This document shows positions 1-64,000 of a DNA stretch of 64,000 bases, in pieces (the first letter of the stretch is position 1; every line of letters begins with the position of its first letter). The notes under the pieces are model-generated. The model was not told the origin of the DNA. It did no database searches and was given only the letters and a program-made list of their open reading frames with translations. The stretch is from Flavobacterium acetivorans. Lineage in GTDB: Bacteria; Bacteroidota; Bacteroidia; Flavobacteriales; Flavobacteriaceae. The stretch lies in NCBI RefSeq assembly GCF_020911885.1, contig NZ_CP087132.1, positions 2,976,001-3,040,000 of the forward strand, in the 5' to 3' direction. The translations under genes and the position numbers were made by a program.

Positions 1-1
1 A

Positions 2-1051
2 ATTGAAGGATTGGGTATCTTCTCGCTAAAAGAAGGGGTAATTTCAACAAGACATCTGGTTCATACTACAGAAGGAAAAGTGATCGGGGAATGGGGCGTT
101 CGAAAGTGGATACCATCCGATACAAAAACATTTACAAAACGTTCCAATATACATATCGCCCGACAGTCTTTGCGCTTGGCACTACTGGAACAACTCGGCG
201 AACATGATGCTGTGCAATGGGGTCATCAATTAGTCCATTTTAAAGAATCTGAGGGTGAAGGCCTCGATCTGCGTTTTCAAGTCAACGGAGAAATAAAGAA
301 TGCCAAGGCAGATCTTGTAGTGGGTGCTGATGGTATTCGTAGCGCCGTGCGCAGTTTGCTGATTGCTGAGGACACCAGCCCTTTGCGTTACCTGGGTTGT
401 ATTGTGATCTTGGGTATTTGCCCTTTAAAGGCTCTCGAAGGGCTTGATAGTTCTTTACTGGATTCAGCCACTGTATTTCAAACCGCCAATGGCAACGAGC
501 GCATTTACATGATGCCTTATACCGCAGATTCGATCATGTGGCAACTTAGTTTTCCAATGGCAGAAAATGAGGCTAAGGCCTTAAGTGCTCAAGGACCACA
601 AGCACTTAAGGAAGAAGGCTGCCGCAGAACTCAGTGGCACAATCCTATTCCTCAGATTTTAGCGGCTACATTAGAGACTCAAATTTCAGGCTATCCCGTC
701 TATGACCGGGAATTACTCGATTCCGCATTGTTGGAAAAAGCGGGAGCAGTGACGCTAATTGGAGATGCGGCGCACCCTATGAGTCCGTTCAAAGGACAGG
801 GCGCAAACCAAGCGCTATTGGACGCACTTACACTGGCTCGTGCCATCACAAAAGGATGCAGAGTTGCATCTCAATGGAGAAATGCGGGACTAAGAGCAGA
901 TGTATTAACGGAATTTGAAGCCGAAATGCTGGCACGCTCTGCTGTCAAAGTGAAAGATTCAGCCGCCGCCGCCAACTTCCTCCATTCCGAAATTGTGCTT
1001 CATGAAGGTGATGAGCCGAGAGGACGCTGCCTAAAGAAAAAAGACGCCTAA
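2..1051 (+). CDS. FAD-dependent monooxygenase, 5' end outside window
   Basis: C-terminal part of a group A flavin monooxygenase (UbiH/PHBH/TetX-like fold), which would hydroxylate a small aromatic or other organic substrate using NAD(P)H and O2. The reading frame is open to the left edge, so the Rossmann GxGxxG motif and about 40-60 residues are missing; the TTG at 11 is probably internal. Visible are the second FAD motif VVGADGIRS near residue 105 and the FAD ribityl-binding motif LIGDAAHPMSPFKGQGAN near residue 250, both diagnostic of the family. The codon use looks more GC-rich than that of the surrounding genes, which fits acquisition by transfer. The substrate cannot be told from sequence. 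TetX-like is possible, but several subfamilies share these motifs. Confidence 0.8.
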   Translation: MEGLGIFSLKEGVISTRHLVHTTEGKVIGEWGVRKWIPSDTKTFTKRSNIHIARQSLRLALLEQLGEHDAVQWGHQLVHFKESEGEGLDLRFQVNGEIKNAKADLVVGADGIRSAVRSLLIAEDTSPLRYLGCIVILGICPLKALEGLDSSLLDSATVFQTANGNERIYMMPYTADSIMWQLSFPMAENEAKALSAQGPQALKEEGCRRTQWHNPIPQILAATLETQISGYPVYDRELLDSALLEKAGAVTLIGDAAHPMSPFKGQGANQALLDALTLARAITKGCRVASQWRNAGLRADVLTEFEAEMLARSAVKVKDSAAAANFLHSEIVLHEGDEPRGRCLKKKDA

Positions 1052-1296
1052 CATTAAAAGAGACTCAGCCTACACCCCATTACAAAAATTCCCCTCCACT
1101 GAGGGCGGGCCAGCGGGCGGCAATTATTTATGCTTGTTGTGAATTGCTATTAAGAGAAGTAACTAAAAAATGGACGATGCCTTTAAGAAATTGGAGAATT
1201 GTTTTAAACCAATTTACCCTTATATTTGAAAAAAGGCTCCGACTATAAAATCGAAGCTTCAACTTTTCAACTTACACACTTTATGGGACAGTGTCT
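1052..1296. other. Intergenic stretch with a CRISPR-repeat-like 13-mer
   Basis: No gene is visible. Positions 1136-1148 read GTTGTGAATTGCT, identical to the first 13 nt of the CRISPR repeat of the array at 7807-12867; the match then breaks. It may be a repeat remnant or chance in AT-rich DNA. Confidence 0.3.
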
Positions 1297-2373
1297 TTAA
1301 ATCTTAGCATCCAGTATGTTATCTGGTTTGTTTATTGTAGGATCATACCAATCTGCTTTATCATTAGCCCAGTTTATCCATTCTTGAAGCTCGGTAGTTA
1401 ATGTCTTGGTTTCAATAGCTTTTTGGTATTCGGCTTGAATGTATTGCCGAATTAATTGGGATTTATTGTATTGTTCCGAAAGAGCAACCAATTTATTAAA
1501 TTTAGCAACTTCTTTCTCTTTTTGTTTTTTGATTTCTTCCTTACGTTTTACTTCGGCATCGGATTCTAATCTCCATAAGCGTGATGCTTCTTGTTGTTTC
1601 TTTTCTTCTTGAGCATAGATTTCAAGTTTGGCAACAATACGAGCTAATAATTTTTCGATTTTTACTTTACCATCCCGCCATTCTTTTTCTCCTGAGTAGC
1701 GACCTATTTTTAAAATAAATTCCCCAGTTGGAATATATTCGGAAGTACCATAAGTAGTTGTTGCGGGTACTCTTTTGGAAGCTTCCCTTAAATCAAAATC
1801 AATGTAAATGGTATCAATTAAAATACAGGTGTTTTGATGTTCTTCTCCCAATGTATGGCCTCTGTATCGAAGTAATTTGATTAGTGCATCCATAAAACAT
1901 AAGGCTCTCTGTTTGTGTTTTTCGCCTACTCTGATAGGATATCGTAACTTTTTATATTTTCCATAAAAAGCATCACCTTTACTTTCTTTCCAATACTCTT
2001 GGGTTTGAATAGTTATAATATCGGGTTTTGTGATTTTATCGGAAACAATTAAAGGAGCATTAGGATCATTCTCAATTTCTTTGGTTCTAATGGTTAATGG
2101 AGTTTGGTCTATAGTAACACTATTCCCTTCTTCCCTTAGTGTTAAGACGATTTTACCCACACCTCCGGAGATGGGATTAAATTTAGGGATATTAACTTTT
2201 TTATTGAATTTTAATTTCATCCAATATCCTCCATCTGGCATTGGTATTTCAAATTGCTTACAGATTTTTTTTATCCCGTCATTTGAAAGTGCAAACTGTT
2301 GTGTCAATTTAGAAACGGGCATTGACCATACCATATCATATAATTCCTTTCTTGTCAGTTCTGTAGTTTTCAT
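1297..2373 (-). CDS. Conserved protein with N-terminal HTH-like segment and coiled coil; function unknown
   Basis: A 358-residue soluble protein. The first 60 residues (ELTRKELYDMVWSMPVSKLTQQFALSNDG then a GYWMKL motif) resemble a recurring N-terminal module found in proteins of mobile and accessory DNA, and the helix pattern suggests DNA binding. Residues about 245-320 are rich in K, E and Q and probably form a coiled coil. There is no catalytic motif I recognise. It is transcribed alone, divergently from the XRE-ImmA-PIN operon, with a TAAATTTG -7 element at 2406-2413. A role linked to its divergent neighbours is possible but only inferred. Confidence 0.6.
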   Translation of the reverse strand: MKTTELTRKELYDMVWSMPVSKLTQQFALSNDGIKKICKQFEIPMPDGGYWMKLKFNKKVNIPKFNPISGGVGKIVLTLREEGNSVTIDQTPLTIRTKEIENDPNAPLIVSDKITKPDIITIQTQEYWKESKGDAFYGKYKKLRYPIRVGEKHKQRALCFMDALIKLLRYRGHTLGEEHQNTCILIDTIYIDFDLREASKRVPATTTYGTSEYIPTGEFILKIGRYSGEKEWRDGKVKIEKLLARIVAKLEIYAQEEKKQQEASRLWRLESDAEVKRKEEIKKQKEKEVAKFNKLVALSEQYNKSQLIRQYIQAEYQKAIETKTLTTELQEWINWANDKADWYDPTINKPDNILDAKI

Positions 2374-2405
2374 GTTTTTAATATTTTACATTAAAATTTA
2401 AAAAA

Positions 2406-2413
2406 CAAATTTA
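2406..2413 (-). promoter_or_regulatory. -7 promoter element for the 1297-2373 gene
   Basis: Reads TAAATTTG on the minus strand, matching the Bacteroidetes TAnnTTTG consensus, 33 bp upstream of the start codon. No clear TTG -33 box. A 10-bp palindrome CATAATTATG (2415-2424) lies next to it. Confidence 0.4.
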
Positions 2414-2489
2414 CATAATTATGAAAAGTCATAATGGAAAAATTTTTATTTCAATATTGTACATTTTATTGTAATTTATAAAATTTGAT

Positions 2490-2497
2490 TACTTTTG
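2490..2497 (+). promoter_or_regulatory. -7 promoter element of the XRE-ImmA-PIN operon
   Basis: TACTTTTG fits TAnnTTTG and sits about 53 bp upstream of the XRE start. It overlaps an inverted repeat TTAC-TTTT-GTAA (2489-2500), a plausible operator for the first gene product. Confidence 0.45.
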
Positions 2498-2550
2498 TAA
2501 CTTGAAATTATTCCTTAAAAGAATACATTTAAATCAAAACTCAAGAAATC

Positions 2551-2889
2551 ATGGAAGCAACTACAGGATTGGTAATAAAAGGATTGCGCGAAAGATATGG
2601 ATATACACAGGAAAAATTAGCTGGTTTTCTGGATGTAAAAAGAGAAATGATCAGTTTCTATGAAAATAATGAAAGAGAGGTTTCTTTAGAAGTTTTAGAA
2701 AAACTATCGGATTTGTTTGGTGTGGAATTAGCAGTTTTTTTTAGTGAAACAGTAGAAGAAGCCATGGCAGAAGTTGTTTTTGCATTTAGAAAAGATTCTG
2801 TCAATGAAAGTGATATGGAAAAACTTTCTGATTTTGGTAAAATTGTAAAAAATTATATTAAGATAAATCGTTTGTATCATGGCATTTAA
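2551..2889 (+). CDS. XRE-family HTH regulator (putative antitoxin)
   Basis: A 112-residue protein with a Cro/C1-type HTH at residues about 7-62: GLRERYGYTQEKLAGFLDVKR then the recognition helix and an LEKLSDLFGV tail. It is the first gene of a three-gene operon and overlaps the next gene by 11 bp, so the two are probably translationally coupled. XRE proteins beside ImmA/IrrE peptidases are usually the repressor that the peptidase cleaves or inactivates. It could also be the antitoxin for the PIN protein two genes downstream. DNA binding is well supported; the partner relations are inferred from gene order. Confidence 0.85.
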   Translation: MEATTGLVIKGLRERYGYTQEKLAGFLDVKREMISFYENNEREVSLEVLEKLSDLFGVELAVFFSETVEEAMAEVVFAFRKDSVNESDMEKLSDFGKIVKNYIKINRLYHGI

Positions 2890-3622
2890 CGAGAAAATAT
2901 TAGAAGCCAAGGCAAATAAATTCCGAAGAGAATTAGGATTAGGTACCGAGACCTCAATAGATTTAGAAAAACTATTATTGACTTTAGGTGTTCTGACGGT
3001 ATATATGCCTTTGGAAAGTGAATTTTCTGGGATGGCACTTAAAACTAATGAAAATTTATTCATGCTGATTAATTCTGCTTTACCTGTAGGAAGACAAAAT
3101 TTCACTATAGGCCACGAATTGTACCACCTTTTTATACAAGAGAACTTTAATTTTCAAATGTGCAATGCCGGTCAATTTGATAAAAAAGACAGAGAAGAAT
3201 ATAACGCTGATATTTTTAGCTCTTATTTTTTAATGCCAGAGGCAGCATTAATCAAACAGATACCTGAAAAGGAATTAGGATGGGGAGAAACTCTTTCTTT
3301 GGCCACCATTATAAAAATGGAGCAGTATTTTGGAGTTTCAAGAGCCGCCCTTTTGGTTCGATTAAGCAAAGCGAAGTATATCCATTATGATGATTACAAA
3401 CCTTATTTAAAAGGTGTTATTAAAAGCGCTGTTGAGCATGGATATGCTGCTGCTCTCTATCAAAGAAATGATGAAGAGAAAGTCGTTGGGGATTATGGAA
3501 TTAAAGTTAAAGCATTATTTGATGTGGGTAAAATTTCTGAAAGTCATTATCATTCTTTGATGATGGATATAGGTTTAGATATGGATGACCCAAAATTTAA
3601 TGATGATGGGAAAGAAAACTAA
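2879..3622 (+). CDS. ImmA/IrrE family metallo-endopeptidase
   Basis: A 247-residue zinc protease of the ImmA/IrrE (COG2856) family. The zinc motif HELYH lies near residue 80 in TIGHELYHLFIQ, and the third ligand is expected in the following EEYNADIFSSYFLMPE segment, where the ADxFAxxFLMP signature of the family is clear. Such proteases inactivate a cognate XRE repressor on a stress signal (ImmA of ICEBs1, IrrE/DdrO of Deinococcus). Here the XRE partner is immediately upstream with an 11-bp overlap, and the PIN gene begins inside this gene's 3' end. The approximately 80 residues after the peptidase domain have no motif that I know. Confidence 0.85.
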   Translation: MAFNEKILEAKANKFRRELGLGTETSIDLEKLLLTLGVLTVYMPLESEFSGMALKTNENLFMLINSALPVGRQNFTIGHELYHLFIQENFNFQMCNAGQFDKKDREEYNADIFSSYFLMPEAALIKQIPEKELGWGETLSLATIIKMEQYFGVSRAALLVRLSKAKYIHYDDYKPYLKGVIKSAVEHGYAAALYQRNDEEKVVGDYGIKVKALFDVGKISESHYHSLMMDIGLDMDDPKFNDDGKEN

Positions 3623-4139
3623 TACGGAACCAAGAATATTACTGGATTGTGATGTTATTATCCATTTTACTAAAGCTGGACAGCAATTGCTTTTGTCTAA
3701 AATATTCCCTAACCGATTTGTTATTTTGGATAAAATAAAAGCCGAATTGGATAAGCGAAAAAAAAGTATAGTTGCGTTAGATAATTTTATTGAATGGTCA
3801 AAAATTGAAGTGATTCCTTTTCCAAAGGATATCGCTATAATAAAAGAGTATGCTAAGTTGAAGTATAATATGGGTGATGGTGAAGCAGCCTGCATGGCTG
3901 TTGCTAAACATACCAAAGACTATATTGCGAGCAGTAATTTAAAAGATATCAAAGAGTACTGTAATCATTATGGAATTGTTTATTTGACAACCATGGATAT
4001 TCTTTTAGAGGCCTATCAAAAGAAAATATTGACTGAAGCTGAATGCGATATTTTTATCCGAGAAGTGAAAACAAAAGACAGTAAGTTAATAGATGGGATT
4101 GATACTATTAAGCAATACGAACAAAGAGAAAAAAAATAA
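3585..4139 (+). CDS. PIN-domain protein, probable ribonuclease toxin
   Basis: A 184-residue PIN-like protein. Acidic residues expected for metal binding are present: LDCDVIIHF (D near 21), an E in KIKAELDKR, GDGEAACMAVA (D and E), and the terminal ASSNLKDI motif. This pattern of spaced carboxylates is typical of VapC-like RNases. It overlaps the ImmA gene by 38 bp if the first ATG is used; a run of three in-frame ATGs at 3600-3608 offers later starts. About 45 residues follow the PIN core. With no small VapB-like antitoxin nearby, the XRE protein of this operon is the likely controller. The toxin role is inferred. Confidence 0.65.
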   Translation: MTQNLMMMGKKTNTEPRILLDCDVIIHFTKAGQQLLLSKIFPNRFVILDKIKAELDKRKKSIVALDNFIEWSKIEVIPFPKDIAIIKEYAKLKYNMGDGEAACMAVAKHTKDYIASSNLKDIKEYCNHYGIVYLTTMDILLEAYQKKILTEAECDIFIREVKTKDSKLIDGIDTIKQYEQREKK

Positions 4140-4297
4140 CCGAAGCAAGATAGTACTCTGTTTAAAGGAGTTTGCTAAGAAAAGTAATTTATTTGTTATG
4201 AGTAATTTGGAATGTAGCGCTTATTCTAGCTTGCTACACTCTATATTTTATAAAAGCTATTCACCAGATCACGCGGATATTTTCTTCGAGTTCTATG

Positions 4298-4492
4298 GCG
4301 GATTTACTTTATCAATTCGCTATTCTTGGCTATAATCCGTACCCGCAACAATACCTCATAAAGTGAACACAGGCAAAAAGCTACAAGAAAATAATTCCTC
4401 TAGCTTTTTTATAAAATTGAAATTACTAATCGTTGTGGGGATCGCTTACAACTGAGCGGTAGCAGCTGACGAAGTAAATCCGCGATATCGGG
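4298..4492. repeat. MITE-like element, copy A (left end degraded)
   Basis: Shares with copies at 4704 and 5432 a core of about 100 bp running from CCCGCAACAATACC through an AAAAGCTA...TAGCTTTTTT hairpin to ACTACTC-like sequence. The right end GTAAATCCGCGATATCGGG (ends 4492) matches the right terminal repeat of copy C; the left end is degenerate. The region 4140-4847 has no convincing gene. Outside the repeats it includes TTGCGAGGAACGAAGCAA (4551-4568), which resembles dispersed repeats of flavobacteria. Confidence 0.6.
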
Positions 4493-4703
4493 CTCACCAC
4501 ACACGCAAAGCAAACAATACAAATCTTCAATCTAAGTCCTTGCGAGGAACGAAGCAACCTCACTATCAAAAGCAAACCCTAAAAAATCATTGAAACGGAC
4601 ATAGTAAAATGAATTTATTCGGCACCTCGCATTGACTCTCTCTCCTACCGTTCTCAACTCCATGTCTTTTTTTTAATACCCATTTGTAAATTCCTAATTT
4701 GTA

Positions 4704-4830
4704 CCCGATAGCACGGATTTGCAATCCTTACCCGCAACAATACCTCATAAAGTGAACACAGGCAAAAAGCTACAAGAAAATAATTCCTGTAGCTTTTTTA
4801 TAAAATTGAAATGACTACTCTTTATGGGCA
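4704..4830. repeat. MITE-like element, copy B (right end missing)
   Basis: Begins with the intact left terminal repeat CCCGATAGCACGGATTT and continues nearly identical to copy C through the internal hairpin (AAAAAGCTACA ... TGTAGCTTTTT) until about 4828, where similarity stops. The hairpin with its T-run can act as a terminator on either strand. Confidence 0.65.
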
Positions 4831-4847
4831 GTTTAAATATTTTCTTT

Positions 4848-5431
4848 TTAATCTAAATTAGAAGTAGTTACTTTCCAATAACCTCTAGTACCTCCAACTC
4901 TTTCTATATGTCCTTTGTCTTTTAATAATTCTATATTTTTAGATACAGCTGATTCATTAATTTCTAATCTATCAGCAATAGCACGATAACTAATTTTATT
5001 ATCCTGTTTTATAATAGCTAATACTTCTTTTTGTCTATCTGTTAAATCTTTTATTGCACTACCTATTGCACCACCTGAAGTATCAGCACCATCTTCTCCT
5101 TTTTGATTCTCTGCTTGCACTACTGGAAAAATCATACGTAAAAAATTTTCAGAGAATTTGAAACATTCTTTAGGATAACTTTCTAAAATTCTTGGCACAC
5201 CCGAACCTAATTGTTCTACCATATCTAAATCTCTGAAAACTCGCATTAGTTCTTTATTTCTAGGAATAGAAACTCCATCAAAAAATTCTTCTTTATTTAA
5301 TGCGTCAGGTAATCCGCCTGCAGAAGTGATTTCAATTCTATCATCGAAAATTTCAAATTTTGGTGGTACCTCGTTGGTGTAATCGTTGTGAATGATTGCA
5401 TTTATTACTGCTTCACGCAAAACAATAGCAT
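4848..5431 (-). pseudogene. AlbA_2/RecG-like ATP-binding regulator, N-terminus lost to MITE insertion
   Basis: C-terminal remnant of the DNA-binding/ATP-binding family often named 'ATP-dependent DNA helicase RecG-related' (AlbA_2 N-terminal domain, GHKL-like HATPase_c_4 domain, C-terminal winged helix). Visible are LREAVINAIIHNDYT (GHKL N-box), the GLP...NxxL and VEQLGSGVPRILESY motifs, then a winged helix (LTDRQKEVLAIIKQDNKISYRAIADRL...) near the end. The N-terminal domain of about 200-280 residues is absent. The frame runs on upstream into the MITE at 5432-5609, which supplies about 45 unrelated residues and an ATG (5567), so a chimeric protein could be made. The stop is intact. Likely non-functional, though a truncated winged-helix protein is possible. 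Confidence 0.7.
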
Positions 5432-5609
5432 CCCGATAGCACGGATTTGCAATCCTTGCCCGCAACATTACCCCATAAAGTGAACACAAAAAAAAGCTAC
5501 AAGAAAATAATTCCTCTAGCTTTTTTATAAAATTGAAATGACTACTCTTTATGGACACTGCTTGCACTCCAGCGATAGCGAACGGACGAAGTAAATCCGC
5601 GCTATCGGG
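5432..5609. mobile_element. MITE-like element, copy C (complete, 178 bp)
   Basis: Bounded by 17-bp terminal inverted repeats CCCGATAGCACGGATTT and AAATCCGCGCTATCGGG (one mismatch). No coding capacity. The interior holds the hairpin AAAAAGCTA...TAGCTTTTTT (about 5490-5526) seen in copies A and B. It lies between a beheaded AlbA/RecG-like gene and the stop codon of the SecB-like gene, so it also separates the two transcription units. Size, inverted ends and three local copies fit a non-autonomous transposable element; no matching transposase lies in the window and I see no clear target duplication. Confidence 0.7.
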
Positions 5610-5611
5610 TT

Positions 5612-6067
5612 TTATTTGCTTCCTTTTTCCAATAAGTCATTGGGATTAATAACAGGCAGAATAAAATCACTTAAAACGGTTCCTTGGAAACGCGTCATTA
5701 AAATCCCTCTTGATGTGGAATACGTTATAGAAGCCAATGCGTTTCCTAAAGCAGGATGAACAGTAATGGTTTCCTCTTTTTCCAGAGTGGTCAGTTCCTC
5801 TAGATTATCCACATAAAAAACATAGACAAAACTGAAATTTCCGACGGCTTCCTCAATAGTGTCGATATCGCTTTTAGTCTCCACATACACAGAAAAATCA
5901 GCTCGCACCAATTTGTCTCCAAGATTAAATCCCAATTCGAAATCAACATTAAAAGTATGGCCGACCACTTTTTCATTTTCAAAATCAAAAGGGCTGTTGA
6001 TTTGCCCTTTAATGATTTTGAAATCTACAATTTGTATTTTTTCAGGCTGTAAAATATTAGCTGACAT
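5612..6067 (-). CDS. SecB-like chaperone of a toxin-antitoxin-chaperone (TAC) system
   Basis: A 151-residue SecB-family protein. The C-terminal third carries SecB-typical sequence: HPALGNALASITYSTSRGIL, then FILPVINPNDLL, which corresponds to the conserved LP(V/I)xxPxxLL end of SecB. In TAC systems such as M. tuberculosis Rv1955-Rv1957 a dedicated SecB binds the antitoxin's C-terminal chaperone-addiction tail and protects it from degradation. Here the gene is third in the operon and overlaps the antitoxin by 11 bp, the same order as in M. tuberculosis. Bacteroidetes housekeeping SecB is uncommon, and the tight linkage argues for the TAC role. Confidence 0.8.
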   Translation of the reverse strand: MSANILQPEKIQIVDFKIIKGQINSPFDFENEKVVGHTFNVDFELGFNLGDKLVRADFSVYVETKSDIDTIEEAVGNFSFVYVFYVDNLEELTTLEKEETITVHPALGNALASITYSTSRGILMTRFQGTVLSDFILPVINPNDLLEKGSK

Positions 6068-6464
6068 TGGCTAATGGTGTTTTAGGTTTGGTTTTTGATT
6101 TTTTCCACACATGGGTGTAAGCAACATCTTTGGTAGTAACATGTGCATTCTTATAAACAGTAATATACCTCTTACCACCTATCAAAGAGGACACCGGCTT
6201 TCTATGAGGAACAGTAATAATGGTATCCCCTAATTCTGCTTCTAATTTTGCAAGCGAACGCAAAGTAAAATTGTGTTCTCCCACTAACCATTTATTCACT
6301 TCCGAAGGTCTTTTTTCTAATTTTTCAGCCAGATCTTTTTGGCTGAATCCTTTTTCTTTTAATAACTGATTTACACGTACCACAATGTCAGCGTATAACT
6401 TAGCGAAGATTTTTGTTTCTTCGGCTGTTTCTGCTAAAATTCTTTGGGCTACTTTGCTTCTCAT
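6057..6464 (-). CDS. higA: HigA-like antitoxin with chaperone-addiction tail
   Basis: A 135-residue antitoxin. The N-terminal helix is followed by an XRE-type HTH at about residues 28-80 (VNQLLKEKGFSQKDLAEKLEKRPSEVNKWL, then GEHNFTLRSLAKLEAELG). After the HTH come about 50 residues with a hydrophobic/aromatic and basic tail (YITVYKNAH, YTHVWKKSKTKPKTP), which has the place and character of the ChAD segment that makes an antitoxin depend on a SecB-like chaperone. It lies 11 bp after the toxin gene and overlaps the chaperone gene. It should bind the toxin and repress the operon through the palindrome at 7021-7040. Confidence 0.8.
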   Translation of the reverse strand: MRSKVAQRILAETAEETKIFAKLYADIVVRVNQLLKEKGFSQKDLAEKLEKRPSEVNKWLVGEHNFTLRSLAKLEAELGDTIITVPHRKPVSSLIGGKRYITVYKNAHVTTKDVAYTHVWKKSKTKPKTPLANVS

Positions 6465-6475
6465 AATTTTGGTTT

Positions 6476-6997
6476 TTAGAGGATGATTTCATCTGAACCA
6501 TCATAATTAGTAAGTTTTCTGTTTTCTTTATCTACAATAATTGTTTCGTTACGAATAGCCTCGAGAATTCGTTTGGCAAATTCACATGCTTCTCTCCAGA
6601 TCAAGTGTAGTGAACTTTTTTGATTTGTTTGTTCATCTTTAACACCTCCATTAAAAAGAATAACAATATCATTTGTGATTTTTAAGGCATATATTCGTAA
6701 GGGAAAATTGGGATAGTGATAGCTGATTTCGTCGAGTACCACTTTACCTTGAACAGGCAATCCTTTTACTTCGTTTTCATTTCTGTTGAACAATTCATTA
6801 ATAGCGCCATGTTCTTCTCCAATAGCATATATTATAAATGACAATAATTCCTGATTGGCTTGTTTGTACTCTGCTAAGGAATCATACTTCTCGAAAAATA
6901 AATCGGTTTCATTGACTTGAAGATCATCATATCTCACGCTGTAAAAAGTGCACTTTGCACCTTCATCATCCCATATTTCTAGAGCAAATATATTCAC
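6476..6997 (-). CDS. higB: HigB-like toxin (Gp49/RelE superfamily)
   Basis: A 173-residue protein, first gene of the TAC operon. The segment FPLRIYALKITNDIVILFNGGVKD (about residues 107-130) matches the core beta-strand motif of HigB/Gp49-like toxins (typically LRIYxFxxxxxIVILxGGxxK), which cleave mRNA on the ribosome. It is longer than the usual 90-120 residues because of an N-terminal extension of about 60 residues. The assignment rests on this motif plus the HigA-like and SecB-like genes directly downstream. RNase activity is inferred from the family. Confidence 0.7.
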   Translation of the reverse strand: MNIFALEIWDDEGAKCTFYSVRYDDLQVNETDLFFEKYDSLAEYKQANQELLSFIIYAIGEEHGAINELFNRNENEVKGLPVQGKVVLDEISYHYPNFPLRIYALKITNDIVILFNGGVKDEQTNQKSSLHLIWREACEFAKRILEAIRNETIIVDKENRKLTNYDGSDEIIL

Positions 6998-7016
6998 TTT
7001 ACTAGCATTTTACAAA

Positions 7017-7040
7017 CAAAAATACACTTTTAAGTGTATT
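7017..7040 (-). promoter_or_regulatory. Promoter and palindromic operator of the TAC operon
   Basis: A palindrome AATACACTTTTAAGTGTATT (7021-7040; 9-bp arms, 2-nt centre) lies 24 bp upstream of the toxin start. On the minus strand its proximal edge overlaps a -7 element TATTTTTG (7024-7017). A HigA dimer bound here would cover the promoter, as expected for autoregulation. Confidence 0.6.
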
Positions 7041-7397
7041 TTATGATTATTTAGTATACTTTTTTTTTATTTCTTGATTAAGAGCTAGCTGTTGGTCAAC
7101 TTTCCTCCTACGAGAAAAACACTCTTCCATACTCAAAGGCTTCCTGCAGCTACCGGAATCAATAAAGAATATACTAAAAAAAAAACGCCCTTACGGTTTC
7201 CCGTAACATCGCTGAATTAAAAGAAGTTAATTTTGAAAATAGATCTAAGACTAAATGTTTTTTATCAGTTTTTTCGGTATTAATTTATATATTTGAGAAA
7301 ACAACGAATGATATTAAAATAGCGACTATGTACAAATTGTGCGTCAATCTATGAGAACAGTGCTAAAACAGAAACTATAGACTAAAATATTTAACGA
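7041..7397. other. Noncoding stretch, no gene seen
   Basis: AT-rich, with short GC-richer pieces near 7080-7215. I found no ORF of substance, no RNA gene and no repeat shared with other parts of the window. TATATTTG at 7288-7295 could be the -7 element of the broken gene that starts at 7398. Confidence 0.4.
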
Positions 7398-7844
7398 ATG
7401 GACGGAGCATATATAGCACTTAGAGGATATAAATTTCAGTTTGATAGAACTATCTTGGAAATATTTAATAATTCGACCAAGACGATTTAAATAGAGCAAC
7501 TTCAAGATTACAGTTATGACGACTATTTAGTTCAGGTAAAATATCATAATACCGACAATCCATCTCAGCAAAAGCAGAAAATAAAAAAACCATTAGTTCA
7601 ACTCTTTGAACAATATATAAAGAACAACACAAAAAAATTCATTCTCTTTATTTACCTCAAGGGTGTCGCGCCATCAACGAAAACATTATCAGTCACCGAA
7701 CTTGATGCAATTCTTGGAAGAATTAAAAAATTCTCTGCGAATGACAAAGCTAACTTCATTAAATGCTTTACAATAATTTATGCTGGCGATTTTGAAAACC
7801 CATATTGTTGTGAATTGCTTTCAAAATTGTATTTTAGCTTATAA
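7398..7844 (+). pseudogene. Broken PD-(D/E)XK-like nuclease gene running into the CRISPR array
   Basis: From ATG 7398 the frame reads MDGAYIALRGYKFQFDRTIL, then after 30 codons meets an in-frame TAA (7488-7490) and continues as a clearly protein-like sequence (IEQLQDYSYDDYLVQVKYHN...). The E...D...QVK pattern resembles the D-(D/E/Q)xK core of Mrr/Cap4-type restriction-like nucleases, where an N-terminal nuclease is followed by an effector or sensor region. The frame then enters the first CRISPR repeat and stops within it (TAA 7842-7844). The gene is thus broken twice: by a nonsense codon and by loss of everything beyond codon about 136. The family call is tentative; the pseudogene status is firm. 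Confidence 0.5.
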
Positions 7845-10800
7845 TTCCCAACTACTGTTCCGAATTAAACATATTAAAAGCAGTTGTGAATTGCTTTCAA
7901 AATTGTATTTTAGCTTATAATTCCCAACTTCTTAAAGCTGATGAAGTAGAATGATCTGGTTGTGAATTGCTTTCAAAATTGTATTTTAGCTTATAATTCC
8001 CAACATAATAACTCGTGTAAATCACATCATAGGTGTTGTGAATTGCTTTCAAAATTGTATTTTAGCTTATAATTCCCAACGGTTCCTTCAGGTAATGCAT
8101 CGGTATTCGTGTTGTGAATTGCTTTCAAAATTGTATTTTAGCTTATAATTCCCAACAGTAGCCCGCGAAAACTACAAAGCGGCTACGTTGTGAATTGCTT
8201 TCAAAATTGTATTTTAGCTTATAATTCCCAACGGAGGATCAACAATCGAGCTTATCGATGCCGTTGTGAATTGCTTTCAAAATTGTATTTTAGCTTATAA
8301 TTCCCAACGTTTAATGGTGTTTTTAATCTTATTGCTCAGTTGTGAATTGCTTTCAAAATTGTATTTTAGCTTATAATTCCCAACGCCAGCGTCAACTCCT
8401 TGTTCTAGTATAGAGTTGTGAATTGCTTTCAAAATTGTATTTTAGCTTATAATTCCCAACCAAAAGACAGAATTGGAAATCATTAAAATGGTTGTGAATT
8501 GCTTTCAAAATTGTATTTTAGCTTATAATTCCCAACAAGACGGAGTTTTCTGTATGTCAACAGTTGGTTGTGAATTGCTTTCAAAATTGTATTTTAGCTT
8601 ATAATTCCCAACTTTTCCATGGTTATTGTGCTTTTCTTAGAGTTGTGAATTGCTTTCAAAATTGTATTTTAGCTTATAATTCCCAACAAAATTTCAACCC
8701 ACTTAGATCTTGCTGAGGTTGTGAATTGCTTTCAAAATTGTATTTTAGCTTATAATTCCCAACAGATGATGATGTTCGTTGCCTTTTCAACCAGTTGTGA
8801 ATTGCTTTCAAAATTGTATTTTAGCTTATAATTCCCAACCAACAGGATTTAAAGACTGCAAAGCCTTTTGTTGTGAATTGCTTTCAAAATTGTATTTTAG
8901 CTTATAATTCCCAACAAAAGATTATCTTTGAATTTTAGGTATGGTGTTGTGAATTGCTTTCAAAATTGTATTTTAGCTTATAATTCCCAACTGGAATACA
9001 GCAAGTAGAAACCACAGCTATGTTGTGAATTGCTTTCAAAATTGTATTTTAGCTTATAATTCCCAACAATATCAATGTGTTGTTGCGTGCTGATATAAGT
9101 TGTGAATTGCTTTCAAAATTGTATTTTAGCTTATAATTCCCAACAAATGACAGCATTACTAAGATTGAATATTAGTTGTGAATTGCTTTCAAAATTGTAT
9201 TTTAGCTTATAATTCCCAACACCTGATTGGGTCAAAACACTGTTACCTAAGTTGTGAATTGCTTTCAAAATTGTATTTTAGCTTATAATTCCCAACGGTC
9301 TTTTATACCATTTTCCAACTTCTAACGTTGTGAATTGCTTTCAAAATTGTATTTTAGCTTATAATTCCCAACAAACGTGGATTGCTACCAAAGGTTTAGA
9401 CTGTTGTGAATTGCTTTCAAAATTGTATTTTAGCTTATAATTCCCAACAGGCAAGTAAGGCGTAGAGCTGTAAGCGTTGTTGTGAATTGCTTTCAAAATT
9501 GTATTTTAGCTTATAATTCCCAACCAGAAGCATCCCATGTACCTCTATCGTTAAGTTGTGAATTGCTTTCAAAATTGTATTTTAGCTTATAATTCCCAAC
9601 CTATAAGGTGTTTTGTTGAAAGGATAACGGTTGTGAATTGCTTTCAAAATTGTATTTTAGCTTATAATTCCCAACAAATATAAATAGGACTTATCTATGA
9701 TAACTGTTGTGAATTGCTTTCAAAATTGTATTTTAGCTTATAATTCCCAACCGATACGCAGATTGGAACTCCTTTCACCGCGTTGTGAATTGCTTTCAAA
9801 ATTGTATTTTAGCTTATAATTCCCAACTAATAAATATAATGTTTACGCAAGAATCTAGTTGTGAATTGCTTTCAAAATTGTATTTTAGCTTATAATTCCC
9901 AACCGGAGAGATTTATTGGGCATCTGGCTCTTTGTTGTGAATTGCTTTCAAAATTGTATTTTAGCTTATAATTCCCAACCAATCCAATTTCTTTCAAATC
10001 GCCATCATGGTTGTGAATTGCTTTCAAAATTGTATTTTAGCTTATAATTCCCAACTCTATGATTATTTATTAACGTCAAAACCTCGTTGTGAATTGCTTT
10101 CAAAATTGTATTTTAGCTTATAATTCCCAACAAAATAAAAATAAATTCGAAGCTTACACCAGTTGTGAATTGCTTTCAAAATTGTATTTTAGCTTATAAT
10201 TCCCAACGTTTTGCGTTGGCTATACACTCTTCTTTTGGTTGTGAATTGCTTTCAAAATTGTATTTTAGCTTATAATTCCCAACTGGCTCGAACACAACAT
10301 CTACTGTAAGCGGGTTGTGAATTGCTTTCAAAATTGTATTTTAGCTTATAATTCCCAACTAACTGATACTTATAATGTTCGTTTATATGGTTGTGAATTG
10401 CTTTCAAAATTGTATTTTAGCTTATAATTCCCAACTTGATGTCCAGGATAGTTATTGCGGTTAGAGTTGTGAATTGCTTTCAAAATTGTATTTTAGCTTA
10501 TAATTCCCAACTGAAACGGCTACTAATACTCCTCATCCTATGTTGTGAATTGCTTTCAAAATTGTATTTTAGCTTATAATTCCCAACAGGTGCGGACGTA
10601 CCCGTTTGTGATATTGTTGTTGTGAATTGCTTTCAAAATTGTATTTTAGCTTATAATTCCCAACTCATCCGCTAATTGTTTGTAAAATTCTTTGGTTGTG
10701 AATTGCTTTCAAAATTGTATTTTAGCTTATAATTCCCAACAAACACATTGTATAAAGGTTCTACCTTAACGTTGTGAATTGCTTTCAAAATTGTATTTTA

Positions 10801-12867
10801 GCTTATAATTCCCAACAAAATTTCCCAATTCTAAAATAATTGCTTTGTTGTGAATTGCTTTCAAAATTGTATTTTAGCTTATAATTCCCAACTATTAGCG
10901 GTACAAATTCTATCTCTGTATTGTTGTGAATTGCTTTCAAAATTGTATTTTAGCTTATAATTCCCAACAATGAATTTAGTAAATCCATATAGATTTAGTT
11001 GTGAATTGCTTTCAAAATTGTATTTTAGCTTATAATTCCCAACTTACCTCCTATTTTTCTCTTTACCAGATGAGTTGTGAATTGCTTTCAAAATTGTATT
11101 TTAGCTTATAATTCCCAACTTTGAATTTTTAAATCAAATGATGATTTAGGTTGTGAATTGCTTTCAAAATTGTATTTTAGCTTATAATTCCCAACTTTCT
11201 TAAATGACTTTATAGAGCACCCGCAGTTGTGAATTGCTTTCAAAATTGTATTTTAGCTTATAATTCCCAACATCAGGACCGTTATAAATTGTCTGTTACT
11301 GGTTGTGAATTGCTTTCAAAATTGTATTTTAGCTTATAATTCCCAACCTGATCCTTTGTCAACTTATCAAAAGGTTTGTTGTGAATTGCTTTCAAAATTG
11401 TATTTTAGCTTATAATTCCCAACCAGCTACGCCCACACCAAATGATTTTATTGGTTGTGAATTGCTTTCAAAATTGTATTTTAGCTTATAATTCCCAACT
11501 TATTTTTAATATAAAGTTGTCTTCCATCAGTTGTGAATTGCTTTCAAAATTGTATTTTAGCTTATAATTCCCAACTCAAGTTTTTCATACTTCGTTAAAC
11601 TCTTAGTTGTGAATTGCTTTCAAAATTGTATTTTAGCTTATAATTCCCAACCTGTTGTGTGCTATATGGCCATAACGTGCAGTTGTGAATTGCTTTCAAA
11701 ATTGTATTTTAGCTTATAATTCCCAACCAGTAGTAACTGTAATAGTTCCTACATGGTGTTGTGAATTGCTTTCAAAATTGTATTTTAGCTTATAATTCCC
11801 AACAGCTTCGCCGGTGCAATGCTGGCTACTGGAGTTGTGAATTGCTTTCAAAATTGTATTTTAGCTTATAATTCCCAACAGTATCAGGATCCGGAAGTGG
11901 TAACTTGGTGTTGTGAATTGCTTTCAAAATTGTATTTTAGCTTATAATTCCCAACGCAAACACATTGAACTGCAAACGGAAATGAGTTGTGAATTGCTTT
12001 CAAAATTGTATTTTAGCTTATAATTCCCAACATTGGCTAAAAACATCATACCTGTTGATCCGTTGTGAATTGCTTTCAAAATTGTATTTTAGCTTATAAT
12101 TCCCAACCATAGAGCATAATAGGTTTTGTGCTATTTAGTTGTGAATTGCTTTCAAAATTGTATTTTAGCTTATAATTCCCAACGTGTAGAATTGGCTTTT
12201 GAAAGCGTTGGTTGTTGTGAATTGCTTTCAAAATTGTATTTTAGCTTATAATTCCCAACAGATTAAAAGATTAATCACCTCAGACACTCGTTGTGAATTG
12301 CTTTCAAAATTGTATTTTAGCTTATAATTCCCAACCGATTGTTGTAGAAAGATCTAAACCAGCATGTTGTGAATTGCTTTCAAAATTGTATTTTAGCTTA
12401 TAATTCCCAACTGTATTATTTATACTTATAGCTACACTATTGTTGTGAATTGCTTTCAAAATTGTATTTTAGCTTATAATTCCCAACCTCTTGGTTTTGA
12501 GTACTTAAACCCATTGAGTTGTGAATTGCTTTCAAAATTGTATTTTAGCTTATAATTCCCAACTAAAGCTTAGAATACGCTGATCATACACAAGTTGTGA
12601 ATTGCTTTCAAAATTGTATTTTAGCTTATAATTCCCAACGGAGCTGTTTTTGCTTCAAGGAAACGAACAGTTGTGAATTGCTTTCAAAATTGTATTTTAG
12701 CTTATAATTCCCAACATGCTTCTTATGAACTTAAACAGCTCTTTTGTTGTGAATTGCTTTCAAAATTGTATTTTAGCTTATAATTCCCAACATAAACTCC
12801 ATAAACCACAATGCAACCAAAGTTGTGAATTGCTTTCAAAATTGTATTTTAGCTTATAATTCCCAAC
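7807..12867 (+). CRISPR. CRISPR array, type II-C, 67 repeats and 66 spacers
   Basis: I counted 67 copies of a 46-bp repeat that begins GTTGTGAATTGCTTTCAAAA and ends AGCTTATAATTCCCAAC, and 66 spacers. Nearly all spacers are 30 nt; single 29- and 31-nt ones occur. Every repeat that I read is identical, including both terminal ones. The strand is set by the tracrRNA, whose anti-repeat at 19140-19157 pairs with the first 18 nt of the repeat in plus orientation, so crRNAs read toward the cas genes, as in the Neisseria II-C locus. Within each repeat TTG (positions 2-4), 19 nt, then TATTTTAG resembles the local promoter consensus with one mismatch, so repeats may each carry a weak promoter. Confidence 0.98.
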
Positions 12868-12892
12868 ATACCACGACTTAATTGTCTGGTAT
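12868..12892 (+). other. Hairpin immediately after the last repeat
   Basis: ATACCA-c-GAC, six-nt loop, GTC-TGGTAT forms a 9-bp stem with one bulge, starting at the first base after the last repeat. There is no T-run, so it is not a classical terminator. It might end or protect pre-crRNA, or be part of a leader. The rest of the gap to cas2 (12893-12993) is AT-rich with no gene. Confidence 0.35.
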
Positions 12893-12993
12893 ATTGGTAG
12901 TTATAGGTTAGTTTTGAAATTAAAAAAAGTGGCGTTTGTATATTGTTTTACAGTTAGTTATGCTTTTTTAAAATCCTGTCCTAAATCTTCTGA

Positions 12994-13341
12994 CTAGAAC
13001 AATTCCAATTGTTGGGAGGGTTTATCCGTTTCGACTTGCTTTTTTCCATAAAAAAGCTCCATCATCCCAAATTGTTTATCAGTTATTTGCATCACACCAA
13101 TCTTGCCATGTTCGGGCAGGCTGTTTCTTATTCTTTTGGAGTGTACTTCGGCATTTTCCCTGCTTGCACAAAAACGCATGTAGATGGAGAATTGGAACAT
13201 GGAAAACCCATCGTCTAATAACTTCTTCCGGAATCCAGAAGCTATTTTACGTTCCTTACGGGTTTCAGTAGGCAGGTCAAAAAAGACTAATATCCACAAA
13301 CTTCTATATTGATTTAAGCGGGTGTAATGATCATCATACAT
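12994..13341 (-). CDS. cas2: CRISPR-associated endoribonuclease/integration subunit Cas2
   Basis: A 115-residue Cas2 with the ferredoxin-like beta1 strand LWILVFFDLPT carrying the conserved Asp22, followed by a RKERKIASGFRKKLLDDGF helix and the FSIYMRFC strand typical of type II Cas2. It forms the Cas1-Cas2 spacer integrase. It overlaps cas1 by 8 bp and is the last cas gene before the array, so the operon order is cas9-cas1-cas2, the minimal type II-C set. Confidence 0.97.
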   Translation of the reverse strand: MYDDHYTRLNQYRSLWILVFFDLPTETRKERKIASGFRKKLLDDGFSMFQFSIYMRFCASRENAEVHSKRIRNSLPEHGKIGVMQITDKQFGMMELFYGKKQVETDKPSQQLELF

Positions 13342-14245
13342 AAATGGGGTATAAAATTTTCCTTGCCGAACCTTCGAAACAGGCTTGCAACGAATGCGTG
13401 GTTCTACTCATGGCGACCATCAAAGGACTGTTTTTTCCGTCTATAAATACATCGATGGTGGCAATATTCAATAACTGTTTTTTCATGGCAATGGTCAATT
13501 CGTCAACTACATCTTCGGTTTCCATGATGTGACAAACAATTAAATCGACATAAGGACGATAAGGTTCCATAATATCATCGGCTAAGCAATAGGCATTGTA
13601 TTTATTTCGGTGAAAAATACCCATCGTGGGCAACATTCCGGAGCTTACGATAGCTCGTGCCGTAATGGCTCTCAAAATAGCATAACCATAATTGAGTAAA
13701 TTGTTGGGAGGAACTCCTTTTTGTCCCCTATTGAAAGTTTCCTCACCCTTACAAAGAGTCGGGCTCAGACTTTGCCAATAAAAAACCGCTGCCCTAGATT
13801 CGTGATTGAGTGCATCTCCAGAAGTGACCTCCTTTGCCCAAAGTTCCATTTTTCGCATCGGGATGCCTTTTTCTTTGAGTAATCCCGCCTGATTCATGAT
13901 TTTGGCACTAATGGTTTGTTGCCACAAATTCTTTTTGAGTGGTGCAGATGCATTAATCTGATTTTTGAACCGTTCGCTTTGTTCGGTATGTCCGTCTAGC
14001 GGCATAAGCAATCCAATAGGCAAATGCTGATGGTCACAATTAATCAACGCCACGTTGTTGTGAATGAGTTTTTCCAGCAAACCATTGGTAATTGTGATTT
14101 GCTGGTTTTCTAATACGATTACACCAATGTCTTCAATAGCCACCGTCTTAGTTTCTTGCTCCTTGTCAGGATAAGAAATGACTATTTGTTCATTTTTGGT
14201 GCTCAAATAAGCAGGATTACCGAAGAAAAGGGTTCTCTTAATCAT
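13334..14245 (-). CDS. cas1: CRISPR-associated endonuclease Cas1, type II-C
   Basis: A 303-residue Cas1 integrase. The metal-binding residues are recognisable: Glu149 in NHESRAAVFYW, His212 in GIFHRNKYNAYCLADD, and Glu227 in DIMEPYRPYVD. Length and spacing fit the type II group. It inserts new spacers together with Cas2. It starts 410 bp after the cas9 stop, a larger gap than usual for an operon, and that gap holds three copies of a 14-bp direct repeat, so cas1-cas2 may have its own promoter. A fragment resembling its residues about 261-275 occurs in the duplicated noncoding sequence near 22.3-22.6 kb. Confidence 0.97.
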   Translation of the reverse strand: MIKRTLFFGNPAYLSTKNEQIVISYPDKEQETKTVAIEDIGVIVLENQQITITNGLLEKLIHNNVALINCDHQHLPIGLLMPLDGHTEQSERFKNQINASAPLKKNLWQQTISAKIMNQAGLLKEKGIPMRKMELWAKEVTSGDALNHESRAAVFYWQSLSPTLCKGEETFNRGQKGVPPNNLLNYGYAILRAITARAIVSSGMLPTMGIFHRNKYNAYCLADDIMEPYRPYVDLIVCHIMETEDVVDELTIAMKKQLLNIATIDVFIDGKNSPLMVAMSRTTHSLQACFEGSARKILYPIYV

Positions 14246-14344
14246 TTTTTTTAATTTAAAAATCCATAATTACTTTTAATGACCCACAAAATATTTTGGC
14301 TAAAGACTTCTGCACCCAATTTCTTTTTTTGTTGAATGAGGCAA

Positions 14345-14549
14345 AGCCCAATCCTATTGATTTTGAATTGCAATTATTTTTTGAATCGCCCCATTTTTAT
14401 TTTTTTATTAATGGAATGGGCTTAAGCCCAATCCTATTCATATTATGTTATAATCATTTTTATGAATTGCCTCAAGCTTTTGAATTGCCTCCAGCTTTAG
14501 CTACAGGAGAAAATAGGACAATACTATATGGCTTTAGCCCAATCCTATT
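14345..14549. repeat. Three 14-bp direct repeats between cas9 and cas1
   Basis: AGCCCAATCCTATT occurs at 14345-14358, 14425-14438 and 14536-14549. The middle copy overlaps a perfect palindrome GGGCTTAAGCCC (14418-14429). TGAATTGC, an 8-mer also in the CRISPR repeat, occurs about three times between them. The gap 14246-14655 has no supportable gene. The repeats may be regulatory sites for cas1-cas2 or a small tandem duplication. Confidence 0.5.
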
Positions 14550-14655
14550 CTTTTCTGAATTTATATCTGTCAATAAATTCATTATATTCATTTTCAAATG
14601 ATTGTTTGCTATAATGCTCCTCTTGGTTCTTAATGTAATTCCGAACTTTATCAAG

Positions 14656-17600
14656 TTAAGATTTAAACACTATACTCCCATCTAATTCCATTTCAAAATC
14701 GATTCCTTCGATTGCAAAACTCCAATTAGCTTGTCTTAAGCGTAAAAAAACTGGTTTTTCGCTTACATCAAAATATGCATATTCTTTGTTTTCTTTTTTT
14801 AAATCGGTATCAACACCAGCAGCCAAATGATGCTTAAATTTTATTCTACCATCGCCTTCAAACTGGTAAATTTTATACATTCTGTCAGAAAGTAGTTGCT
14901 TATGTTTTTTCTCTCTCATTAACTCTTTCAATTCTTCTATGCTTTCCTTGTAAAACAAAACTTTCTGCCCTGATTTTAATATAGCATAAAGTGGAATTGT
15001 TGATTTGCTTTTTCCCTTTCCAGTTTCAATTTGATTGTATAATGGAATTCCAAAATATTCTTTTTCGTTTTTAATTTTTAACGCTGCTACATGTCCGATG
15101 CTTAATATATTCATAACCTTAGCTTTCTCATTTTTATAGAATAAACACAACGTGTTTTCCCCGTTTTTTGCCAAAGTCTGTAACTTATATGTTTTGTCGG
15201 ATTTATAACTATGAGTATGAATTTTGACGGCAGTGCTATATTTAATGGTTTCTTTACATCTTATTCTACGAATTTTATTGACTATGTTTCCTTTTTTATC
15301 AAACATCCAAACTCCATTTGCTAATGCGGTTTTAAAATCAGATTCATTAACTTGTTTTTTTATCATTTCAAACAAAGCATTATCCACAATTATTTTTTCA
15401 ACTTCTTCCAATGTTTTAAAGCCGGGCGAATTAGCATCCTTTTTATAAATCAAATCTTTACGAATCACTACGAATGTTTCATCTTGTAGAATCATTTTTT
15501 TATTTTCATCAAATAAAATTTTATTGTCCTGATCTCTCAATGGCTGTTTTATAGCTCCGTATAGGGATTCTCCGTGTAATTGACCTCTAATCGTATCTCC
15601 TTTAGCAATTTTTGGAGTTTTTTTGCCATTTTTGTCTAATCGGTCATGCCATTCCCCCAGATTATCCTTATATTTTAAGTATACTATTTTTCCTTTTTTT
15701 CTGACTTTTTTATATGTCGATAATGAGGTTTTATTTTCTGAAAGGTTGTTTATCAAAATTTCTTTCTCGATAAATAAAACTTTAGAGGCTGAAAAATTTT
15801 CCCAATCTTTCGGTTTTTCATGATAAATTTTGCCAGTTTTTCTATCTTTTTCATCATTGTATTTCTGTAAAATTTTATCTCTTTCGTAATATGGTGGAAT
15901 TAAAGTTAAAATTGCGGCATCAATTGCATGGTGACTATGTACATTTCGATTTTTCTTTGCAAAAGGTAGCTTGATTTCATAAATCTCTTTAAAACAATTT
16001 ACAACTTCTGCTTTTTCTACAGCGACCTTTTTAAATACCGTTTTTAGATACGGTAATGCGTATTTCGTTATAATTTGAGTGTCTCTCAATTGACTATTTT
16101 TCCAACCAGATTTGTATTCTTCTAATGTAAAAGTGTGTAATTTGGATTTTAAATAATCCAAATCAAATTTAATCATGTGATAACGTTGGATACAAGCATC
16201 CTTTACATCTTTAGTTGATGCGTATGATGCTTTTTTCTTCCATTCATCATATGAATTTTGCAATTCTTCAATCTTTTTCCATTCAACTGATTCAACTTCT
16301 TTTCCTTTAATCTTCTTAATGGTTACTGTCCTTTTACCAAAAATAATTTCGATATTTTTTATGATTGGATTATAGCTTTTACCGTTAATAATTGCTTCTG
16401 TATTATAATTTGAAAGTTGCGTTGGAAAGAGTTTTCCTTTTACTATTCTATTGAAGTTTGTATCTGTTAAAGTTAGGTTTTTCAATTCACTATCAAATGA
16501 AATACTTGCAGGTACAGTATGCTCTATATCATAATAACTTCCATTAAAAATATCGGAACTATTAATCGTTTTTCCTGTATAAAGGCACTTTCTGGCTTGC
16601 TCTTCCCAAAGTCTGATTTTTTTTAGTAAAGTTTTATCGTTCTCATCAAAAGTCGTTTTGCATTCTTCGTTGATTTCTCTAATCTTTTTTCTAAAAACTT
16701 CATTTTCTTTTTCTCTTTCGTTATTCCATCTTTCAATAGCTTTTCTTTTATTGGCGTCGTTTAATTCACGAGCGATTTCTATAACTACACGAGTATCATC
16801 ATTTATTTTGTCCGTTTGTAATAAGTAATTTAATAATTGTTTGAGTTTCTGGAGCGATTTTAATGCCATAGGATTTTTAAAACCTTTGCTAATTGGTTCA
16901 GGGCTTCCCAATAACTTCAATGAGCGACCTTGATATTCCGCATTTGGATTTCTCTGTAAAAATTGTTGAATTTTATTTTCTGTTAAAAAAATACTATTAT
17001 CCTTTATTTTGTATTCTTGATATTCTGATGCAGCGGCATAGTTTTCTTGTTCAGACGGATGCCATAAATATTTTTTTCTTTCGAGAGGGATATCGTATGT
17101 GTCTTGTAAAAATTCAAATATTTGGTTGTGTAAACGGGGTTGCTCTACAAATATATTCTTTTTTGATAGGACGGATTTTCTTAAAAACTCTTTAAACTTA
17201 TTGTATATATAGTTTGTAGTTTCTAATTTCCTATCATTTTCAAAATCATTCCACGTCTTTTCTCCAATGACTTCTATAATCTTATTGTTTATTCTTTTTA
17301 ATTCAGAGGAGTCAAGTCCTCTGTCGACTTCTATTGAATACCGGTGTTCTTCGTTTAATTCAGTTTGAATAAGATTGTTTACTATATCATTTAATGTTTT
17401 TTGATCTTTGTTGTTTCTTATTATTTTATCAACTTCATCGGCAAAGTAGAGAGACAATCCTTCCGTAATTTCTTCCGAACCTAAAACTTTATATAAATTC
17501 GCCAAATATATGGCGTGACTATATAAAAAACCTTTCTGAAGAAATGGTAAAACTTTTTTGATAGCGGATAAGCTCAAAGTTGCGTATCCTTGGTTTAATT

Positions 17601-18918
17601 TTATTTTAGAAAATTTAGTTGCTTTTTCTTCATCTAAATTTAATTTTTCTAATGCAAATTTTTGAAGGTTTTCTTGTCCATCAAATGTATTTAAAACATG
17701 CCAAATGTCTTCAAAAGTAAATTTGTTGTCTGTTTTCTTTTTAGGTTGAGATTCCCTGTTATGAATGGATTTCCATTGGAATTTTTCTTTCCAATCTTCT
17801 CCTAAAATATCATCAAAAGATTTTAACAACTTAGCAGAAATAATTTTAGTTTTTGAATGAAATTTGGAGTTTATAACAGCTCCATCCTTTGCTAATTGTT
17901 TTAAAATTGAACTTAATTCAAACTCATTAGAGGATTTATAAAAAATAGGATAGATTTTTTCTTTCAAATATATATTTCTATCCATCCCTTCAGGGACTTC
18001 AATTTTTAAATTATTGATAAAAACCCAAGTCCTATATTCTTCATACAAGGGATGGCTTATTGGAGCTCTTTTTTTATTTTTTTCGTAAATACAAATCCCA
18101 ACAAGTCCTTTCTGAGTTCTTAAAGGTCTCTGCCAGATAATCGCTTTCCACAAAAGTTGGTAATCTTTTTCTATAATATTATGAATTTTGCAAATCTCCT
18201 TAAGTTCGTCTTCATAATCCCTTCTTAAATTATATCGCTGACGTATTCTGCCTCCATTTTCTTTTTGATAATAAAATAAAGCGGCTCCTAATGTTTTATG
18301 TTCAATGATATAATCTGCAATAACATTTCTGCCTTGTGTTCCTGTTTTTTCACTGCCATTTAGCATCGTTTTAGCTTCCTCTTCATCTCTTCCTCTAAAG
18401 CCTCGCCTTTGTACTAATTGATATAAAACTCTTCCTAAAACATGAGGATTGTTTTGAAATACACGCTTGTGTTTCTCTTCAATTATAGAAGCCCTAAAAA
18501 CATAGTAGCTTTCAGTATCATCCTTTTCGAACAAATGAAAATCAGGTTTTCCATCTCCATTAAAGTCAAAACGCAACCACTGGATAAATCTATTGGATTG
18601 AGGATATTCACGTCTCCCCCCTTTTTCATACTTTCGCCATTTATCTAAATCTTCTATGGATAAGGGACAAAGTTCTTTTTCAATAAGATATTCCAGTAAC
18701 TTCCATTTTCTGTACTTCTCTGCCTGATAATTTCTCCTTTTTCCTCTACTTTCGGTACGTTTTTGAACTTTAGGGAACTCATTTCCCTTTTCAGAAGCAA
18801 CCCCTTTGTCAAAAGTCAAAACCCCATAATCAGTTATTTGGTTGTCATCCATAGAAGTATTTCTGATACACCAACCAACTGAATTGGTGCCTAGATCGAT
18901 TCCGATTGTTTTGCTCAT
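14656..18918 (-). CDS. cas9: CRISPR effector nuclease Cas9, type II-C
   Basis: A 1420-residue RNA-guided DNA nuclease. All catalytic parts are intact: RuvC-I IGIDLGTNSVGW with Asp8; an arginine-rich bridge helix near residues 50-70 (RTESRGKRRNYQAEKYRKWK); RuvC-II VVIEIAREL with Glu714; the HNH domain YDIEHTVPAS with Asp797, His800 and probably Asn823; RuvC-III HSHHAIDAA with His997 and Asp1000. The C-terminal 420 residues hold the wedge and PAM-interacting domains. The size is at the large end of II-C and is typical of Bacteroidetes. With cas1 and cas2 downstream and no csn2 or cas4, the locus is II-C. The start follows a -7 element TATATTTG at 18943-18936. Confidence 0.98.
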   Translation of the reverse strand: MSKTIGIDLGTNSVGWCIRNTSMDDNQITDYGVLTFDKGVASEKGNEFPKVQKRTESRGKRRNYQAEKYRKWKLLEYLIEKELCPLSIEDLDKWRKYEKGGRREYPQSNRFIQWLRFDFNGDGKPDFHLFEKDDTESYYVFRASIIEEKHKRVFQNNPHVLGRVLYQLVQRRGFRGRDEEEAKTMLNGSEKTGTQGRNVIADYIIEHKTLGAALFYYQKENGGRIRQRYNLRRDYEDELKEICKIHNIIEKDYQLLWKAIIWQRPLRTQKGLVGICIYEKNKKRAPISHPLYEEYRTWVFINNLKIEVPEGMDRNIYLKEKIYPIFYKSSNEFELSSILKQLAKDGAVINSKFHSKTKIISAKLLKSFDDILGEDWKEKFQWKSIHNRESQPKKKTDNKFTFEDIWHVLNTFDGQENLQKFALEKLNLDEEKATKFSKIKLNQGYATLSLSAIKKVLPFLQKGFLYSHAIYLANLYKVLGSEEITEGLSLYFADEVDKIIRNNKDQKTLNDIVNNLIQTELNEEHRYSIEVDRGLDSSELKRINNKIIEVIGEKTWNDFENDRKLETTNYIYNKFKEFLRKSVLSKKNIFVEQPRLHNQIFEFLQDTYDIPLERKKYLWHPSEQENYAAASEYQEYKIKDNSIFLTENKIQQFLQRNPNAEYQGRSLKLLGSPEPISKGFKNPMALKSLQKLKQLLNYLLQTDKINDDTRVVIEIARELNDANKRKAIERWNNEREKENEVFRKKIREINEECKTTFDENDKTLLKKIRLWEEQARKCLYTGKTINSSDIFNGSYYDIEHTVPASISFDSELKNLTLTDTNFNRIVKGKLFPTQLSNYNTEAIINGKSYNPIIKNIEIIFGKRTVTIKKIKGKEVESVEWKKIEELQNSYDEWKKKASYASTKDVKDACIQRYHMIKFDLDYLKSKLHTFTLEEYKSGWKNSQLRDTQIITKYALPYLKTVFKKVAVEKAEVVNCFKEIYEIKLPFAKKNRNVHSHHAIDAAILTLIPPYYERDKILQKYNDEKDRKTGKIYHEKPKDWENFSASKVLFIEKEILINNLSENKTSLSTYKKVRKKGKIVYLKYKDNLGEWHDRLDKNGKKTPKIAKGDTIRGQLHGESLYGAIKQPLRDQDNKILFDENKKMILQDETFVVIRKDLIYKKDANSPGFKTLEEVEKIIVDNALFEMIKKQVNESDFKTALANGVWMFDKKGNIVNKIRRIRCKETIKYSTAVKIHTHSYKSDKTYKLQTLAKNGENTLCLFYKNEKAKVMNILSIGHVAALKIKNEKEYFGIPLYNQIETGKGKSKSTIPLYAILKSGQKVLFYKESIEELKELMREKKHKQLLSDRMYKIYQFEGDGRIKFKHHLAAGVDTDLKKENKEYAYFDVSEKPVFLRLRQANWSFAIEGIDFEMELDGSIVFKS

Positions 18919-18935
18919 AACTTAATATTTTAATT

Positions 18936-18972
18936 CAAATATAAAAATAAATTAAGGTTCTACATACATTAT
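18936..18972 (-). promoter_or_regulatory. cas9 promoter with an 11-bp match to the tracrRNA leader
   Basis: On the minus strand TATATTTG (18943-18936) fits the -7 consensus, 17 bp before the cas9 ATG. About 19 nt upstream, where the -33 box would be, lies ATAATGTATGT (18972-18962), identical to plus-strand 19098-19108 just before the degenerate repeat of the tracrRNA locus. There is no good TTG box. Confidence 0.5.
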
Positions 18973-18985
18973 AAAAAAGTATTTA

Positions 18986-18993
18986 TATCTTTG
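18986..18993 (+). promoter_or_regulatory. Possible -7 element for a long tracrRNA form
   Basis: TATCTTTG fits TAnnTTTG on the plus strand. Transcription from it would start near 19000 and pass through the degenerate repeat at 19109 into the tracrRNA. No -33 box is evident, so this is weak. Confidence 0.25.
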
Positions 18994-19108
18994 ATTTAGA
19001 AAGGTAAAAACATATAATGCATGATGTGTTGAAGTTAGCTTCCAAAACTAATTTCTGGTTTTTTCGACTTAGCCTTTTTTACATAACTATATTTTAAATA
19101 ATGTATGT

Positions 19109-19119
19109 GTTGTGAATTG
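19109..19119 (+). repeat. Degenerate CRISPR repeat upstream of tracrRNA
   Basis: GTTGTGAATTG is identical to the first 11 nt of the array repeat. Later positions (to about 19140) are only loosely similar. It can pair with the anti-repeat at 19147-19157 in the same transcript, with a loop of about 27 nt. Confidence 0.6.
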
Positions 19120-19127
19120 ATTTTTTA

Positions 19128-19135
19128 TATATTTG
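19128..19135 (+). promoter_or_regulatory. -7 promoter element of the tracrRNA
   Basis: TATATTTG is a perfect TAnnTTTG match. The predicted start at about 19139-19141 falls exactly at the first base of the anti-repeat, so a short tracrRNA would begin with the pairing region. A TTG lies at 19110-19112, spacing 15, shorter than the usual 19. Confidence 0.6.
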
Positions 19136-19138
19136 TAA

Positions 19139-19212
19139 CTTGAAAGCAATTCACAATAAGGCTATAAGCCGAAGAAATTCTTAAATCCTGCGTACTCCGT
19201 GGGATTTTTTTT
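19139..19212 (+). ncRNA. tracrRNA
   Basis: The RNA that pairs with crRNA and binds Cas9. The anti-repeat TTGAAAGCAATTCACAAT (19140-19157) is complementary to repeat positions 1-18, with a terminal G-U pair. It is followed by a nexus-like hairpin GGCT-ATA-AGCC (19160-19170), a short AAGAA/TTCTT stem (19172-19182), and a terminator stem AAATCC...GGATTT (19183-19207) ending in an 8-T run. The order anti-repeat, nexus and terminal hairpin is the normal tracrRNA layout. It is transcribed divergently from cas9. The 5' end is predicted from the -7 element. Confidence 0.9.
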
Positions 19213-19460
19213 ATTCGATATGTTAAATATAACATATTATTCCTACGAATTTTTATAAATCTCAAAAAAAATTGCAAGCGATTATTATATTTTACATCAG
19301 GAAGATTACTTTTTCTAATCAATGTTATTTTAAATTCACAAAATTCTGACTACTTTCAGGAAGAGTTTTTTTGTGAATCATTTGAAAAAATTGATGGCAC
19401 ATCATAACTTCAATATACAGCAATCAAAAAAAGTAAATTATCCTAAAATACTAAAAACAA

Positions 19461-19485
19461 AAAAGAGACCTAGAAAGTCTCTTTT
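19461..19485 (-). terminator. Terminator after the XRE gene
   Basis: AAAAGAGAC, 7-nt loop, GTCTCTTTT, 9-bp perfect stem with T-rich flank; 25 bp after the stop of the minus-strand XRE gene. The DNA from 19213 to 19509 holds nothing else I can support. Confidence 0.7.
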
Positions 19486-19509
19486 ATAATTAATTATGTC
19501 TTTTGTAAA

Positions 19510-19905
19510 TTATTTATCCTTCAACAACTTCTCTAAATAAGCTATTTTATCTTTTTCAGCCTGAACTAATCGTTCATAAAGCTCCACAAGTTTATCAATA
19601 GGATTAAAATTATAAACCGGACCAAAAGCACCTTGTCCATTACTGGCACTGTTATCATAAAAGTTATTGAAGAAATTGAAAACACTTTCCTCGGAGAAAT
19701 TCTTTATAGCTTCAGATGTAACTCCAAGAACTTTTGCAACTTCAAGTAATTTTTCATCTTCAATAGTTTCACTATTTTCCATATTAGAAACCGTTTGCTG
19801 ACTCACACCTAATGCAATTGCCAATGCTTCTTGCTTCATCTCGCGTAATTCCCTGATTCGGCTGATATTTCTGCCAATATGTTTTGGTTTTGTTGCTGTG
19901 TTCAT
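19510..19905 (-). CDS. XRE-family HTH regulator with C-terminal coiled coil
   Basis: A 131-residue regulator. The HTH spans about residues 11-65 (NISRIRELREMKQEALAIALGVSQQTVSNME). A flexible N/G/F-rich linker follows, then a C-terminal amphipathic helix (PIDKLVELYERLVQAEKDKIAYLEKLLKDK) suited to dimerisation. Proteins of this architecture are common in Bacteroidetes and their targets are mostly unknown. It is divergent from the HEPN gene pair. A -7 element TACCTTTG (19917-19910) lies only 4 nt before the ATG, so the mRNA may be leaderless. Confidence 0.85.
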   Translation of the reverse strand: MNTATKPKHIGRNISRIRELREMKQEALAIALGVSQQTVSNMENSETIEDEKLLEVAKVLGVTSEAIKNFSEESVFNFFNNFYDNSASNGQGAFGPVYNFNPIDKLVELYERLVQAEKDKIAYLEKLLKDK

Positions 19906-19909
19906 AATT

Positions 19910-19917
19910 CAAAGGTA
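19910..19917 (-). promoter_or_regulatory. -7 element of the XRE gene
   Basis: TACCTTTG on the minus strand, separated from the ATG by AATT. The transcript would begin at or next to the start codon. Confidence 0.4.
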
Positions 19918-20166
19918 TTAAATCGTTGCGAAATTTTTATTGGTAAAATACTAATGATGAATTGTGTAATACAATACCAATTGGTTGGGTACGGCTGGAA
20001 CTGTTCGGAACTTGCTATGACCTAAACAAAAATACAATTTTTCTAATAAATACTAACATTATCTACATATGAAAAAGAATAAAATATCCTTCACAATTAA
20101 TTTTTTTGGCAGGGTATTAAACAAAAATCAAATTTTCAAACAAGTATCAATTAAAAAATTAAAATT

Positions 20167-21018
20167 ATGAGTACAATTGATAACACAGGATTACAAATGA
20201 TAAGCAATATCATTAAGGAGAGTATTAGTACAAGTGGTATTTACTGTTTCGGAGAAAAAAGGCAAAGTCAAACCGTTCAAAATCCATTTCAAGCTACAGC
20301 TTCTGTTCAGCAAAAGCGTACGCATTTCTATTTGTTGGTTTTTACCAATGAATATGTAATCAATGCCATAGCAGATATTAGTCATACTATAAAGATCAAA
20401 TTAGGAGGTCGTTATACCGTTACTTTGTTGCTGCACAAAGCAACATCAGTACGGAATTTCACCCCACATCAATTATACTTCTATCATCAGGTTTTAACCA
20501 AAGGATATAAAGTTTACGAAAATGTAACCGTACCTCCAAACATCCCTTTTGATGAAACTCCAAAACGCAACATAAAGTCCATCCATTCCCATTGGAAAAA
20601 CAGAAATACAGTTGCAGAAACTTTCCTAGGAAACTTAGCTCATACTGACTATACCGATTACGGATTTGTTCAGGAATCCATGATACATATAGCTGTAGAA
20701 CAGACCTGCCTTGGACTTATAGATGTATTCTTGGGTTATCGTCCTGATCATTTTTCATTGCCTTATTTGTTTGAACTCTGTGAAATAGTCACACCACTAA
20801 CCTCGGATATATTTCCACGAACTTCTCCTGAAGACAAAAGGTTATTTAAGTTATTAAAAGCACATCCAAGCGAACTTCGCTGGGCAAATCCAAAATTATC
20901 ATGTAGACTAGATACTGAGGTTTTAGAAAAGAGAAGCAATCTTTTCCACAAAAGAGCCAGCGAATTGATAGCATCCGAATTAGAGCGTTTAGGAGATCTG
21001 TATATTAAAGAAACTTAA
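20167..21018 (+). CDS. HEPN-domain protein with degenerate nucleotidyltransferase-like N-terminus
   Basis: A 283-residue protein. Residues about 50-120 form an alpha/beta segment (HFYLLVFTNEYVINAIADISHTI... RYTVTLLLHKATSVRN) that resembles the nucleotidyltransferase part of MNT/HEPN proteins, but without the GS...DxD catalytic residues. Residues about 155-275 are helical and look like a HEPN domain (SMIHIAVEQTCLGLIDVFLGYRPDHFSLPYLFELC). Only one Rx4H pattern is seen (RNFTPH), and it is outside the helical part. It is followed after 11 bp by a second protein of the same general type, so the two form an operon. HEPN proteins are often RNA-cutting toxins or binding partners in defence; the role here is not shown. 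Confidence 0.6.
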   Translation: MSTIDNTGLQMISNIIKESISTSGIYCFGEKRQSQTVQNPFQATASVQQKRTHFYLLVFTNEYVINAIADISHTIKIKLGGRYTVTLLLHKATSVRNFTPHQLYFYHQVLTKGYKVYENVTVPPNIPFDETPKRNIKSIHSHWKNRNTVAETFLGNLAHTDYTDYGFVQESMIHIAVEQTCLGLIDVFLGYRPDHFSLPYLFELCEIVTPLTSDIFPRTSPEDKRLFKLLKAHPSELRWANPKLSCRLDTEVLEKRSNLFHKRASELIASELERLGDLYIKET

Positions 21019-21029
21019 AAAAAAACATT

Positions 21030-21872
21030 ATGTATCACAATATTTTAACTCAGCAAGATTGTCCAGAATATGATCCATTAAAAAAGGTAATTAAGCTACT
21101 GAGGGCGTTCATCAAAATCGATGCGATTTATTTTTCAAAGCACTTGGAAGAGCCGTCTAATAATGGTATTATTACGGTTCTTGTAAGTAAATCCAATCCG
21201 CATTATTACGAGGAGATTTATGATTTTTCATGGAAAATTATGAAGTCCTACCCTGAATTTTCGTTTTCCTTTTATGATGAAGCATGGTTAAAAGCAGAAC
21301 TAGAAGAAGGTAATCTTTATGCTATTATGAATTGCGATGATAGTCAACTCCTATATAGCGCTTCTAATTTCACGAGTGTAGTTGATTTCAAAAAAATAAA
21401 ACCTGAAAAATTGATAAAGAAGGTCACGAAAAGATTTAAGAGACACAATTTGGAAATTAATATTATTGGTCGGGATTTGAAATACTACAATACCGATGGA
21501 AGACATTTATCTGCTGCATATAATATGCATCAGCAATTTCGATACTTGTTTATAAATATTTCTTGGTTTTTGGCAGGAGATTATACAGGTACAGAAAGTC
21601 TTGAAGAGCAGGAAGAATATCTTCGTAAGTTTTCCATTGTGCTGGCTAATACATTTGACCCCGAAAAAAAAGAAGAGTGGTTTGTTTTAAAGCAATTAGA
21701 TGAAGCCCGTACAGCAATTCAATGTAACAAAGAAATAGAGCCAATTACTAAAGAAACTATCGATATAGCTTATGAAAAATTAGCAATACTTAAGGAAGAG
21801 GTCAGGAGAGTATTCGATAAATATATAAAAAGAGTAAAAATAAAATTAGAAGATTTAGTGAGTGTCAATTAA
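21030..21872 (+). CDS. HEPN/nucleotidyltransferase-like partner protein
   Basis: A 280-residue protein, 11 bp after the previous gene. The N-terminal half has alternating strands and helices (GIITVLVSKSNPHYYEEIYDFSWKIM) like a degenerate nucleotidyltransferase; the C-terminal half, from about residue 150 (RHLSAAYNMHQQFRYLFINISWFLAGDY), is helical and HEPN-like. I see no Rx4-6H RNase motif, so it may be a structural or inhibitory partner. The pair is divergently organised with the XRE gene. Domain calls are by fold pattern and are tentative; no close named family is recognised. Confidence 0.5.
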   Translation: MYHNILTQQDCPEYDPLKKVIKLLRAFIKIDAIYFSKHLEEPSNNGIITVLVSKSNPHYYEEIYDFSWKIMKSYPEFSFSFYDEAWLKAELEEGNLYAIMNCDDSQLLYSASNFTSVVDFKKIKPEKLIKKVTKRFKRHNLEINIIGRDLKYYNTDGRHLSAAYNMHQQFRYLFINISWFLAGDYTGTESLEEQEEYLRKFSIVLANTFDPEKKEEWFVLKQLDEARTAIQCNKEIEPITKETIDIAYEKLAILKEEVRRVFDKYIKRVKIKLEDLVSVN

Positions 21873-22242
21873 AAGGTAAGTGAGCTAAAAAAGTAAAGAT
21901 AAAAAATCAGGCCTTCTATTTTAGTATCGCCCTACTATTTTTAATTATAAAATCACGGGAGAATTTTAAGCGTTGGCCGCCGGGAGTGCCCCCCGAGTCG
22001 AGTGTGAAACACGAGCGGCTGGGGTCGCGATAGCGAAACCGAAACGAAGTGAGCTTCATCGAACACCAATAACAATAAGGGATTAGTGAGATAAATATTC
22101 CCGAGATTTTCGGGATAAAAATATTCAGGCTTGATTTTTTTGTTTCTTTTTTGATCAAGACAAATCGAAGATTATTTCATCTGTTCGCCTTTCAGGCTTG
22201 GGTCAGTGAGCACCGCTAAAAAAAACAAAAATTAAGCGAGCT

Positions 22243-22409
22243 AAAAAAGAAAATTGGTAACCTTAATTTTTTCTTTTAACAAAAACATCAATGGTAGCAA
22301 TATTAAATGACCTTTTATACTTCTACTCAATTAAATTCAAATTGCTGTTATTTCCGGGATTCAATTGTCCTTAGCTTCCGCAGTCGAGCGTCAAATGTTT
22401 GAAGAATAC
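22243..22409. repeat. 167-bp direct repeat, copy 1, with a cas1-like fragment
   Basis: Identical to 22523-22689 except for one base (C/T). On the minus strand, 22285-22308 matches cas1 (13449-13472) at 21 of 24 bases and encodes FNIATIDVFVKRKN, compared with Cas1 LNIATIDVFIDGKN. The frame is closed by stops on both sides. Confidence 0.7.
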
Positions 22410-22522
22410 GTAAAAAGAAAAGCTGTTTGAGCGAAGCGAGTTCTTTTCTTTTAGGATTCAAAAACTAATTTGACCGACGAGGAAGCTCAGACTTGATTTT
22501 TTTGTTTCTTTTTTGATCAAGC

Positions 22523-22689
22523 AAAAAAGAAAATTGGTAACCTTAATTTTTTCTTTTAACAAAAACATCAATGGTAGCAATATTAAATGACCTTTTATAC
22601 TTCTACTCAATTAAATTCAAATTGCTGTTATTTCTGGGATTCAATTGTCCTTAGCTTCCGCAGTCGAGCGTCAAATGTTTGAAGAATAC
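22523..22689. repeat. 167-bp direct repeat, copy 2
   Basis: Second copy, 280 bp downstream of the first. The cas1-like stretch is at 22565-22588. Ends coincide with GAAGAATAC. The recent, near-identical duplication suggests unequal recombination or an unrecognised repeat element. Confidence 0.7.
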
Positions 22690-23440
22690 CTAACCCGAGC
22701 GCAGCCTTCAAAGAACTCAACCATCTCACAACTCATAACTCAAATCTCACAACTTCTCACCCCGCCCTTAAATTAAAACATAGAAAAACAACGAAAAAAC
22801 GACGTGGCAGCAGTCCGCGAGTTGAGCCTGAAAGGCGAACGGCTCGGGCTGCGGAACATAGTTTTGAGGTAGTTTTTAAGTTTTTAATCCCGATAGATAT
22901 CGGGATCAGGCTTGATCTTTTTGTTACTTTTTCCATCAAGGGAAAAAGTAAAAATATATTCAAAGAAAAACAATGCTGTGCGAAGTCTCCCAACTCGTAC
23001 CGATGAGAAACACCAAGCTGTGCGAAGTCTCCCGCCTTCGTACATTCTCCGTCCTGTACCAGCATTTCTCCCAGCCCCCGCAATTCGAGGTCTCCTGACC
23101 CTCGATCCAAGAAGTGTTCGTCTCTACGCTACGCAAATGCCTCATGACCTTTGCGTTTTTTTTGTTCTTAAAAGCGGTAAGAATAATAAAAGTCTGCTGA
23201 CTGTTTACGTGAATGTTTTTAAAACTGAATGTAGGTATTGCGTATTCTAAACTTGAAAAACGCATTTGTTGACGGCGAATTCCAGTGATGTATTTTCTTC
23301 TTAAAACAAGAATAACCCTCTTTTTATACCGTTATTTTGCTATATTTGGAGCTATTACAATGAAGGTTATTTTATAGACTAACTTGTCCCTAAGCAATTG
23401 CAGCATCTGGAAAATAATCAAAACCATAATTTAACTACAA

Positions 23441-23788
23441 ATGGCATTACAATTTGAAAACCAAATCGAGATTATAGAAATAATGGAAAGCTTCCTGATC
23501 AAAATCCGACCATCAGAAGACATTAAAAGCAAACTGGATATTAACTACAAAGTTGAAAATCAAAGTGTCATCCTTTTTGAAATTCGTCCAGATTGGAAAA
23601 ATCCTCAAGAAAAAAGGGAGTACAACATTGCAAAAGCCACATTCGTCAAAAAAGAGAATCAATGGAAAATTTTTTGGTTTATGTCCGATTTTAAATGGCA
23701 TAGCTATAAGCCAAAAGAAAAAGTAAACAACCTAAAAGAATTTGTGAAAATTGTTGAAGAAGATAAATTGGGCTGCTTTTGGGGTTAA
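23441..23788 (+). CDS. DUF3024 domain protein
   Basis: A 115-residue protein with the DUF3024 pattern: FEIRPDWKNPQEKREYNIAKATFVKKENQWKIFWFMSDFKWHSY. The conserved features are the FEIRP strand, the IAKAT(Y/F)VK strand and the W-x-DxKWHxY end. The function of the family is unknown. It is transcribed alone between repeat-rich DNA and a GNAT gene. Confidence 0.8.
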   Translation: MALQFENQIEIIEIMESFLIKIRPSEDIKSKLDINYKVENQSVILFEIRPDWKNPQEKREYNIAKATFVKKENQWKIFWFMSDFKWHSYKPKEKVNNLKEFVKIVEEDKLGCFWG

Positions 23789-23870
23789 AAGTTACTACAT
23801 TACAACTAAGGCCTAAACCTAATTGTAGAAACTCAAAGAACGAAACAAACAAATATAAAACGACTGGCAA

Positions 23871-24416
23871 ATGGGAATTGTAATAGAAACAGAACGGCTT
23901 ATTTTAAGAGAATTAGAATATAGAGACCAAAATGATTTATTCGAAATGGACTCTGACCCAGAAGTGCATTTGTATATCGAAAACAATCCTGTAAAATCAA
24001 TTGACCAAATAACAAAAGTCATTGAAATGCTTAAAATCCAATACAAAGAAAATGGAATTGCGCGTTGGGCTGTAGTTGACAAATTGACAAATGAATGTGT
24101 TGGTTGGTCAGGATTGAAGTACTTTAACCAGCCTTTAAACAATCATACTGATTTTTACGAACTTGGTTATAGATTTAAGAAAAAACATTGGGGAAAAGGT
24201 TTTGCAACTGAATCTGCAATCGCAATACTAGACTATGGTTTTAAAAATTTGAACACCAACCGAATTTTTGCAATAACTGATCCTAAAAATGTAAATTCAA
24301 AAAAGGTGTTGACTAAATTAGGCTTTGACTTTCAAGAAACTTTTGATTATGAAGGCGACCCAACAGATTGGTTTGAATTGAAAAAGACAACCTGGGAAAA
24401 TAAAAAGCCAAAGTAG
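23871..24416 (+). CDS. GNAT family N-acetyltransferase
   Basis: A 181-residue acetyltransferase of the RimJ/RimL-like group. It begins with the typical ETERLILRELEYRDQNDLFEM and has the acetyl-CoA loop near residues 100-115 (ELGYRFKKKHWGKGFATESA), then NTNRIFAITDPKNVNSKKVLTKLGF. It would move an acetyl group from acetyl-CoA to an amine; the substrate is unknown. It stands between noncoding DNA and relict insertion sequences, so it may be part of the accessory region. Confidence 0.88.
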   Translation: MGIVIETERLILRELEYRDQNDLFEMDSDPEVHLYIENNPVKSIDQITKVIEMLKIQYKENGIARWAVVDKLTNECVGWSGLKYFNQPLNNHTDFYELGYRFKKKHWGKGFATESAIAILDYGFKNLNTNRIFAITDPKNVNSKKVLTKLGFDFQETFDYEGDPTDWFELKKTTWENKKPK

Positions 24417-24885
24417 TAAATTGAATAAACAAAGTGCACCCCTCAAATACTTGAATGCATCAAAACCAAATGAAAAGTAACAAACGGAGTTCACCTCCAA
24501 AGCCATCAATTTCGTCTACGACTGATCAACTACTTTTGAAGCTTGATTTTTACCCCGCAATAGCTTTTGAATTTGATCGGTAGTAACACCATCAATTGTC
24601 CATTTTTGTAGGACAAATTGAGCTTGCTAAGCCACAATAAGCTAATCTTTCAGAAAACCTTAAATCATAAGAAAAAACATCTAAATTTAAGCTTTTAGGT
24701 CAAAAAACAACCTAAAATCAGCTAACAGATAGTGCATGGATAAAGCATGGATAGTGTATGGATAATGCATGGATAGTGTATGACTAGAGTATCAAAACTA
24801 GAAAGCAGCATTAAAACACTAAAAAAGAGCCAAATTAAGCACCAAAAAACACTTATCGAATTCCTACAAAAAACCACTAGGCCTA
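24417..24885. other. Decayed region before the IS relict
   Basis: No intact gene. On the minus strand about 24525-24620 encodes LQKWTIDGVTTDQIQKLLRG and some further residues before a stop, probably a remnant of an unidentified gene. Positions 24732-24783 hold imperfect tandem units of the form GCATGGATA(G/A)TGTATGGATA. Confidence 0.4.
24732..24783. repeat. Short imperfect tandem repeat
   Basis: Five or six units of about 10 bp (consensus RTGYATGGATA) in succession. No function is evident. Confidence 0.55.
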
Positions 24886-25008
24886 ATTAGAAAAACAGCA
24901 GCATTTAGATCAAAATTCAGAGGAGTGAGCAATATTGAATTTTTCCTTTTTAGGCTAACTACGATTGATGCATAATTTTTTAAATTTCACAGCTTTTCGC
25001 ATTGATCC
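24886..25008 (+). pseudogene. 3' relict of an ISAon1-type transposase with its right end
   Basis: The frame ending at 24975 reads AAFRSKFRGVSNIEFFLFRL, almost the same as the C-terminus of the intact transposase nearby (KAFRSQFRGVRKIDFFLFRL). It is followed by AAATTTCACAGCTTTTCGCATTGATCC, one base different from the right end of the intact element. The rest of this older element is gone. Confidence 0.75.
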
Positions 25009-25082
25009 TTGTTGGATCAATCCCAAAACCTGGGGGGGAATGTCAAAATAAATTGAGAGATTTGCAATCTTAAGAATGAGAG

Positions 25083-25430
25083 ATGCCCCCAATAGACCTT
25101 TTAAAATTCATGTTACCTGACTTTTTAGTAGATCACTTTGAAGTGGTTTCTTCTACTAACACAGAAGAAATAGTACACCTATATTTTGAAGAGAATGCCA
25201 AGCCTCCAAAAGAATTTGATACACTGGAACTAGTATCAAAGGGCTTTCAGGATGAGATAACCATTCAGGATTTCCCTCTCAGAGGTAAATATGTATATCT
25301 ACATATAAAAAGACGTCGCTGGACAAATAAGACAACAGGCGAAATTCTTAAAAGAGATTGGAATTTAGTTGCTAAAGGAACCCGCATGACTCAAGAGTTT
25401 GCGGCTTTTTTAAAAGAAATTAATAGATAA
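25083..25430 (+). CDS. ISAon1-type transposase, N-terminal region protein
   Basis: A 115-residue protein that corresponds to the separate N-region frame of ISAon1-group elements. It has an acidic first half and a basic segment (LHIKRRRWTNKTTGEILKRDWNLVAKGTRMTQEFAAFL) that probably binds the IS ends. The catalytic frame follows in the +1 register and its open frame begins within this gene's last 17 bp, so a fused product would need a +1 shift. Confidence 0.7.
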   Translation: MPPIDLLKFMLPDFLVDHFEVVSSTNTEEIVHLYFEENAKPPKEFDTLELVSKGFQDEITIQDFPLRGKYVYLHIKRRRWTNKTTGEILKRDWNLVAKGTRMTQEFAAFLKEINR

Positions 25431-26406
25431 GAGTGCTACTGATTGTCACACCATTGGTGGTTTCTTCGGAGTCAACGGAAAGAAACTCCAACGACAATAT
25501 AAAAAACACCTGAGTTCCTTTAATGCTTGGGCTCCACGAGAACATGCACATCAATGGATTGTTTACCCTGAAAATATGGGCACCCATTTATCAATTGACG
25601 AAGTAGCTTTGTCTCAGGGTGAACTTTATACTATTGTAACCAACAAGAAGTTCAAAGGTAAAAAAGGTTCCTTAGTTGCCATTGTTGCTGGAACAAAGGC
25701 AGATAAAGTCATAGAACATATCAGAAAGATTGATTACAAGAAGAGAAGCTGTGTCAAAGAAATAACACTTGACATGGCTAATTCTATGAAATTGATCTCT
25801 AAAAGATGTTTCCCTAAAGCCACACAGGTAACAGATAGATTTCATGTCCAAAAACTGGCACTGGAAGCCTTACAAGAGATTAGGATTAAACATCGATGGG
25901 AGGCTATGGATTTTGAGAATCAATTGATATTGAAAGCCAAAAGAGAGAATCAAACCTATATTCCGGAGCTCTTAGCTAACGGTGACTCTGTAAAACAGCT
26001 ATTAGCCAGGAGTCGATATGCACTTTATAAATCTCGCGAAAAATGGACTGAGAATCAAAATGAAAGAGCTCAATTATTATTTGGACTATATCCAGATATA
26101 AAAACAGCCTATTATCTAAGCCAACAACTTCGAGGTATCTACAATAGCAACAATGACAAGCACATTGCGATGACTAAACTAGCACATTGGTATAGGAATG
26201 TAGAGGAATCTGGTTTTAAAAACTTCAATATTCTACTCAATACTATAACTTTCAATTACCGGTCAATCTTAAACTACTTTGATAATAGAAGTACCAATGC
26301 TTCTGCTGAATCTTTCAATGCAAAAATAAAAGCCTTTAGAAGTCAGTTTAGAGGAGTAAGGAAAATAGATTTCTTCTTGTTCAGATTATCTAATCTTTTT
26401 GCCTAA
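25414..26406 (+). CDS. ISAon1-type transposase, catalytic region
   Basis: DDE transposase of the ISL3-like group. The sequence shows LSIDEVALSQGELYTIV (first Asp), ITLDMANSMKLISKRCFPKATQVTDRFHVQKLA (second Asp region and DRFHV, typical of ISL3), and a C-terminal STNASAESFNAKIKAFRSQFRGVR with the catalytic Glu. The first in-frame ATG is 25576, but homologous-looking sequence extends upstream to 25414 (DCHTIGGFFGVNGKKLQRQYKK...), so translation probably begins by coupling or frameshift from the first frame. The frame is intact and the element could be active. Confidence 0.8.
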   Translation, partial: KKLIDKSATDCHTIGGFFGVNGKKLQRQYKKHLSSFNAWAPREHAHQWIVYPENMGTHLSIDEVALSQGELYTIVTNKKFKGKKGSLVAIVAGTKADKVIEHIRKIDYKKRSCVKEITLDMANSMKLISKRCFPKATQVTDRFHVQKLALEALQEIRIKHRWEAMDFENQLILKAKRENQTYIPELLANGDSVKQLLARSRYALYKSREKWTENQNERAQLLFGLYPDIKTAYYLSQQLRGIYNSNNDKHIAMTKLAHWYRNVEESGFKNFNILLNTITFNYRSILNYFDNRSTNASAESFNAKIKAFRSQFRGVRKIDFFLFRLSNLFA

Positions 26407-26486
26407 TCCCCCAACTTTTGCGCATGATCCTTTTAAATTTCACAGCTTGTCGCATTGATCCAAAAAAAGGCTAAAGTATAAAACAA

Positions 26487-26516
26487 AAAAAAACTCCAAT
26501 ATTTCTATTGGAGTTT
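26487..26516 (-). terminator. Terminator after tRNA-Val
   Basis: AAAAAACTCCAATA, 4-nt loop, TATTGGAGTTTT. The T-run side suits the minus-strand tRNA. Confidence 0.65.
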
Positions 26517-26518
26517 TG

Positions 26519-26593
26519 TGGGCGATGAGGGGTTCGAACCCCCGACCCCCTCGGTGTAAACGAGGTGCTCTGAACCAGCTGAGCTAATCGCCC
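26519..26593 (-). tRNA. tRNA-Val (anticodon TAC)
   Basis: The minus strand reads GGGCGATTAGCTCAGCTGG and onward as a full cloverleaf: acceptor GGGCGAT/ATCGCCC, D-loop with AGCTCAGCTGG, anticodon stem CTCGT/ACGAG with loop TTTACAC (anticodon TAC), and T-arm GGGTTCGAACCCC. No CCA is encoded. Its 3' end faces the accessory region, the usual orientation for a tRNA used as an integration site. Confidence 0.95.
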
Positions 26594-26754
26594 TAATGCA
26601 TTCGGGTTATTTTCATTTCCTTATTGCGAGTGCAAATATACAGCTAGATTTGGTATTTGCAAGCAAAAAATTAAAATAAATTAATAAAATTTCACCCTGA
26701 AAACCCTTACCACTCATTAACAGCTGTTTAAGAAAACATTCCCTAAGAATGTTT

Positions 26755-26785
26755 TTTGTAATCCATGCTTATAGTAGTACATTTG
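26755..26785 (+). promoter_or_regulatory. Promoter of the ABC transporter gene
   Basis: TTTG (26755-26758), 19 nt, TACATTTG (26778-26785): both boxes match the Bacteroidetes consensus. It lies after an upstream in-frame ATG at 26765, which argues for the start at 26804. Confidence 0.75.
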
Positions 26786-26803
26786 CAGCATAAACATCAA
26801 ATA

Positions 26804-28591
26804 ATGGCAAGGTTCAAAGAAAACGATTTACCAAAATCAAAAATTACAGCAAGTTCTCTCAATAAAGCAAAAATCATTTTTAGATATGCAGGCAATAATA
26901 GTTGGAAATTCTATGTAGGTCTGATCTTTTTATTACTCACCAGTGTTACCGCATTGGCTTTCCCTAAATTCATGGGAATGTTAGTGGATTGTGTCAATAA
27001 AAAAGACAGTCAGCTAGCGAATCAAATTGCACTGGGACTAGGACTAGTTTTAATTTTACAATCCGTTTTTTCTTTTTTCAGGTTGTCTTTGTTTGTTAAT
27101 TTTACCGAAAATACCCTAGCTAATGTTCGATTAGCATTGTATACCAATCTGGTAAAACTGCCGATGACATTCTTCTCTCAAAAACGGGTTGGAGAACTAA
27201 ACAGTAGAATCAGCAATGACATCACCCAGATTCAGGATACCTTAACCACTACAATAGCCGAATTCCTGCGCCAGTTTATACTCATTATTGGAAGTTTCAT
27301 TATGCTGGCCAGTATCAATGTTAAATTGACCATCATGATGATTTCGGTAGTACCTCTAGTGGGAGTGGCAGCTGTTTTCTTTGGTCGTTTTATTAGAAAA
27401 TATTCTAAAAAAGTGCAAGATCAGGTTGCCGAAAGTCAGGTTGTAGTTGAAGAAACCATGCAAGGAATAAGCATTGTAAAGGCTTTCGCCAATGAATGGT
27501 ACGAAATAGCGCGTTACAAAGATAAAATTAAAGAAGTAGTCAAAGTGGCAATCAAAGGAGGACAACTCAGGGGTTATTTTGCATCCTTTATAATCATTTG
27601 TTTATTTGGAACTATTGTAGCAGTGGTTTGGTACGGTGTTCAGCTGAGTATTGCAGGCGAAATCACCGTGGGCGAATTGTTTACCTTCATATTGTACTCC
27701 AGCTATGTAGGCGCCTCTTCGGGCGGGATTGCGGAGTTGTATGCCCAAGTTCAAAAAGCAATTGGTGCTACGGAACGTGTTTTCGAACTATTGGAAGAAA
27801 AACCAGAAAAAATCAGCGCAAGTCCTAACACAACTTCTCTAGAAAAAATACAAGGGAATGTCAGCTTCAAGAATGTGGCCTTCAGCTATCCTTCCAGAAA
27901 AGAAATTAAAGTTTTAAAAAATGTCAATTTCACTGCTAATTTTGGACAAAAGATTGCTATTGTTGGACCAAGCGGTGTTGGAAAATCGACTATCGCTTCT
28001 TTATTATTGCGCTTTTATGATATAGAAGGTGGTGAAATATTAGTAGACGGAAAAAACATTTACGATTTTGATTTGGAGAATCTTCGTGGCAACATGAGCA
28101 TTGTTCCGCAAGATGTTATTTTATTTGGCGGAACCATAAAAGAGAATATCGCTTACGGAAAACCCGATGCTACAGAAGAAGAAATCTTAACGGCAGCAAA
28201 ACAAGCCAATGCTTTTAACTTTATCGAAAGTTTCCCTGAAAAATTTGAAACCGTTGTAGGAGAAAGAGGGATCAAATTATCTGGAGGTCAAAGACAGCGT
28301 ATTGCTATTGCCCGTGCTTTGCTTAAAAATCCAAGCATTTTGATTCTGGATGAAGCCACTTCGTCTTTAGACAGTGAAAGCGAAAAACTGGTTCAGGAAG
28401 CCTTAGAGATTTTGATGGAAGGCAGAACGAGTATCATTATTGCTCACCGTCTTTCTACCATTCGTAGCGCCGATCAAATTCTGGTTCTTGATAAAGGCGA
28501 AATTACGGAACAGGGAACGCATCAGGAATTAATTGCTTTGGAAAACGGTATTTATAAAAATTTAAGCAACCTACAGTTCAGTAATTCTTAA
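26804..28591 (+). CDS. MsbA-like ABC transporter, fused permease and ATPase
   Basis: A 595-residue half-transporter of the inner membrane, working as a homodimer to export lipids or drugs. The N-terminal 310 residues hold six membrane segments; the ATPase follows with Walker A GPSGVGKST (about residue 388), signature LSGGQRQRIAIARALL (about 491) and Walker B ILILDEATSS. The start was chosen at 26804 rather than 26765 because the promoter -7 box overlaps the extra codons. Lipid A/MsbA-type function is a guess by similarity; multidrug export is equally possible. It is monocistronic, with a bidirectional terminator after it. Confidence 0.92.
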   Translation: MARFKENDLPKSKITASSLNKAKIIFRYAGNNSWKFYVGLIFLLLTSVTALAFPKFMGMLVDCVNKKDSQLANQIALGLGLVLILQSVFSFFRLSLFVNFTENTLANVRLALYTNLVKLPMTFFSQKRVGELNSRISNDITQIQDTLTTTIAEFLRQFILIIGSFIMLASINVKLTIMMISVVPLVGVAAVFFGRFIRKYSKKVQDQVAESQVVVEETMQGISIVKAFANEWYEIARYKDKIKEVVKVAIKGGQLRGYFASFIIICLFGTIVAVVWYGVQLSIAGEITVGELFTFILYSSYVGASSGGIAELYAQVQKAIGATERVFELLEEKPEKISASPNTTSLEKIQGNVSFKNVAFSYPSRKEIKVLKNVNFTANFGQKIAIVGPSGVGKSTIASLLLRFYDIEGGEILVDGKNIYDFDLENLRGNMSIVPQDVILFGGTIKENIAYGKPDATEEEILTAAKQANAFNFIESFPEKFETVVGERGIKLSGGQRQRIAIARALLKNPSILILDEATSSLDSESEKLVQEALEILMEGRTSIIIAHRLSTIRSADQILVLDKGEITEQGTHQELIALENGIYKNLSNLQFSNS

Positions 28592-28615
28592 GATTTACTT
28601 ACTTATTTGACCTAA

Positions 28616-28653
28616 AAAAAACTCCATTCGACAAAAACGAATGGAGTTTTTTT
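28616..28653. terminator. Bidirectional terminator
   Basis: AAAAACTCCATTCG, 7-nt loop, CGAATGGAGTTTTT; 14-bp perfect stem between the convergent ABC transporter and proline dehydrogenase genes. Confidence 0.85.
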
Positions 28654-28692
28654 ATTTACACCGTTTTCTGAATAATCACTGAAAACTAATTT

Positions 28693-29862
28693 TTATTTCC
28701 CTTTTCTTCTGTCGCGTTCTGTTTTTATCAATGTCAATTCGCGATTGGTTTGTCCGGCAACAGAAGTATTTTCCTCGGCACGGCGAATCAAGTAAGGCAT
28801 AACATCTTTTACAGGTCCAAACGGCAAATATTTGGCTACATTGTAACCATTAGCCGCAAGATTATAGCTGATATTATCGCTCATTCCGTACAGTTGACCA
28901 AACCAAATTCTATCGTCATTGGCTTTTACCCCATTCTTTTTCATGAGATCCATCAACTTATAGGTACTTTCCTCATTATGAGTACCTGCAAAAATGGCCA
29001 TTTTGTCTAAATGTTCCAGCATGTAAAGTACCGCTGCATCATAGTTAACATCAGTAGCCTCTTTAGAGGAACAAATAGGTGATTTATACCCTTTTTCTTC
29101 TGCTCTTACATTTTCTTTTTCCATATAAGCCCCTCGTACTAATTTCATTCCAATGTAGAAACCTTCTTCTTTTGCTTGTTCGTGCAATTTTTTCAAATAA
29201 TCCAATCGATCCCAACGGTACATTTGAAGTGTATTAAAGACAATCGCTTTTTCTTTATTGTATTTGCGCATCATGTCGGTAACCAAATCATCGGCCGCAT
29301 CTTGCATCCAACTTTCCTCTCCATCAATAAGTAAAGCCACATTTTTTTTATACGCTTCGCTGCAAATCAAATCAAAACGAGCCACTACTCTATTCCATTC
29401 TTCTTGCTCGCTAGAACTTAAGGCTTGTTTTTCGCCTATCTTCTCATACAATTCAAACCTTCCAAGTCCTGTAGGTTTAAAAACCGCAAAGGGTATCGCT
29501 TGACGCTCCTGAGCAAAATCAATTGTTTTTAAGGTCATTTTTAGCGCTGCATCAAACTGATCCTCTTCCTCTTTTCCTTCAACAGAATAATCCAAAACCG
29601 AAGAAACTCCTTTGGTATACATTTTATCCACCACCGAAAGACAGTCATTTTCGTTTACTCCTCCGCAGAAATGATCAAAAACTGTAGCACGAATTAGTTT
29701 TTCTACCGGGAGATGAGCTTTCAAAGCAAAATTGGTAACCGCCGTACCAATTCGAACCAAAGGCTGGTTTGCAATCATTTTAAAAAGAAAGTAAGCCCTA
29801 TCCAGTTCCGTATCGCTTTTTAACGAAAAGGCAACCTCCGTATTATTAAATATTTTTTCCAT
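28693..29862 (-). CDS. Proline dehydrogenase
   Basis: A 389-residue FAD enzyme that oxidises proline to 1-pyrroline-5-carboxylate, the first step of proline catabolism. It is a stand-alone PRODH of the eukaryote-like type found in Bacteroidetes, not PutA. Characteristic stretches are GMKLVRGAYMEKENVRAEEKGYKSPI, FAGTHNEESTY and the C-terminal YLPFGPVKDVMPYLIRRAEEN, which contains the proline-binding RR pair. The start at 29862 (MEKIFNN) is preferred to the upstream ATG at 29916 because a TATATTTG -7 element lies at 29889-29882. Confidence 0.93.
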   Translation of the reverse strand: MEKIFNNTEVAFSLKSDTELDRAYFLFKMIANQPLVRIGTAVTNFALKAHLPVEKLIRATVFDHFCGGVNENDCLSVVDKMYTKGVSSVLDYSVEGKEEEDQFDAALKMTLKTIDFAQERQAIPFAVFKPTGLGRFELYEKIGEKQALSSSEQEEWNRVVARFDLICSEAYKKNVALLIDGEESWMQDAADDLVTDMMRKYNKEKAIVFNTLQMYRWDRLDYLKKLHEQAKEEGFYIGMKLVRGAYMEKENVRAEEKGYKSPICSSKEATDVNYDAAVLYMLEHLDKMAIFAGTHNEESTYKLMDLMKKNGVKANDDRIWFGQLYGMSDNISYNLAANGYNVAKYLPFGPVKDVMPYLIRRAEENTSVAGQTNRELTLIKTERDRRKGK

Positions 29863-29881
29863 TTTTTGTGAAATTTTTGTA

Positions 29882-29889
29882 CAAATATA
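29882..29889 (-). promoter_or_regulatory. -7 element of proline dehydrogenase
   Basis: TATATTTG on the minus strand, 20 bp before the chosen ATG. Confidence 0.5.
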
Positions 29890-29954
29890 AACAGAGTTTC
29901 GAATATAGTTTAGCAAAAATTACCTTATTTTGCACATTCATTTAATCTAAGAAA

Positions 29955-31022
29955 ATGCAAACTATTCTAGCCAACAACTACCCGATACATTTCAATGAAA
30001 AAGCATACGAAGCGCTTAATCTTCATTTAAAAGAAAATAAATATTCCAACCTATTTATTATTGTTGACAGCAATACCAATGAATTTTGTCTGCCACAATT
30101 CCTTCCATATTTAGAAACGGATTTGACTATAGAAATAATTGAATTTGAAGCTGGAGAAGAAAATAAAAATATCGAAACCTGCGTACAGATTTGGAACGTA
30201 TTAACTGAACTTGGTGCTGACCGAAAAAGCCTTGTCATCAACCTTGGTGGTGGCGTAGTGACTGATTTAGGTGGATTTGTCGCTTCGACTTTCAAGCGTG
30301 GCGTAGATTTTATTCATATTCCCACTACCTTATTATCTATGGTTGACGCATCTGTAGGCGGGAAAAACGGTGTTGATCTGGGAAATTTAAAGAACCAAAT
30401 TGGTGTTATTAATGTCCCTACTATGGTTCTTATTGATACCCATTATTTAGAAACCGTTCCGCAAAACGAAATGCGTTCCGGTCTTGCCGAAATGTTGAAA
30501 CACGGCTTGATATACGACAAGGAATATTGGGAGCAGTTTTTAGATTTAAAAGCGGTTGATTTTGCTGATTTTGACGAATTAATATACCGATCTGTTGTAA
30601 TCAAAAACGAAATCGTTACCCAAGACCCAACAGAAAAGAACATCCGAAAATCATTGAACTTTGGACACACGCTTGGTCATGCCATTGAAAGTTATTTTTT
30701 AGAGAATCAAAACAAGACAACCTTATTGCATGGCGAAGCCATTGCTGCAGGAATGATCTTGGAAAGTTATATCTCTTTGCATAAAAAATTAATCAACAAA
30801 GAAGAGTTCCTACAAATAAAAGCAACAATAAAGTCTATCTTTGATGATATCGTGTTTAGCGATAATGACCTTGCACCTATCCTTGAATTACTGATTCATG
30901 ATAAAAAAAACGAGTATGGTACTATTCAGTTTGCTTTAATACAAGGTATTGGCAAAATAAAGATAGACCAATCCGTTGAAAATGAATTAATTATCAAGGC
31001 GTTTGATGATTATAAATCTTAA
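29955..31022 (+). CDS. aroB: 3-dehydroquinate synthase
   Basis: A 355-residue NAD- and metal-dependent enzyme that turns DAHP into 3-dehydroquinate in the shikimate pathway. Landmarks are the NAD-binding GGGVVTDLGGFVASTFKRGVDFIHIPTTLLSMVDASVGGKNGVD (about residues 97-140), SGLAEMLKHGLI with the metal ligand Glu, and the metal-binding histidines in NFGHTLGHAIE and LLHGEAIAAGM. Divergent from proline dehydrogenase. Full length and intact. Confidence 0.97.
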   Translation: MQTILANNYPIHFNEKAYEALNLHLKENKYSNLFIIVDSNTNEFCLPQFLPYLETDLTIEIIEFEAGEENKNIETCVQIWNVLTELGADRKSLVINLGGGVVTDLGGFVASTFKRGVDFIHIPTTLLSMVDASVGGKNGVDLGNLKNQIGVINVPTMVLIDTHYLETVPQNEMRSGLAEMLKHGLIYDKEYWEQFLDLKAVDFADFDELIYRSVVIKNEIVTQDPTEKNIRKSLNFGHTLGHAIESYFLENQNKTTLLHGEAIAAGMILESYISLHKKLINKEEFLQIKATIKSIFDDIVFSDNDLAPILELLIHDKKNEYGTIQFALIQGIGKIKIDQSVENELIIKAFDDYKS

Positions 31023-31065
31023 TTATTTTTTTTAAAAAGGATTGCATTAGGTATATATTATTTTT

Positions 31066-31073
31066 TACATTTG
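31066..31073 (+). promoter_or_regulatory. Promoter of the small gene at 31079
   Basis: TACATTTG, preceded by TTG at 31042-31044 with 21 nt between. The predicted start lies at or beside the ATG at 31079, so the transcript is probably leaderless, or the true coding start is downstream. Confidence 0.5.
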
Positions 31074-31078
31074 CCGCA

Positions 31079-31258
31079 ATGAAAAATAATCAAAATCAAC
31101 GAAATTTCCGCACCAATGCGAACAGAAACAATAGATCTTTTTTGAGAATATTGAAACGTTTCTATTCCATTAAGGGTAACTTTAGTTTTGATTTATTTCA
31201 ATATTTAAAATTAGATCCTGAGGAACTTCAGATTATATATGCCAATATTAGAGTTTGA
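31079..31258 (+). CDS. Small basic protein, 59 residues, function unknown
   Basis: Starts MKNNQNQRNFRTNANRNNRS and continues through a second half of more ordinary composition (FDLFQYLKLDPEELQIIYANIRV). It is rich in Asn and Arg at the N-terminus. A good promoter immediately precedes it, and it lies 57 bp before the arginine decarboxylase gene, so it may be the first gene of that transcript. No family is recognised. Coding status is supported by the promoter and the protein-like second half, but not proven. Confidence 0.45.
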   Translation: MKNNQNQRNFRTNANRNNRSFLRILKRFYSIKGNFSFDLFQYLKLDPEELQIIYANIRV

Positions 31259-31314
31259 ATTTTAGTTTGTTTTATTTCTTTCAATTAAATCAATCTAAAA
31301 TCCAATAAACTATA

Positions 31315-32712
31315 ATGAACACAAAATATTCTGACTTAATAAATCAAACTTATTATTTCCCACAAGAAGAATTTACTTTAAACAAAGACAACCTTCAGTT
31401 TCACAATATCGATTTGATGAAACTGGTAGAGAAATACGGTACTCCATTAAAATTTACTTATTTACCTCAAATTTCCAACAACATTAACAAAGCCAAAAGC
31501 TGGTTTCGTAAATCGATGGAAAAAAACAAATACGAGGCCAAATATTATTATTGTTATTGCACTAAAAGCTCTCATTTTGAATTCATTATGAATGAAGCTT
31601 TCAAGAATAATATTCATATTGAAACCTCTTCTGCTTTTGACATTAATATTGTAGAAAATTTAATGACAAACGGAAAAATCAATAAAAGCACTTATATTAT
31701 ATGCAATGGTTTTAAAAGAGACCAATACATAGAAAACATTGCCCGATTGATAAACAATGGTCATAAAAACACCATTCCAATTATTGACAATTACGAAGAA
31801 CTGGATTTACTTCAAGCAGAAATTAAAGGAAAATTCAAAATTGGAATACGTATTGCCGCCGAAGAAGAACCTAAATTTGAGTTCTATACTTCTCGATTAG
31901 GAATTGGATATAAAAACATTGTTAGTTTTTACAAAAAACAAATCCAGGAAAATAAGAATTTGGAACTGAAAATGTTACACTTTTTTATCAATACCGGAAT
32001 CAATGACAATGCTTATTACTGGAATGAATTAGTAAAATGTATCAAAGTTTACATTGCACTAAAAAAAGAATGCCCTACTCTAGATGGATTGAATATTGGT
32101 GGAGGATTTCCCATTAAAAACTCTTTGACATTTGAGTATGATTATCAATACATGATTGACGAAATCATCAATCAAATAAAAATAGCTTGTGATGAAGCTG
32201 AAGTCGACGTTCCTAATATATTTACCGAATTTGGTTCTTTCACCGTAGGAGAAAGCGGTGGAGCTATTTACCAAATTTTGTATCAAAAACAACAGAACGA
32301 CAGAGAAAAATGGAACATGATTGATTCTTCTTTCATTACCACTTTACCGGATACTTGGGCTATTAATAAGCGCTTTATTATGCTGGCAGTTAATCGCTGG
32401 AATGATACCTATGAAAGAGTATTATTAGGCGGACTGACTTGTGATAGTGATGACTATTACAACTCTGAGCAAAATATGAATGCCATTTATTTGCCAAAAT
32501 ACAATAAAGAAAAACCTTTGTACATTGGTTTTTTCAATACAGGAGCTTATCAGGAAACCATTGGAGGCTATGGCGGTTTGCACCACTGCTTAATCCCACA
32601 GCCCAAACATATTCTAATTGACAGGGATGAAAATGGAATTTTGGCAACGGAAGTATTCTCAGAACAGCAAACATCCGAAGACGTTTTAAAAATATTAGGT
32701 TACAATAAATAA
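31315..32712 (+). CDS. Arginine decarboxylase, PLP fold III
   Basis: A 465-residue pyridoxal-phosphate decarboxylase of the alanine-racemase-fold (DapDC/SpeA) family. It probably converts arginine to agmatine for polyamine synthesis. Visible are the PLP-lysine segment YYYCYCTKSSHF (about residues 75-86), the phosphate-binding LNIGGGFP (about 260), EFGSFTVGESG, and the C-terminal CDSDDY plus YQETIGGYGG motif with substrate-binding residues. It is shorter than E. coli SpeA (about 630-660) and matches the flavobacterial form. It is followed by a deoxyhypusine synthase-like gene, the usual polyamine linkage in these bacteria. Lysine/ornithine or carboxynorspermidine decarboxylase activity cannot be ruled out. 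Confidence 0.8.
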   Translation: MNTKYSDLINQTYYFPQEEFTLNKDNLQFHNIDLMKLVEKYGTPLKFTYLPQISNNINKAKSWFRKSMEKNKYEAKYYYCYCTKSSHFEFIMNEAFKNNIHIETSSAFDINIVENLMTNGKINKSTYIICNGFKRDQYIENIARLINNGHKNTIPIIDNYEELDLLQAEIKGKFKIGIRIAAEEEPKFEFYTSRLGIGYKNIVSFYKKQIQENKNLELKMLHFFINTGINDNAYYWNELVKCIKVYIALKKECPTLDGLNIGGGFPIKNSLTFEYDYQYMIDEIINQIKIACDEAEVDVPNIFTEFGSFTVGESGGAIYQILYQKQQNDREKWNMIDSSFITTLPDTWAINKRFIMLAVNRWNDTYERVLLGGLTCDSDDYYNSEQNMNAIYLPKYNKEKPLYIGFFNTGAYQETIGGYGGLHHCLIPQPKHILIDRDENGILATEVFSEQQTSEDVLKILGYNK

Positions 32713-32752
32713 AAATAATTAAATTACAGTATCAGCCCATTTGAAAAATCAT

Positions 32753-32760
32753 TATATTTG
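32753..32760 (+). promoter_or_regulatory. -7 element before the deoxyhypusine synthase-like gene
   Basis: TATATTTG, 48 bp before the ATG, so the gene probably has its own promoter although it follows the decarboxylase. Confidence 0.5.
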
Positions 32761-32808
32761 AATATACCCATTCAATGAATTGATTTTTAAATATTTAAAT
32801 CTAACAAC

Positions 32809-33780
32809 ATGAGTAAAGGACCTATCAGTCAGTTTATTGAAAAGCATTATTTACATTTCAATTCTGCATCTTTAGTTGATGCCGCAAAAGCATATGAACA
32901 ACAATTAGCCAACGGTGCCAAAATGATGGTAAGTATGGCTGGAGCTATGAGTACAGCTGAAATTGGAAAGATTTTTGCCGAAATAATCCGTCAGGATAAA
33001 GTTCAAATCATTTCTTGTACCGGTGCCAACCTTGAGGAAGACATCATGAACTTAGTTGCTCATTCTCACTATGAAAGAGTTCCAAATTATCGCGATCTGA
33101 CTCCACAGGACGAATGGGATTTACTAGAAAGAGGCTTAAACCGCGTTACAGATACCTGCATTCCGGAGCATGAAGCATTCCGTCGTTTACAAAAACACAT
33201 TTACAAAATCTGGAAAGATGCTGACGATAAAGGGGAAAGATATTTTCCACATGAATTCATGTATAAAATGTTACTTTCTGGAGTTCTTGAAGAATACTAC
33301 GAAATTGACTTAAAAGACAGCTGGATGTATGCAGCTGCCGAGAAAAACCTACCTATAATTGTACCAGGTTGGGAAGACAGTACCATGGGAAACATCTTTG
33401 CTTCTTATGTGATAAAAGGAGATTTGAAAGCTTCAACCATGAAATCAGGAATTGAATACATGGTATTCTTATCTGATTGGTACCCAAAAAACAGCAGTAA
33501 CGGAATTGGATTCTTTCAAATCGGTGGTGGTATTGCAGGAGATTTCCCTATCTGCGTTGTACCTATGCTATATCAAGATATGGAAATGCATGATGTACCG
33601 TTTTGGAGCTATTTCTGTCAAATCTCTGATTCAACAACCAGTTATGGTTCTTATTCCGGAGCAGTACCTAATGAAAAAATCACTTGGGGTAAATTAGACA
33701 TCAAAACGCCAAAGTTCATCATCGAATCTGATGCTACCATTGTAGCACCTTTAATTTTTGCTTATTTATTAGATTTATAA
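32809..33780 (+). CDS. Deoxyhypusine synthase-like protein
   Basis: A 323-residue NAD-binding enzyme of the DHS family. Typical stretches are MVSMAGAMSTAEIGKIFAEIIRQDKVQIISCTGANLEEDI, the central LPIIVPGWEDSTMGN, and SNGIGFFQIGGGIAGDFPICVVP. Eukaryal DHS uses spermidine to modify eIF5A; bacteria lack eIF5A, and bacterial members probably act as homospermidine synthase-like enzymes that join polyamine units. Location after arginine decarboxylase supports a polyamine role. In many flavobacteria an agmatinase gene sits between the two; here it does not. Confidence 0.88.
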   Translation: MSKGPISQFIEKHYLHFNSASLVDAAKAYEQQLANGAKMMVSMAGAMSTAEIGKIFAEIIRQDKVQIISCTGANLEEDIMNLVAHSHYERVPNYRDLTPQDEWDLLERGLNRVTDTCIPEHEAFRRLQKHIYKIWKDADDKGERYFPHEFMYKMLLSGVLEEYYEIDLKDSWMYAAAEKNLPIIVPGWEDSTMGNIFASYVIKGDLKASTMKSGIEYMVFLSDWYPKNSSNGIGFFQIGGGIAGDFPICVVPMLYQDMEMHDVPFWSYFCQISDSTTSYGSYSGAVPNEKITWGKLDIKTPKFIIESDATIVAPLIFAYLLDL

Positions 33781-33790
33781 TACCATTTTT

Positions 33791-34156
33791 ATGAAAAGAG
33801 TTATTGTTGAGTATGCCAAATTGACAAATGAAATTTTAAACTTATTAGTAGAGAAATTTCCTGACGGATATGATGATGAAGATATAATTCGTTTTAGAAA
33901 TGCTAAAAACGAATTAGTCGAAGCAGTTGAAGTGCGTACAGAAGACACTATTTACCTAGTAAAAGTAAGTACAAAACTAGCTGACCGTATAGAAAACTTT
34001 GATGAAGATGATGAAATTGATGATGTAATCGAGCCAATCGCCCCTCTTAAAGCACTTGGCATAGATGATGATATGGATGACGAAGAAGATGACGAAGAGG
34101 AAAATCTTGACAGACCGGATACGGATGATGAAGACGAAGATGAAGACGAAGATTAG
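33791..34156 (+). CDS. Small protein with highly acidic C-terminal tail
   Basis: A 121-residue protein. The first 75 residues form an ordinary small alpha/beta region (MKRVIVEYAKLTNEILNLLVEKFPDGYDDEDIIRF); the last 45 are almost all Asp and Glu. It follows the DHS-like gene by 10 bp and is followed by a terminator, so it ends that operon. No function is known to me. A polyanionic tail suggests binding to basic partners such as polyamines or nucleic-acid-binding proteins, but this is speculative. Confidence 0.75.
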   Translation: MKRVIVEYAKLTNEILNLLVEKFPDGYDDEDIIRFRNAKNELVEAVEVRTEDTIYLVKVSTKLADRIENFDEDDEIDDVIEPIAPLKALGIDDDMDDEEDDEEENLDRPDTDDEDEDEDED

Positions 34157-34171
34157 TCTCATCACAATATT

Positions 34172-34203
34172 AAAGGGAACTCTAAATGGGTTCCTTTTTT
34201 TTT
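34172..34203 (+). terminator. Terminator
   Basis: AAAGGGAAC ... GGGTTCCTTT followed by a run of T; stem with one bulge, 16 bp after the acidic protein's stop. Confidence 0.75.
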
Positions 34204-34210
34204 AGCCCAA

Positions 34211-36358
34211 ATGAAGCCTAAAATTTCTGATAATTATTTTATAATGATTACATCTCAACAATTACATGATACTCTTAAAGTAAATTTTGGTTTTGAAAAA
34301 TTCAGACCCAATCAGGAAAATATTATCAACACTATTTTATCCGGCCAAGACACCTTGGCTATTATGCCTACAGGTGGTGGAAAATCAATTTGTTTTCAAT
34401 TACCGGCTTTACTATTTCCTGGAATTACCATTGTAATTTCTCCTTTGATTGCGTTGATGAAAGATCAAGTAGACAGTTTGAGAGCTAATGGCATTCCGGC
34501 CTGTTTTATCAATAGCAGCCAGACCGAAGCTGAACAACAATTGAATATTCAGAATCTAATAACAAACAAAGTCAAACTGGTTTACCTTGCCCCCGAGAGT
34601 TTATCCTATCTGGAAAACACTTTTAACCTAATCACTGTGAGCCTTATCGCCATCGATGAAGCCCATTGCATTTCGTCCTGGGGACATGACTTCAGACCTG
34701 CTTATACAAATTTAGGTTATCTAAAAAACCGCTTCCCTTCTACTCCAATCTTAGCTTTAACTGCCACTGCCGATAAAGCTACACGTAAAGACATTAGCTT
34801 ACAATTGAATCTAAAAAATCCTAAACAATTTATATCTTCTTTCGACCGAAAAAACCTGAGTCTTGAAGTGCGTCCGGCATTAGACAGAGTCAAACAAATT
34901 ATCAATTTCATTAAAGAAAAACCAAATGAATCTGGAATTATATATTGCCTTAGCCGAAAAACCACCGAAGAACTCGCCGAGAAATTACAAAAAATAGGCA
35001 TCAATGCCAAAGCTTATCATGCCGGTTTAGACAACAGCGTTCGTTCTAAAACCCAAGATAAATTCATCAACGATGATTGCCAAGTGGTTTGTGCTACCAT
35101 CGCTTTTGGAATGGGAATCGACAAATCAAATGTGCGCTGGGTAATTCATTACAATTTACCAAAAAATATCGAAGGCTATTATCAGGAAATTGGACGTGCC
35201 GGTCGGGACGGACTTCCTTCAGAAACTATTTTATTCGAAAGTTATGGTGATGTTATCCAATTGCAAAAATTTGCTTCCCAAGGATTAAATGCCGAAGTGC
35301 AGCTAGCCAAACTCGATCGCATGAAGCAATATGCCGATGCCTTGAGTTGCCGCAGAAAAATATTACTTTCTTATTTTGGAGAATTGGTTACTGAAAATTG
35401 TGGCAACTGTGATATTTGTAAAAATCCTCCCGCCTTTTTTGACGGAACCATTATTGCACAAAAAGTACTTTCGGCGATTATTCGATTAAAAGAATCCGAA
35501 CCACTGCCCGTACTTATCGATTTTTTGCGTGGATCAAAAAATGCTTATATTTTCGAAAAGGAATATCAAAATCTAAAAACCTATGCTGTAGGCAGTGACA
35601 TCTCTTGGCACGACTGGAATCAATACATCATTCAGTTAATCAATCAAGGATTTTGCGAAATCGCATTTCACAGACAAAATAAAATTAGATTAACCTCATT
35701 GGCCGCCGAAGTATTATTTGAGGGAGAAAAAGTACAACTTACCAGTGTTCCAAAAATTATTGTGGAAAAAATAGCTCTAAAAGAACCTAAAAGTAAATCT
35801 GTTGCCAATTCTCTTTTTGAAACTCTTAGAAAATTGCGTTATGAAATTTCTAAAGACGAAGAAGTTCCTGCTTATGTAATTTTTAGTGATGCCGCTTTGC
35901 GCCAAATGGAAACCAACCGTCCCATGAGTGAAGAGGAATTAATTGCGATTGACGGAGTTGGAAGAGCCAAATTAGAAAAATATGGAGATGCCTTTATCAA
36001 GGCAATCATCAATTTTCAAAAAAACAAGACCGTCAAACCAAAAAAGGAAGCAAGCACCTACAAGGAAACACTTCGATTATTTGAAGAAGGTTTATCGGTA
36101 GAAGAAATTTCGACAAAACGAAAATTAGGTTTAGGAACCGTCATGTCTCATTTAGCCAAATTATATCTGGATGGAGCTGCCATTGATTTATATCAATTTG
36201 TATCTAAAGCTGAAGTAGAACTTGTTGCACAGGCTCAAATGAAACTCGAAAACCCAAATGCCTTAAAACCTTATTTTGATTATCTTGAAGAGAAAATAGC
36301 ATATGACAAAATAAGATTGGCTTTGGCTATTATTGAAAAAGAAAATAACAGAAATTAA
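34211..36358 (+). CDS. recQ: ATP-dependent DNA helicase RecQ
   Basis: A 715-residue superfamily 2 helicase that unwinds recombination intermediates 3' to 5'. In order: motif I MPTGGGKSICFQLPAL (about residue 53), motif II IDEAHCISSWGHDFRPAY (about 148), motif VI IGRAGRDG (about 330), the RecQ zinc cysteines CRRKILLSYFGE...CGNCDIC (about 378-400), a winged helix, an HRDC domain (about 520-600), and a C-terminal helix-turn-helix-like extension. An alternative ATG at 34244 gives a start closer to many RecQ proteins; the first is used because both lie after the terminator and neither has a clear promoter. Confidence 0.95.
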   Translation: MKPKISDNYFIMITSQQLHDTLKVNFGFEKFRPNQENIINTILSGQDTLAIMPTGGGKSICFQLPALLFPGITIVISPLIALMKDQVDSLRANGIPACFINSSQTEAEQQLNIQNLITNKVKLVYLAPESLSYLENTFNLITVSLIAIDEAHCISSWGHDFRPAYTNLGYLKNRFPSTPILALTATADKATRKDISLQLNLKNPKQFISSFDRKNLSLEVRPALDRVKQIINFIKEKPNESGIIYCLSRKTTEELAEKLQKIGINAKAYHAGLDNSVRSKTQDKFINDDCQVVCATIAFGMGIDKSNVRWVIHYNLPKNIEGYYQEIGRAGRDGLPSETILFESYGDVIQLQKFASQGLNAEVQLAKLDRMKQYADALSCRRKILLSYFGELVTENCGNCDICKNPPAFFDGTIIAQKVLSAIIRLKESEPLPVLIDFLRGSKNAYIFEKEYQNLKTYAVGSDISWHDWNQYIIQLINQGFCEIAFHRQNKIRLTSLAAEVLFEGEKVQLTSVPKIIVEKIALKEPKSKSVANSLFETLRKLRYEISKDEEVPAYVIFSDAALRQMETNRPMSEEELIAIDGVGRAKLEKYGDAFIKAIINFQKNKTVKPKKEASTYKETLRLFEEGLSVEEISTKRKLGLGTVMSHLAKLYLDGAAIDLYQFVSKAEVELVAQAQMKLENPNALKPYFDYLEEKIAYDKIRLALAIIEKENNRN

Positions 36359-36363
36359 TACAA

Positions 36364-36840
36364 ATGATAACTTCTTTTCCATATTTTATAAACGATAGTA
36401 CCGAAATTCTGATTTTAGGAACCATGCCTGGCCTAGCCTCGCTTGAAAAAAAGGAATATTATGCCCACAAGAGAAATCATTTTTGGAAAATAATTTATAC
36501 TCTTTTTGATAATCTCCCTGTCTCTGAAAATTTTGATGAAAAAATAAAATTATTACAAACCCATAAAATTGGTTTGTGGGACGTCTTGGAAAATTGTGAA
36601 AGAAAGGGAAGTTTAGATATCAATATTAGAAATCACAAGGAAAATGACTTTGAAGCTTTATTCCAAGAATATCCGCTAATTGTTAAAATCATTTTTAACG
36701 GAAAAGAGAGTCACCGCTATTTTCTTAAAAAATTTGGACAAATAGAAGGCATCACTTATTATGTAATGCCTTCAACAAGTCCTGCAAATACCATGTCTTT
36801 TGAAAAAAAGCTCGAAATTTGGTCGAGCTGTTTCACATAA
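36364..36840 (+). CDS. DNA-deoxyinosine/uracil glycosylase (UDG superfamily, HDG type)
   Basis: A 158-residue base-excision repair glycosylase. It shows the superfamily start LILGTMPGLASLEKKEYYAHKRNHFWKII (in HDG/family 6, the ..GTxPG... and YYA..RNxFW motifs), LWDVLENCERKGSLDINIRN, and the C-terminal MPSTSPANT that corresponds to motif B. The closest description is hypoxanthine-DNA glycosylase. It starts 5 bp after recQ and is probably co-transcribed with it, a DNA-repair pair. Confidence 0.85.
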   Translation: MITSFPYFINDSTEILILGTMPGLASLEKKEYYAHKRNHFWKIIYTLFDNLPVSENFDEKIKLLQTHKIGLWDVLENCERKGSLDINIRNHKENDFEALFQEYPLIVKIIFNGKESHRYFLKKFGQIEGITYYVMPSTSPANTMSFEKKLEIWSSCFT

Positions 36841-36841
36841 T

Positions 36842-37357
36842 TTACAAATATCTTTGCTGAAATACTTTTTGATGGTGTTTTTGGTGACCAATAATGATAA
36901 AACCAATCGCCCGAACGGAAACTTCAGCATTCGAAGCAGTTCCGATTTTTTTTAACTGTTCTTCCGAAAAACTTTTGAAAAGAGACAATGTAGACTGTCT
37001 AACCACTGCCATCTCCGTCAATAGCTCTTGAAGGTGCCTTGCATTAGCATTGGCATGGTCTACATAATCATTTTCCTCAAAACCAGCTAAAGGTGTTTTA
37101 TCATTTCTGGAAATTCGCAAAGCCCGATAACTAAATACCCGCTCGGCATCTATAAGATGCTGAATAATATCTTTTATGGTCCATTTGCCTTCGGCGTAGC
37201 GAAAATCAAATTTATCCATTGGAATATTTTGCACAAAACGGATAAAATCATGTAAGCAAATTTCCAACTCCTCAATCAAATCTACGTTTTCCAAAACCTG
37301 AATATAGCCTTGATAAGAAGAAGCATATTCATTAACCGTTAACTCGTTTGATTTCAT
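36842..37357 (-). CDS. DinB family protein
   Basis: A 171-residue four-helix-bundle protein of the DinB/YfiT group. The metal-binding histidines lie in IIQHLIDAERVFSYRALRI (about residue 61) and in the C-terminal IIIGHQKHHQKVFQQRYL. These proteins act as metal-dependent thiol transferases or hydrolases; the substrate is not known. I start it at 37357 (MKSNELTVNEY); the upstream ATG at 37402 would overlap ppc by 35 bp. It lies downstream of ppc on the same strand. Confidence 0.85.
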   Translation of the reverse strand: MKSNELTVNEYASSYQGYIQVLENVDLIEELEICLHDFIRFVQNIPMDKFDFRYAEGKWTIKDIIQHLIDAERVFSYRALRISRNDKTPLAGFEENDYVDHANANARHLQELLTEMAVVRQSTLSLFKSFSEEQLKKIGTASNAEVSVRAIGFIIIGHQKHHQKVFQQRYL

Positions 37358-37367
37358 ATTTTGTCTA

Positions 37368-39953
37368 TTAAGCTGAGTTTCTACTGGCGTTTGTATTTCC
37401 AAAAAGGGAACGCATTACAATTTTTTCGTACACCTTAATTAAATTTTCATCTGGTGTTTTATCCTTATTTAACTCATTTATCCTCAATAAAGCATATTGC
37501 TGTATTGTTAACAATGGCAATACAATACGCTCTCTTATTTGAATAGATGCTTTACCATCAGGATAATTTTCCATAAGTTCAGTATGACCTGCAATTTTCA
37601 ACAACAAACGTTTTGTTTCCAGAAATTCGTCATAAATAATTTGCCAAAATTCACCAAACTCAGGATCTTTTTTCATGTAAGCCGTCAATGGGAAAAATGA
37701 TTTTGCCAAAGACATCATGCTGTTTTCCAAAAGTGTTTTGAAAAACATCGAATTATCATATAAATTCTGAACCTTATCCCATTGTCCGTTGTCCTCAAAA
37801 TACTTTAAAGCCGTACCTACACCATAAAATCCAGGTACATTTTGCTTCAATTGACTCCAAGAACCCACGAAAGGAATTGCTCTTAGGTCGGCAAAATCTA
37901 ATTGTGCAGACTTACTTCTTTTTGATGGTCGGCTTCCAATATTTGTCTTAGCATAATACTTCAAGGTACTCATTTGTTCCAAATAAGGAATAAACTTTGG
38001 ATGATTCTTGAAGCTCAGGTATTTTTGATATCCTAAATCAGACAATTGCCCTAAAACCTCTTTATCTACTGCTGATAACTTATTTTCATCCTTGGCAAAC
38101 ACCTGATTTGTCACTCCGGCGCTCAATAAATTCTCTAAATTATAACGACAGGAGTCTAATGTTCCAAAATTAGAACTGATGGTTTGCCCTTGAACTGTAA
38201 TTTGAATCTCATTGTTTTCAATTTTAGGACCTAAAGAGGCGTAAAATTTATGTGTTTTTCCTCCACCACGAGCTGGCGGCCCACCACGTCCATCAAAGAA
38301 AATAACTTTTACACCGTATTTTCTTGATATTGCCGTAAGCTGTTCTTTGGCTTTATAAATACTCCAATTTGCCATCAAATAGCCACCATCCTTAGTACCA
38401 TCAGAAAAACCAAGCATAATAGTTTGCTTCATTCCTCTATTGACCAAATGATTTGCATAAACCGGATTAGTATACAATTGCTCCATTACATTATGAGCGT
38501 TCAACAAATCATCTACAGACTCAAACAAAGGCACCACATCAACCGTTGGATTTTCCCAATCACTCAAACGAATGAGTGCAAAGGTCTCCATTACATTCAA
38601 CGCATTTTCATTATTGCTAATAATGTAACGGTTAGCTCCTAATTCCCCATTATTTTCCTGAATCACTTTTATCGCCTGTATGGATTCAATAGTCAATCGG
38701 GTTATTTCATTTTCAAAATCAGTAGGATTTAAATTTCCTTTGACATTTGAAAGCACCTCAAATTTTTCCTCTTCGGATAAATCATAGTAATTCTTTGGAA
38801 AAACAGATTCATTCGATTTCAGATAAAAATCATAAATATCTTTAAAAACAGCATCATGAATCTTACTGTTTTGACGAATGTCTAAGGAAGCGAAATGAAA
38901 ACCAAATAAATTAACTTTGATCAAAAGCGAGTCTAATTCATCTAAATAAAGCGATTGATGCTGCTCTATCACAATTGTTTTTATCTTGTTCAATTGAGAC
39001 TTAAATTCATCTAAAGTGATATAAATTTCTCCACGAGAATAGAAAACTGATCTATAAAGTTTATGTTCAAGTTCAGCAACCAAAGTATCTACACCAGAAA
39101 ATGTTAGCTTCCTTTTTAAGTTTCGAATATCAATATAATAACACTTTAGAATTGAGGTTCTCAAGCGTTCCGCTACTTTCAATGTAATATCAGTAGTAAC
39201 AAACGGATTCCCGTCACGATCCCCTCCTGGCCAAAAGCCTAACTGAATCAATGCGTTTTGAATTGAATTCCCTTTGAAAACATTTTTTTGAAGATACTGA
39301 ACCATATCTCCTGAGGTATTATAAAAGACATTCTCCAGGTACCAAATAAGACTCACCGCTTCATCAAAGGGATTGGGTTTTTCACTTTTTATAAAAGGCG
39401 TCTTCCCTAATTGGGCTAAAAGCTGCTTGATTGCAAACAAGTCATTTTCTCTTATAGCCGCCGTTAAATCATTGATAATACCCAAGACCGCTCCAGGATA
39501 AAACTGCGTTGGATGCGCCGTTAAAACAGTTCTTACATTAAAATTCTCTAGAAAATCAATCAATTCCTCTTTTTTTCCTCTGGCATCTGTTTTTTCTTTG
39601 ATATCCCTCAAAGAACCTCTTCCTTCCATGTTGTTCACAATTGGAAAAGCCGCATCTTCAACCGCGTCAAACAATACGATTTGACGTTCAATATACTGGA
39701 TAAAACGAAACATCAAGTCTATTTTATCCGATTCATTGGTGCTGTGCAAAAACTTTTCAGAGAAAAACTCGACAATTTCTTTTGGTGTTTTTTGTTTTTT
39801 AAAACCATTCTCACAAACATCTGTAAATAAAGGAAGTAAAACCCCTGTATTATCTATGGCGTCGAAAGGCAAAGTAATAAAAACACTATTATAAATATTA
39901 TATTTAGAAAGAACATTTTGATTAAAACGTTCAATTTTAGGAAGCGTATACAT
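37368..39953 (-). CDS. ppc: Phosphoenolpyruvate carboxylase
   Basis: An 861-residue enzyme that adds bicarbonate to PEP to give oxaloacetate and refill the TCA cycle. Signatures: TVLTAHPTQFYPG with the catalytic His (about residue 147), GFWPGGDRDGNPFV (about 243), FFDGRGGPPARGGG (about 560), and the C-terminal region PSKRSKSAQLDFADLRAIPFVGSWSQ. The C-terminus is NTNASRNSA, close to the conserved xNTG end but altered. Monocistronic, or co-transcribed with the DinB gene; a terminator separates it from the lrp-type gene. Confidence 0.96.
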   Translation of the reverse strand: MYTLPKIERFNQNVLSKYNIYNSVFITLPFDAIDNTGVLLPLFTDVCENGFKKQKTPKEIVEFFSEKFLHSTNESDKIDLMFRFIQYIERQIVLFDAVEDAAFPIVNNMEGRGSLRDIKEKTDARGKKEELIDFLENFNVRTVLTAHPTQFYPGAVLGIINDLTAAIRENDLFAIKQLLAQLGKTPFIKSEKPNPFDEAVSLIWYLENVFYNTSGDMVQYLQKNVFKGNSIQNALIQLGFWPGGDRDGNPFVTTDITLKVAERLRTSILKCYYIDIRNLKRKLTFSGVDTLVAELEHKLYRSVFYSRGEIYITLDEFKSQLNKIKTIVIEQHQSLYLDELDSLLIKVNLFGFHFASLDIRQNSKIHDAVFKDIYDFYLKSNESVFPKNYYDLSEEEKFEVLSNVKGNLNPTDFENEITRLTIESIQAIKVIQENNGELGANRYIISNNENALNVMETFALIRLSDWENPTVDVVPLFESVDDLLNAHNVMEQLYTNPVYANHLVNRGMKQTIMLGFSDGTKDGGYLMANWSIYKAKEQLTAISRKYGVKVIFFDGRGGPPARGGGKTHKFYASLGPKIENNEIQITVQGQTISSNFGTLDSCRYNLENLLSAGVTNQVFAKDENKLSAVDKEVLGQLSDLGYQKYLSFKNHPKFIPYLEQMSTLKYYAKTNIGSRPSKRSKSAQLDFADLRAIPFVGSWSQLKQNVPGFYGVGTALKYFEDNGQWDKVQNLYDNSMFFKTLLENSMMSLAKSFFPLTAYMKKDPEFGEFWQIIYDEFLETKRLLLKIAGHTELMENYPDGKASIQIRERIVLPLLTIQQYALLRINELNKDKTPDENLIKVYEKIVMRSLFGNTNASRNSA

Positions 39954-40000
39954 AATTCTGTTATAGTTGGTTAGTTTTTAGTTAATATTGTTACAAAAAA

Positions 40001-40028
40001 ATAACCCCAAGAACTAACTTGAGGTTAT
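40001..40028. terminator. Terminator between lrp-type gene and ppc
   Basis: ATAACCCCAAG, 6-nt loop, CTTGAGGTTAT; one mismatch in 11 pairs, A/T-rich flanks. It ends the minus-strand Lrp gene. Confidence 0.65.
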
Positions 40029-40052
40029 ATCAAAATATAGCGTTCAAGAATA

Positions 40053-40532
40053 TTACATGTTCTTAAAAATGGTATGCATCAAGCGTTTTTTATCATTAAT
40101 ACTTTCTTCCAATGAAATCATAGTCTCAGTTCTATAAACCCCATCAATATCATCAATCATAAAAATAACATCTTTAGCATGCTTAGTATCTTTTGCTCTA
40201 ATTTTACAAAAAATATTAAACTTACCTGTAGTCACTGAAGCTACAGTCACAAAAGGAATCTCGTTAATACGCTCCAAAACAAACTTTGTTTGAGAAGTAT
40301 TATTAAGAAAAACACCTACATAAGCAATAAAAGAATAGCCTAATTTATCATAATCAAGTACTAATGATGATCCCATTATAATTCCGGCATCTTCCATTTT
40401 CTTTACTCTAACATGCACAGTTCCTGCTGAAATCAATAATTTCTTGGCAATATCCGTAAACGGAACTCTTGTGTTATCTATCAACATATCTAGGATCTGA
40501 TGATCTACCTCATCTAAACGGAACTTACTCAT
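40053..40532 (-). CDS. Lrp/AsnC family transcriptional regulator
   Basis: A 159-residue regulator. The N-terminal winged HTH is typical: LDEVDHQILDMLIDNTRVPFTDIAKKLLISAGTVHVRVKKMEDAGII. The C-terminal RAM/AsnC domain (residues about 75-150) would bind an amino acid and mediate octamers. The targets are unknown; it may regulate amino-acid metabolism. It stands alone between terminator and the M14 peptidase gene. Confidence 0.92.
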   Translation of the reverse strand: MSKFRLDEVDHQILDMLIDNTRVPFTDIAKKLLISAGTVHVRVKKMEDAGIIMGSSLVLDYDKLGYSFIAYVGVFLNNTSQTKFVLERINEIPFVTVASVTTGKFNIFCKIRAKDTKHAKDVIFMIDDIDGVYRTETMISLEESINDKKRLMHTIFKNM

Positions 40533-40609
40533 AATTTCTTAATTAATATTAATATCTACCAAAACAAAGGATAAAATTATACATAAAAACGTTAATTTAA
40601 TCAAAATTG

Positions 40610-41764
40610 TTAATTTTTTATCAATCCATTAACAAATTTACAGTTTTCACCTAAATAAAAATCGGCTTTTTCATTTATAATTGGCACATTCCCATACACC
40701 GCTTCAAAATGCGCTCCTTTAGCATCGTACTCACAATGCCCCCAACGACCGCTCAAATCTCCAATTTCTACTATATAGGCATTAAAACAAATATCGCCTT
40801 CAACTAACTCTTCTTTGAATTGTGAAGCAAAATTCGTGATTTTTTCAATACCATCATAATTTATTTTGACATTTTTATATATAAAATCATAAAAAACGAT
40901 ATTATTTTGAGGAATACGCATATAATTATCAATTCTATTGACAACTATATCGTTTTCGCTAAGTATTGAAAAACTCAAAACCAAAGCCATAAACACATAT
41001 TTTCGAGTCTCTTCTCTTTGATAATCTTCTTGAAAATGTCCCGCTTCAAACAAAACAGTAGGCACTCCCAAATACTGAAAAGTATCTCCAATACAGTTAA
41101 TATTAAAAGAATCATCAAAACGACCAATTTGCCCAGGAATATAAGCTTGTAACCGTTCATTCATAGCTGCAATAAGATTAATCGCTTTCATTCTAGTCGC
41201 ATTTACTTCCCTTTCCTCGTTATAAGAAGGAGCCAAAAAAGACAATGTTGCCGGTTTTCCTGTATCACCAACCCCAAAAATGGTTCGTTGATCGTGCAAA
41301 TTATAACAAAAATCAGGTCTAAAGGCCTCAAAAACCGCTCTCAGCACCACGCTCTCAGGCTGACTAAGGTTCTGAGAATCGCGGTTTAAATCTACTTTAT
41401 TGGCATTTTCCCGAGTATACAATGCTGCTCCATCCGGATTCAACATCGGAATACAACAAAAAGTAAAAGTATTTAGTAGTTTATCTGCAAAATCAGAACC
41501 ATCATGCAGCAGATTTAGAAAGTCAAATAAAGCCTTAGTTGTGGTACTTTCGTTTCCATGCATTTGCGACCAAAGCAATATTTTGATTTTTCCTTCTCCA
41601 ATCTGGTATTTATAAATTGGTTTTTCAAGTACTGACTGACCAATAATTGAAAGCTGATTATTGGTATTTAATTTGTTTAAAAGCGGCTCAATAGCATCTA
41701 AAGTAAGATACCTTCCTGCTATAGACTGCTCTTTGTTTTTGATGAATAATTGTTCTAAATCCAT
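40610..41764 (-). CDS. M14 family zinc carboxypeptidase
   Basis: A 384-residue cytoplasmic-looking protein (no signal peptide). The zinc motif HxxE is in LLWSQMHGNESTTT (about residues 68-81), followed by MLNPDGAALYTRENANKVDLNRD, which contains the R-N substrate-binding region of M14 peptidases, then YNLHDQ with the third ligand. The catalytic Glu is likely FEAGHFQED. Start taken at 41764 because a TACTTTTG -7 element overlaps the codons of the longer frame. Divergent from an XRE regulator, with operator-like repeats between. Confidence 0.85.
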   Translation of the reverse strand: MDLEQLFIKNKEQSIAGRYLTLDAIEPLLNKLNTNNQLSIIGQSVLEKPIYKYQIGEGKIKILLWSQMHGNESTTTKALFDFLNLLHDGSDFADKLLNTFTFCCIPMLNPDGAALYTRENANKVDLNRDSQNLSQPESVVLRAVFEAFRPDFCYNLHDQRTIFGVGDTGKPATLSFLAPSYNEEREVNATRMKAINLIAAMNERLQAYIPGQIGRFDDSFNINCIGDTFQYLGVPTVLFEAGHFQEDYQREETRKYVFMALVLSFSILSENDIVVNRIDNYMRIPQNNIVFYDFIYKNVKINYDGIEKITNFASQFKEELVEGDICFNAYIVEIGDLSGRWGHCEYDAKGAHFEAVYGNVPIINEKADFYLGENCKFVNGLIKN

Positions 41765-41778
41765 AATGTTTATTTGAT

Positions 41779-41814
41779 TTACAAAAGTAAACATCTTTAC
41801 TTTTACAATTGTAA
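41779..41814. promoter_or_regulatory. Two TTAC-N4-GTAA sites by the M14 peptidase promoter
   Basis: TTACAAAAGTAA (41779-41790) and TTACAATTGTAA (41803-41814), within the longer palindromes TTTACAAAAGTAAA and TTTACAATTGTAAA. The first covers the -7 element TACTTTTG of the minus-strand peptidase gene. Confidence 0.5.
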
Positions 41815-41999
41815 ATAGTTAATAATACACGGATATTCCAATTGTAAACAGTTATTTGTCTGTTTAATTCTAAAAGACCTGAGCTATAAATAACAAATGT
41901 TAATCACTTATTAATAAACAATCAAAAACTACATTATCAGTAATTTATATTCAATTACATATTGTATTACTTTACATAATAGCATTCTTATTTCACTGT

Positions 42000-42047
42000 T
42001 TACGGTTGTAATTTTGGTAATTCAGTTGTATTTGATTACATTTGTAA
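42000..42047. promoter_or_regulatory. Two TTAC-N4-GTAA sites by the XRE promoter
   Basis: TTACGGTTGTAA (42000-42011) and TTACATTTGTAA (42036-42047). The second includes the -7 element TACATTTG (42037-42044) of the XRE gene. With the sites at 41779 and 41803 they suggest that one regulator controls both divergent promoters. Confidence 0.5.
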
Positions 42048-42074
42048 ATCAGATATATTCAATTACAATTTACA

Positions 42075-42551
42075 ATGGTAAACATCGAAGATTTCATTAA
42101 ACGTTTGGAAATTATACTGGATTATTACGGCCTTAACGCCTCTGCATTTGCGGATAAAATTGGGGTACAGCGTTCCAGTTTGTCCCATCTTCTATCAGGC
42201 AGGAACAAACCCAGTCTCGATTTTATTCTCAAAATTTTGGATGTTTTTCCGGATGTGGATTTATACTGGATTTTGAATGGCAAAGGAGCTTTTCCAAAAA
42301 GTCCCGAGGCAACATACGAACAAGAGAATAAAATAGCCGAAGTTACAAACAGTAATATCCCTACTCCAACACAGTCGGATTTAATTCCAGAGGATTTGTT
42401 TACAGTGACCAGTCCTACTACTAAGCCAGAGGAAGAAACAGCAAAAACGAAAGAGAACCCCAATCGTCCTATTTATACTAATTTCGATGAAGTAGAAAAA
42501 ATTGTGTTTTTTTACAAGAATGGAACTTTTAAGATTTTTAATCCCAATTAA
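42075..42551 (+). CDS. XRE-family HTH regulator
   Basis: A 158-residue protein. HTH at residues about 7-65 (RLEIILDYYGLNASAFADKIGVQRSSLSHLLSGRNKPSLDFILKIL), then a WILNGKG motif frequent in flavobacterial regulators, a low-complexity linker rich in P, T, E and K (about 80-130), and a conserved-looking end VEKIVFFYKNGTFKIFNPN. It is probably an autoregulator that binds the TTAC-N4-GTAA sites upstream. Ends with a strong terminator. Confidence 0.88.
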   Translation: MVNIEDFIKRLEIILDYYGLNASAFADKIGVQRSSLSHLLSGRNKPSLDFILKILDVFPDVDLYWILNGKGAFPKSPEATYEQENKIAEVTNSNIPTPTQSDLIPEDLFTVTSPTTKPEEETAKTKENPNRPIYTNFDEVEKIVFFYKNGTFKIFNPN

Positions 42552-42590
42552 AAAAAGCAGCCCTTTTAGTTGCCTAAAAGAACTGCTTTT
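42551..42590 (+). terminator. Terminator
   Basis: AAAAAAGCAG-CC-CTTTTA, loop, TAAAAG-AA-CTGCTTTT: a long interrupted stem right after the XRE stop. Confidence 0.75.
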
Positions 42591-42616
42591 AAAATTTTAG
42601 ATCAAACGAAAAAGAA

Positions 42617-43168
42617 TTAGTCTTTGAATCCTTTTTCGGGAATTTTACCTTCAACCCCGATGTAATGCTTTTTTAGAATTGCTAAGTCTTCTTCGATATT
42701 TCCAGACGGAAATAACAACTGCCCAAATTTCACCTCTTTCTTGCCAAAATCAAAAGCAACTGGAATAATTGGCACCTTTGCTTTTAGGGCAATGTAATAA
42801 AAACCCGTTTTAAGTTGGTCTACTTTTTTACGTGTTCCTTCGGGTGCCACCGCCAGACGGAAAACCTCTTTTCTATTAAAAATTGCTGCAATCGATTCTA
42901 CCTTGTTCAATCCGCCGGAACGATCCAGCGGCTCACCTCCCATGTATCTGAAATAAAATCCCAATGGAAAACGGAACAATTCTTTTTTGCCCACCCAATT
43001 CATCTCTAATCCAGTAATCCCTCTGGTAAAAATTCCCAAATAAAAGTCATGTGCGCTTGTATGTGGCATCACCATCATGACACATTTCTTGACATCTTCA
43101 TCAATCGTTCCCACAATCTTCCAACCCATAAGGCGGAAAAATATCCATTTGTAAATTTGTTTCTTCAT
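42617..43168 (-). CDS. 1-acylglycerol-3-phosphate acyltransferase-like protein
   Basis: A 183-residue PlsC-superfamily acyltransferase. The catalytic HX4D motif is HTSAHD (about residue 36) and the second motif is APEGTR (about 108). It is shorter than E. coli PlsC and lacks a clear N-terminal membrane helix, so it is probably a peripheral enzyme of phospholipid or other lipid acylation. It is convergent with the upstream XRE gene and single. Confidence 0.88.
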   Translation of the reverse strand: MKKQIYKWIFFRLMGWKIVGTIDEDVKKCVMMVMPHTSAHDFYLGIFTRGITGLEMNWVGKKELFRFPLGFYFRYMGGEPLDRSGGLNKVESIAAIFNRKEVFRLAVAPEGTRKKVDQLKTGFYYIALKAKVPIIPVAFDFGKKEVKFGQLLFPSGNIEEDLAILKKHYIGVEGKIPEKGFKD

Positions 43169-43230
43169 TGTTTTCCAATTTAGCGCAAAATAAATAATTT
43201 AAAAGTTAATTTTGATAAAAACTAGCATAG

Positions 43231-43896
43231 ATGATCAATAAAATACTGAGCTACCTCATTCCCATAAACATTCATACTGAAAAATCTACCTTGAACAAAT
43301 CGATAGAAGTCACTTGGACCAATGGAGAATTAGTAATGGATTCTGAAAACACTAATTATTCCTATGGCAGTTTGCAACGTATTTTAAGATTTGGTTTGAA
43401 ACATATTGGCTTCGATAAAATCAACGCTATGGAAAATGTTTTGGTTTTAGGTGTTGCCGGCGGAAGCGTGATCAAAACATTGGTGGACGAAATTAAATTT
43501 AGCGGAAAGATCACCGGCGTTGAGATTGAGCCAGAAATTATTGAATTAGCAAATAAATATTTCAAGCTGAATGAAATTCCACAGCTTGATATTGTCATAG
43601 ACGATGCCTTTGAATTTGTATTAAAAACCAAAGAAAAATATGATTTAATAATCATTGATATTTTTCAGGATACGCATATGCCTAATTTTTTATTCGAATC
43701 TTTTTTTATCAACCGCATTTGTTTTCTTTTGAAAAGTAAAGGTTTTGTGCTTTTTAACACCATGTTATTGGATGAAAAACAAAATTTGAGGAACTCAAAA
43801 TTCATATCGGAATTCAGCCCCGTGGATTATTCCATTAAATCAATTCCAAGAGTTGAAAAACACAATGAGTTGATCGTGGTCGAAAAATTGGTTTAA
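43231..43896 (+). CDS. Spermidine synthase-like methyltransferase-fold protein
   Basis: A 221-residue Rossmann-fold protein. Motif I is VLVLGVAGGSVIKTL (about residue 70), followed by ITGVEIEPEIIELANKYF and a DDAFEFV..DLIIIDIFQD segment, the pattern of spermidine synthase (SpeE). The catalytic Asp of SpeE lies in the D(I/V)F position. The N-terminal beta domain is short. It might make a polyamine or be a related methyltransferase; E. coli-like SpeE is longer (288). Single gene. Confidence 0.8.
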   Translation: MINKILSYLIPINIHTEKSTLNKSIEVTWTNGELVMDSENTNYSYGSLQRILRFGLKHIGFDKINAMENVLVLGVAGGSVIKTLVDEIKFSGKITGVEIEPEIIELANKYFKLNEIPQLDIVIDDAFEFVLKTKEKYDLIIIDIFQDTHMPNFLFESFFINRICFLLKSKGFVLFNTMLLDEKQNLRNSKFISEFSPVDYSIKSIPRVEKHNELIVVEKLV

Positions 43897-43963
43897 TTGC
43901 GTTTTTTAAAATTGAAGCCATTAATTTCGTAATTTAGAGGTAAATAGCTAAAACTGTGTTTTT

Positions 43964-44671
43964 ATGAAAAAGATCCTAAAAAAACTGATTTTAGGAAATG
44001 TGGCAAAAACAGATCCTCCACCATTTAACCCTCTTGAAAAACGGATCCAAAACATCAAAGCAATATGGAATAATACACATCAGGACGATAATGGTCTAGA
44101 GAAATTAGTTCGCTTATTTCTTTCCTCTTCTCAATTGCTATTCCCCGGAATCTATATCAAATATTTTGCTTTCAAGAAAGGAGATGAGTACGTAGATTTG
44201 GCAGTGGATTTCTATGTGTTACTTAAGGTATTCTTTCCGTTATTGATTTTAATCAACCAATGGCAAAACAATGTTGTTATGCTGGGAATGATGATTTACG
44301 TCTTGCTGGAAACCATCTTATACATTCCTACGTTGATTTTTGCTTCAGATTTATTTGCCAAGCCTCGCTCTTATAAAAGAGCCATGTTATTGCTTTTTTT
44401 GAATTATATCGAAATCATATTTGCCTATGCTGTCTTGTATTCTTGTGATAATTATTTGAATAAACCTATAGAACACTGGTTTGATGCGATTTATTTTAGC
44501 ACCGTAACTTCATCCTCTATAGGATATGGTGATTTCTACCCCGCCACCACTTGGGGAAAATTTTTAGTATGTACACAAGCTTTATTGTTTTTATTTTTTG
44601 TCATCTTGTTTTTAAATTTTTTCTCTACCAAAATTAAAGCAAAAGGCTATTTTGATTCTGATAATCTGTAA
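43964..44671 (+). CDS. Potassium channel family protein
   Basis: A 235-residue membrane protein. The selectivity filter is seen in STVTSSSIGYGDFYPATTWGK (about residues 177-198; the usual TVGYGD is SIGYGD). Preceding membrane segments lie at about 83-102, 105-125 and 140-160, and one follows at about 200-220. The 70-residue N-terminus is cytoplasmic. This looks like a voltage-independent K+ channel subunit that forms tetramers. Confidence 0.88.
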   Translation: MKKILKKLILGNVAKTDPPPFNPLEKRIQNIKAIWNNTHQDDNGLEKLVRLFLSSSQLLFPGIYIKYFAFKKGDEYVDLAVDFYVLLKVFFPLLILINQWQNNVVMLGMMIYVLLETILYIPTLIFASDLFAKPRSYKRAMLLLFLNYIEIIFAYAVLYSCDNYLNKPIEHWFDAIYFSTVTSSSIGYGDFYPATTWGKFLVCTQALLFLFFVILFLNFFSTKIKAKGYFDSDNL

Positions 44672-44771
44672 TAAATAGCTTGCTTTAAAGGTTTTTAGCA
44701 TTATCTTATTTATTTTATCTTTGGCTTTACTATTAACGCTAGGTTCAATTGAAACGTCAAAATAAATAACC

Positions 44772-45659
44772 ATGCTCAGCAATCACGTTCAGCTTATTAT
44801 TCGAAAAGCATCCAAAGAAAGTACCCCTATTTTAATTTCTACTGTCAAATTTGAAAGTAACGACTGGCAGTTGCATTCCAACTATTTTGCAATTGTATGG
44901 GTGCACGAAGGTACAGGTATGCTGGAAACGGATTTAATGAAAGCGAAGTACACTAAAAATCAAATATTTTGTTTCAACACCTATCAAGCGTTTTCTTTCC
45001 ATCCAAAAGAAAAGACATCCGCATCGCTCCTACTATTTCACGCAAATTTTTTTTGCATCGAAACCTACCACCATCAAGTAGGATGCAACGGAATCCTTTT
45101 TAACAACGTATATGATAGCTCCCAGATTATAATTCCTGAAATTGAAAAACTAGAATTGGATATGATTTTCAGCAACATCAGAGACGAAATTAAAGAAGAA
45201 GAATTGGCTTCAAACGAATTGGTTTTCTCTTATTTAAAAATATTCCTCATCAAACTCACCCGATTAAAATCAGTAAATGGGCAAGAAGAAAAAACAGTCG
45301 TTCCTAGTATTCCTGAATATTTAAAAGAATTAATTGTTTTAATAAATGAAAATTTTCAAAAAGAACATCAAGCTTCTTTCTATGCTAACAAACTAAATAT
45401 TAGCGTAAAAACATTGAGCAAAGCCACCACAAAGCATTACCAGAAAACCATTTCCGGTCTACTGCATGAAAAACTAATTCTGAAATCCAAATGGGAATTA
45501 TTACACACTAATACCCCTATAAAAGCCATTGCGAATAATATGGGGTTTAGAGACGAATACTATTTTAGTCGTTTCTTTAAAAAACACATCGGCTTATCAC
45601 CAAAACACTTTCGCGAAGAAGAATGGAACATTCGAAGAGGATTTTTGTCCATCCCTTAA
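44772..45659 (+). CDS. AraC family transcriptional regulator
   Basis: A 295-residue regulator with an N-terminal cupin-like ligand domain and a C-terminal double HTH (about residues 190-290): ISVKTLSKATTKHYQKTISGLLHEKLILKSKWELLHTNTPIKAIANNMGFRDEYYFSRFFKKHIGLSPKHFRE. The second HTH with GFRDEYYFSRFFKKHIGLSPK is the family signature. It is 25 bp from the next coding frame and probably regulates the YkgB-like gene that follows. Confidence 0.93.
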   Translation: MLSNHVQLIIRKASKESTPILISTVKFESNDWQLHSNYFAIVWVHEGTGMLETDLMKAKYTKNQIFCFNTYQAFSFHPKEKTSASLLLFHANFFCIETYHHQVGCNGILFNNVYDSSQIIIPEIEKLELDMIFSNIRDEIKEEELASNELVFSYLKIFLIKLTRLKSVNGQEEKTVVPSIPEYLKELIVLINENFQKEHQASFYANKLNISVKTLSKATTKHYQKTISGLLHEKLILKSKWELLHTNTPIKAIANNMGFRDEYYFSRFFKKHIGLSPKHFREEEWNIRRGFLSIP

Positions 45660-45728
45660 GGCAATCTGTCTATTTTCTGGTCTTTGAATTTAAATTTACT
45701 TTGTACACTAACATTAAATTATAAATTC

Positions 45729-46295
45729 ATGGAACAATTATTCAAATATGTTGCAAAATTACAGGAAACAGGAATTCATCTAACCCGATTAGGCTTAATC
45801 ATAGTATTGGTTTGGATTGGCGGGCTAAAAGCATTTCGTTATGAAGCTGCCGGTATTGTTCCTTTTGTAGCCAATAGTCCTCTTATGAGTTTTTTTTACA
45901 ATTATGATGCTCCCGAGTACAAAACTCACATGAATAAAGAAGGCGAATACAAAGCAGAGAATGTTGAATGGCATGAAGCCAATAATACTTACACTTTTTC
46001 TTACGGTTTGGGTGCGGTAATTGTTGGAATCGGAATTCTGATTGCGCTTTATCCCGTTGCTCCAAAATTATCAGCAATAGGAAGCTTTTTAGCTTTTGGA
46101 ATGTCATTTGTAACGCTTTCCTTTTTAATCACCACTCCTGAAACCTGGGTTCCCGATTTAGGCGACAATGAACATGGATTTCCCTATCTTAGTGGAGCCG
46201 GACGACTAGTCATCAAAGATGTTATTATGCTGGGAGCGGCCTTAGTGACGATGAGTCAGGCAGCAAGAAAATATTTGGAGCTGAAAAATAAATAA
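45729..46295 (+). CDS. YkgB-like membrane protein (DUF417)
   Basis: A 188-residue inner-membrane protein with four membrane segments. The start GLIIVLVWIGGLKAFRYEAAGIVPFVANSPLMSF is the DUF417 signature. The insertion of about 35 residues after it (EYKTHMNKEGEYKAENVEWHE) is polar. The role of the family is unknown; it is often under redox or hypochlorite-stress regulators (E. coli RclC), and here it follows an AraC-type regulator like RclR in E. coli, so a similar stress function is plausible. Start at 45729 (MEQLFKYVAKLQ) is preferred to 45684. Confidence 0.88.
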   Translation: MEQLFKYVAKLQETGIHLTRLGLIIVLVWIGGLKAFRYEAAGIVPFVANSPLMSFFYNYDAPEYKTHMNKEGEYKAENVEWHEANNTYTFSYGLGAVIVGIGILIALYPVAPKLSAIGSFLAFGMSFVTLSFLITTPETWVPDLGDNEHGFPYLSGAGRLVIKDVIMLGAALVTMSQAARKYLELKNK

Positions 46296-46317
46296 ATTAA
46301 AAGTCCAAAAAATAAGT

Positions 46318-46357
46318 ATTGGATGTAGTCTTTTTTAAGGATTACATCCAATTTTTT
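46318..46357. terminator. Bidirectional terminator
   Basis: TTGGATGTAGTC, T-rich loop, GGATTACATCCAA followed by a T-run; between the convergent YkgB-like and kdsB genes. Confidence 0.8.
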
Positions 46358-46361
46358 ATTA

Positions 46362-47087
46362 TTAAAGCATCATTCTTGCCTTTTCTAAATCTTCAGGCGT
46401 ATCAATCCCGATTCCTACATGGGTCGTTTCAATCATTTTGATGCGTTTACCAAATTCTAAATAACGCAATTGTTCCAGTTTTTCGGAGGCTTCCAATGAT
46501 TTCATCGGCAGACTGTAAAAATCAGACAAAGCCTGTTTTCTAAAAGCATAAATCCCGATGTGTTGCATATAGCGAACACCTACATTTTTCTCTCTTGGAT
46601 ACGGAATTACCGAACGCGAAAAATACAACGCAAAGCCGTTTTGATCTACAACCACTTTTACATTATTAGGATTATTGATTTCATCTTCGTCTTTGATTTC
46701 GCGCATCAACGAAGCTAAATCAACGGATTTAGTAGAATCTCTTCGGAAAGTTTCTATTAATTTCTCTAAAGGTTCTTCATTGATAAAAGGCTCATCTCCT
46801 TGTACATTGACAACAATATCTACATCTAGACTTTCGATGGCTTCAGCAATTCGATCGCTCCCCGACTCATGTTCTTTGATACTCTTGATGGCTTTACCGC
46901 CGTGAGAAACGATTTCGTCAAAAATTAAATCCGAATCGGTCACCACAAAAACATCATCAAAAAGTTGGGTGCTCACTGCGGCTTCATAGGTTCTTAAAAT
47001 CACGGTTTTACCACCTAAATCCTGCATTAATTTAGCAGGAAATCTCGTAGAGGCGTAACGGGCTGGAATGACGGCTATTATTTTCAT
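46362..47087 (-). CDS. kdsB: 3-deoxy-manno-octulosonate cytidylyltransferase
   Basis: A 241-residue enzyme that makes CMP-KDO for the lipopolysaccharide inner core. The N-terminal nucleotide motif [24 protein letters not shown] is typical, and the metal-binding [10 protein letters not shown] (about residue 95) and the [13 protein letters not shown] end match KdsB. Full length. Confidence 0.97.
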
Positions 47088-47136
47088 TTTAATCTCTTTT
47101 ATATTATTATTCTGACGGATTAATTATACTGTTGTT

Positions 47137-48216
47137 TTACATTTTAGCCTTGGGCTTTAAAACATTTTTTAAATATCGATTTACCGGATTTTCAAACCAA
47201 ATAAAACTGATATAACTTACCAATATCGAAACTATAAAAAGGATAGAAATAATCAAATATTCATTTTCGATATGGAAATATGCCGCATTCAGGTTTTTAA
47301 AATATTTCAAAATCAATTGATGAAACATATAAAAACCAAAACTTATTTCTCCTAGAAGAATCAATATACGGTTTGATAAAAAATTGGAAATAAATCCTTT
47401 TTGAAATGAAAAAATCAATATCAACAAACTCATTGGCAACCAATAATAAACCGAATAACGCAATACCAATGGAAATTCCCTATGAAAAACAAAAAACAAC
47501 ACTAATAATAAAACCGAGGAGATTTCCAGTATGTTGTAATGAATCAATCTTTGTTGGTTTTTTATTCTCTCATACAATTCAAAAAGCAGTATTCCGATGA
47601 TAAAATCAAAAATTCTAAAAAAAGGATTTACATAAAAGAGGCTTTTATAATGAATTGGCGGAATCACTAACATCAATAAAGGCAATAAAAAAAGAAACAA
47701 AGTCAATAAACCCTTGTTGAATTTATAATATTTAAGTTTTGAAATTAAAATTATTAAGAACGGAAAAAGCAGGTAGAAAAAAAGCTCATTAGAAATACTC
47801 CAGGAAGGGGAATTGAAAGAAAAATAAAACGTTTTAATTGGGATAAAACTTTGGGTCAGCGTTAAATTAAAAAACAACTGCTTTATCCAAGTTGAAAACT
47901 CAAAAACACTATTTTGTAACGTCAACGGGATTGCTATTAACAAACACAACAAATGAAGCGGATAGATTCTGGCAATTCTGGCAATGAAAAAATTCTTATT
48001 CGAAACTTTCTTATTTAAAATTGAATCTCGGTAATTATAGGCTAAAATAAATCCGCTTAGGATGAAGAAAAAGCTAACTCCAATGTAACCTTCCTTAAGA
48101 ATATACTCATGTATCCATCTGAAATAAGGCAAATCACTTTTGCTTAAAAAAGTTAGATGATGAGCAAATATCATGAAAGCAAAAAAGAATCTTAATGAAG
48201 TTAATGGTTTAATCAT
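47137..48216 (-). CDS. Membrane O-acyltransferase (Acyl_transf_3/OafA-like)
   Basis: A 359-residue protein with about ten membrane segments. The N-terminal LRFFFAFMIFAHHLTF contains the family R/H motif, and the sequence ends in WFENPVNRYLK, the usual terminus. Such proteins acetylate surface polysaccharide, O-antigen or antibiotics. It follows kdsB (50 bp apart, same strand), consistent with envelope work. Substrate unknown. Confidence 0.92.
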   Translation of the reverse strand: MIKPLTSLRFFFAFMIFAHHLTFLSKSDLPYFRWIHEYILKEGYIGVSFFFILSGFILAYNYRDSILNKKVSNKNFFIARIARIYPLHLLCLLIAIPLTLQNSVFEFSTWIKQLFFNLTLTQSFIPIKTFYFSFNSPSWSISNELFFYLLFPFLIILISKLKYYKFNKGLLTLFLFLLPLLMLVIPPIHYKSLFYVNPFFRIFDFIIGILLFELYERIKNQQRLIHYNILEISSVLLLVLFFVFHREFPLVLRYSVYYWLPMSLLILIFSFQKGFISNFLSNRILILLGEISFGFYMFHQLILKYFKNLNAAYFHIENEYLIISILFIVSILVSYISFIWFENPVNRYLKNVLKPKAKM

Positions 48217-48281
48217 TTGTTATTAAAAATATTAGTTTGTTTTATTTAAAGTTAAAAAAAGGGCATATTGGGTTAGATAAA

Positions 48282-49112
48282 TCATGAAATCTGCACCGAA
48301 GTCATACTCAGCGAACCCGCTACTAGTTTATCGTTAAACAAACTCAAATCTTCGTTTTTTTCTTTTAATCCAAGGGTGTAAATCAAAGGCAGATAATGTT
48401 CCGGCGTAGGAATCGCTAATTGCAGCGCTTTGCTTTGTTTTTCGAAATCAATCAAAGGCTGGAAATTTCCGTCAACCAAATAATCATTTACCGTTGCTCT
48501 GGCTTCAATTGCCCAATCATAACCGTAATTATCCTTGTCAAAATTATGATAATCGACCAATCTTAAATTATGTACAATATTTCCGCTACCAATAATCAGA
48601 ATACCTTTATGGCGCAAGGCACTTAATTTTTGCGCTAATTCGAAATGAAATTGCGCCGGTTTTGAATAATCAATACTCAGCTGAATTACAGGAACATTGG
48701 CTTCGGGATATAAATGCTTAATTACACTCCAAGCGCCGTGATCTAATCCCCAATCGTGATCGAGTTCGGCTTCTGTTGGTAACAATAATTTCTTTGTTTC
48801 AATAGCTAATTCGGGACTACCCTCGGCGGGATATTGCACATCGAACAAGGCTTGCGGAAAACCACCAAAATCATGAATCGTTCGTGGCATTTCCATTGCA
48901 GTGACTTTAGTTCCTTTGGTAAACCAATGTGCCGAAATGCACAAAATCGCATTGGGCTGTGGCAATTTTTTGGCCAGATTACGAAAACCCGTCACAAACT
49001 GATTCTCTTCAATGGCATTCATCGGACTACCATGTCCCAAGAATAATACGGGCATTTTTTCGGTATTCGAAAAAGAACCTGAAATTGTATGTAAATCGTT
49101 TAATGTGTTCAT
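48282..49112 (-). CDS. ygiD: 4,5-DOPA-dioxygenase-type extradiol dioxygenase
   Basis: A 276-residue class III extradiol ring-cleavage enzyme (YgiD/DODA family). Metal-binding residues are expected in PVLFLGHGSPMN (His), ISAHWFTKG (His), and HDWGLDHGAWSVIKHLYP; IIGSGNIVHNLR is the conserved C-terminal half motif. YgiD cleaves DOPA in vitro; the natural substrate is uncertain. Single gene. Confidence 0.92.
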   Translation of the reverse strand: MNTLNDLHTISGSFSNTEKMPVLFLGHGSPMNAIEENQFVTGFRNLAKKLPQPNAILCISAHWFTKGTKVTAMEMPRTIHDFGGFPQALFDVQYPAEGSPELAIETKKLLLPTEAELDHDWGLDHGAWSVIKHLYPEANVPVIQLSIDYSKPAQFHFELAQKLSALRHKGILIIGSGNIVHNLRLVDYHNFDKDNYGYDWAIEARATVNDYLVDGNFQPLIDFEKQSKALQLAIPTPEHYLPLIYTLGLKEKNEDLSLFNDKLVAGSLSMTSVQIS

Positions 49113-49214
49113 CCCTTTTATGTTTTTACCACAGATTCGCAGATTTTTTAAAATTACAATTTGCTTTGTGTATTTTTTTTAATAAAATCTGCGAATCTGC
49201 GGTTATTTTTAAAA

Positions 49215-50636
49215 TCATTCCACAAAATTTTCATCTTTAAAACCTATCAAATATAACTTATTTTTGGCTCGGGTCATCGCCGTGTACAACCAGCGGATAT
49301 AATCTCTGTCGATGCCGTCTTTCAAGTAAGGCTGCTCTATAAAAACCGTATTCCACTGACCACCTTGCGACTTATGACAGGTTATTGCATACGAAAATTT
49401 AACCTGTAAACCATTGAAATATTCGTTGGCTTTTACTTTCTGAAATTGCTTGTATTTGGTTTCTCCCTCATAATCTTTCAGCACTTCCTGATACAATCTA
49501 TTGGATTCTTCATAAGTCAAAGACGGCGATTCGCTTTTTATGGTGTCCAACAACAACACCGTTTCAAATGGAATCTGGCCTGGATAATCGACCATTCGAA
49601 TTTTTACTTTGGCAAATTTAAAACCGTACAATTCTTTGATATTGAAAATCTCCAAAACCTCAATAATGTCACCATTGGCAATAAATCCGGCTTCGTCAGT
49701 TTCTTTTAACCAAAAATAATTGTTCTTAACCACCATCAGGAAATCGCCTGTAGACAATTCACTTTCTTTATCGAGGATTTTGGTTCTAATTTGTTCATTG
49801 TATTGATTTGCCCTTTTATTTGAACGAACAATAAAAGCGGTGTCTTCGATACTGTAATTACTGTAAGCCGAATTAATCGCATCCTGAATATCGTAACCAT
49901 CCGTTAATCGAACGATGTCTTTAAATTTCCGAACATCGAATTGAAAATCGGTGATAAAAGAATCCTTCAATAATTCCCGAAGTTCCGTTGCATTGTGCAA
50001 AATTCCGGAACTTTCTTCCTGACGCATTACTTCATCGAGTTCAATATAATCAACTTCTTTGTTGTAATTCATCCCCAAAGTACGAATATCCAAAGCGGGA
50101 CTAATATCCAGATTCACGGGCGGCAATTGCGCCGTATCACCCAGTAGAATCATCTTACAATTGGCTCCCGAATAGACATAGGAAATCAAATCGTCAAGCA
50201 AAGAGCCATTTTTATACAGTTTAGAATCCGAATTTGTGTCTGAAATCATCGAGGCTTCATCGACTATAAAAATAGTGTTTTTGTGTTTATTTTGTTGCAA
50301 TGTAAAAGAAACCCCTCCGCCCGAAGATTTCTTGGGAAAATAGATTTTTTTATGAATCGTAAATGCCGGTTTGCTTGAATAATTGGCTATTACTTTGGCT
50401 GCGCGGCCCGTAGGCGCCAGCAAAACATATTTCTTATTAATCTCCAAAAGATTGTTTACAATCGTCGAAATCACGGTCGTTTTTCCCGTTCCGGCATATC
50501 CTTTTAGAACAAAAATGGTATCATTATGAGCTTCGGTTAAAAAAATAGCGATTTTTTGAAAAAAAATATCCTGATTGTACGTTGGACTAAAAGGGAATTT
50601 TTTTCGTAAAAGACTATAAAACAGGGAGGAATTCAT
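49215..50636 (-). CDS. RecD-like superfamily 1 DNA helicase
   Basis: A 473-residue ATPase. Walker A is LKGYAGTGKTTVIS (about residue 46), motif II IFIVDEASMIS (about 125), motif III LLGDTAQLPPV, and motif VI region YAITCHKSQGGQWNTVFIE...YTAMTRAKNKLYLIG. It has no RecD2 N-terminal domains and is the short form common in Bacteroidetes. It probably unwinds DNA 5' to 3' in recombination or repair. Start set at 50636 (MNSSLFYSLLRKKF); a longer frame starts at 50696. Confidence 0.9.
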   Translation of the reverse strand: MNSSLFYSLLRKKFPFSPTYNQDIFFQKIAIFLTEAHNDTIFVLKGYAGTGKTTVISTIVNNLLEINKKYVLLAPTGRAAKVIANYSSKPAFTIHKKIYFPKKSSGGGVSFTLQQNKHKNTIFIVDEASMISDTNSDSKLYKNGSLLDDLISYVYSGANCKMILLGDTAQLPPVNLDISPALDIRTLGMNYNKEVDYIELDEVMRQEESSGILHNATELRELLKDSFITDFQFDVRKFKDIVRLTDGYDIQDAINSAYSNYSIEDTAFIVRSNKRANQYNEQIRTKILDKESELSTGDFLMVVKNNYFWLKETDEAGFIANGDIIEVLEIFNIKELYGFKFAKVKIRMVDYPGQIPFETVLLLDTIKSESPSLTYEESNRLYQEVLKDYEGETKYKQFQKVKANEYFNGLQVKFSYAITCHKSQGGQWNTVFIEQPYLKDGIDRDYIRWLYTAMTRAKNKLYLIGFKDENFVE

Positions 50637-50773
50637 TGTGGAATGGTTGCTATAAATGAACTTCAAATATAAGGATGAAATTCGAGGCAATCGCATTAAA
50701 TGGCTTTAGAATAAAAAAAAATTGTAAGTTTGTCATCACATTTAATCCATGCTGGTTTCTATAGAAAGAAGGG

Positions 50774-51610
50774 ATGATAAATCAGATTATGTCTACACAA
50801 AACACGAATATTACCGAAAAGAAATATAAAAAACTCTCCATTCAGGTTTCCTTGACCGGACTGTCTTTTTGTTGTTTTGACACGCTTAATAACACCATTA
50901 CTTCATTCAGGGAAGTTCTTTTTGACAATTTTCACACAGGAATAAAAATAGAGGATTTGTTTTCGAATGCATTCCGAGAATATCCCGAATTGAATGATTC
51001 CTATGATGATGTGCTCATTATACACAACAACAATCTTTCGACCTTTGTTCCCGCTCCTCTTTTTGACGAGAATTTTCTGGGAAGTTATTTGCAGTACAAT
51101 ACCAAGGTTTTTGATACTGATTTTTTTGCATTTGATGAAATCAGCAATTACCAAATCAATTCGGTTTACATTCCTTATGTCAATATGAATAATTTTTTTA
51201 TTGACAAATTTGGTGTTTTCGATTACAAACATGCCAACAGTATTTTGGTTCAGAAGTTATTGGATGCCTCCAAAAACATCGATGACAAAAAAATGATGGT
51301 ACATTTTAATCCAAATCATTTTGAAATTGTGGTAATCCAGAATCAAAAGTTATTGTTATTCAACTCGTTTGATTACAAAACACCCGAAGACTTTATTTAT
51401 TACGTTTTGTTTACCGCCGAACAATTGAACTTGAATCCCGAGAATTTTCCACTGGAATTAATAGGGACGATTGATACCGAAAGCGATTATTTTAAAATAG
51501 CCTACAAATACATCCGAAACGTCTCCTTAATTGACGTGGAAGATTTACGATGGAACAATTATTTTTCTGAGGCCGAAAACAGAAATCATTTTATACTTTT
51601 CAACTCATGA
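50774..51610 (+). CDS. DUF3822 family protein
   Basis: A 278-residue protein of the Bacteroidetes family DUF3822 (actin-like fold). It starts with the typical KKLSIQVSLTGLSFCCFDT, and VHFNPNHFEIVVIQNQKLLLFNSF is another conserved stretch. The next gene, rsmD, overlaps by 4 bp (ATGA), so the two are translationally coupled, the usual arrangement in flavobacteria. The function is not known. A purine-rich AGAAAGAAGGG precedes the ATG at 50774; 50789 is an alternative start. Confidence 0.88.
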   Translation: MINQIMSTQNTNITEKKYKKLSIQVSLTGLSFCCFDTLNNTITSFREVLFDNFHTGIKIEDLFSNAFREYPELNDSYDDVLIIHNNNLSTFVPAPLFDENFLGSYLQYNTKVFDTDFFAFDEISNYQINSVYIPYVNMNNFFIDKFGVFDYKHANSILVQKLLDASKNIDDKKMMVHFNPNHFEIVVIQNQKLLLFNSFDYKTPEDFIYYVLFTAEQLNLNPENFPLELIGTIDTESDYFKIAYKYIRNVSLIDVEDLRWNNYFSEAENRNHFILFNS

Positions 51611-52203
51611 GAATCATTTCAGGAAAATACAAAGGCAGACGCATTAATCCCCCAAAAGGATTACCCGTTCGCCCAACAACCGATATGTCTAAAGAAGCAT
51701 TATTCAATGTTTTGAACAACCATTTTAATTTTGAAGGATTAAAAGTTTTGGACTTGTTCTCCGGAACAGGAAATATCAGTTATGAATTTGCCTCCAGAGG
51801 AAGCACGCCAATCACATCCGTTGATGGTGATTTTGGCTGTGTGAAATTCATCAAGCAAGTTGCAGCCGAATATGATTTTAATATTGCAGCAACTAAAAGC
51901 GATGTTTTTTCTTATTTGCAAAAATGCAAAACATCTTACGATATTATTTTTGCTGATCCGCCTTATGGATTAGACCAAGCTACTTTTGAAAAAATTATCT
52001 TATTGGTTTTTGAAAAAGAATTGCTTAATCAAGACGGAATGATGGTAATTGAACATTCTAAATACACAAAAATGGATAAGATGCCTAATTTCTCTTTCCA
52101 GAAAAGCTATGGTGGTTCTATTTTTAGTTTTTTCGAATTTGAATCGGATTCTGATCCTGATTCTGACGAGGAAGATGAAGAAGACACTGACGAAGAAGAA
52201 TAA
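51607..52203 (+). CDS. rsmD: 16S rRNA (guanine966-N2)-methyltransferase
   Basis: A 198-residue enzyme that methylates G966 of 16S rRNA. Sequence: MRIISGKYKGRRINPPKGLPVRPTTDMSKEALFNVL, the SAM motif VLDLFSGTGNISYEFASRG (about residue 47), and the catalytic DPPYGL (about 116). It has a C-terminal acidic tail of about 20 residues (repeated D, E and S) that E. coli RsmD lacks. It overlaps the DUF3822 gene by 4 bp. Confidence 0.95.
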   Translation: MRIISGKYKGRRINPPKGLPVRPTTDMSKEALFNVLNNHFNFEGLKVLDLFSGTGNISYEFASRGSTPITSVDGDFGCVKFIKQVAAEYDFNIAATKSDVFSYLQKCKTSYDIIFADPPYGLDQATFEKIILLVFEKELLNQDGMMVIEHSKYTKMDKMPNFSFQKSYGGSIFSFFEFESDSDPDSDEEDEEDTDEEE

Positions 52204-52221
52204 AATATTTATAAAAAAAAA

Positions 52222-52252
52222 TAAAGTCCTTGATTTACAAGGACTTTATTTT
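52222..52252 (+). terminator. Terminator after rsmD
   Basis: AATAAAGTCCTTG, 5-nt loop, CAAGGACTTTATT and a long T-run; 13-bp perfect stem. Confidence 0.88.
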
Positions 52253-52282
52253 TTTTTTATGAAACAACTTTCTATTTACCAA

Positions 52283-53221
52283 TTACTCTACGGAATTAGG
52301 ATCAACAGCTAATTTATCCAATACCATTTGGTAAGTTGGCGTTTCAATTTCGTATTTCAAACCTTCATTCACCACAAATTCAGTCAAAGAAGCCAGCTCC
52401 AATTTTCTGCCTGCCATCAAATCCCTATGCATAGAAGAGGTTGCGTTTTGAGGTGATTTTTCCAGTTTTAGAATCGTTTGCATAATAATGTCGGCCGGCA
52501 AATTCAACCCTTTTACGGCAGCTATCATGGTAATCTCATTCAAAAGTTCTACATAAAAAGCTCTGCTGGAATCACAGTTTATTATTTCCCCAATATTTTG
52601 ATTTAGATAAGAAGTCGCTGAAGCCAATGACGAAATAAAAATAAACTTCTCCCAAACGGTTTCTTCGATGTTGTCTACAAAATAGCTTTCGATAGCAGCA
52701 TTCTTAAAAATAGTCTGAAGAGCATTCAGTTTAGAAAGTGGTGCTAAGTCGGAACCAAAAAACAACTTCTCAAAAGAACCTATTTTCTTTATAACTCCTG
52801 GGCTTTCAATCATAGAAACGATATACACACAAGCTTTCAATACCTCATTATCAGGATAAAGGGCACTAATTCTTTCGGTAGCATCTACCCCATTATATAA
52901 AGGTAAAATAACCGTATTTTTTGTGATACATTTTTCCAATGAAAGCAGGCTTTCTTCTATATCATAGGTTTTTGTGGCACAGATAAGATAATCTAATTTT
53001 CCGATTGTTTCAGGATCATTTGAAACAATGTTTGGAAACACAATGCTTTCGTTACCATCGCTAATGATTTTCAAACCCGATTCAGCAATTACTTTTTGGG
53101 TTTCGCCTCGGGCAATAAATACAATTTCAATTTCGTCATTATCAGCATAAGCTTTGGCCAAAAGTCCGCCAAAATAACCACCTACTCCACCCAAACCTAA
53201 AACACCTATTCTTGTTGTCAT
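52283..53221 (-). CDS. Ketopantoate reductase family protein
   Basis: A 312-residue NADPH-dependent dehydrogenase of the PanE/ApbA family, which reduces 2-dehydropantoate to pantoate for coenzyme A. The nucleotide-binding motif is IGVLGLGGVGGYFGGLLA (residues 4-21), followed by ICATKTYD, LPLYNGVDATERI, and WEKFIFISSLASATSYLNQNIGEI with the catalytic Lys. PanE paralogues are common, so the exact substrate is not certain. Confidence 0.9.
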   Translation of the reverse strand: MTTRIGVLGLGGVGGYFGGLLAKAYADNDEIEIVFIARGETQKVIAESGLKIISDGNESIVFPNIVSNDPETIGKLDYLICATKTYDIEESLLSLEKCITKNTVILPLYNGVDATERISALYPDNEVLKACVYIVSMIESPGVIKKIGSFEKLFFGSDLAPLSKLNALQTIFKNAAIESYFVDNIEETVWEKFIFISSLASATSYLNQNIGEIINCDSSRAFYVELLNEITMIAAVKGLNLPADIIMQTILKLEKSPQNATSSMHRDLMAGRKLELASLTEFVVNEGLKYEIETPTYQMVLDKLAVDPNSVE

Positions 53222-53351
53222 AACTACTATTTAAAAATAAAAAAACATTAAGAAATTTAGAAAATTAAGCCTCCGGACTTAATAAAGCTTCATTTCTTAA
53301 TGGTTTCTTTTAGATTTCACAATCCTTATTGTAATCAATCTTTTAATAAAA

Positions 53352-53664
53352 AAAACAGACCTATAAGCCGGATTCTGTATTCACCAGAAGGTGAACCCTT
53401 ACCATTTATCTAGACTTATAATTACTCATAAGCTCAAGCTATCTACCCTTCAACAACGGACGAGAAGCCCTTAAATGCTGATATACTTGATATTTCACCG
53501 CATAGAGTTTACCTGGTTTCACTACAGCATTACCTGTACATACTTTCTGTTGCACTTGTCCTAATCCGATTGCTCGAACCGACGGGTGTTACCCGCTATG
53601 CTTCTCTATGGTGTCCGGACTTTCCTCCCTCCCAATAAATCAGGACAGCGGTAAGGCGGTCTGT
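53352..53664 (-). ncRNA. rnpB: RNase P RNA (class A)
   Basis: The catalytic RNA of RNase P, about 313 nt. The minus strand begins ACAGACCGCCTTACCGC near 53664 and shows the core GGAGGGAGGAAAGTCCGGAC, GCGGGTAACACCCGTCGG and, at the 3' end, AGAATCCGGCTTATAGGTCTG, which pairs back with the 5' end (P1). These are universal class A landmarks. Ends are approximate to a few nucleotides. Confidence 0.93.
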
Positions 53665-53668
53665 TGCG

Positions 53669-53676
53669 CAAAAATA
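53669..53676 (-). promoter_or_regulatory. -7 element of rnpB
   Basis: TATTTTTG on the minus strand, ending about 5 nt before the predicted 5' end of the RNA. Confidence 0.65.
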
Positions 53677-53832
53677 CACATTTTAGATTTAAGATTACTG
53701 ATTAGACAATCATGAATTTTAGACTTTAAATTGTTGAAATTACTTTTTGATATTGAATTGTTTAACATCCCATATACAACGACTTAAGAATAAATTAGTT
53801 ATCTTTAAATACTAATTTAAATCCCTCTAATT

Positions 53833-54141
53833 ATGAAACCTATTTATCATTATACCACCGTTTCAGAAGCTTTAAATAATTTAAATGAAATGGGATTTAC
53901 TTATGATTTTAACATTAATGAGAATGAAATACTGAAAAACCCGCATCAGCACGAAGTCAAACACATTTATCGTTATGAAGGCGATTCAGATCCTGGCGAT
54001 GAAGCGATTGTCTATGGAATCGTATCTTCTTCGGGAAAAAAAGGAGTTTTTGTAGCCGGATTTTCGGCTAATAGTGATAATCAAGCCGCAATTATATTAG
54101 CAAAACTATGTATTGAAGGAAGCGGCCAATGTGAAATTTAA
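53833..54141 (+). CDS. Small conserved protein, paralogue 1
   Basis: A 102-residue soluble protein. Shared with its downstream neighbour are YHY..VS.AL..LNE.GF.YDFN.NE..I.KNPHQ, HIYRYEG.S.P.D.AIV.GI, and [15 protein letters not shown]. It belongs to a small Bacteroidetes family sometimes mislabelled phosphoribosylpyrophosphate synthetase; it is far too short for that enzyme. Function unknown. Located 43 bp before a tandem paralogue. Confidence 0.75.
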
Positions 54142-54184
54142 TTTTTTAATTCCGCCTTTAAAACAAACCAAAGAAACACTTACT

Positions 54185-54484
54185 ATGAAAAACAAATACC
54201 ATTATGCCTCTGTATCCAAAGCTTTGGATGAATTAAATGAAAACGGTTTTAACTACGATTTCAATCTCAATGAAGGTGATATTGTTAAAAATCCCCATCA
54301 ATATGAAATCGTACATATTTACCGCTATGAAGGAAATTCAAATCCGGATGATTCTGCTATAGTTTTTGGTATAAAATCAAAGTCGGGTAAAAAAGGTGTT
54401 TTTGTAGCTGGTTTTTCGGCTAATTCCACTAATGAAGCCGCTCAAGCTTTAATCAAGATAGACATTGCTGGCAGAAATAAATAG
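54185..54484 (+). CDS. Small conserved protein, paralogue 2
   Basis: A 99-residue tandem paralogue of the preceding gene, similar at most positions over the whole length. The start at 54185 ([12 protein letters not shown]) aligns with the paralogue's start; a frame from 54113 would overlap the first gene and adds unrelated residues. Function unknown. Confidence 0.75.
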
Positions 54485-54549
54485 AAATACCCTTTCCATG
54501 ATGATTCAGCCTTTTTATAGTTTACATTAAAAAACACTCCACTTGAATT

Positions 54550-55662
54550 ATGTCCTTATCCGAAATAATAATCGAGCGAATAAAAAAGGAAGGACCTCTC
54601 TCTTTTCGGGATTTTATGGAAATGGCGCTTTATTATCCAAAACTAGGCTATTATAATTCAGTTCAAAATAAAATAGGCGCCAATGGAGACTTTTATACCA
54701 GCGCCAATCTTTCGGCTTCATTTGGAGCCATGATTGGTCGCCAAATAGAAGAAATGTGGCAAATTTTAGACAAAAAACCTTTCAAAATTGTTGAATATGG
54801 CGCAGGAACGGGTCTTTTATGTCATGACATATTAGATTATCTTAAAAATAATTCTCTTCTATACGACAAGCTACATTATTGTATCATAGAGAAAAGTGTT
54901 GCTATGCAGGAAATAGAAAAAAAATATCTTCTGGAAAAAGTAAGTTGGTACGCTTCAATTCAAGACATTCCTGAAATTAACGGCTGTATTTTATCCAATG
55001 AATTGGTTGATAATTTTTCGGTGCATCAGGTTGTTATGGAAAACCAACTAAAAGAAGTTTATGTGGATTATAATAAGGGTTTTAAAGAAATATTAGTTCC
55101 TGCCAAGAAAGCGCTTATTGCTTATTTTCAAGCTTTTGATATCAAATTACCAAAAGGATTTCGAACCGAAGTGAATTTGGACGCCATCTCGTGGATAAAG
55201 GAAGTATCCCGATTTTTAAAGAAAGGCTATGTAATTACTATTGACTATGGCGCTTCGGCTTCAGAATTATACACCGATCGCAGGAGTTGTGGGACACTTT
55301 TATGCTACAACAAACACCAAAAAAATGACAATCCTTATCAATATATTGGAAGTCAAGATATCACCACACACACTAATTTCACTGCCCTGTCCCAATGGGG
55401 TTTTGCCTGCGGATTGGATTATTGCGGAATGACAGATCAAACCAATTTCCTGACCGCTCTTGGCATCAAAGAATACCACAATACAACTTTAACTAATACT
55501 AACAACAACTCGCAGACCAAAATTCACGAATCCTACATCAATTATGGATTACTGATGAGTTTGGGGCTAAAATTCAAAGTCTTAGTTCAACAAAAAGGAG
55601 CACCTAAATTTCCGTTATCTGGGCTTAGATTTGCCAATTCTAGTGGTATACATAGGTATTGA
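54550..55662 (+). CDS. MidA/NDUFAF7-like SAM-dependent methyltransferase
   Basis: A 370-residue COG1565 protein. It begins with the family start (IIIERIKKEGPLSFRDFMEMALYYPKLGYYN), and the SAM motif is IVEYGAGTGLLCHDIL (about residue 82), followed by GCILSNELVDNFSVHQV and VITIDYGA. NDUFAF7 methylates an arginine of a complex I subunit in mitochondria; the bacterial substrate is not known. Single gene, 66 bp after the small paralogues. Confidence 0.9.
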   Translation: MSLSEIIIERIKKEGPLSFRDFMEMALYYPKLGYYNSVQNKIGANGDFYTSANLSASFGAMIGRQIEEMWQILDKKPFKIVEYGAGTGLLCHDILDYLKNNSLLYDKLHYCIIEKSVAMQEIEKKYLLEKVSWYASIQDIPEINGCILSNELVDNFSVHQVVMENQLKEVYVDYNKGFKEILVPAKKALIAYFQAFDIKLPKGFRTEVNLDAISWIKEVSRFLKKGYVITIDYGASASELYTDRRSCGTLLCYNKHQKNDNPYQYIGSQDITTHTNFTALSQWGFACGLDYCGMTDQTNFLTALGIKEYHNTTLTNTNNNSQTKIHESYINYGLLMSLGLKFKVLVQQKGAPKFPLSGLRFANSSGIHRY

Positions 55663-55739
55663 AATAACAGCTAATTCTTAGAATCAGATTAATTTGAGAA
55701 TTAAACAAAGTATCATTTTCATAATATAATTCCAATGCC

Positions 55740-55747
55740 TATATTTG
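55740..55747 (+). promoter_or_regulatory. -7 element of dnaX
   Basis: TATATTTG, 20 bp before the ATG at 55767 and 14 bp before the ATG at 55761. No clear -33 box. Confidence 0.5.
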
Positions 55748-55766
55748 CTTTCGAATAGAAATGCTA

Positions 55767-56852
55767 ATGGAACAGTTTATAGTATCGGCTCGTAAATACC
55801 GCCCACAAACCTTTAATGATGTTGTGGGACAAAAAGCCATCACCAATACTTTATTGAATGCTATAGACAGCAACCACCTTGCTTCTGCTCTATTATTTAC
55901 CGGGCCTCGTGGTGTTGGAAAAACAACTTGCGCACGAATATTGGCTCGTAAAATTAACCAACCGGGTTATGATGATCCCAATGAAGATTTTGCTTTTAAT
56001 GTCTTTGAACTGGATGCCGCCTCAAACAACTCTGTTGATGATATTCGAAATCTGATTGATCAGGTTCGAATTCCACCCCAAACCGGAAAATATAAAGTTT
56101 ATATTATTGACGAGGTCCACATGTTATCTTCGGCAGCATTTAATGCTTTCCTAAAAACATTAGAAGAACCGCCAAAGCATGCCATTTTTATTTTGGCAAC
56201 GACCGAAAAACACAAAATCATACCAACGATACTTTCACGTTGTCAGATATTTGATTTCAAAAGAATCACCGTTAAAGACGCCAAAGAACACCTAGCCGAA
56301 GTAGCCACTAGTCAAGGAGTAATTTTTGAAGACGACGCCTTACATATTATCGCTCAAAAGGCCGATGGTGCGATGCGTGATGCCTTATCCATTTTTGACA
56401 GAGTTGTTTCCTATTGCGGAACAAATCTTACACGTCAGGCCGTTACCGAGAATCTTAATGTGCTCGATTTTGAGACATACATTACGATTACAGATTTAAT
56501 TCTTGAAAATAAAATCCCAGATTTGCTTTTGGCATTCAATGATATTTTAGCCAAAGGCTTTGACAGTCATCATTTTGTTTCGGGACTAGCTTCGCATTTT
56601 AGAGATTTATTGGTCAGCAAAACGCCCTCTACCCTTTCCTTATTAGAAGTTGGAGAACAAGCCCAAAAAATGTATGGCTTGCAAGCTCAGAAATCCAGTG
56701 CCGATTTTTTATTGAAAGGTATCGCTATTGCAAATGATTGTGATCTAAAATACAAATTAAGTCAAAATCAACGCTTGCTTGTTGAACTTTGCTTGATGCA
56801 ACTTGCCTCTATCACTTTTGATGGAGAAAAAAAAAAGTTGACACCTTTATAA
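55767..56852 (+). CDS. dnaX: DNA polymerase III gamma/tau subunit, zero-frame product
   Basis: Clamp-loader ATPase, 361 residues in this frame. Sequence: SARKYRPQTFNDVVGQ, Walker A FTGPRGVGKTTCARILARK (about residue 45), Walker B YIIDEVHMLSS (about 115), sensor 1 ILATTEKHKIIPTILSRCQ (about 150-170), and domain III up to about 355. The zinc-finger cysteines of E. coli DnaX are not seen, the segment being shorter. The frame ends right after an A10 run with the stop TAA at 56850; reading on in the -1 frame gives a tau-like C-terminal domain (next entry). The natural product may be both. Start taken at 55767 (MEQFIVSARKY) rather than 55761. Confidence 0.93.
   Translation: MEQFIVSARKYRPQTFNDVVGQKAITNTLLNAIDSNHLASALLFTGPRGVGKTTCARILARKINQPGYDDPNEDFAFNVFELDAASNNSVDDIRNLIDQVRIPPQTGKYKVYIIDEVHMLSSAAFNAFLKTLEEPPKHAIFILATTEKHKIIPTILSRCQIFDFKRITVKDAKEHLAEVATSQGVIFEDDALHIIAQKADGAMRDALSIFDRVVSYCGTNLTRQAVTENLNVLDFETYITITDLILENKIPDLLLAFNDILAKGFDSHHFVSGLASHFRDLLVSKTPSTLSLLEVGEQAQKMYGLQAQKSSADFLLKGIAIANDCDLKYKLSQNQRLLVELCLMQLASITFDGEKKKLTPL
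56831..56837 (+). other. Slippery heptamer A-AAA-AAG in dnaX
   Basis: Ten A (56827-56836) followed by G; the zero-frame codons are GAA AAA AAA AAG, so A_AAA_AAG is in the right phase for a -1 shift. It is the same heptamer as in E. coli dnaX. After the shift translation continues 220 codons in the -1 frame. Polymerase slippage on A10 is an alternative. Confidence 0.65.
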
Positions 56853-57496
56853 TTCCGCCCAGCTATTTTAAAAAAAATGATTATTCTATAGCAGATCAAA
56901 CTAAAACTGCTGCTATTCCTGATATTTCTATAAATCCTGTAGTTAAAACTGCTGAAATCCCAGCCGAAAAGCAGCCTGAAAAAGTAGCTGTAGTTTCGAT
57001 ATCAAAAACCGATGTCGCGGCCTCTAACGAACCAAAAATTTCAGCCTTTTCGCTATCCAGTATTCGTGCCAAAAAAGCATTGGAACAAAACAGTAAACCG
57101 ATAATCAGAGAAACTGCGCATTTACCTACAGAAGCCTTTACAGAAACTGAAATGTTATTGCAATGGACAAAGTACGCACAACGCCTAGGAGATAAAGGTT
57201 ACAAAATAATGGAATCCTTATTACTTATCAATGATCCGGTTTTGAAAGGCACGTCCATTAGCATCGAACTACCTAATGAGGGTTCTAAATTGGATTTTGA
57301 AAAAGAAATGAACGGTCTTTTAGGACACCTGAGAGGACATTTACACAATCATGACATCACCATTGAAGTTATTGTAAATGAAAGCTTCGAGAGCCGAAAA
57401 ACCTTTAACGACCAAGATCGTTACAATAGGCTGCATGAAATAAACCCAAACATTGAACTTCTAAGAACTACCTTCGGATTGGATTTAGACGCTTAA
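56837..57496 (+). CDS. dnaX: dnaX tau C-terminal part, -1 frame
   Basis: The -1 frame from GTT 56837 is open to 57496. It starts with a variable, A/P/K/E/T-rich linker (about 75 residues), then a conserved-looking segment (ETEMLLQWTKYAQRLGDKGYKIMESLLLINDPVLKGTSISIELPNEGSKLDFEKEMNGLLGHLRGHLHNHDITIEV...), which has the position and character of tau domains IV-V that hold the helicase and polymerase. A fused product would be about 576 residues, the usual size of DnaX. An ATG at 57080 exists but no promoter-like site was seen there. I infer that it is made by frameshifting from dnaX. Confidence 0.75.
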   Translation, partial: VDTFIIPPSYFKKNDYSIADQTKTAAIPDISINPVVKTAEIPAEKQPEKVAVVSISKTDVAASNEPKISAFSLSSIRAKKALEQNSKPIIRETAHLPTEAFTETEMLLQWTKYAQRLGDKGYKIMESLLLINDPVLKGTSISIELPNEGSKLDFEKEMNGLLGHLRGHLHNHDITIEVIVNESFESRKTFNDQDRYNRLHEINPNIELLRTTFGLDLDA

Positions 57497-57691
57497 TTTA
57501 ATCGTATTCAAGACTAAATCAATCTCTATTAAAAAATCCAAAAGAGAGCTAGCAGAAGTAATCCATAGATTACAGTATTTACTTTTGAAACTCTCAAGAT
57601 CAAAATAAACCAAAACTAGCAAATTCTTTTTGCAAGTAGAATTCCTTGTCTTAAAATTAAAAACACCATTACCAAAAGAGTAGAAACAAAA

Positions 57692-57717
57692 AAAGCCCCA
57701 CATTGCTGTGGAGCTTT
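57692..57717 (-). terminator. Terminator after rpsA
   Basis: AAAGCcCCACA, loop TTGC, TGTGGaGCTTT; on the minus strand followed by a T7 run. Confidence 0.8.
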
Positions 57718-57740
57718 CTAGTATTTAGAAAATCAAGAAA

Positions 57741-59519
57741 TTATTTTTTCTCTGATTTTTCCATTTTAGCTTTCAATGCAGCCAATACATCATTGTTGTC
57801 TCCTAAAGTTGCAGCTGGTGCATTTGTAGTAGATGTAGATGAAGTATTTTCAGTTGCAGCTTTCACGTTTTTCTCTTCTTCTTCACGGAAGATAGCAGTG
57901 TGAGATGCAACTACTCTTTTGAATTCTTTATTGAATTCAATTACTTTGAAATCAGCAGTATCCCCTTTTTTCAATTTCTTTCCGTCTTCTTTTTCAAGGT
58001 GACGAGTTGGAATGAAAGCAACGATATCATCTCCGAATTCTACAGTAGCTCCTTTGTCAACAATTTCAGAAATTTCACCATTGTGGATAGTTCCTACAGC
58101 GAAAGAATCTTCGTATTGATCCCAAGGATTAGCAGTAGTTTGTTTGTGACCTAAAGATAATTTACGTCCGTCAACATCTAATTCTAATACAACTACATCC
58201 AATTTTTCACCAACGTTTACAAACTCAGATGGGTGTTTGATTTTCTTAGTCCAAGAAAGGTCAGAAATGTAGATTAATCCATCAATTCCTTCTTCTAATT
58301 CTACGAAAATACCAAAGTTTGTAAAGTTTCTAACGATACCTGTATGTTTAGAACCTACTGGGTATTTAGAAGTGATATCAGTCCATGGATCTTGAGTCAA
58401 TTGTTTGATACCTAATGACATTTTACGGTCATCTCTATCTAAAGTTAAGATAACAGCTTCAACAACATCTCCAACTTTCACGAAGTCCTGAGCAGAACGT
58501 AAGTGAGTTGACCATGACATTTCAGAAACGTGGATTAAACCTTCAACACCTTCAGCAACTTCGATAAATGCACCGTAATCAGCGATTACAACTACTTTAC
58601 CTTTTACTTTATCACCAATAGTTAAATTAGCATCTAAAGCATCCCATGGGTGAGCGTTTAATTGTTTCAATCCTAATTGAATTCTTGTTTTCTCATCATC
58701 GAAATCAAGGATTACAACGTTTAATTTTTGGTCTAATTCAAGAACTTCACTTGGGTGGTTGATTCTACTCCAAGAAAGGTCAGTAATGTGAATTAATCCG
58801 TCAACACCACCTAAGTCAATGAACACACCATAAGAAGTAATGTTTTTAACAACACCTTCTAATACTTGTCCTTTTTGTAATTGACCGATGATTTCTTTTT
58901 TCTGTACTTCAATATCCGCTTCAATAAGCGCTTTGTGAGATACAACAACGTTTTTGAATTCGTGGTTGATTTTTACCACTTTGAATTCCATTGTTTTGTT
59001 TACGTATACATCGTAGTCTCTAATTGGCTTAACGTCAATTTGAGATCCTGGTAAGAAAGCTTCAATACCGAAAACGTCAACGATCATACCACCTTTAGTT
59101 CTGCATTTTACAAAACCATTAACGATTTCTCCTGTTTCGTTTGCAGCAATAACTCTATCCCATGATTTGATAGTACGTGCTTTTCTGTGAGACAATACTA
59201 ATTGACCTGTTTTATCCTCACGGATGTCAATCAATACTTCTACTTTGTCACCTACTTTTAAGTTTGGGTTGTAACGGAATTCGTTCAATGAAATAACACC
59301 TTCCGATTTTGCGTTGATATCAACGATAACGTCTCTATCTGTAATTCTAACAACTACACCTTCTACTACTTCTTCTTGATCAGTAGCGATGAAAGTTTTT
59401 GAAACTAGTTCTTCGAATTCTAATAAGTTTTTCTCATCAACTACATCAATTCCTTCTTCGAAATTGTGCCAGTTAAAATTAGCTAAAAACTCTTCTTGTG
59501 ATTTTAATTGTTCAGACAT
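57741..59519 (-). CDS. rpsA: 30S ribosomal protein S1
   Basis: A 592-residue RNA-binding ribosomal protein. It has about six S1 (OB-fold) domains; typical starts are GVVVRITDRDVIVDINAKSEGVISLNEF, LEGVVKNITSYGVFIDLGGVDGLIHITDLSW, VKGKVVVIADYGAFIEVAEGVEGLIHVSEMSW and HTGIVRNFTNFGIFVELEEGIDGLIYISDLSW. The C-terminus (after about 550) is low-complexity and rich in Glu, Thr and Ser. It has its own promoter with a leader of about 110 nt, room for translational autoregulation as in E. coli. Confidence 0.97.
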   Translation of the reverse strand: MSEQLKSQEEFLANFNWHNFEEGIDVVDEKNLLEFEELVSKTFIATDQEEVVEGVVVRITDRDVIVDINAKSEGVISLNEFRYNPNLKVGDKVEVLIDIREDKTGQLVLSHRKARTIKSWDRVIAANETGEIVNGFVKCRTKGGMIVDVFGIEAFLPGSQIDVKPIRDYDVYVNKTMEFKVVKINHEFKNVVVSHKALIEADIEVQKKEIIGQLQKGQVLEGVVKNITSYGVFIDLGGVDGLIHITDLSWSRINHPSEVLELDQKLNVVILDFDDEKTRIQLGLKQLNAHPWDALDANLTIGDKVKGKVVVIADYGAFIEVAEGVEGLIHVSEMSWSTHLRSAQDFVKVGDVVEAVILTLDRDDRKMSLGIKQLTQDPWTDITSKYPVGSKHTGIVRNFTNFGIFVELEEGIDGLIYISDLSWTKKIKHPSEFVNVGEKLDVVVLELDVDGRKLSLGHKQTTANPWDQYEDSFAVGTIHNGEISEIVDKGATVEFGDDIVAFIPTRHLEKEDGKKLKKGDTADFKVIEFNKEFKRVVASHTAIFREEEEKNVKAATENTSSTSTTNAPAATLGDNNDVLAALKAKMEKSEKK

Positions 59520-59634
59520 GCTGATAAAAATTTGTATTCTGCTTTCTTTGCGTTTCGTAATGCGGTAAAAAAACAGAAGTTGTTTTACATAAATAGTTGA
59601 ATCCTAAAGGAAACGCTCATCGCCAAAAGGACTG

Positions 59635-59665
59635 CAAAAGTAATTCTTTTATGTGAAACAACAAA
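59635..59665 (-). promoter_or_regulatory. rpsA promoter
   Basis: On the minus strand TTTG (59665-59662), 19 nt, TACTTTTG (59642-59635); both boxes match the consensus. The leader to the ATG at 59519 is about 110 nt. Confidence 0.7.
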
Positions 59666-59754
59666 ATATTTTAAAAAAGATGTAATAACAACGGGTAAAA
59701 ACATAACCCGCTGACAATCAACACATCTAAACAAGACTCTTTTGATAATAAAAA

Positions 59755-59783
59755 AACCCGATAAATTTTGAAATCTATCGGGT
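59755..59783 (-). terminator. Terminator after the NupG-like permease
   Basis: AACCCGATA ... TATCGGGTT, A/T-rich flanks with T-run on the minus strand. Confidence 0.75.
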
Positions 59784-59804
59784 TGTAATATTTAGAAGTA
59801 ATTC

Positions 59805-61181
59805 TTAATGACTCAAATTCTCTATCTCTTTCGGATCGTGTTTGTGTTTAAACAATATTGCAAAAGCGATTGCAATAACTAAGGCATAAGCCGCAAATGA
59901 CAACCAGATGGTATGCCAATCCTTCATTAAAATTTCGCTACTAAAAACACCATCGGCAGAAATTGTATTGCCGTGACTTTTTACAAAATCCAGCATTTTA
60001 GAATTATTCGAATCTGTTTGTAAAAAACCTGCTAATTCAGTTGTATTCTGGAATGATTTGGTAAAAAAACGATCAATTGCCCATCCTGATGTCAAACTTC
60101 CAAAAACAGCTCCCACGCCGTTAGTCATCATCATAAATAATCCTTGTGCTGAAGAACGTATTTTAGAATCAGTATTACTTTCTACAAATAAAGAACCGGA
60201 AATATTAAAGAAATCAAATGCCATTCCGTAAACAATACAAGACATGATAATCATCCATAAACCATTTACAGGATCTCCAAAAGCAAATAAGCCAAAACGC
60301 AATACCCAAGCGAACATGCTAATTAGCATTACTTGCTTGATCCCAAAACGTCTTAAGAAAAACGGAATTGCCAAAATAAATAAGGTTTCAGAAACCTGAG
60401 AAATTGACATTATAATCGTAGAATATTGAATCACGAAAGAATCGGCATATTTTGGAAAATGTTTGAACTCATCCAAAAAAACATCTCCATAAGCATTTGT
60501 TAGCTGTAAAGCACCTCCTAAAAACATGGAAAACACAAAAAACAAAGCCATTTTGTAATTACCAAATAATTTAAAAGCCTCTAAACCTAAGGTCTCAACC
60601 CAAGAAGCATTCTCTTTAGTTAAGCGTTGCGGCTTACATTTTGGCAAAGTAAACGAATAAAAACCTAGTATTAAAGCCCCTATTCCTGCAATATAAAACT
60701 GGTATTCCGTAGCCTTGCTTCCGCTTAAATTAGTTATCCACATAGCTGCAATAAATCCAATAGTCCCCCAAACACGAATAGGTGGAAAATCCTTCACTAT
60801 ATTTTTATTATTCAATTTCAATGAAGTATAGGAAATCGAATTACTTAAAGCAATGGTAGGCATGTAACAACACATGGCAGCAAACATCACATATATAAAG
60901 TTATCTGGAGTTGTTACCTCAGTAATACCAAATAAAACCACAGCATATAAAATATGCAAAACACCATATAATTTCTCAGCATTCACCCACCTATCGGCGA
61001 TAATCCCAGTTAAAGTTGGCATAAATAAAGAAGCAATTCCCATGGTTCCAAAAACTAAACCAAACTGAGTGCCTTCCCAATTTTTAGTTCCAAACCAATA
61101 ATTCCCAATTGTAATAAGCCAAGCTCCCCAAACAAAAAACTGAAGAAAACTCATTATCACCAACCTATTTTTAATTCCCAT
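59805..61181 (-). CDS. NupG-like nucleoside permease (MFS)
   Basis: A 458-residue major-facilitator protein with 12 membrane segments. The start MGIKNRLVIMSFLQFFVWGAWLITIGNYWF and the segments GTMGIASLFMPTLTGIIADRW and PPIRVWGTIGFIAAMW are typical of the nucleoside:H+ symporter family (NupG/XapB). It imports nucleosides by proton coupling. The family also has members for other substrates in Bacteroidetes. Immediately downstream of cmk on the same strand, 75 bp away. Confidence 0.9.
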   Translation of the reverse strand: MGIKNRLVIMSFLQFFVWGAWLITIGNYWFGTKNWEGTQFGLVFGTMGIASLFMPTLTGIIADRWVNAEKLYGVLHILYAVVLFGITEVTTPDNFIYVMFAAMCCYMPTIALSNSISYTSLKLNNKNIVKDFPPIRVWGTIGFIAAMWITNLSGSKATEYQFYIAGIGALILGFYSFTLPKCKPQRLTKENASWVETLGLEAFKLFGNYKMALFFVFSMFLGGALQLTNAYGDVFLDEFKHFPKYADSFVIQYSTIIMSISQVSETLFILAIPFFLRRFGIKQVMLISMFAWVLRFGLFAFGDPVNGLWMIIMSCIVYGMAFDFFNISGSLFVESNTDSKIRSSAQGLFMMMTNGVGAVFGSLTSGWAIDRFFTKSFQNTTELAGFLQTDSNNSKMLDFVKSHGNTISADGVFSSEILMKDWHTIWLSFAAYALVIAIAFAILFKHKHDPKEIENLSH

Positions 61182-61256
61182 AAGATGAATTGTATTTTAT
61201 ATTTTGAAAAAAGAACAAGGCGTAAATCTAATATTAAAAATAAGATTTACAAAAAA

Positions 61257-61952
61257 TTATATCGTTTTAGTAATCTCATCAATTAATTCCAACACGGCTT
61301 TAAACTGCTCTTCTCTTGTAAGGTAAGAATTATCAATTTCCACAGCGTCCTCGGCTTTTACTAGCGGCGAATTACTTCTGTGTGTATCAATATAATCGCG
61401 TTCTTCCACATTTTTCAAAACTTCTTCATAGGATACCTTATCTCCTTTTTGTTGTAATTCGTCAAAACGTCTTTGTGCGCGAGTGCTGGCACTTGCTGTC
61501 ATGAATATTTTAAGTTCAGCATCCGGAAAAACTACTGTCCCGATGTCTCTTCCATCCATAACAATCCCTTTATTTTTTCCCATTTCTTTCTGTTGCTCCA
61601 CTAATTTAGCACGAACATCGGATAGTTCAGCCACCTTGCTCACAAAGCGAGATACTTCTATAGTTCTGATTTCTTTTTCTACATTCACCTCATTCAGATA
61701 CATTTCGGCAAAACCTAAATCAGGATTAAATTTGAATTGTAAGCGAATAGTTGGCAAACTAGCAACTAAGGCTTCTTTATCAAAAAAATCTTCTTTAATA
61801 TAACCGTTTTGCATTGCAAATAAAGCGATAGCCCTATACATTGCACCTGTATCAACATAAACATAACCTAATTCCTTGGCCAATTGTTTTGCCAAAGTAC
61901 TTTTCCCCGTGGATGAAAATCCATCGATAGCAATTGTAATTTTTTTATCCAA
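61257..61952 (-). CDS. cmk: Cytidylate kinase
   Basis: A 231-residue kinase that turns CMP/dCMP into CDP/dCDP. P-loop IAIDGFSSTGKSTLAKQLAKELGYVYVDTGAMYRAIALF, NMP-binding region, and the MDGRDIGTVVFPDAELKIFMTASASTRAQRR motif with the lid residues. There is no ATG at the 5' end of the family domain; the TTG at 61952 (LDKKITIAIDGF) gives the usual flavobacterial length. A more upstream TTG at 62027 would add 25 unrelated residues. Confidence 0.93.
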   Translation of the reverse strand: MDKKITIAIDGFSSTGKSTLAKQLAKELGYVYVDTGAMYRAIALFAMQNGYIKEDFFDKEALVASLPTIRLQFKFNPDLGFAEMYLNEVNVEKEIRTIEVSRFVSKVAELSDVRAKLVEQQKEMGKNKGIVMDGRDIGTVVFPDAELKIFMTASASTRAQRRFDELQQKGDKVSYEEVLKNVEERDYIDTHRSNSPLVKAEDAVEIDNSYLTREEQFKAVLELIDEITKTI

Positions 61953-62136
61953 AATAGTATTCTTGAAAGTTATGCAACTGTTTATTTTTATTCTAAAATT
62001 AATTTTTCCTCCTTCTTTTCCTAACAAAAGAAGTCCTCATTACGTAAAATCGATTATTAACCGCACGAATTCAAATGCGAAGATAAAATTATAAAATCAG
62101 AAATGATTATTTTCTATTTCAATTTCCAAACAAATA

Positions 62137-62185
62137 AAAATCCAAAACCATCGCTTAATCCTCTTAAGTAATGGTTTTGGATTTT
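62137..62185 (-). terminator. Terminator between lon and cmk
   Basis: AAAATCCAAAACCAT, 19-nt loop, ATGGTTTTGGATTTT; 15-bp perfect stem. It ends lon transcription. Confidence 0.8.
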
Positions 62186-62209
62186 CTATTTTCTAAAAAA
62201 GCTATTTAG

Positions 62210-64000
62210 CTACAATATTTTAGCATTTTTTACCTTTTGGTCTGTAATGGCAATCTTCAAAACTTCGCTCATTTCTTTTACATAATGAAAAGTCAAGCCT
62301 TCAAGATATTGCGGTTTTATTTCATCAATATCACTTTTGTTTTCGTGACAAAGAATAATTTCTTTGATGTTAGCACGTTTAGCCGCCAGGATTTTTTCCT
62401 TGATTCCGCCCACCGGCAATACTTTCCCTCTAAGGGTAATTTCACCCGTCATGGCAATACTTTTCTTTACTCTTTTTTGAGTAAACAAAGAAACCAAAGA
62501 AGTCAACATTGCAATACCGGCACTCGGCCCATCTTTTGGTGTAGCACCTTCCGGAACATGCAAATGAATATTGTATTTTGATAAAATATCCGGATTCAAC
62601 CCTAAAAGTTGCGCATTGGCTTTGATGTATTCTAAAGCAATTGTAGCCGATTCTTTCATTACCGTACCTAAATTTCCGGTAATTGTCATAGTGCCTTTTC
62701 CTGGAGAAATCAAGGATTCAATAAAAAGAATATCTCCTCCTACGCTAGTCCAAGCCAATCCTGTTACAACTCCTGCAACATCGTTACTTTCGTATTTATC
62801 TCTTTCCAATCTAGCAACACCAAGAACTTTCACAATATCTTCATCAGTCACTTTCTTGTTGTACTCTTCTTCCATCGCAACCGATTTGGCTGCATTTCGG
62901 ATTACTTGTGCAATTTTAGCTTCCAATCCTCGAACACCGGATTCACGGGTATAACCTTCGACGATTTTCTCCAATTGTTTTTTTCCAATGGTCAAATCCT
63001 TAGAAGTTAAACCATGTTCTTTTAATTGTCTCGGAAATAAATGCTGACGTGCAATCTCGACTTTTTCTTCGATCGTATAACCTGACATTTTAATAACTTC
63101 CATTCTATCTCGCAATGCCGGTTGAATAGCCGACATATTATTAGAAGTAGCGATAAACATCACTTTTGACAAATCATAGCCCATTTCGAGGAAATTATCG
63201 TAAAAAGAATTGTTTTGTTCCGGATCCAAAACTTCCAATAAAGCCGAGGATGGATCGCCCTGATTGCTATTAGATAATTTATCTATTTCGTCCAAAACAA
63301 AAACTGGATTTGAGGTTCCCGCTTTTTTCAAACTTTGGATAATTCTTCCCGGCATGGCGCCAATATATGTTTTTCTGTGACCGCGAATTTCCGCTTCATC
63401 ACGCAATCCTCCCAAAGAAATTCGCACATATTCTCTACCCAAAGCCTCAGCAATTGATCTTCCTATTGATGTTTTTCCCACTCCCGGAGGTCCTGTCAAG
63501 CAGATAATTGGCGATTTCATATCATTTCGCAGTTTTAAAACAGCCAAATGTTCAATCATTCTTTTCTTAACCTCCTCTAAGCCGCAATGATCCCTGTCCA
63601 AAATCTTTTGAGCATGTTTCAAATCAAAATTATCTTTAGAATACACATTCCAAGGCAATTCTAAAAACAGCTCCAAATAGTTTCTCTGAATTCCAAAATC
63701 AGGCGCTTGAGGATTCATGCGGCGCATTTTAGACAATTCCTTTTCGAAATGTTTTTGTGTCTTTTCGTCCCATTTTTTGGTCTTCGATTTCACGAGCATT
63801 TCGTCCATTTCCTCTTCCTGTGAAACACCTCCCAATTCTTCTTGGATGGTTTTCATTTGTTGATGAAGAAAATATTCTCTTTGTTGTTGGTCTAAATCAA
63901 AGCGAACTTTAGATTGAATATCGTTTTTTAGCTCGAGTTTTTGCAACTCAATATTCATATATCGAAGTGTCTCTAAAGCTCTATCTTTTAAACTATTTAT
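62210..64000 (-). CDS. lon: ATP-dependent Lon protease, N-terminal part outside window
   Basis: The C-terminal 596 residues of Lon, an ATP-dependent serine protease that removes damaged and regulatory proteins. The frame is open to the right edge; the ATG at 63958 is internal, and about 220 N-terminal residues lie outside. Walker A is [22 protein letters not shown], Walker [11 protein letters not shown], and the catalytic Ser is in the [13 protein letters not shown] motif with Lys in [25 protein letters not shown]. All catalytic parts that are in the window are intact. Confidence 0.97.

Follow-up and report, generated by a model that had tools for sequence, protein, structure and literature searches.

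Does a type II-C Cas9 hold down its own promoter through a partly matching natural guide RNA, as the type II-A Cas9 of Streptococcus pyogenes is described to do with tracr-L, whose 11-nt match allows binding to the cas promoter without cutting (PMC8616872, PMC11417352)? The question is raised by a cas9 locus of Flavobacterium acetivorans in the window, the 64,000-nt stretch of contig NZ_CP087132.1 analyzed here. The window's cas9 is an open reading frame of 1420 aa (14656 to 18918, minus strand) that scores 297.8 bits against NCBIfam TIGR01865 (Cas9; cut-off, 100); in its product, HNH_4 passes the Pfam cut-off and RuvC_III falls just short. This product is the proposed effector, and cas9 is also the gene proposed to be repressed. 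A type II cas1 (13334 to 14245, minus strand; TIGR03639 cas1_NMENI, 302.5 bits; cut-off, 120) and cas2 (12994 to 13341, minus strand; TIGR01573, 68.4 bits; cut-off, 24.5) adjoin it, followed by a CRISPR array (7807 to 12867, plus strand) of 67 repeats of 46 nt. The repeat read off the array is GTTGTGAATTGCTTTCAAAATTGTATTTTAGCTTATAATTCCCAAC. Since the run from cas9 through cas1 and cas2 to the array leaves no room for csn2 or cas4, the gene set is that of type II-C and not II-A. The array is the source of canonical crRNAs and of two spacers that are informative about the protospacer-adjacent motif (PAM).

A first-pass annotation of the window, made from the letters alone, had proposed a natural single-guide RNA aimed at the cas9 promoter, and every sequence that it named was recovered in place. 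Upstream of the tracrRNA lies a repeat-like segment, GTTGTGAATTG (19109 to 19119, plus strand), identical to the first 11 nt of the CRISPR repeat; because the array repeat begins with GTTGTGAATTGCTTTC, this segment is the exact 5' end of the repeat. The 20 nt preceding it (19089 to 19108) end in the guide seed ATAATGTATGT (19098 to 19108, plus strand), whose 11 nt are the same as those of a target on the minus strand (18962 to 18972). The target lies 18 nt upstream of a -7 box, TATATTTG (18936 to 18943, minus strand), assigned by sequence to the cas9 promoter and of the Bacteroidetes type, for which TAnnTTTG is the reported promoter motif (PMC10309648). The target thus occupies the -33 region of the cas9 promoter. 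On its PAM side, the target is flanked by AGAACC (18956 to 18961, minus strand), with CC at +5/+6. A divergent -7 box, TATCTTTG (18986 to 18993, plus strand), is the putative promoter for a long guide RNA, which would start near 18998, and a further TATATTTG box (19128 to 19135, plus strand), between the repeat-like segment and the anti-repeat, is likely to be the promoter of a short tracrRNA. The anti-repeat GAAAGCAATTCACAAT (19142 to 19157, plus strand) ends in 11 nt, CAATTCACAAT (19147 to 19157), that pair with the repeat-like segment. The tracrRNA tail (19160 to 19212, plus strand) contains the nexus GGCTATAAGCC (19160 to 19170) and a terminator hairpin with a T-run (19183 to 19212). The CC after the target, the box at 19128 to 19135, and a folded leader at 18998 to 19079 are additions to what had been annotated. 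A 131-aa small open reading frame (19510 to 19905) that resembles a helix-turn-helix regulator by eye adjoins the tracrRNA, and a lone GTTGTGAATTG followed by CTATTAAG is found far from the array (1136 to 1146).

The guide seed sequence occurs exactly twice in the window, at 19098 to 19108 on the plus strand and at 18972 to 18962 on the minus strand. Extended by NNNNCC (ATAATGTATGTNNNNCC), it has one site in the 3.56-Mb genome, the cas9 promoter. When the 160 nt from cas9 to the 30-nt guide segment were subjected to dinucleotide shuffling, 0 of 4000 shuffles reached a match of at least 11 nt. The 11-nt identity is not due to chance. The guide has the sense-strand sequence of cas9 and is complementary to the template strand at the cas9 promoter; as read from the sequence, the layout of guide and target is Cas9 protospacer geometry with the PAM towards cas9. 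Since the repeat-like segment shows no CC at +5/+6, the guide would leave its own gene untouched. The fold of the repeat-like segment with the anti-repeat is sgRNA-like, with z scores of -4.08 (19089 to 19213) and -4.99 (18998 to 19213), and the pairing of 19109 to 19119 with 19147 to 19157 upholds the single-guide architecture suspected in the window. The likeness to the tracr-L layout held for the most part: the 11-nt match, the flank, and the fold in cis agree with it, whereas the leader of about 100 nt before the guide and a split form in relatives do not. RNA processing could still give a guide at the 5' end.

Cas9 was searched for in 398 genus, 397 family, and 395 order genomes (overlapping sets) and in 23, 246, 1, and 173 genomes around other centers (again overlapping); one additional contig scan gave 2 loci. 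We scanned 35 cas9-type loci, counting the window, for repeat-like segments preceded by a 30-mer with a match: 17 from the clade of the window's Cas9, 7 more distant, and 11 from a far clade with the same kind of repeat. Ten of these last 11 have a tblastn match to the window's Cas9 at 1e-5, and L186, which has none at that threshold, was retained for its tracrRNA and array. Left out before counting were L010 and L068, where the 5' end of cas9 is missing, the duplicates L072 (of L009), L094 (of L093), and L097 (of L087), and L084, whose tracrRNA-side intergenic region is identical to that of L085. The element was found in 7 of 17 window-clade, 0 of 7 more distant, and 1 of 11 far-clade loci, and its absence from 27 of the 35 marks it as a gain/loss trait. 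Across the 35 loci, all seven exact repeat 5' ends (GTTGTGAATTG) that lie outside arrays in tracrRNA orientation are abutted by an 11- to 12-nt cas9-sense match. Among nine segments with two mismatches, one, in L048, has a cas9-sense match reaching 11 nt; it stands at the same place as the window's, and by this position we judged it to be real. The repeat-like segment and its match are conserved in related loci (the seven exact ends and L048), the comparison by which the first-pass annotation had proposed to refute its own reading. Segments with three mismatches gave one such match in 69 (counted by hand), in L181; that segment lies in the tracrRNA tail, its partner was taken to be cas9 coding sequence, and we judged the match to be background, which means that single matches are no proof.

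The guides are ATAATGTATGT in the window, GTAATATATGT in L048, TTAATATGTAA in L052, TTATCATATAT in L081, TTAGTGTATGA in L093, and TTATTATATAA in L083 (11 nt each) and GCAGTGTGTTGT in L049 and TTACAATAGATA in L179 (12 nt each, the longest). All eight matches are on the cas9-sense strand. Because the eight guides differ and each matches its own region, guide and target covary. In a matrix of seven guides against seven regions, each guide matched its own region over 11 to 12 nt, and the best foreign match was 9 nt. Of 4000 shuffles per locus, the number reaching the observed length was 0 for the window, L049, and L081, 1 for L179, 2 for L052 and L093, 3 for L048, and 9 for L083. Other matches of at least 11 nt were a 13-nt match on the same strand in L050, at a three-mismatch segment, and duplicate spacers in L180; among segments with at most 3 mismatches, L178 also shows a same-strand match of 11 nt, and the repeat-like segment scan gave additional 9- to 10-nt matches in L177 and L179. 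In each of the eight loci, as judged by eye, 14 to 18 nt separate the target from a -7-like box downstream of it, which puts the target over the -33 region; the box of L081 is poor. In L083, there are 229 bp between the target and the start codon of cas9; the target lies on the far side of the tracrRNA, and its box is oriented towards cas9. A looser repeat pattern gave no convincing element in 38 more distant stretches (L014 to L040, L043, L044, L047, and L060 to L067), which overlap other loci and include several with 36-nt repeats. Their sole match of at least 10 nt, a 13-nt same-strand match in L038, adjoins the masked guide and was set aside as background.

The eight loci with the element show two architectures. 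The fused, sgRNA-like form (window, L048, L049, and L081) has a TATATTTG box, the same in all four, between the half repeat and the anti-repeat; judging by this arrangement, the long RNA would be a single guide and the short RNA a plain tracrRNA. The split, crRNA-like form (L052, L093, L083, and L179) continues from the half repeat into a hairpin and T-run, a terminator that is absent from this position in the four fused loci, and the crRNA-like RNA would need tracrRNA in trans. Three split loci (L052, L093, and L083) belong to the window's Cas9 clade, and L179 is distant. In a Cas9 tree of 22 rows, without L179, these three fall in an 8-row group of family f5, which is Weeksellaceae by its single named row; the fused L081 is the first branch of that group, and rows without the element are interspersed. 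This tree of 22 rows does not settle whether the fused or the split form is older. As separate observations, the array repeat of L179, a genus genome, is letter for letter that of the window, alongside a very different Cas9 and a tracrRNA tail, AAGGATTATTCCGTTGTG, that also differs. Upstream of cas9, L053, L055, and L058 have another anti-repeat close to the first tracrRNA, with a tail like that of the other clade, which gives the impression of a locus that formerly served two types of Cas9. Variants of ACGGTTTTCC, or the reverse GGTTTTCCGTA, precede the tracrRNA -7 box in L053, L082, L083, L093, L095 to L097, and L180 to L184 and are possibly an operator or a -33 element.

The folded 5' leader (18998 to 19079, plus strand) was recognized by covariation and fold and comprises stems P1 (18998 to 19004 with 19073 to 19079), P2 (19010 to 19017 with 19022 to 19029; UGCA loop), and P3 (19031 to 19038 with 19048 to 19055; CUUCCAAAA loop). 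Boxes similar to the divergent -7 box occur in the six other clade loci with the element, and the distance from the end of this box to the end of the guide is 96 to 131 nt in the seven. All three stems are present in the window, L048, L052, L093, and L083, with UGCA or CCGG as the loop of P2 and with a P3 of 8 positions whose 9-nt loop holds UCCAA. L049 has P1 and P2 without P3, L179 has P3 without P2 in the aligned register, and L081 has no leader fold. Parts of the leader covary across seven loci. In a hand alignment fitted to the structure and made without L179, 121 of 130 P1-P3 cells were paired, compared with a mean of 93.7 (maximum, 114) when the 3' arms were re-dealt, and 0 of 2000 such trials were as high. 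In the MAFFT alignment A2 (six rows, with L179 and without L049), 86.5% of the P2 and P3 cells were paired, against 61.8% in shuffled and 37 to 47% in slid alignments; 13 of 16 pairs were changed on both sides, and one of the measures, further pair types, was equalled in 18 of 500 shuffles. Having no P3, L049 is not part of A2, A3, or the P3 counts; L081, whose leader could not be aligned, enters none of the leader counts, and P1 was not counted for L179. A pattern scan found P3 with UCCAA ahead of the repeat-like segment in six loci; two more matches run directly into array repeats. Conservation of the stems is an argument for the leader being produced as RNA. When the whole RNA was folded, P2 and P3 formed and P1 did not; in that model the 3' arm of P1 (19068 to 19076) pairs with the nexus region of the tracrRNA (about 19158 to 19168), which may constitute a switch. 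An Rfam search over 9000 to 23000 gave nothing for the leader, and its 51 matches (E up to 1) were all CRISPR-DR50.

In the seven clade loci, the target is followed by the hexamers AGAACC, AAACCC, ATGACC, TGAACC, TTAACC, TAAACC, and ACAACC. CC at +5/+6 is present in all seven window-clade loci with the element, on a strand of which C makes up only 8 to 13%. As an independent check, we compared the array of the window with 169 genomes of the genus and retrieved 20 stretches surrounding short matches. Spacer 6 matches contig 15 of one genome (G113) at 28 of 30 bases, followed by ACAACC. For the adjacent spacer 7, a match with one extra base and a single mismatch lies 9 kb from there on this contig, and its flank is ACTACC. 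Among the genes of this stretch are one of the ArdC anti-restriction type and one that is endolysin-like, contents that might be those of a mobile element. The predicted PAM of the window's Cas9 is NNNMCC. Flanks that do not fit are ACCGGT (a weak gapped match of spacer 9), GTTTAG (a partial match, also of spacer 9), ACTTCT (a partial match of spacer 40), and GTTGTT (spacer 16 in L147, 25 of 30). When the L094 array, from the genome of L093, was compared with 92 genomes, one spacer, taken from among the matches listed, matched its own genome (G1361, contig 9) at 30 of 30 and G1351 at 29 of 30 positions, with the flank CAAAAT and not NNNNCC; this self-match is tolerated by the cell, may well lack a PAM, and does not support the motif. 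The L048 array, compared with 101 genomes, matched mainly other arrays, with two weak spacer-length matches (E, 8e-4). A phage collection held no convincing protospacer for the arrays of the window, L048, L049, L053, and L179, the matches in it being phage-borne repeats or unrelated phages at weak E values, and an IMG/VR scan with 26 nt of spacer 6 gave no match. In L179, whose Cas9 (1539-aa frame) is far from the window's, the target flank is AGAAATAA / AGAAATAAAT and reads NNNNNTAAA. The same motif is given for the Cas9 of Flavobacterium columnare (PMC8092290), to which the L179 flank is likened by motif only.

The sequences, the match and its covariation, the conserved CC, the two spacer-target flanks, and the RNA stems support the following reading: Cas9 very probably represses its own promoter via a partly matching guide, in the manner of tracr-L, in a type II-C system and with two architectures. 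From this evidence, and by analogy with tracr-L, we infer transcription, loading, binding, the absence of cleavage, repression, and competition with crRNAs. A long RNA, a natural single-guide RNA in its make-up, would be transcribed away from cas9, starting from TATCTTTG (18986), and would comprise in order the folded leader, the guide, half a CRISPR repeat, the anti-repeat, and the tracrRNA tail. Cas9 bound to it would recognize NNNMCC beside the -33 region of the cas9 promoter, where the 11-nt pairing should suffice for binding and not for cutting. RNA polymerase would be blocked, and Cas9 would thereby keep its own level down. The short tracrRNA from the box at 19128 to 19135 and the crRNAs would serve immunity and compete for Cas9, so that repression would report free Cas9. 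In the relatives with a stand-alone crRNA-like element, that RNA would have to pair with tracrRNA in trans.

Other readings of the 11-nt identity have to be weighed against self-repression. It might be a -33 element or operator shared by two promoters under one sigma factor or regulator, with no guide RNA involved. The distance from ATAATGTATGT to the TATATTTG box after it is indeed strikingly similar in the two places, 18 nt at cas9 and 19 nt at the short tracrRNA, and the two -7 boxes are identical. However, the sequence varies between loci (GCAGTGTGTTGT, TTAGTGTATGA, and TTACAATAGATA) while remaining identical within each locus, and what comes after the copy in the split loci (L052, L093, L083, and L179) is a terminator and not a promoter. 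We rejected a shared element on these two grounds and consider it very unlikely; it also leaves unexplained why CC stands at +5/+6, why the copy abuts exactly on the 5' end of the repeat, and why the length is 11 to 12 nt. It is very unlikely, too, that the long or stand-alone RNA is mainly a decoy or reservoir for Cas9, or a scaRNA-like regulator, with repression of cas9 a minor effect. Such a role would have a parallel in the scaRNAs of Francisella novicida (II-B) and Neisseria meningitidis (II-C), described as acting on other genes (PMC13431127), but the cas9 promoter is the sole site in the genome with the 11-mer and NNNNCC, and guide and cas9 target covary across loci.

The element could also be the remains of a mini-CRISPR, an old self-matching spacer-repeat unit near the tracrRNA whose transcription has been lost. 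Array units show the same spacer-repeat order, and 27 of the 35 scanned loci are without the element. Decay is nevertheless highly improbable, since guide/target identity is kept in loci whose Cas9 is 61 to 74% identical to the window's and the leader stems are kept through compensatory changes, which requires selection. The most improbable of these readings is antisense control of cas9 mRNA by a divergent transcript: the RNA is indeed divergent to cas9 and starts close by, but its guide has the cas9 sense-strand sequence and is therefore unable to pair with cas9 mRNA, and the target is upstream of the predicted start of the cas9 transcript.

Self-repression by the guide RNA, as proposed here, resembles tracr-L in having two tracrRNA forms, a long one with an upstream promoter and, judging by sequence, a short one with an internal promoter, an 11-nt match to the cas promoter beside a PAM, and a single-guide fold. 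It differs in its type II-C Cas9, in the other, predicted PAM (NNNMCC), in the folded leader of about 100 nt before the guide, whereas the guide of tracr-L is at the 5' end, and in the four relatives that have the element as a separate unit with its own terminator, known here from sequence. The CRISPR-derived regulatory RNAs of Shmakov (2023) are reportedly mostly of type I, with others of type V-A. CreR cas-regulating RNAs are described for types I-B, I-E, and V-A (PMC13131331); like them, the RNA here would be crRNA-like in its partial match to the effector promoter, the guide matches the cas9 promoter region in part in all eight loci with the element, and the split loci L052, L093, L083, and L179 are the ones that resemble CreR. 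In contrast to CreR, the system is type II and needs tracrRNA in trans, only half a repeat precedes the terminator, and sister loci have the guide fused to the tracrRNA. With the scaRNAs of Francisella II-B and Neisseria II-C (PMC13431127), the element shares being a CRISPR-linked small RNA that would work with Cas9 on host genes. The scaRNAs, however, are reported there to act on other genes; the sole site with the exact 11-mer and NNNNCC here is at cas9. The Neisseria scaRNA is reported to act post-transcriptionally on efeO mRNA and to be bound by Cas9 in vitro independently of tracrRNA and PAM (PMC13431127). Racr and other viral solitary repeat units (PMC10651486) likewise consist of a lone repeat-like unit outside an array, but Racr is presented as viral and directed against the host, and the present element is chromosomal, lies in the cas9-tracrRNA region, and has a guide to cas9.

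A 2021 review states that extended tracrRNA is absent from subtypes other than II-A (PMC8616872), and a literature search of titles and abstract openings found no II-C or Bacteroidota case of RNA-based cas9 self-repression. What is most likely new here is RNA-guided self-repression of a Cas effector in type II-C, with two architectures and a folded leader. We lean somewhat towards a broader reading, in which the eight loci would represent one II-C family of cas9-controlling RNAs that switches between stand-alone crRNA-like and tracrRNA-fused forms, joining CreR-type and tracr-L-type control in one lineage. The leader with its conserved UCCAA loop would be a control element, through processing, stabilization, or sensing, that sets the strength of Cas9 self-shutoff, and the family would work with two far-diverged Cas9 clades, one repeat family, and different target flanks. 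If self-repression is true, control through an 11- to 12-nt guide would be a solution to which Cas9 systems have come repeatedly, type II-C would offer a natural single-guide RNA whose PAM is predicted, and the presence of both architectures in related genomes would open the origin of tracr-L-type RNAs to testing. Compensatory mutants are already at hand in the covarying guide/target pairs.

Lone repeat units were also seen in phages and viral contigs. Riemerella phages (L148, RAP44, 30800 to 32500; L149, CRP19; matches H66 to H77) carry a mini-CRISPR with II-C-type repeats, consisting of a promoter-like partial repeat, one spacer, and a terminator-like hairpin; that of CRP19 has three spacers, two of them identical. 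These mini-CRISPRs could be aimed at host or rival sequences. Solitary II-C-type repeats occur in the viral contigs L190, L192, L193, L194, and L195. The 30-mers upstream of the viral solitary repeats gave matches of 9 to 12 nt in the long stretches searched, which is at chance level, and none was convincing. The repeat of L194 is nearly that of the window, and in L195 the 5' part of the repeat runs into a hairpin and T-run in the manner of the split module.
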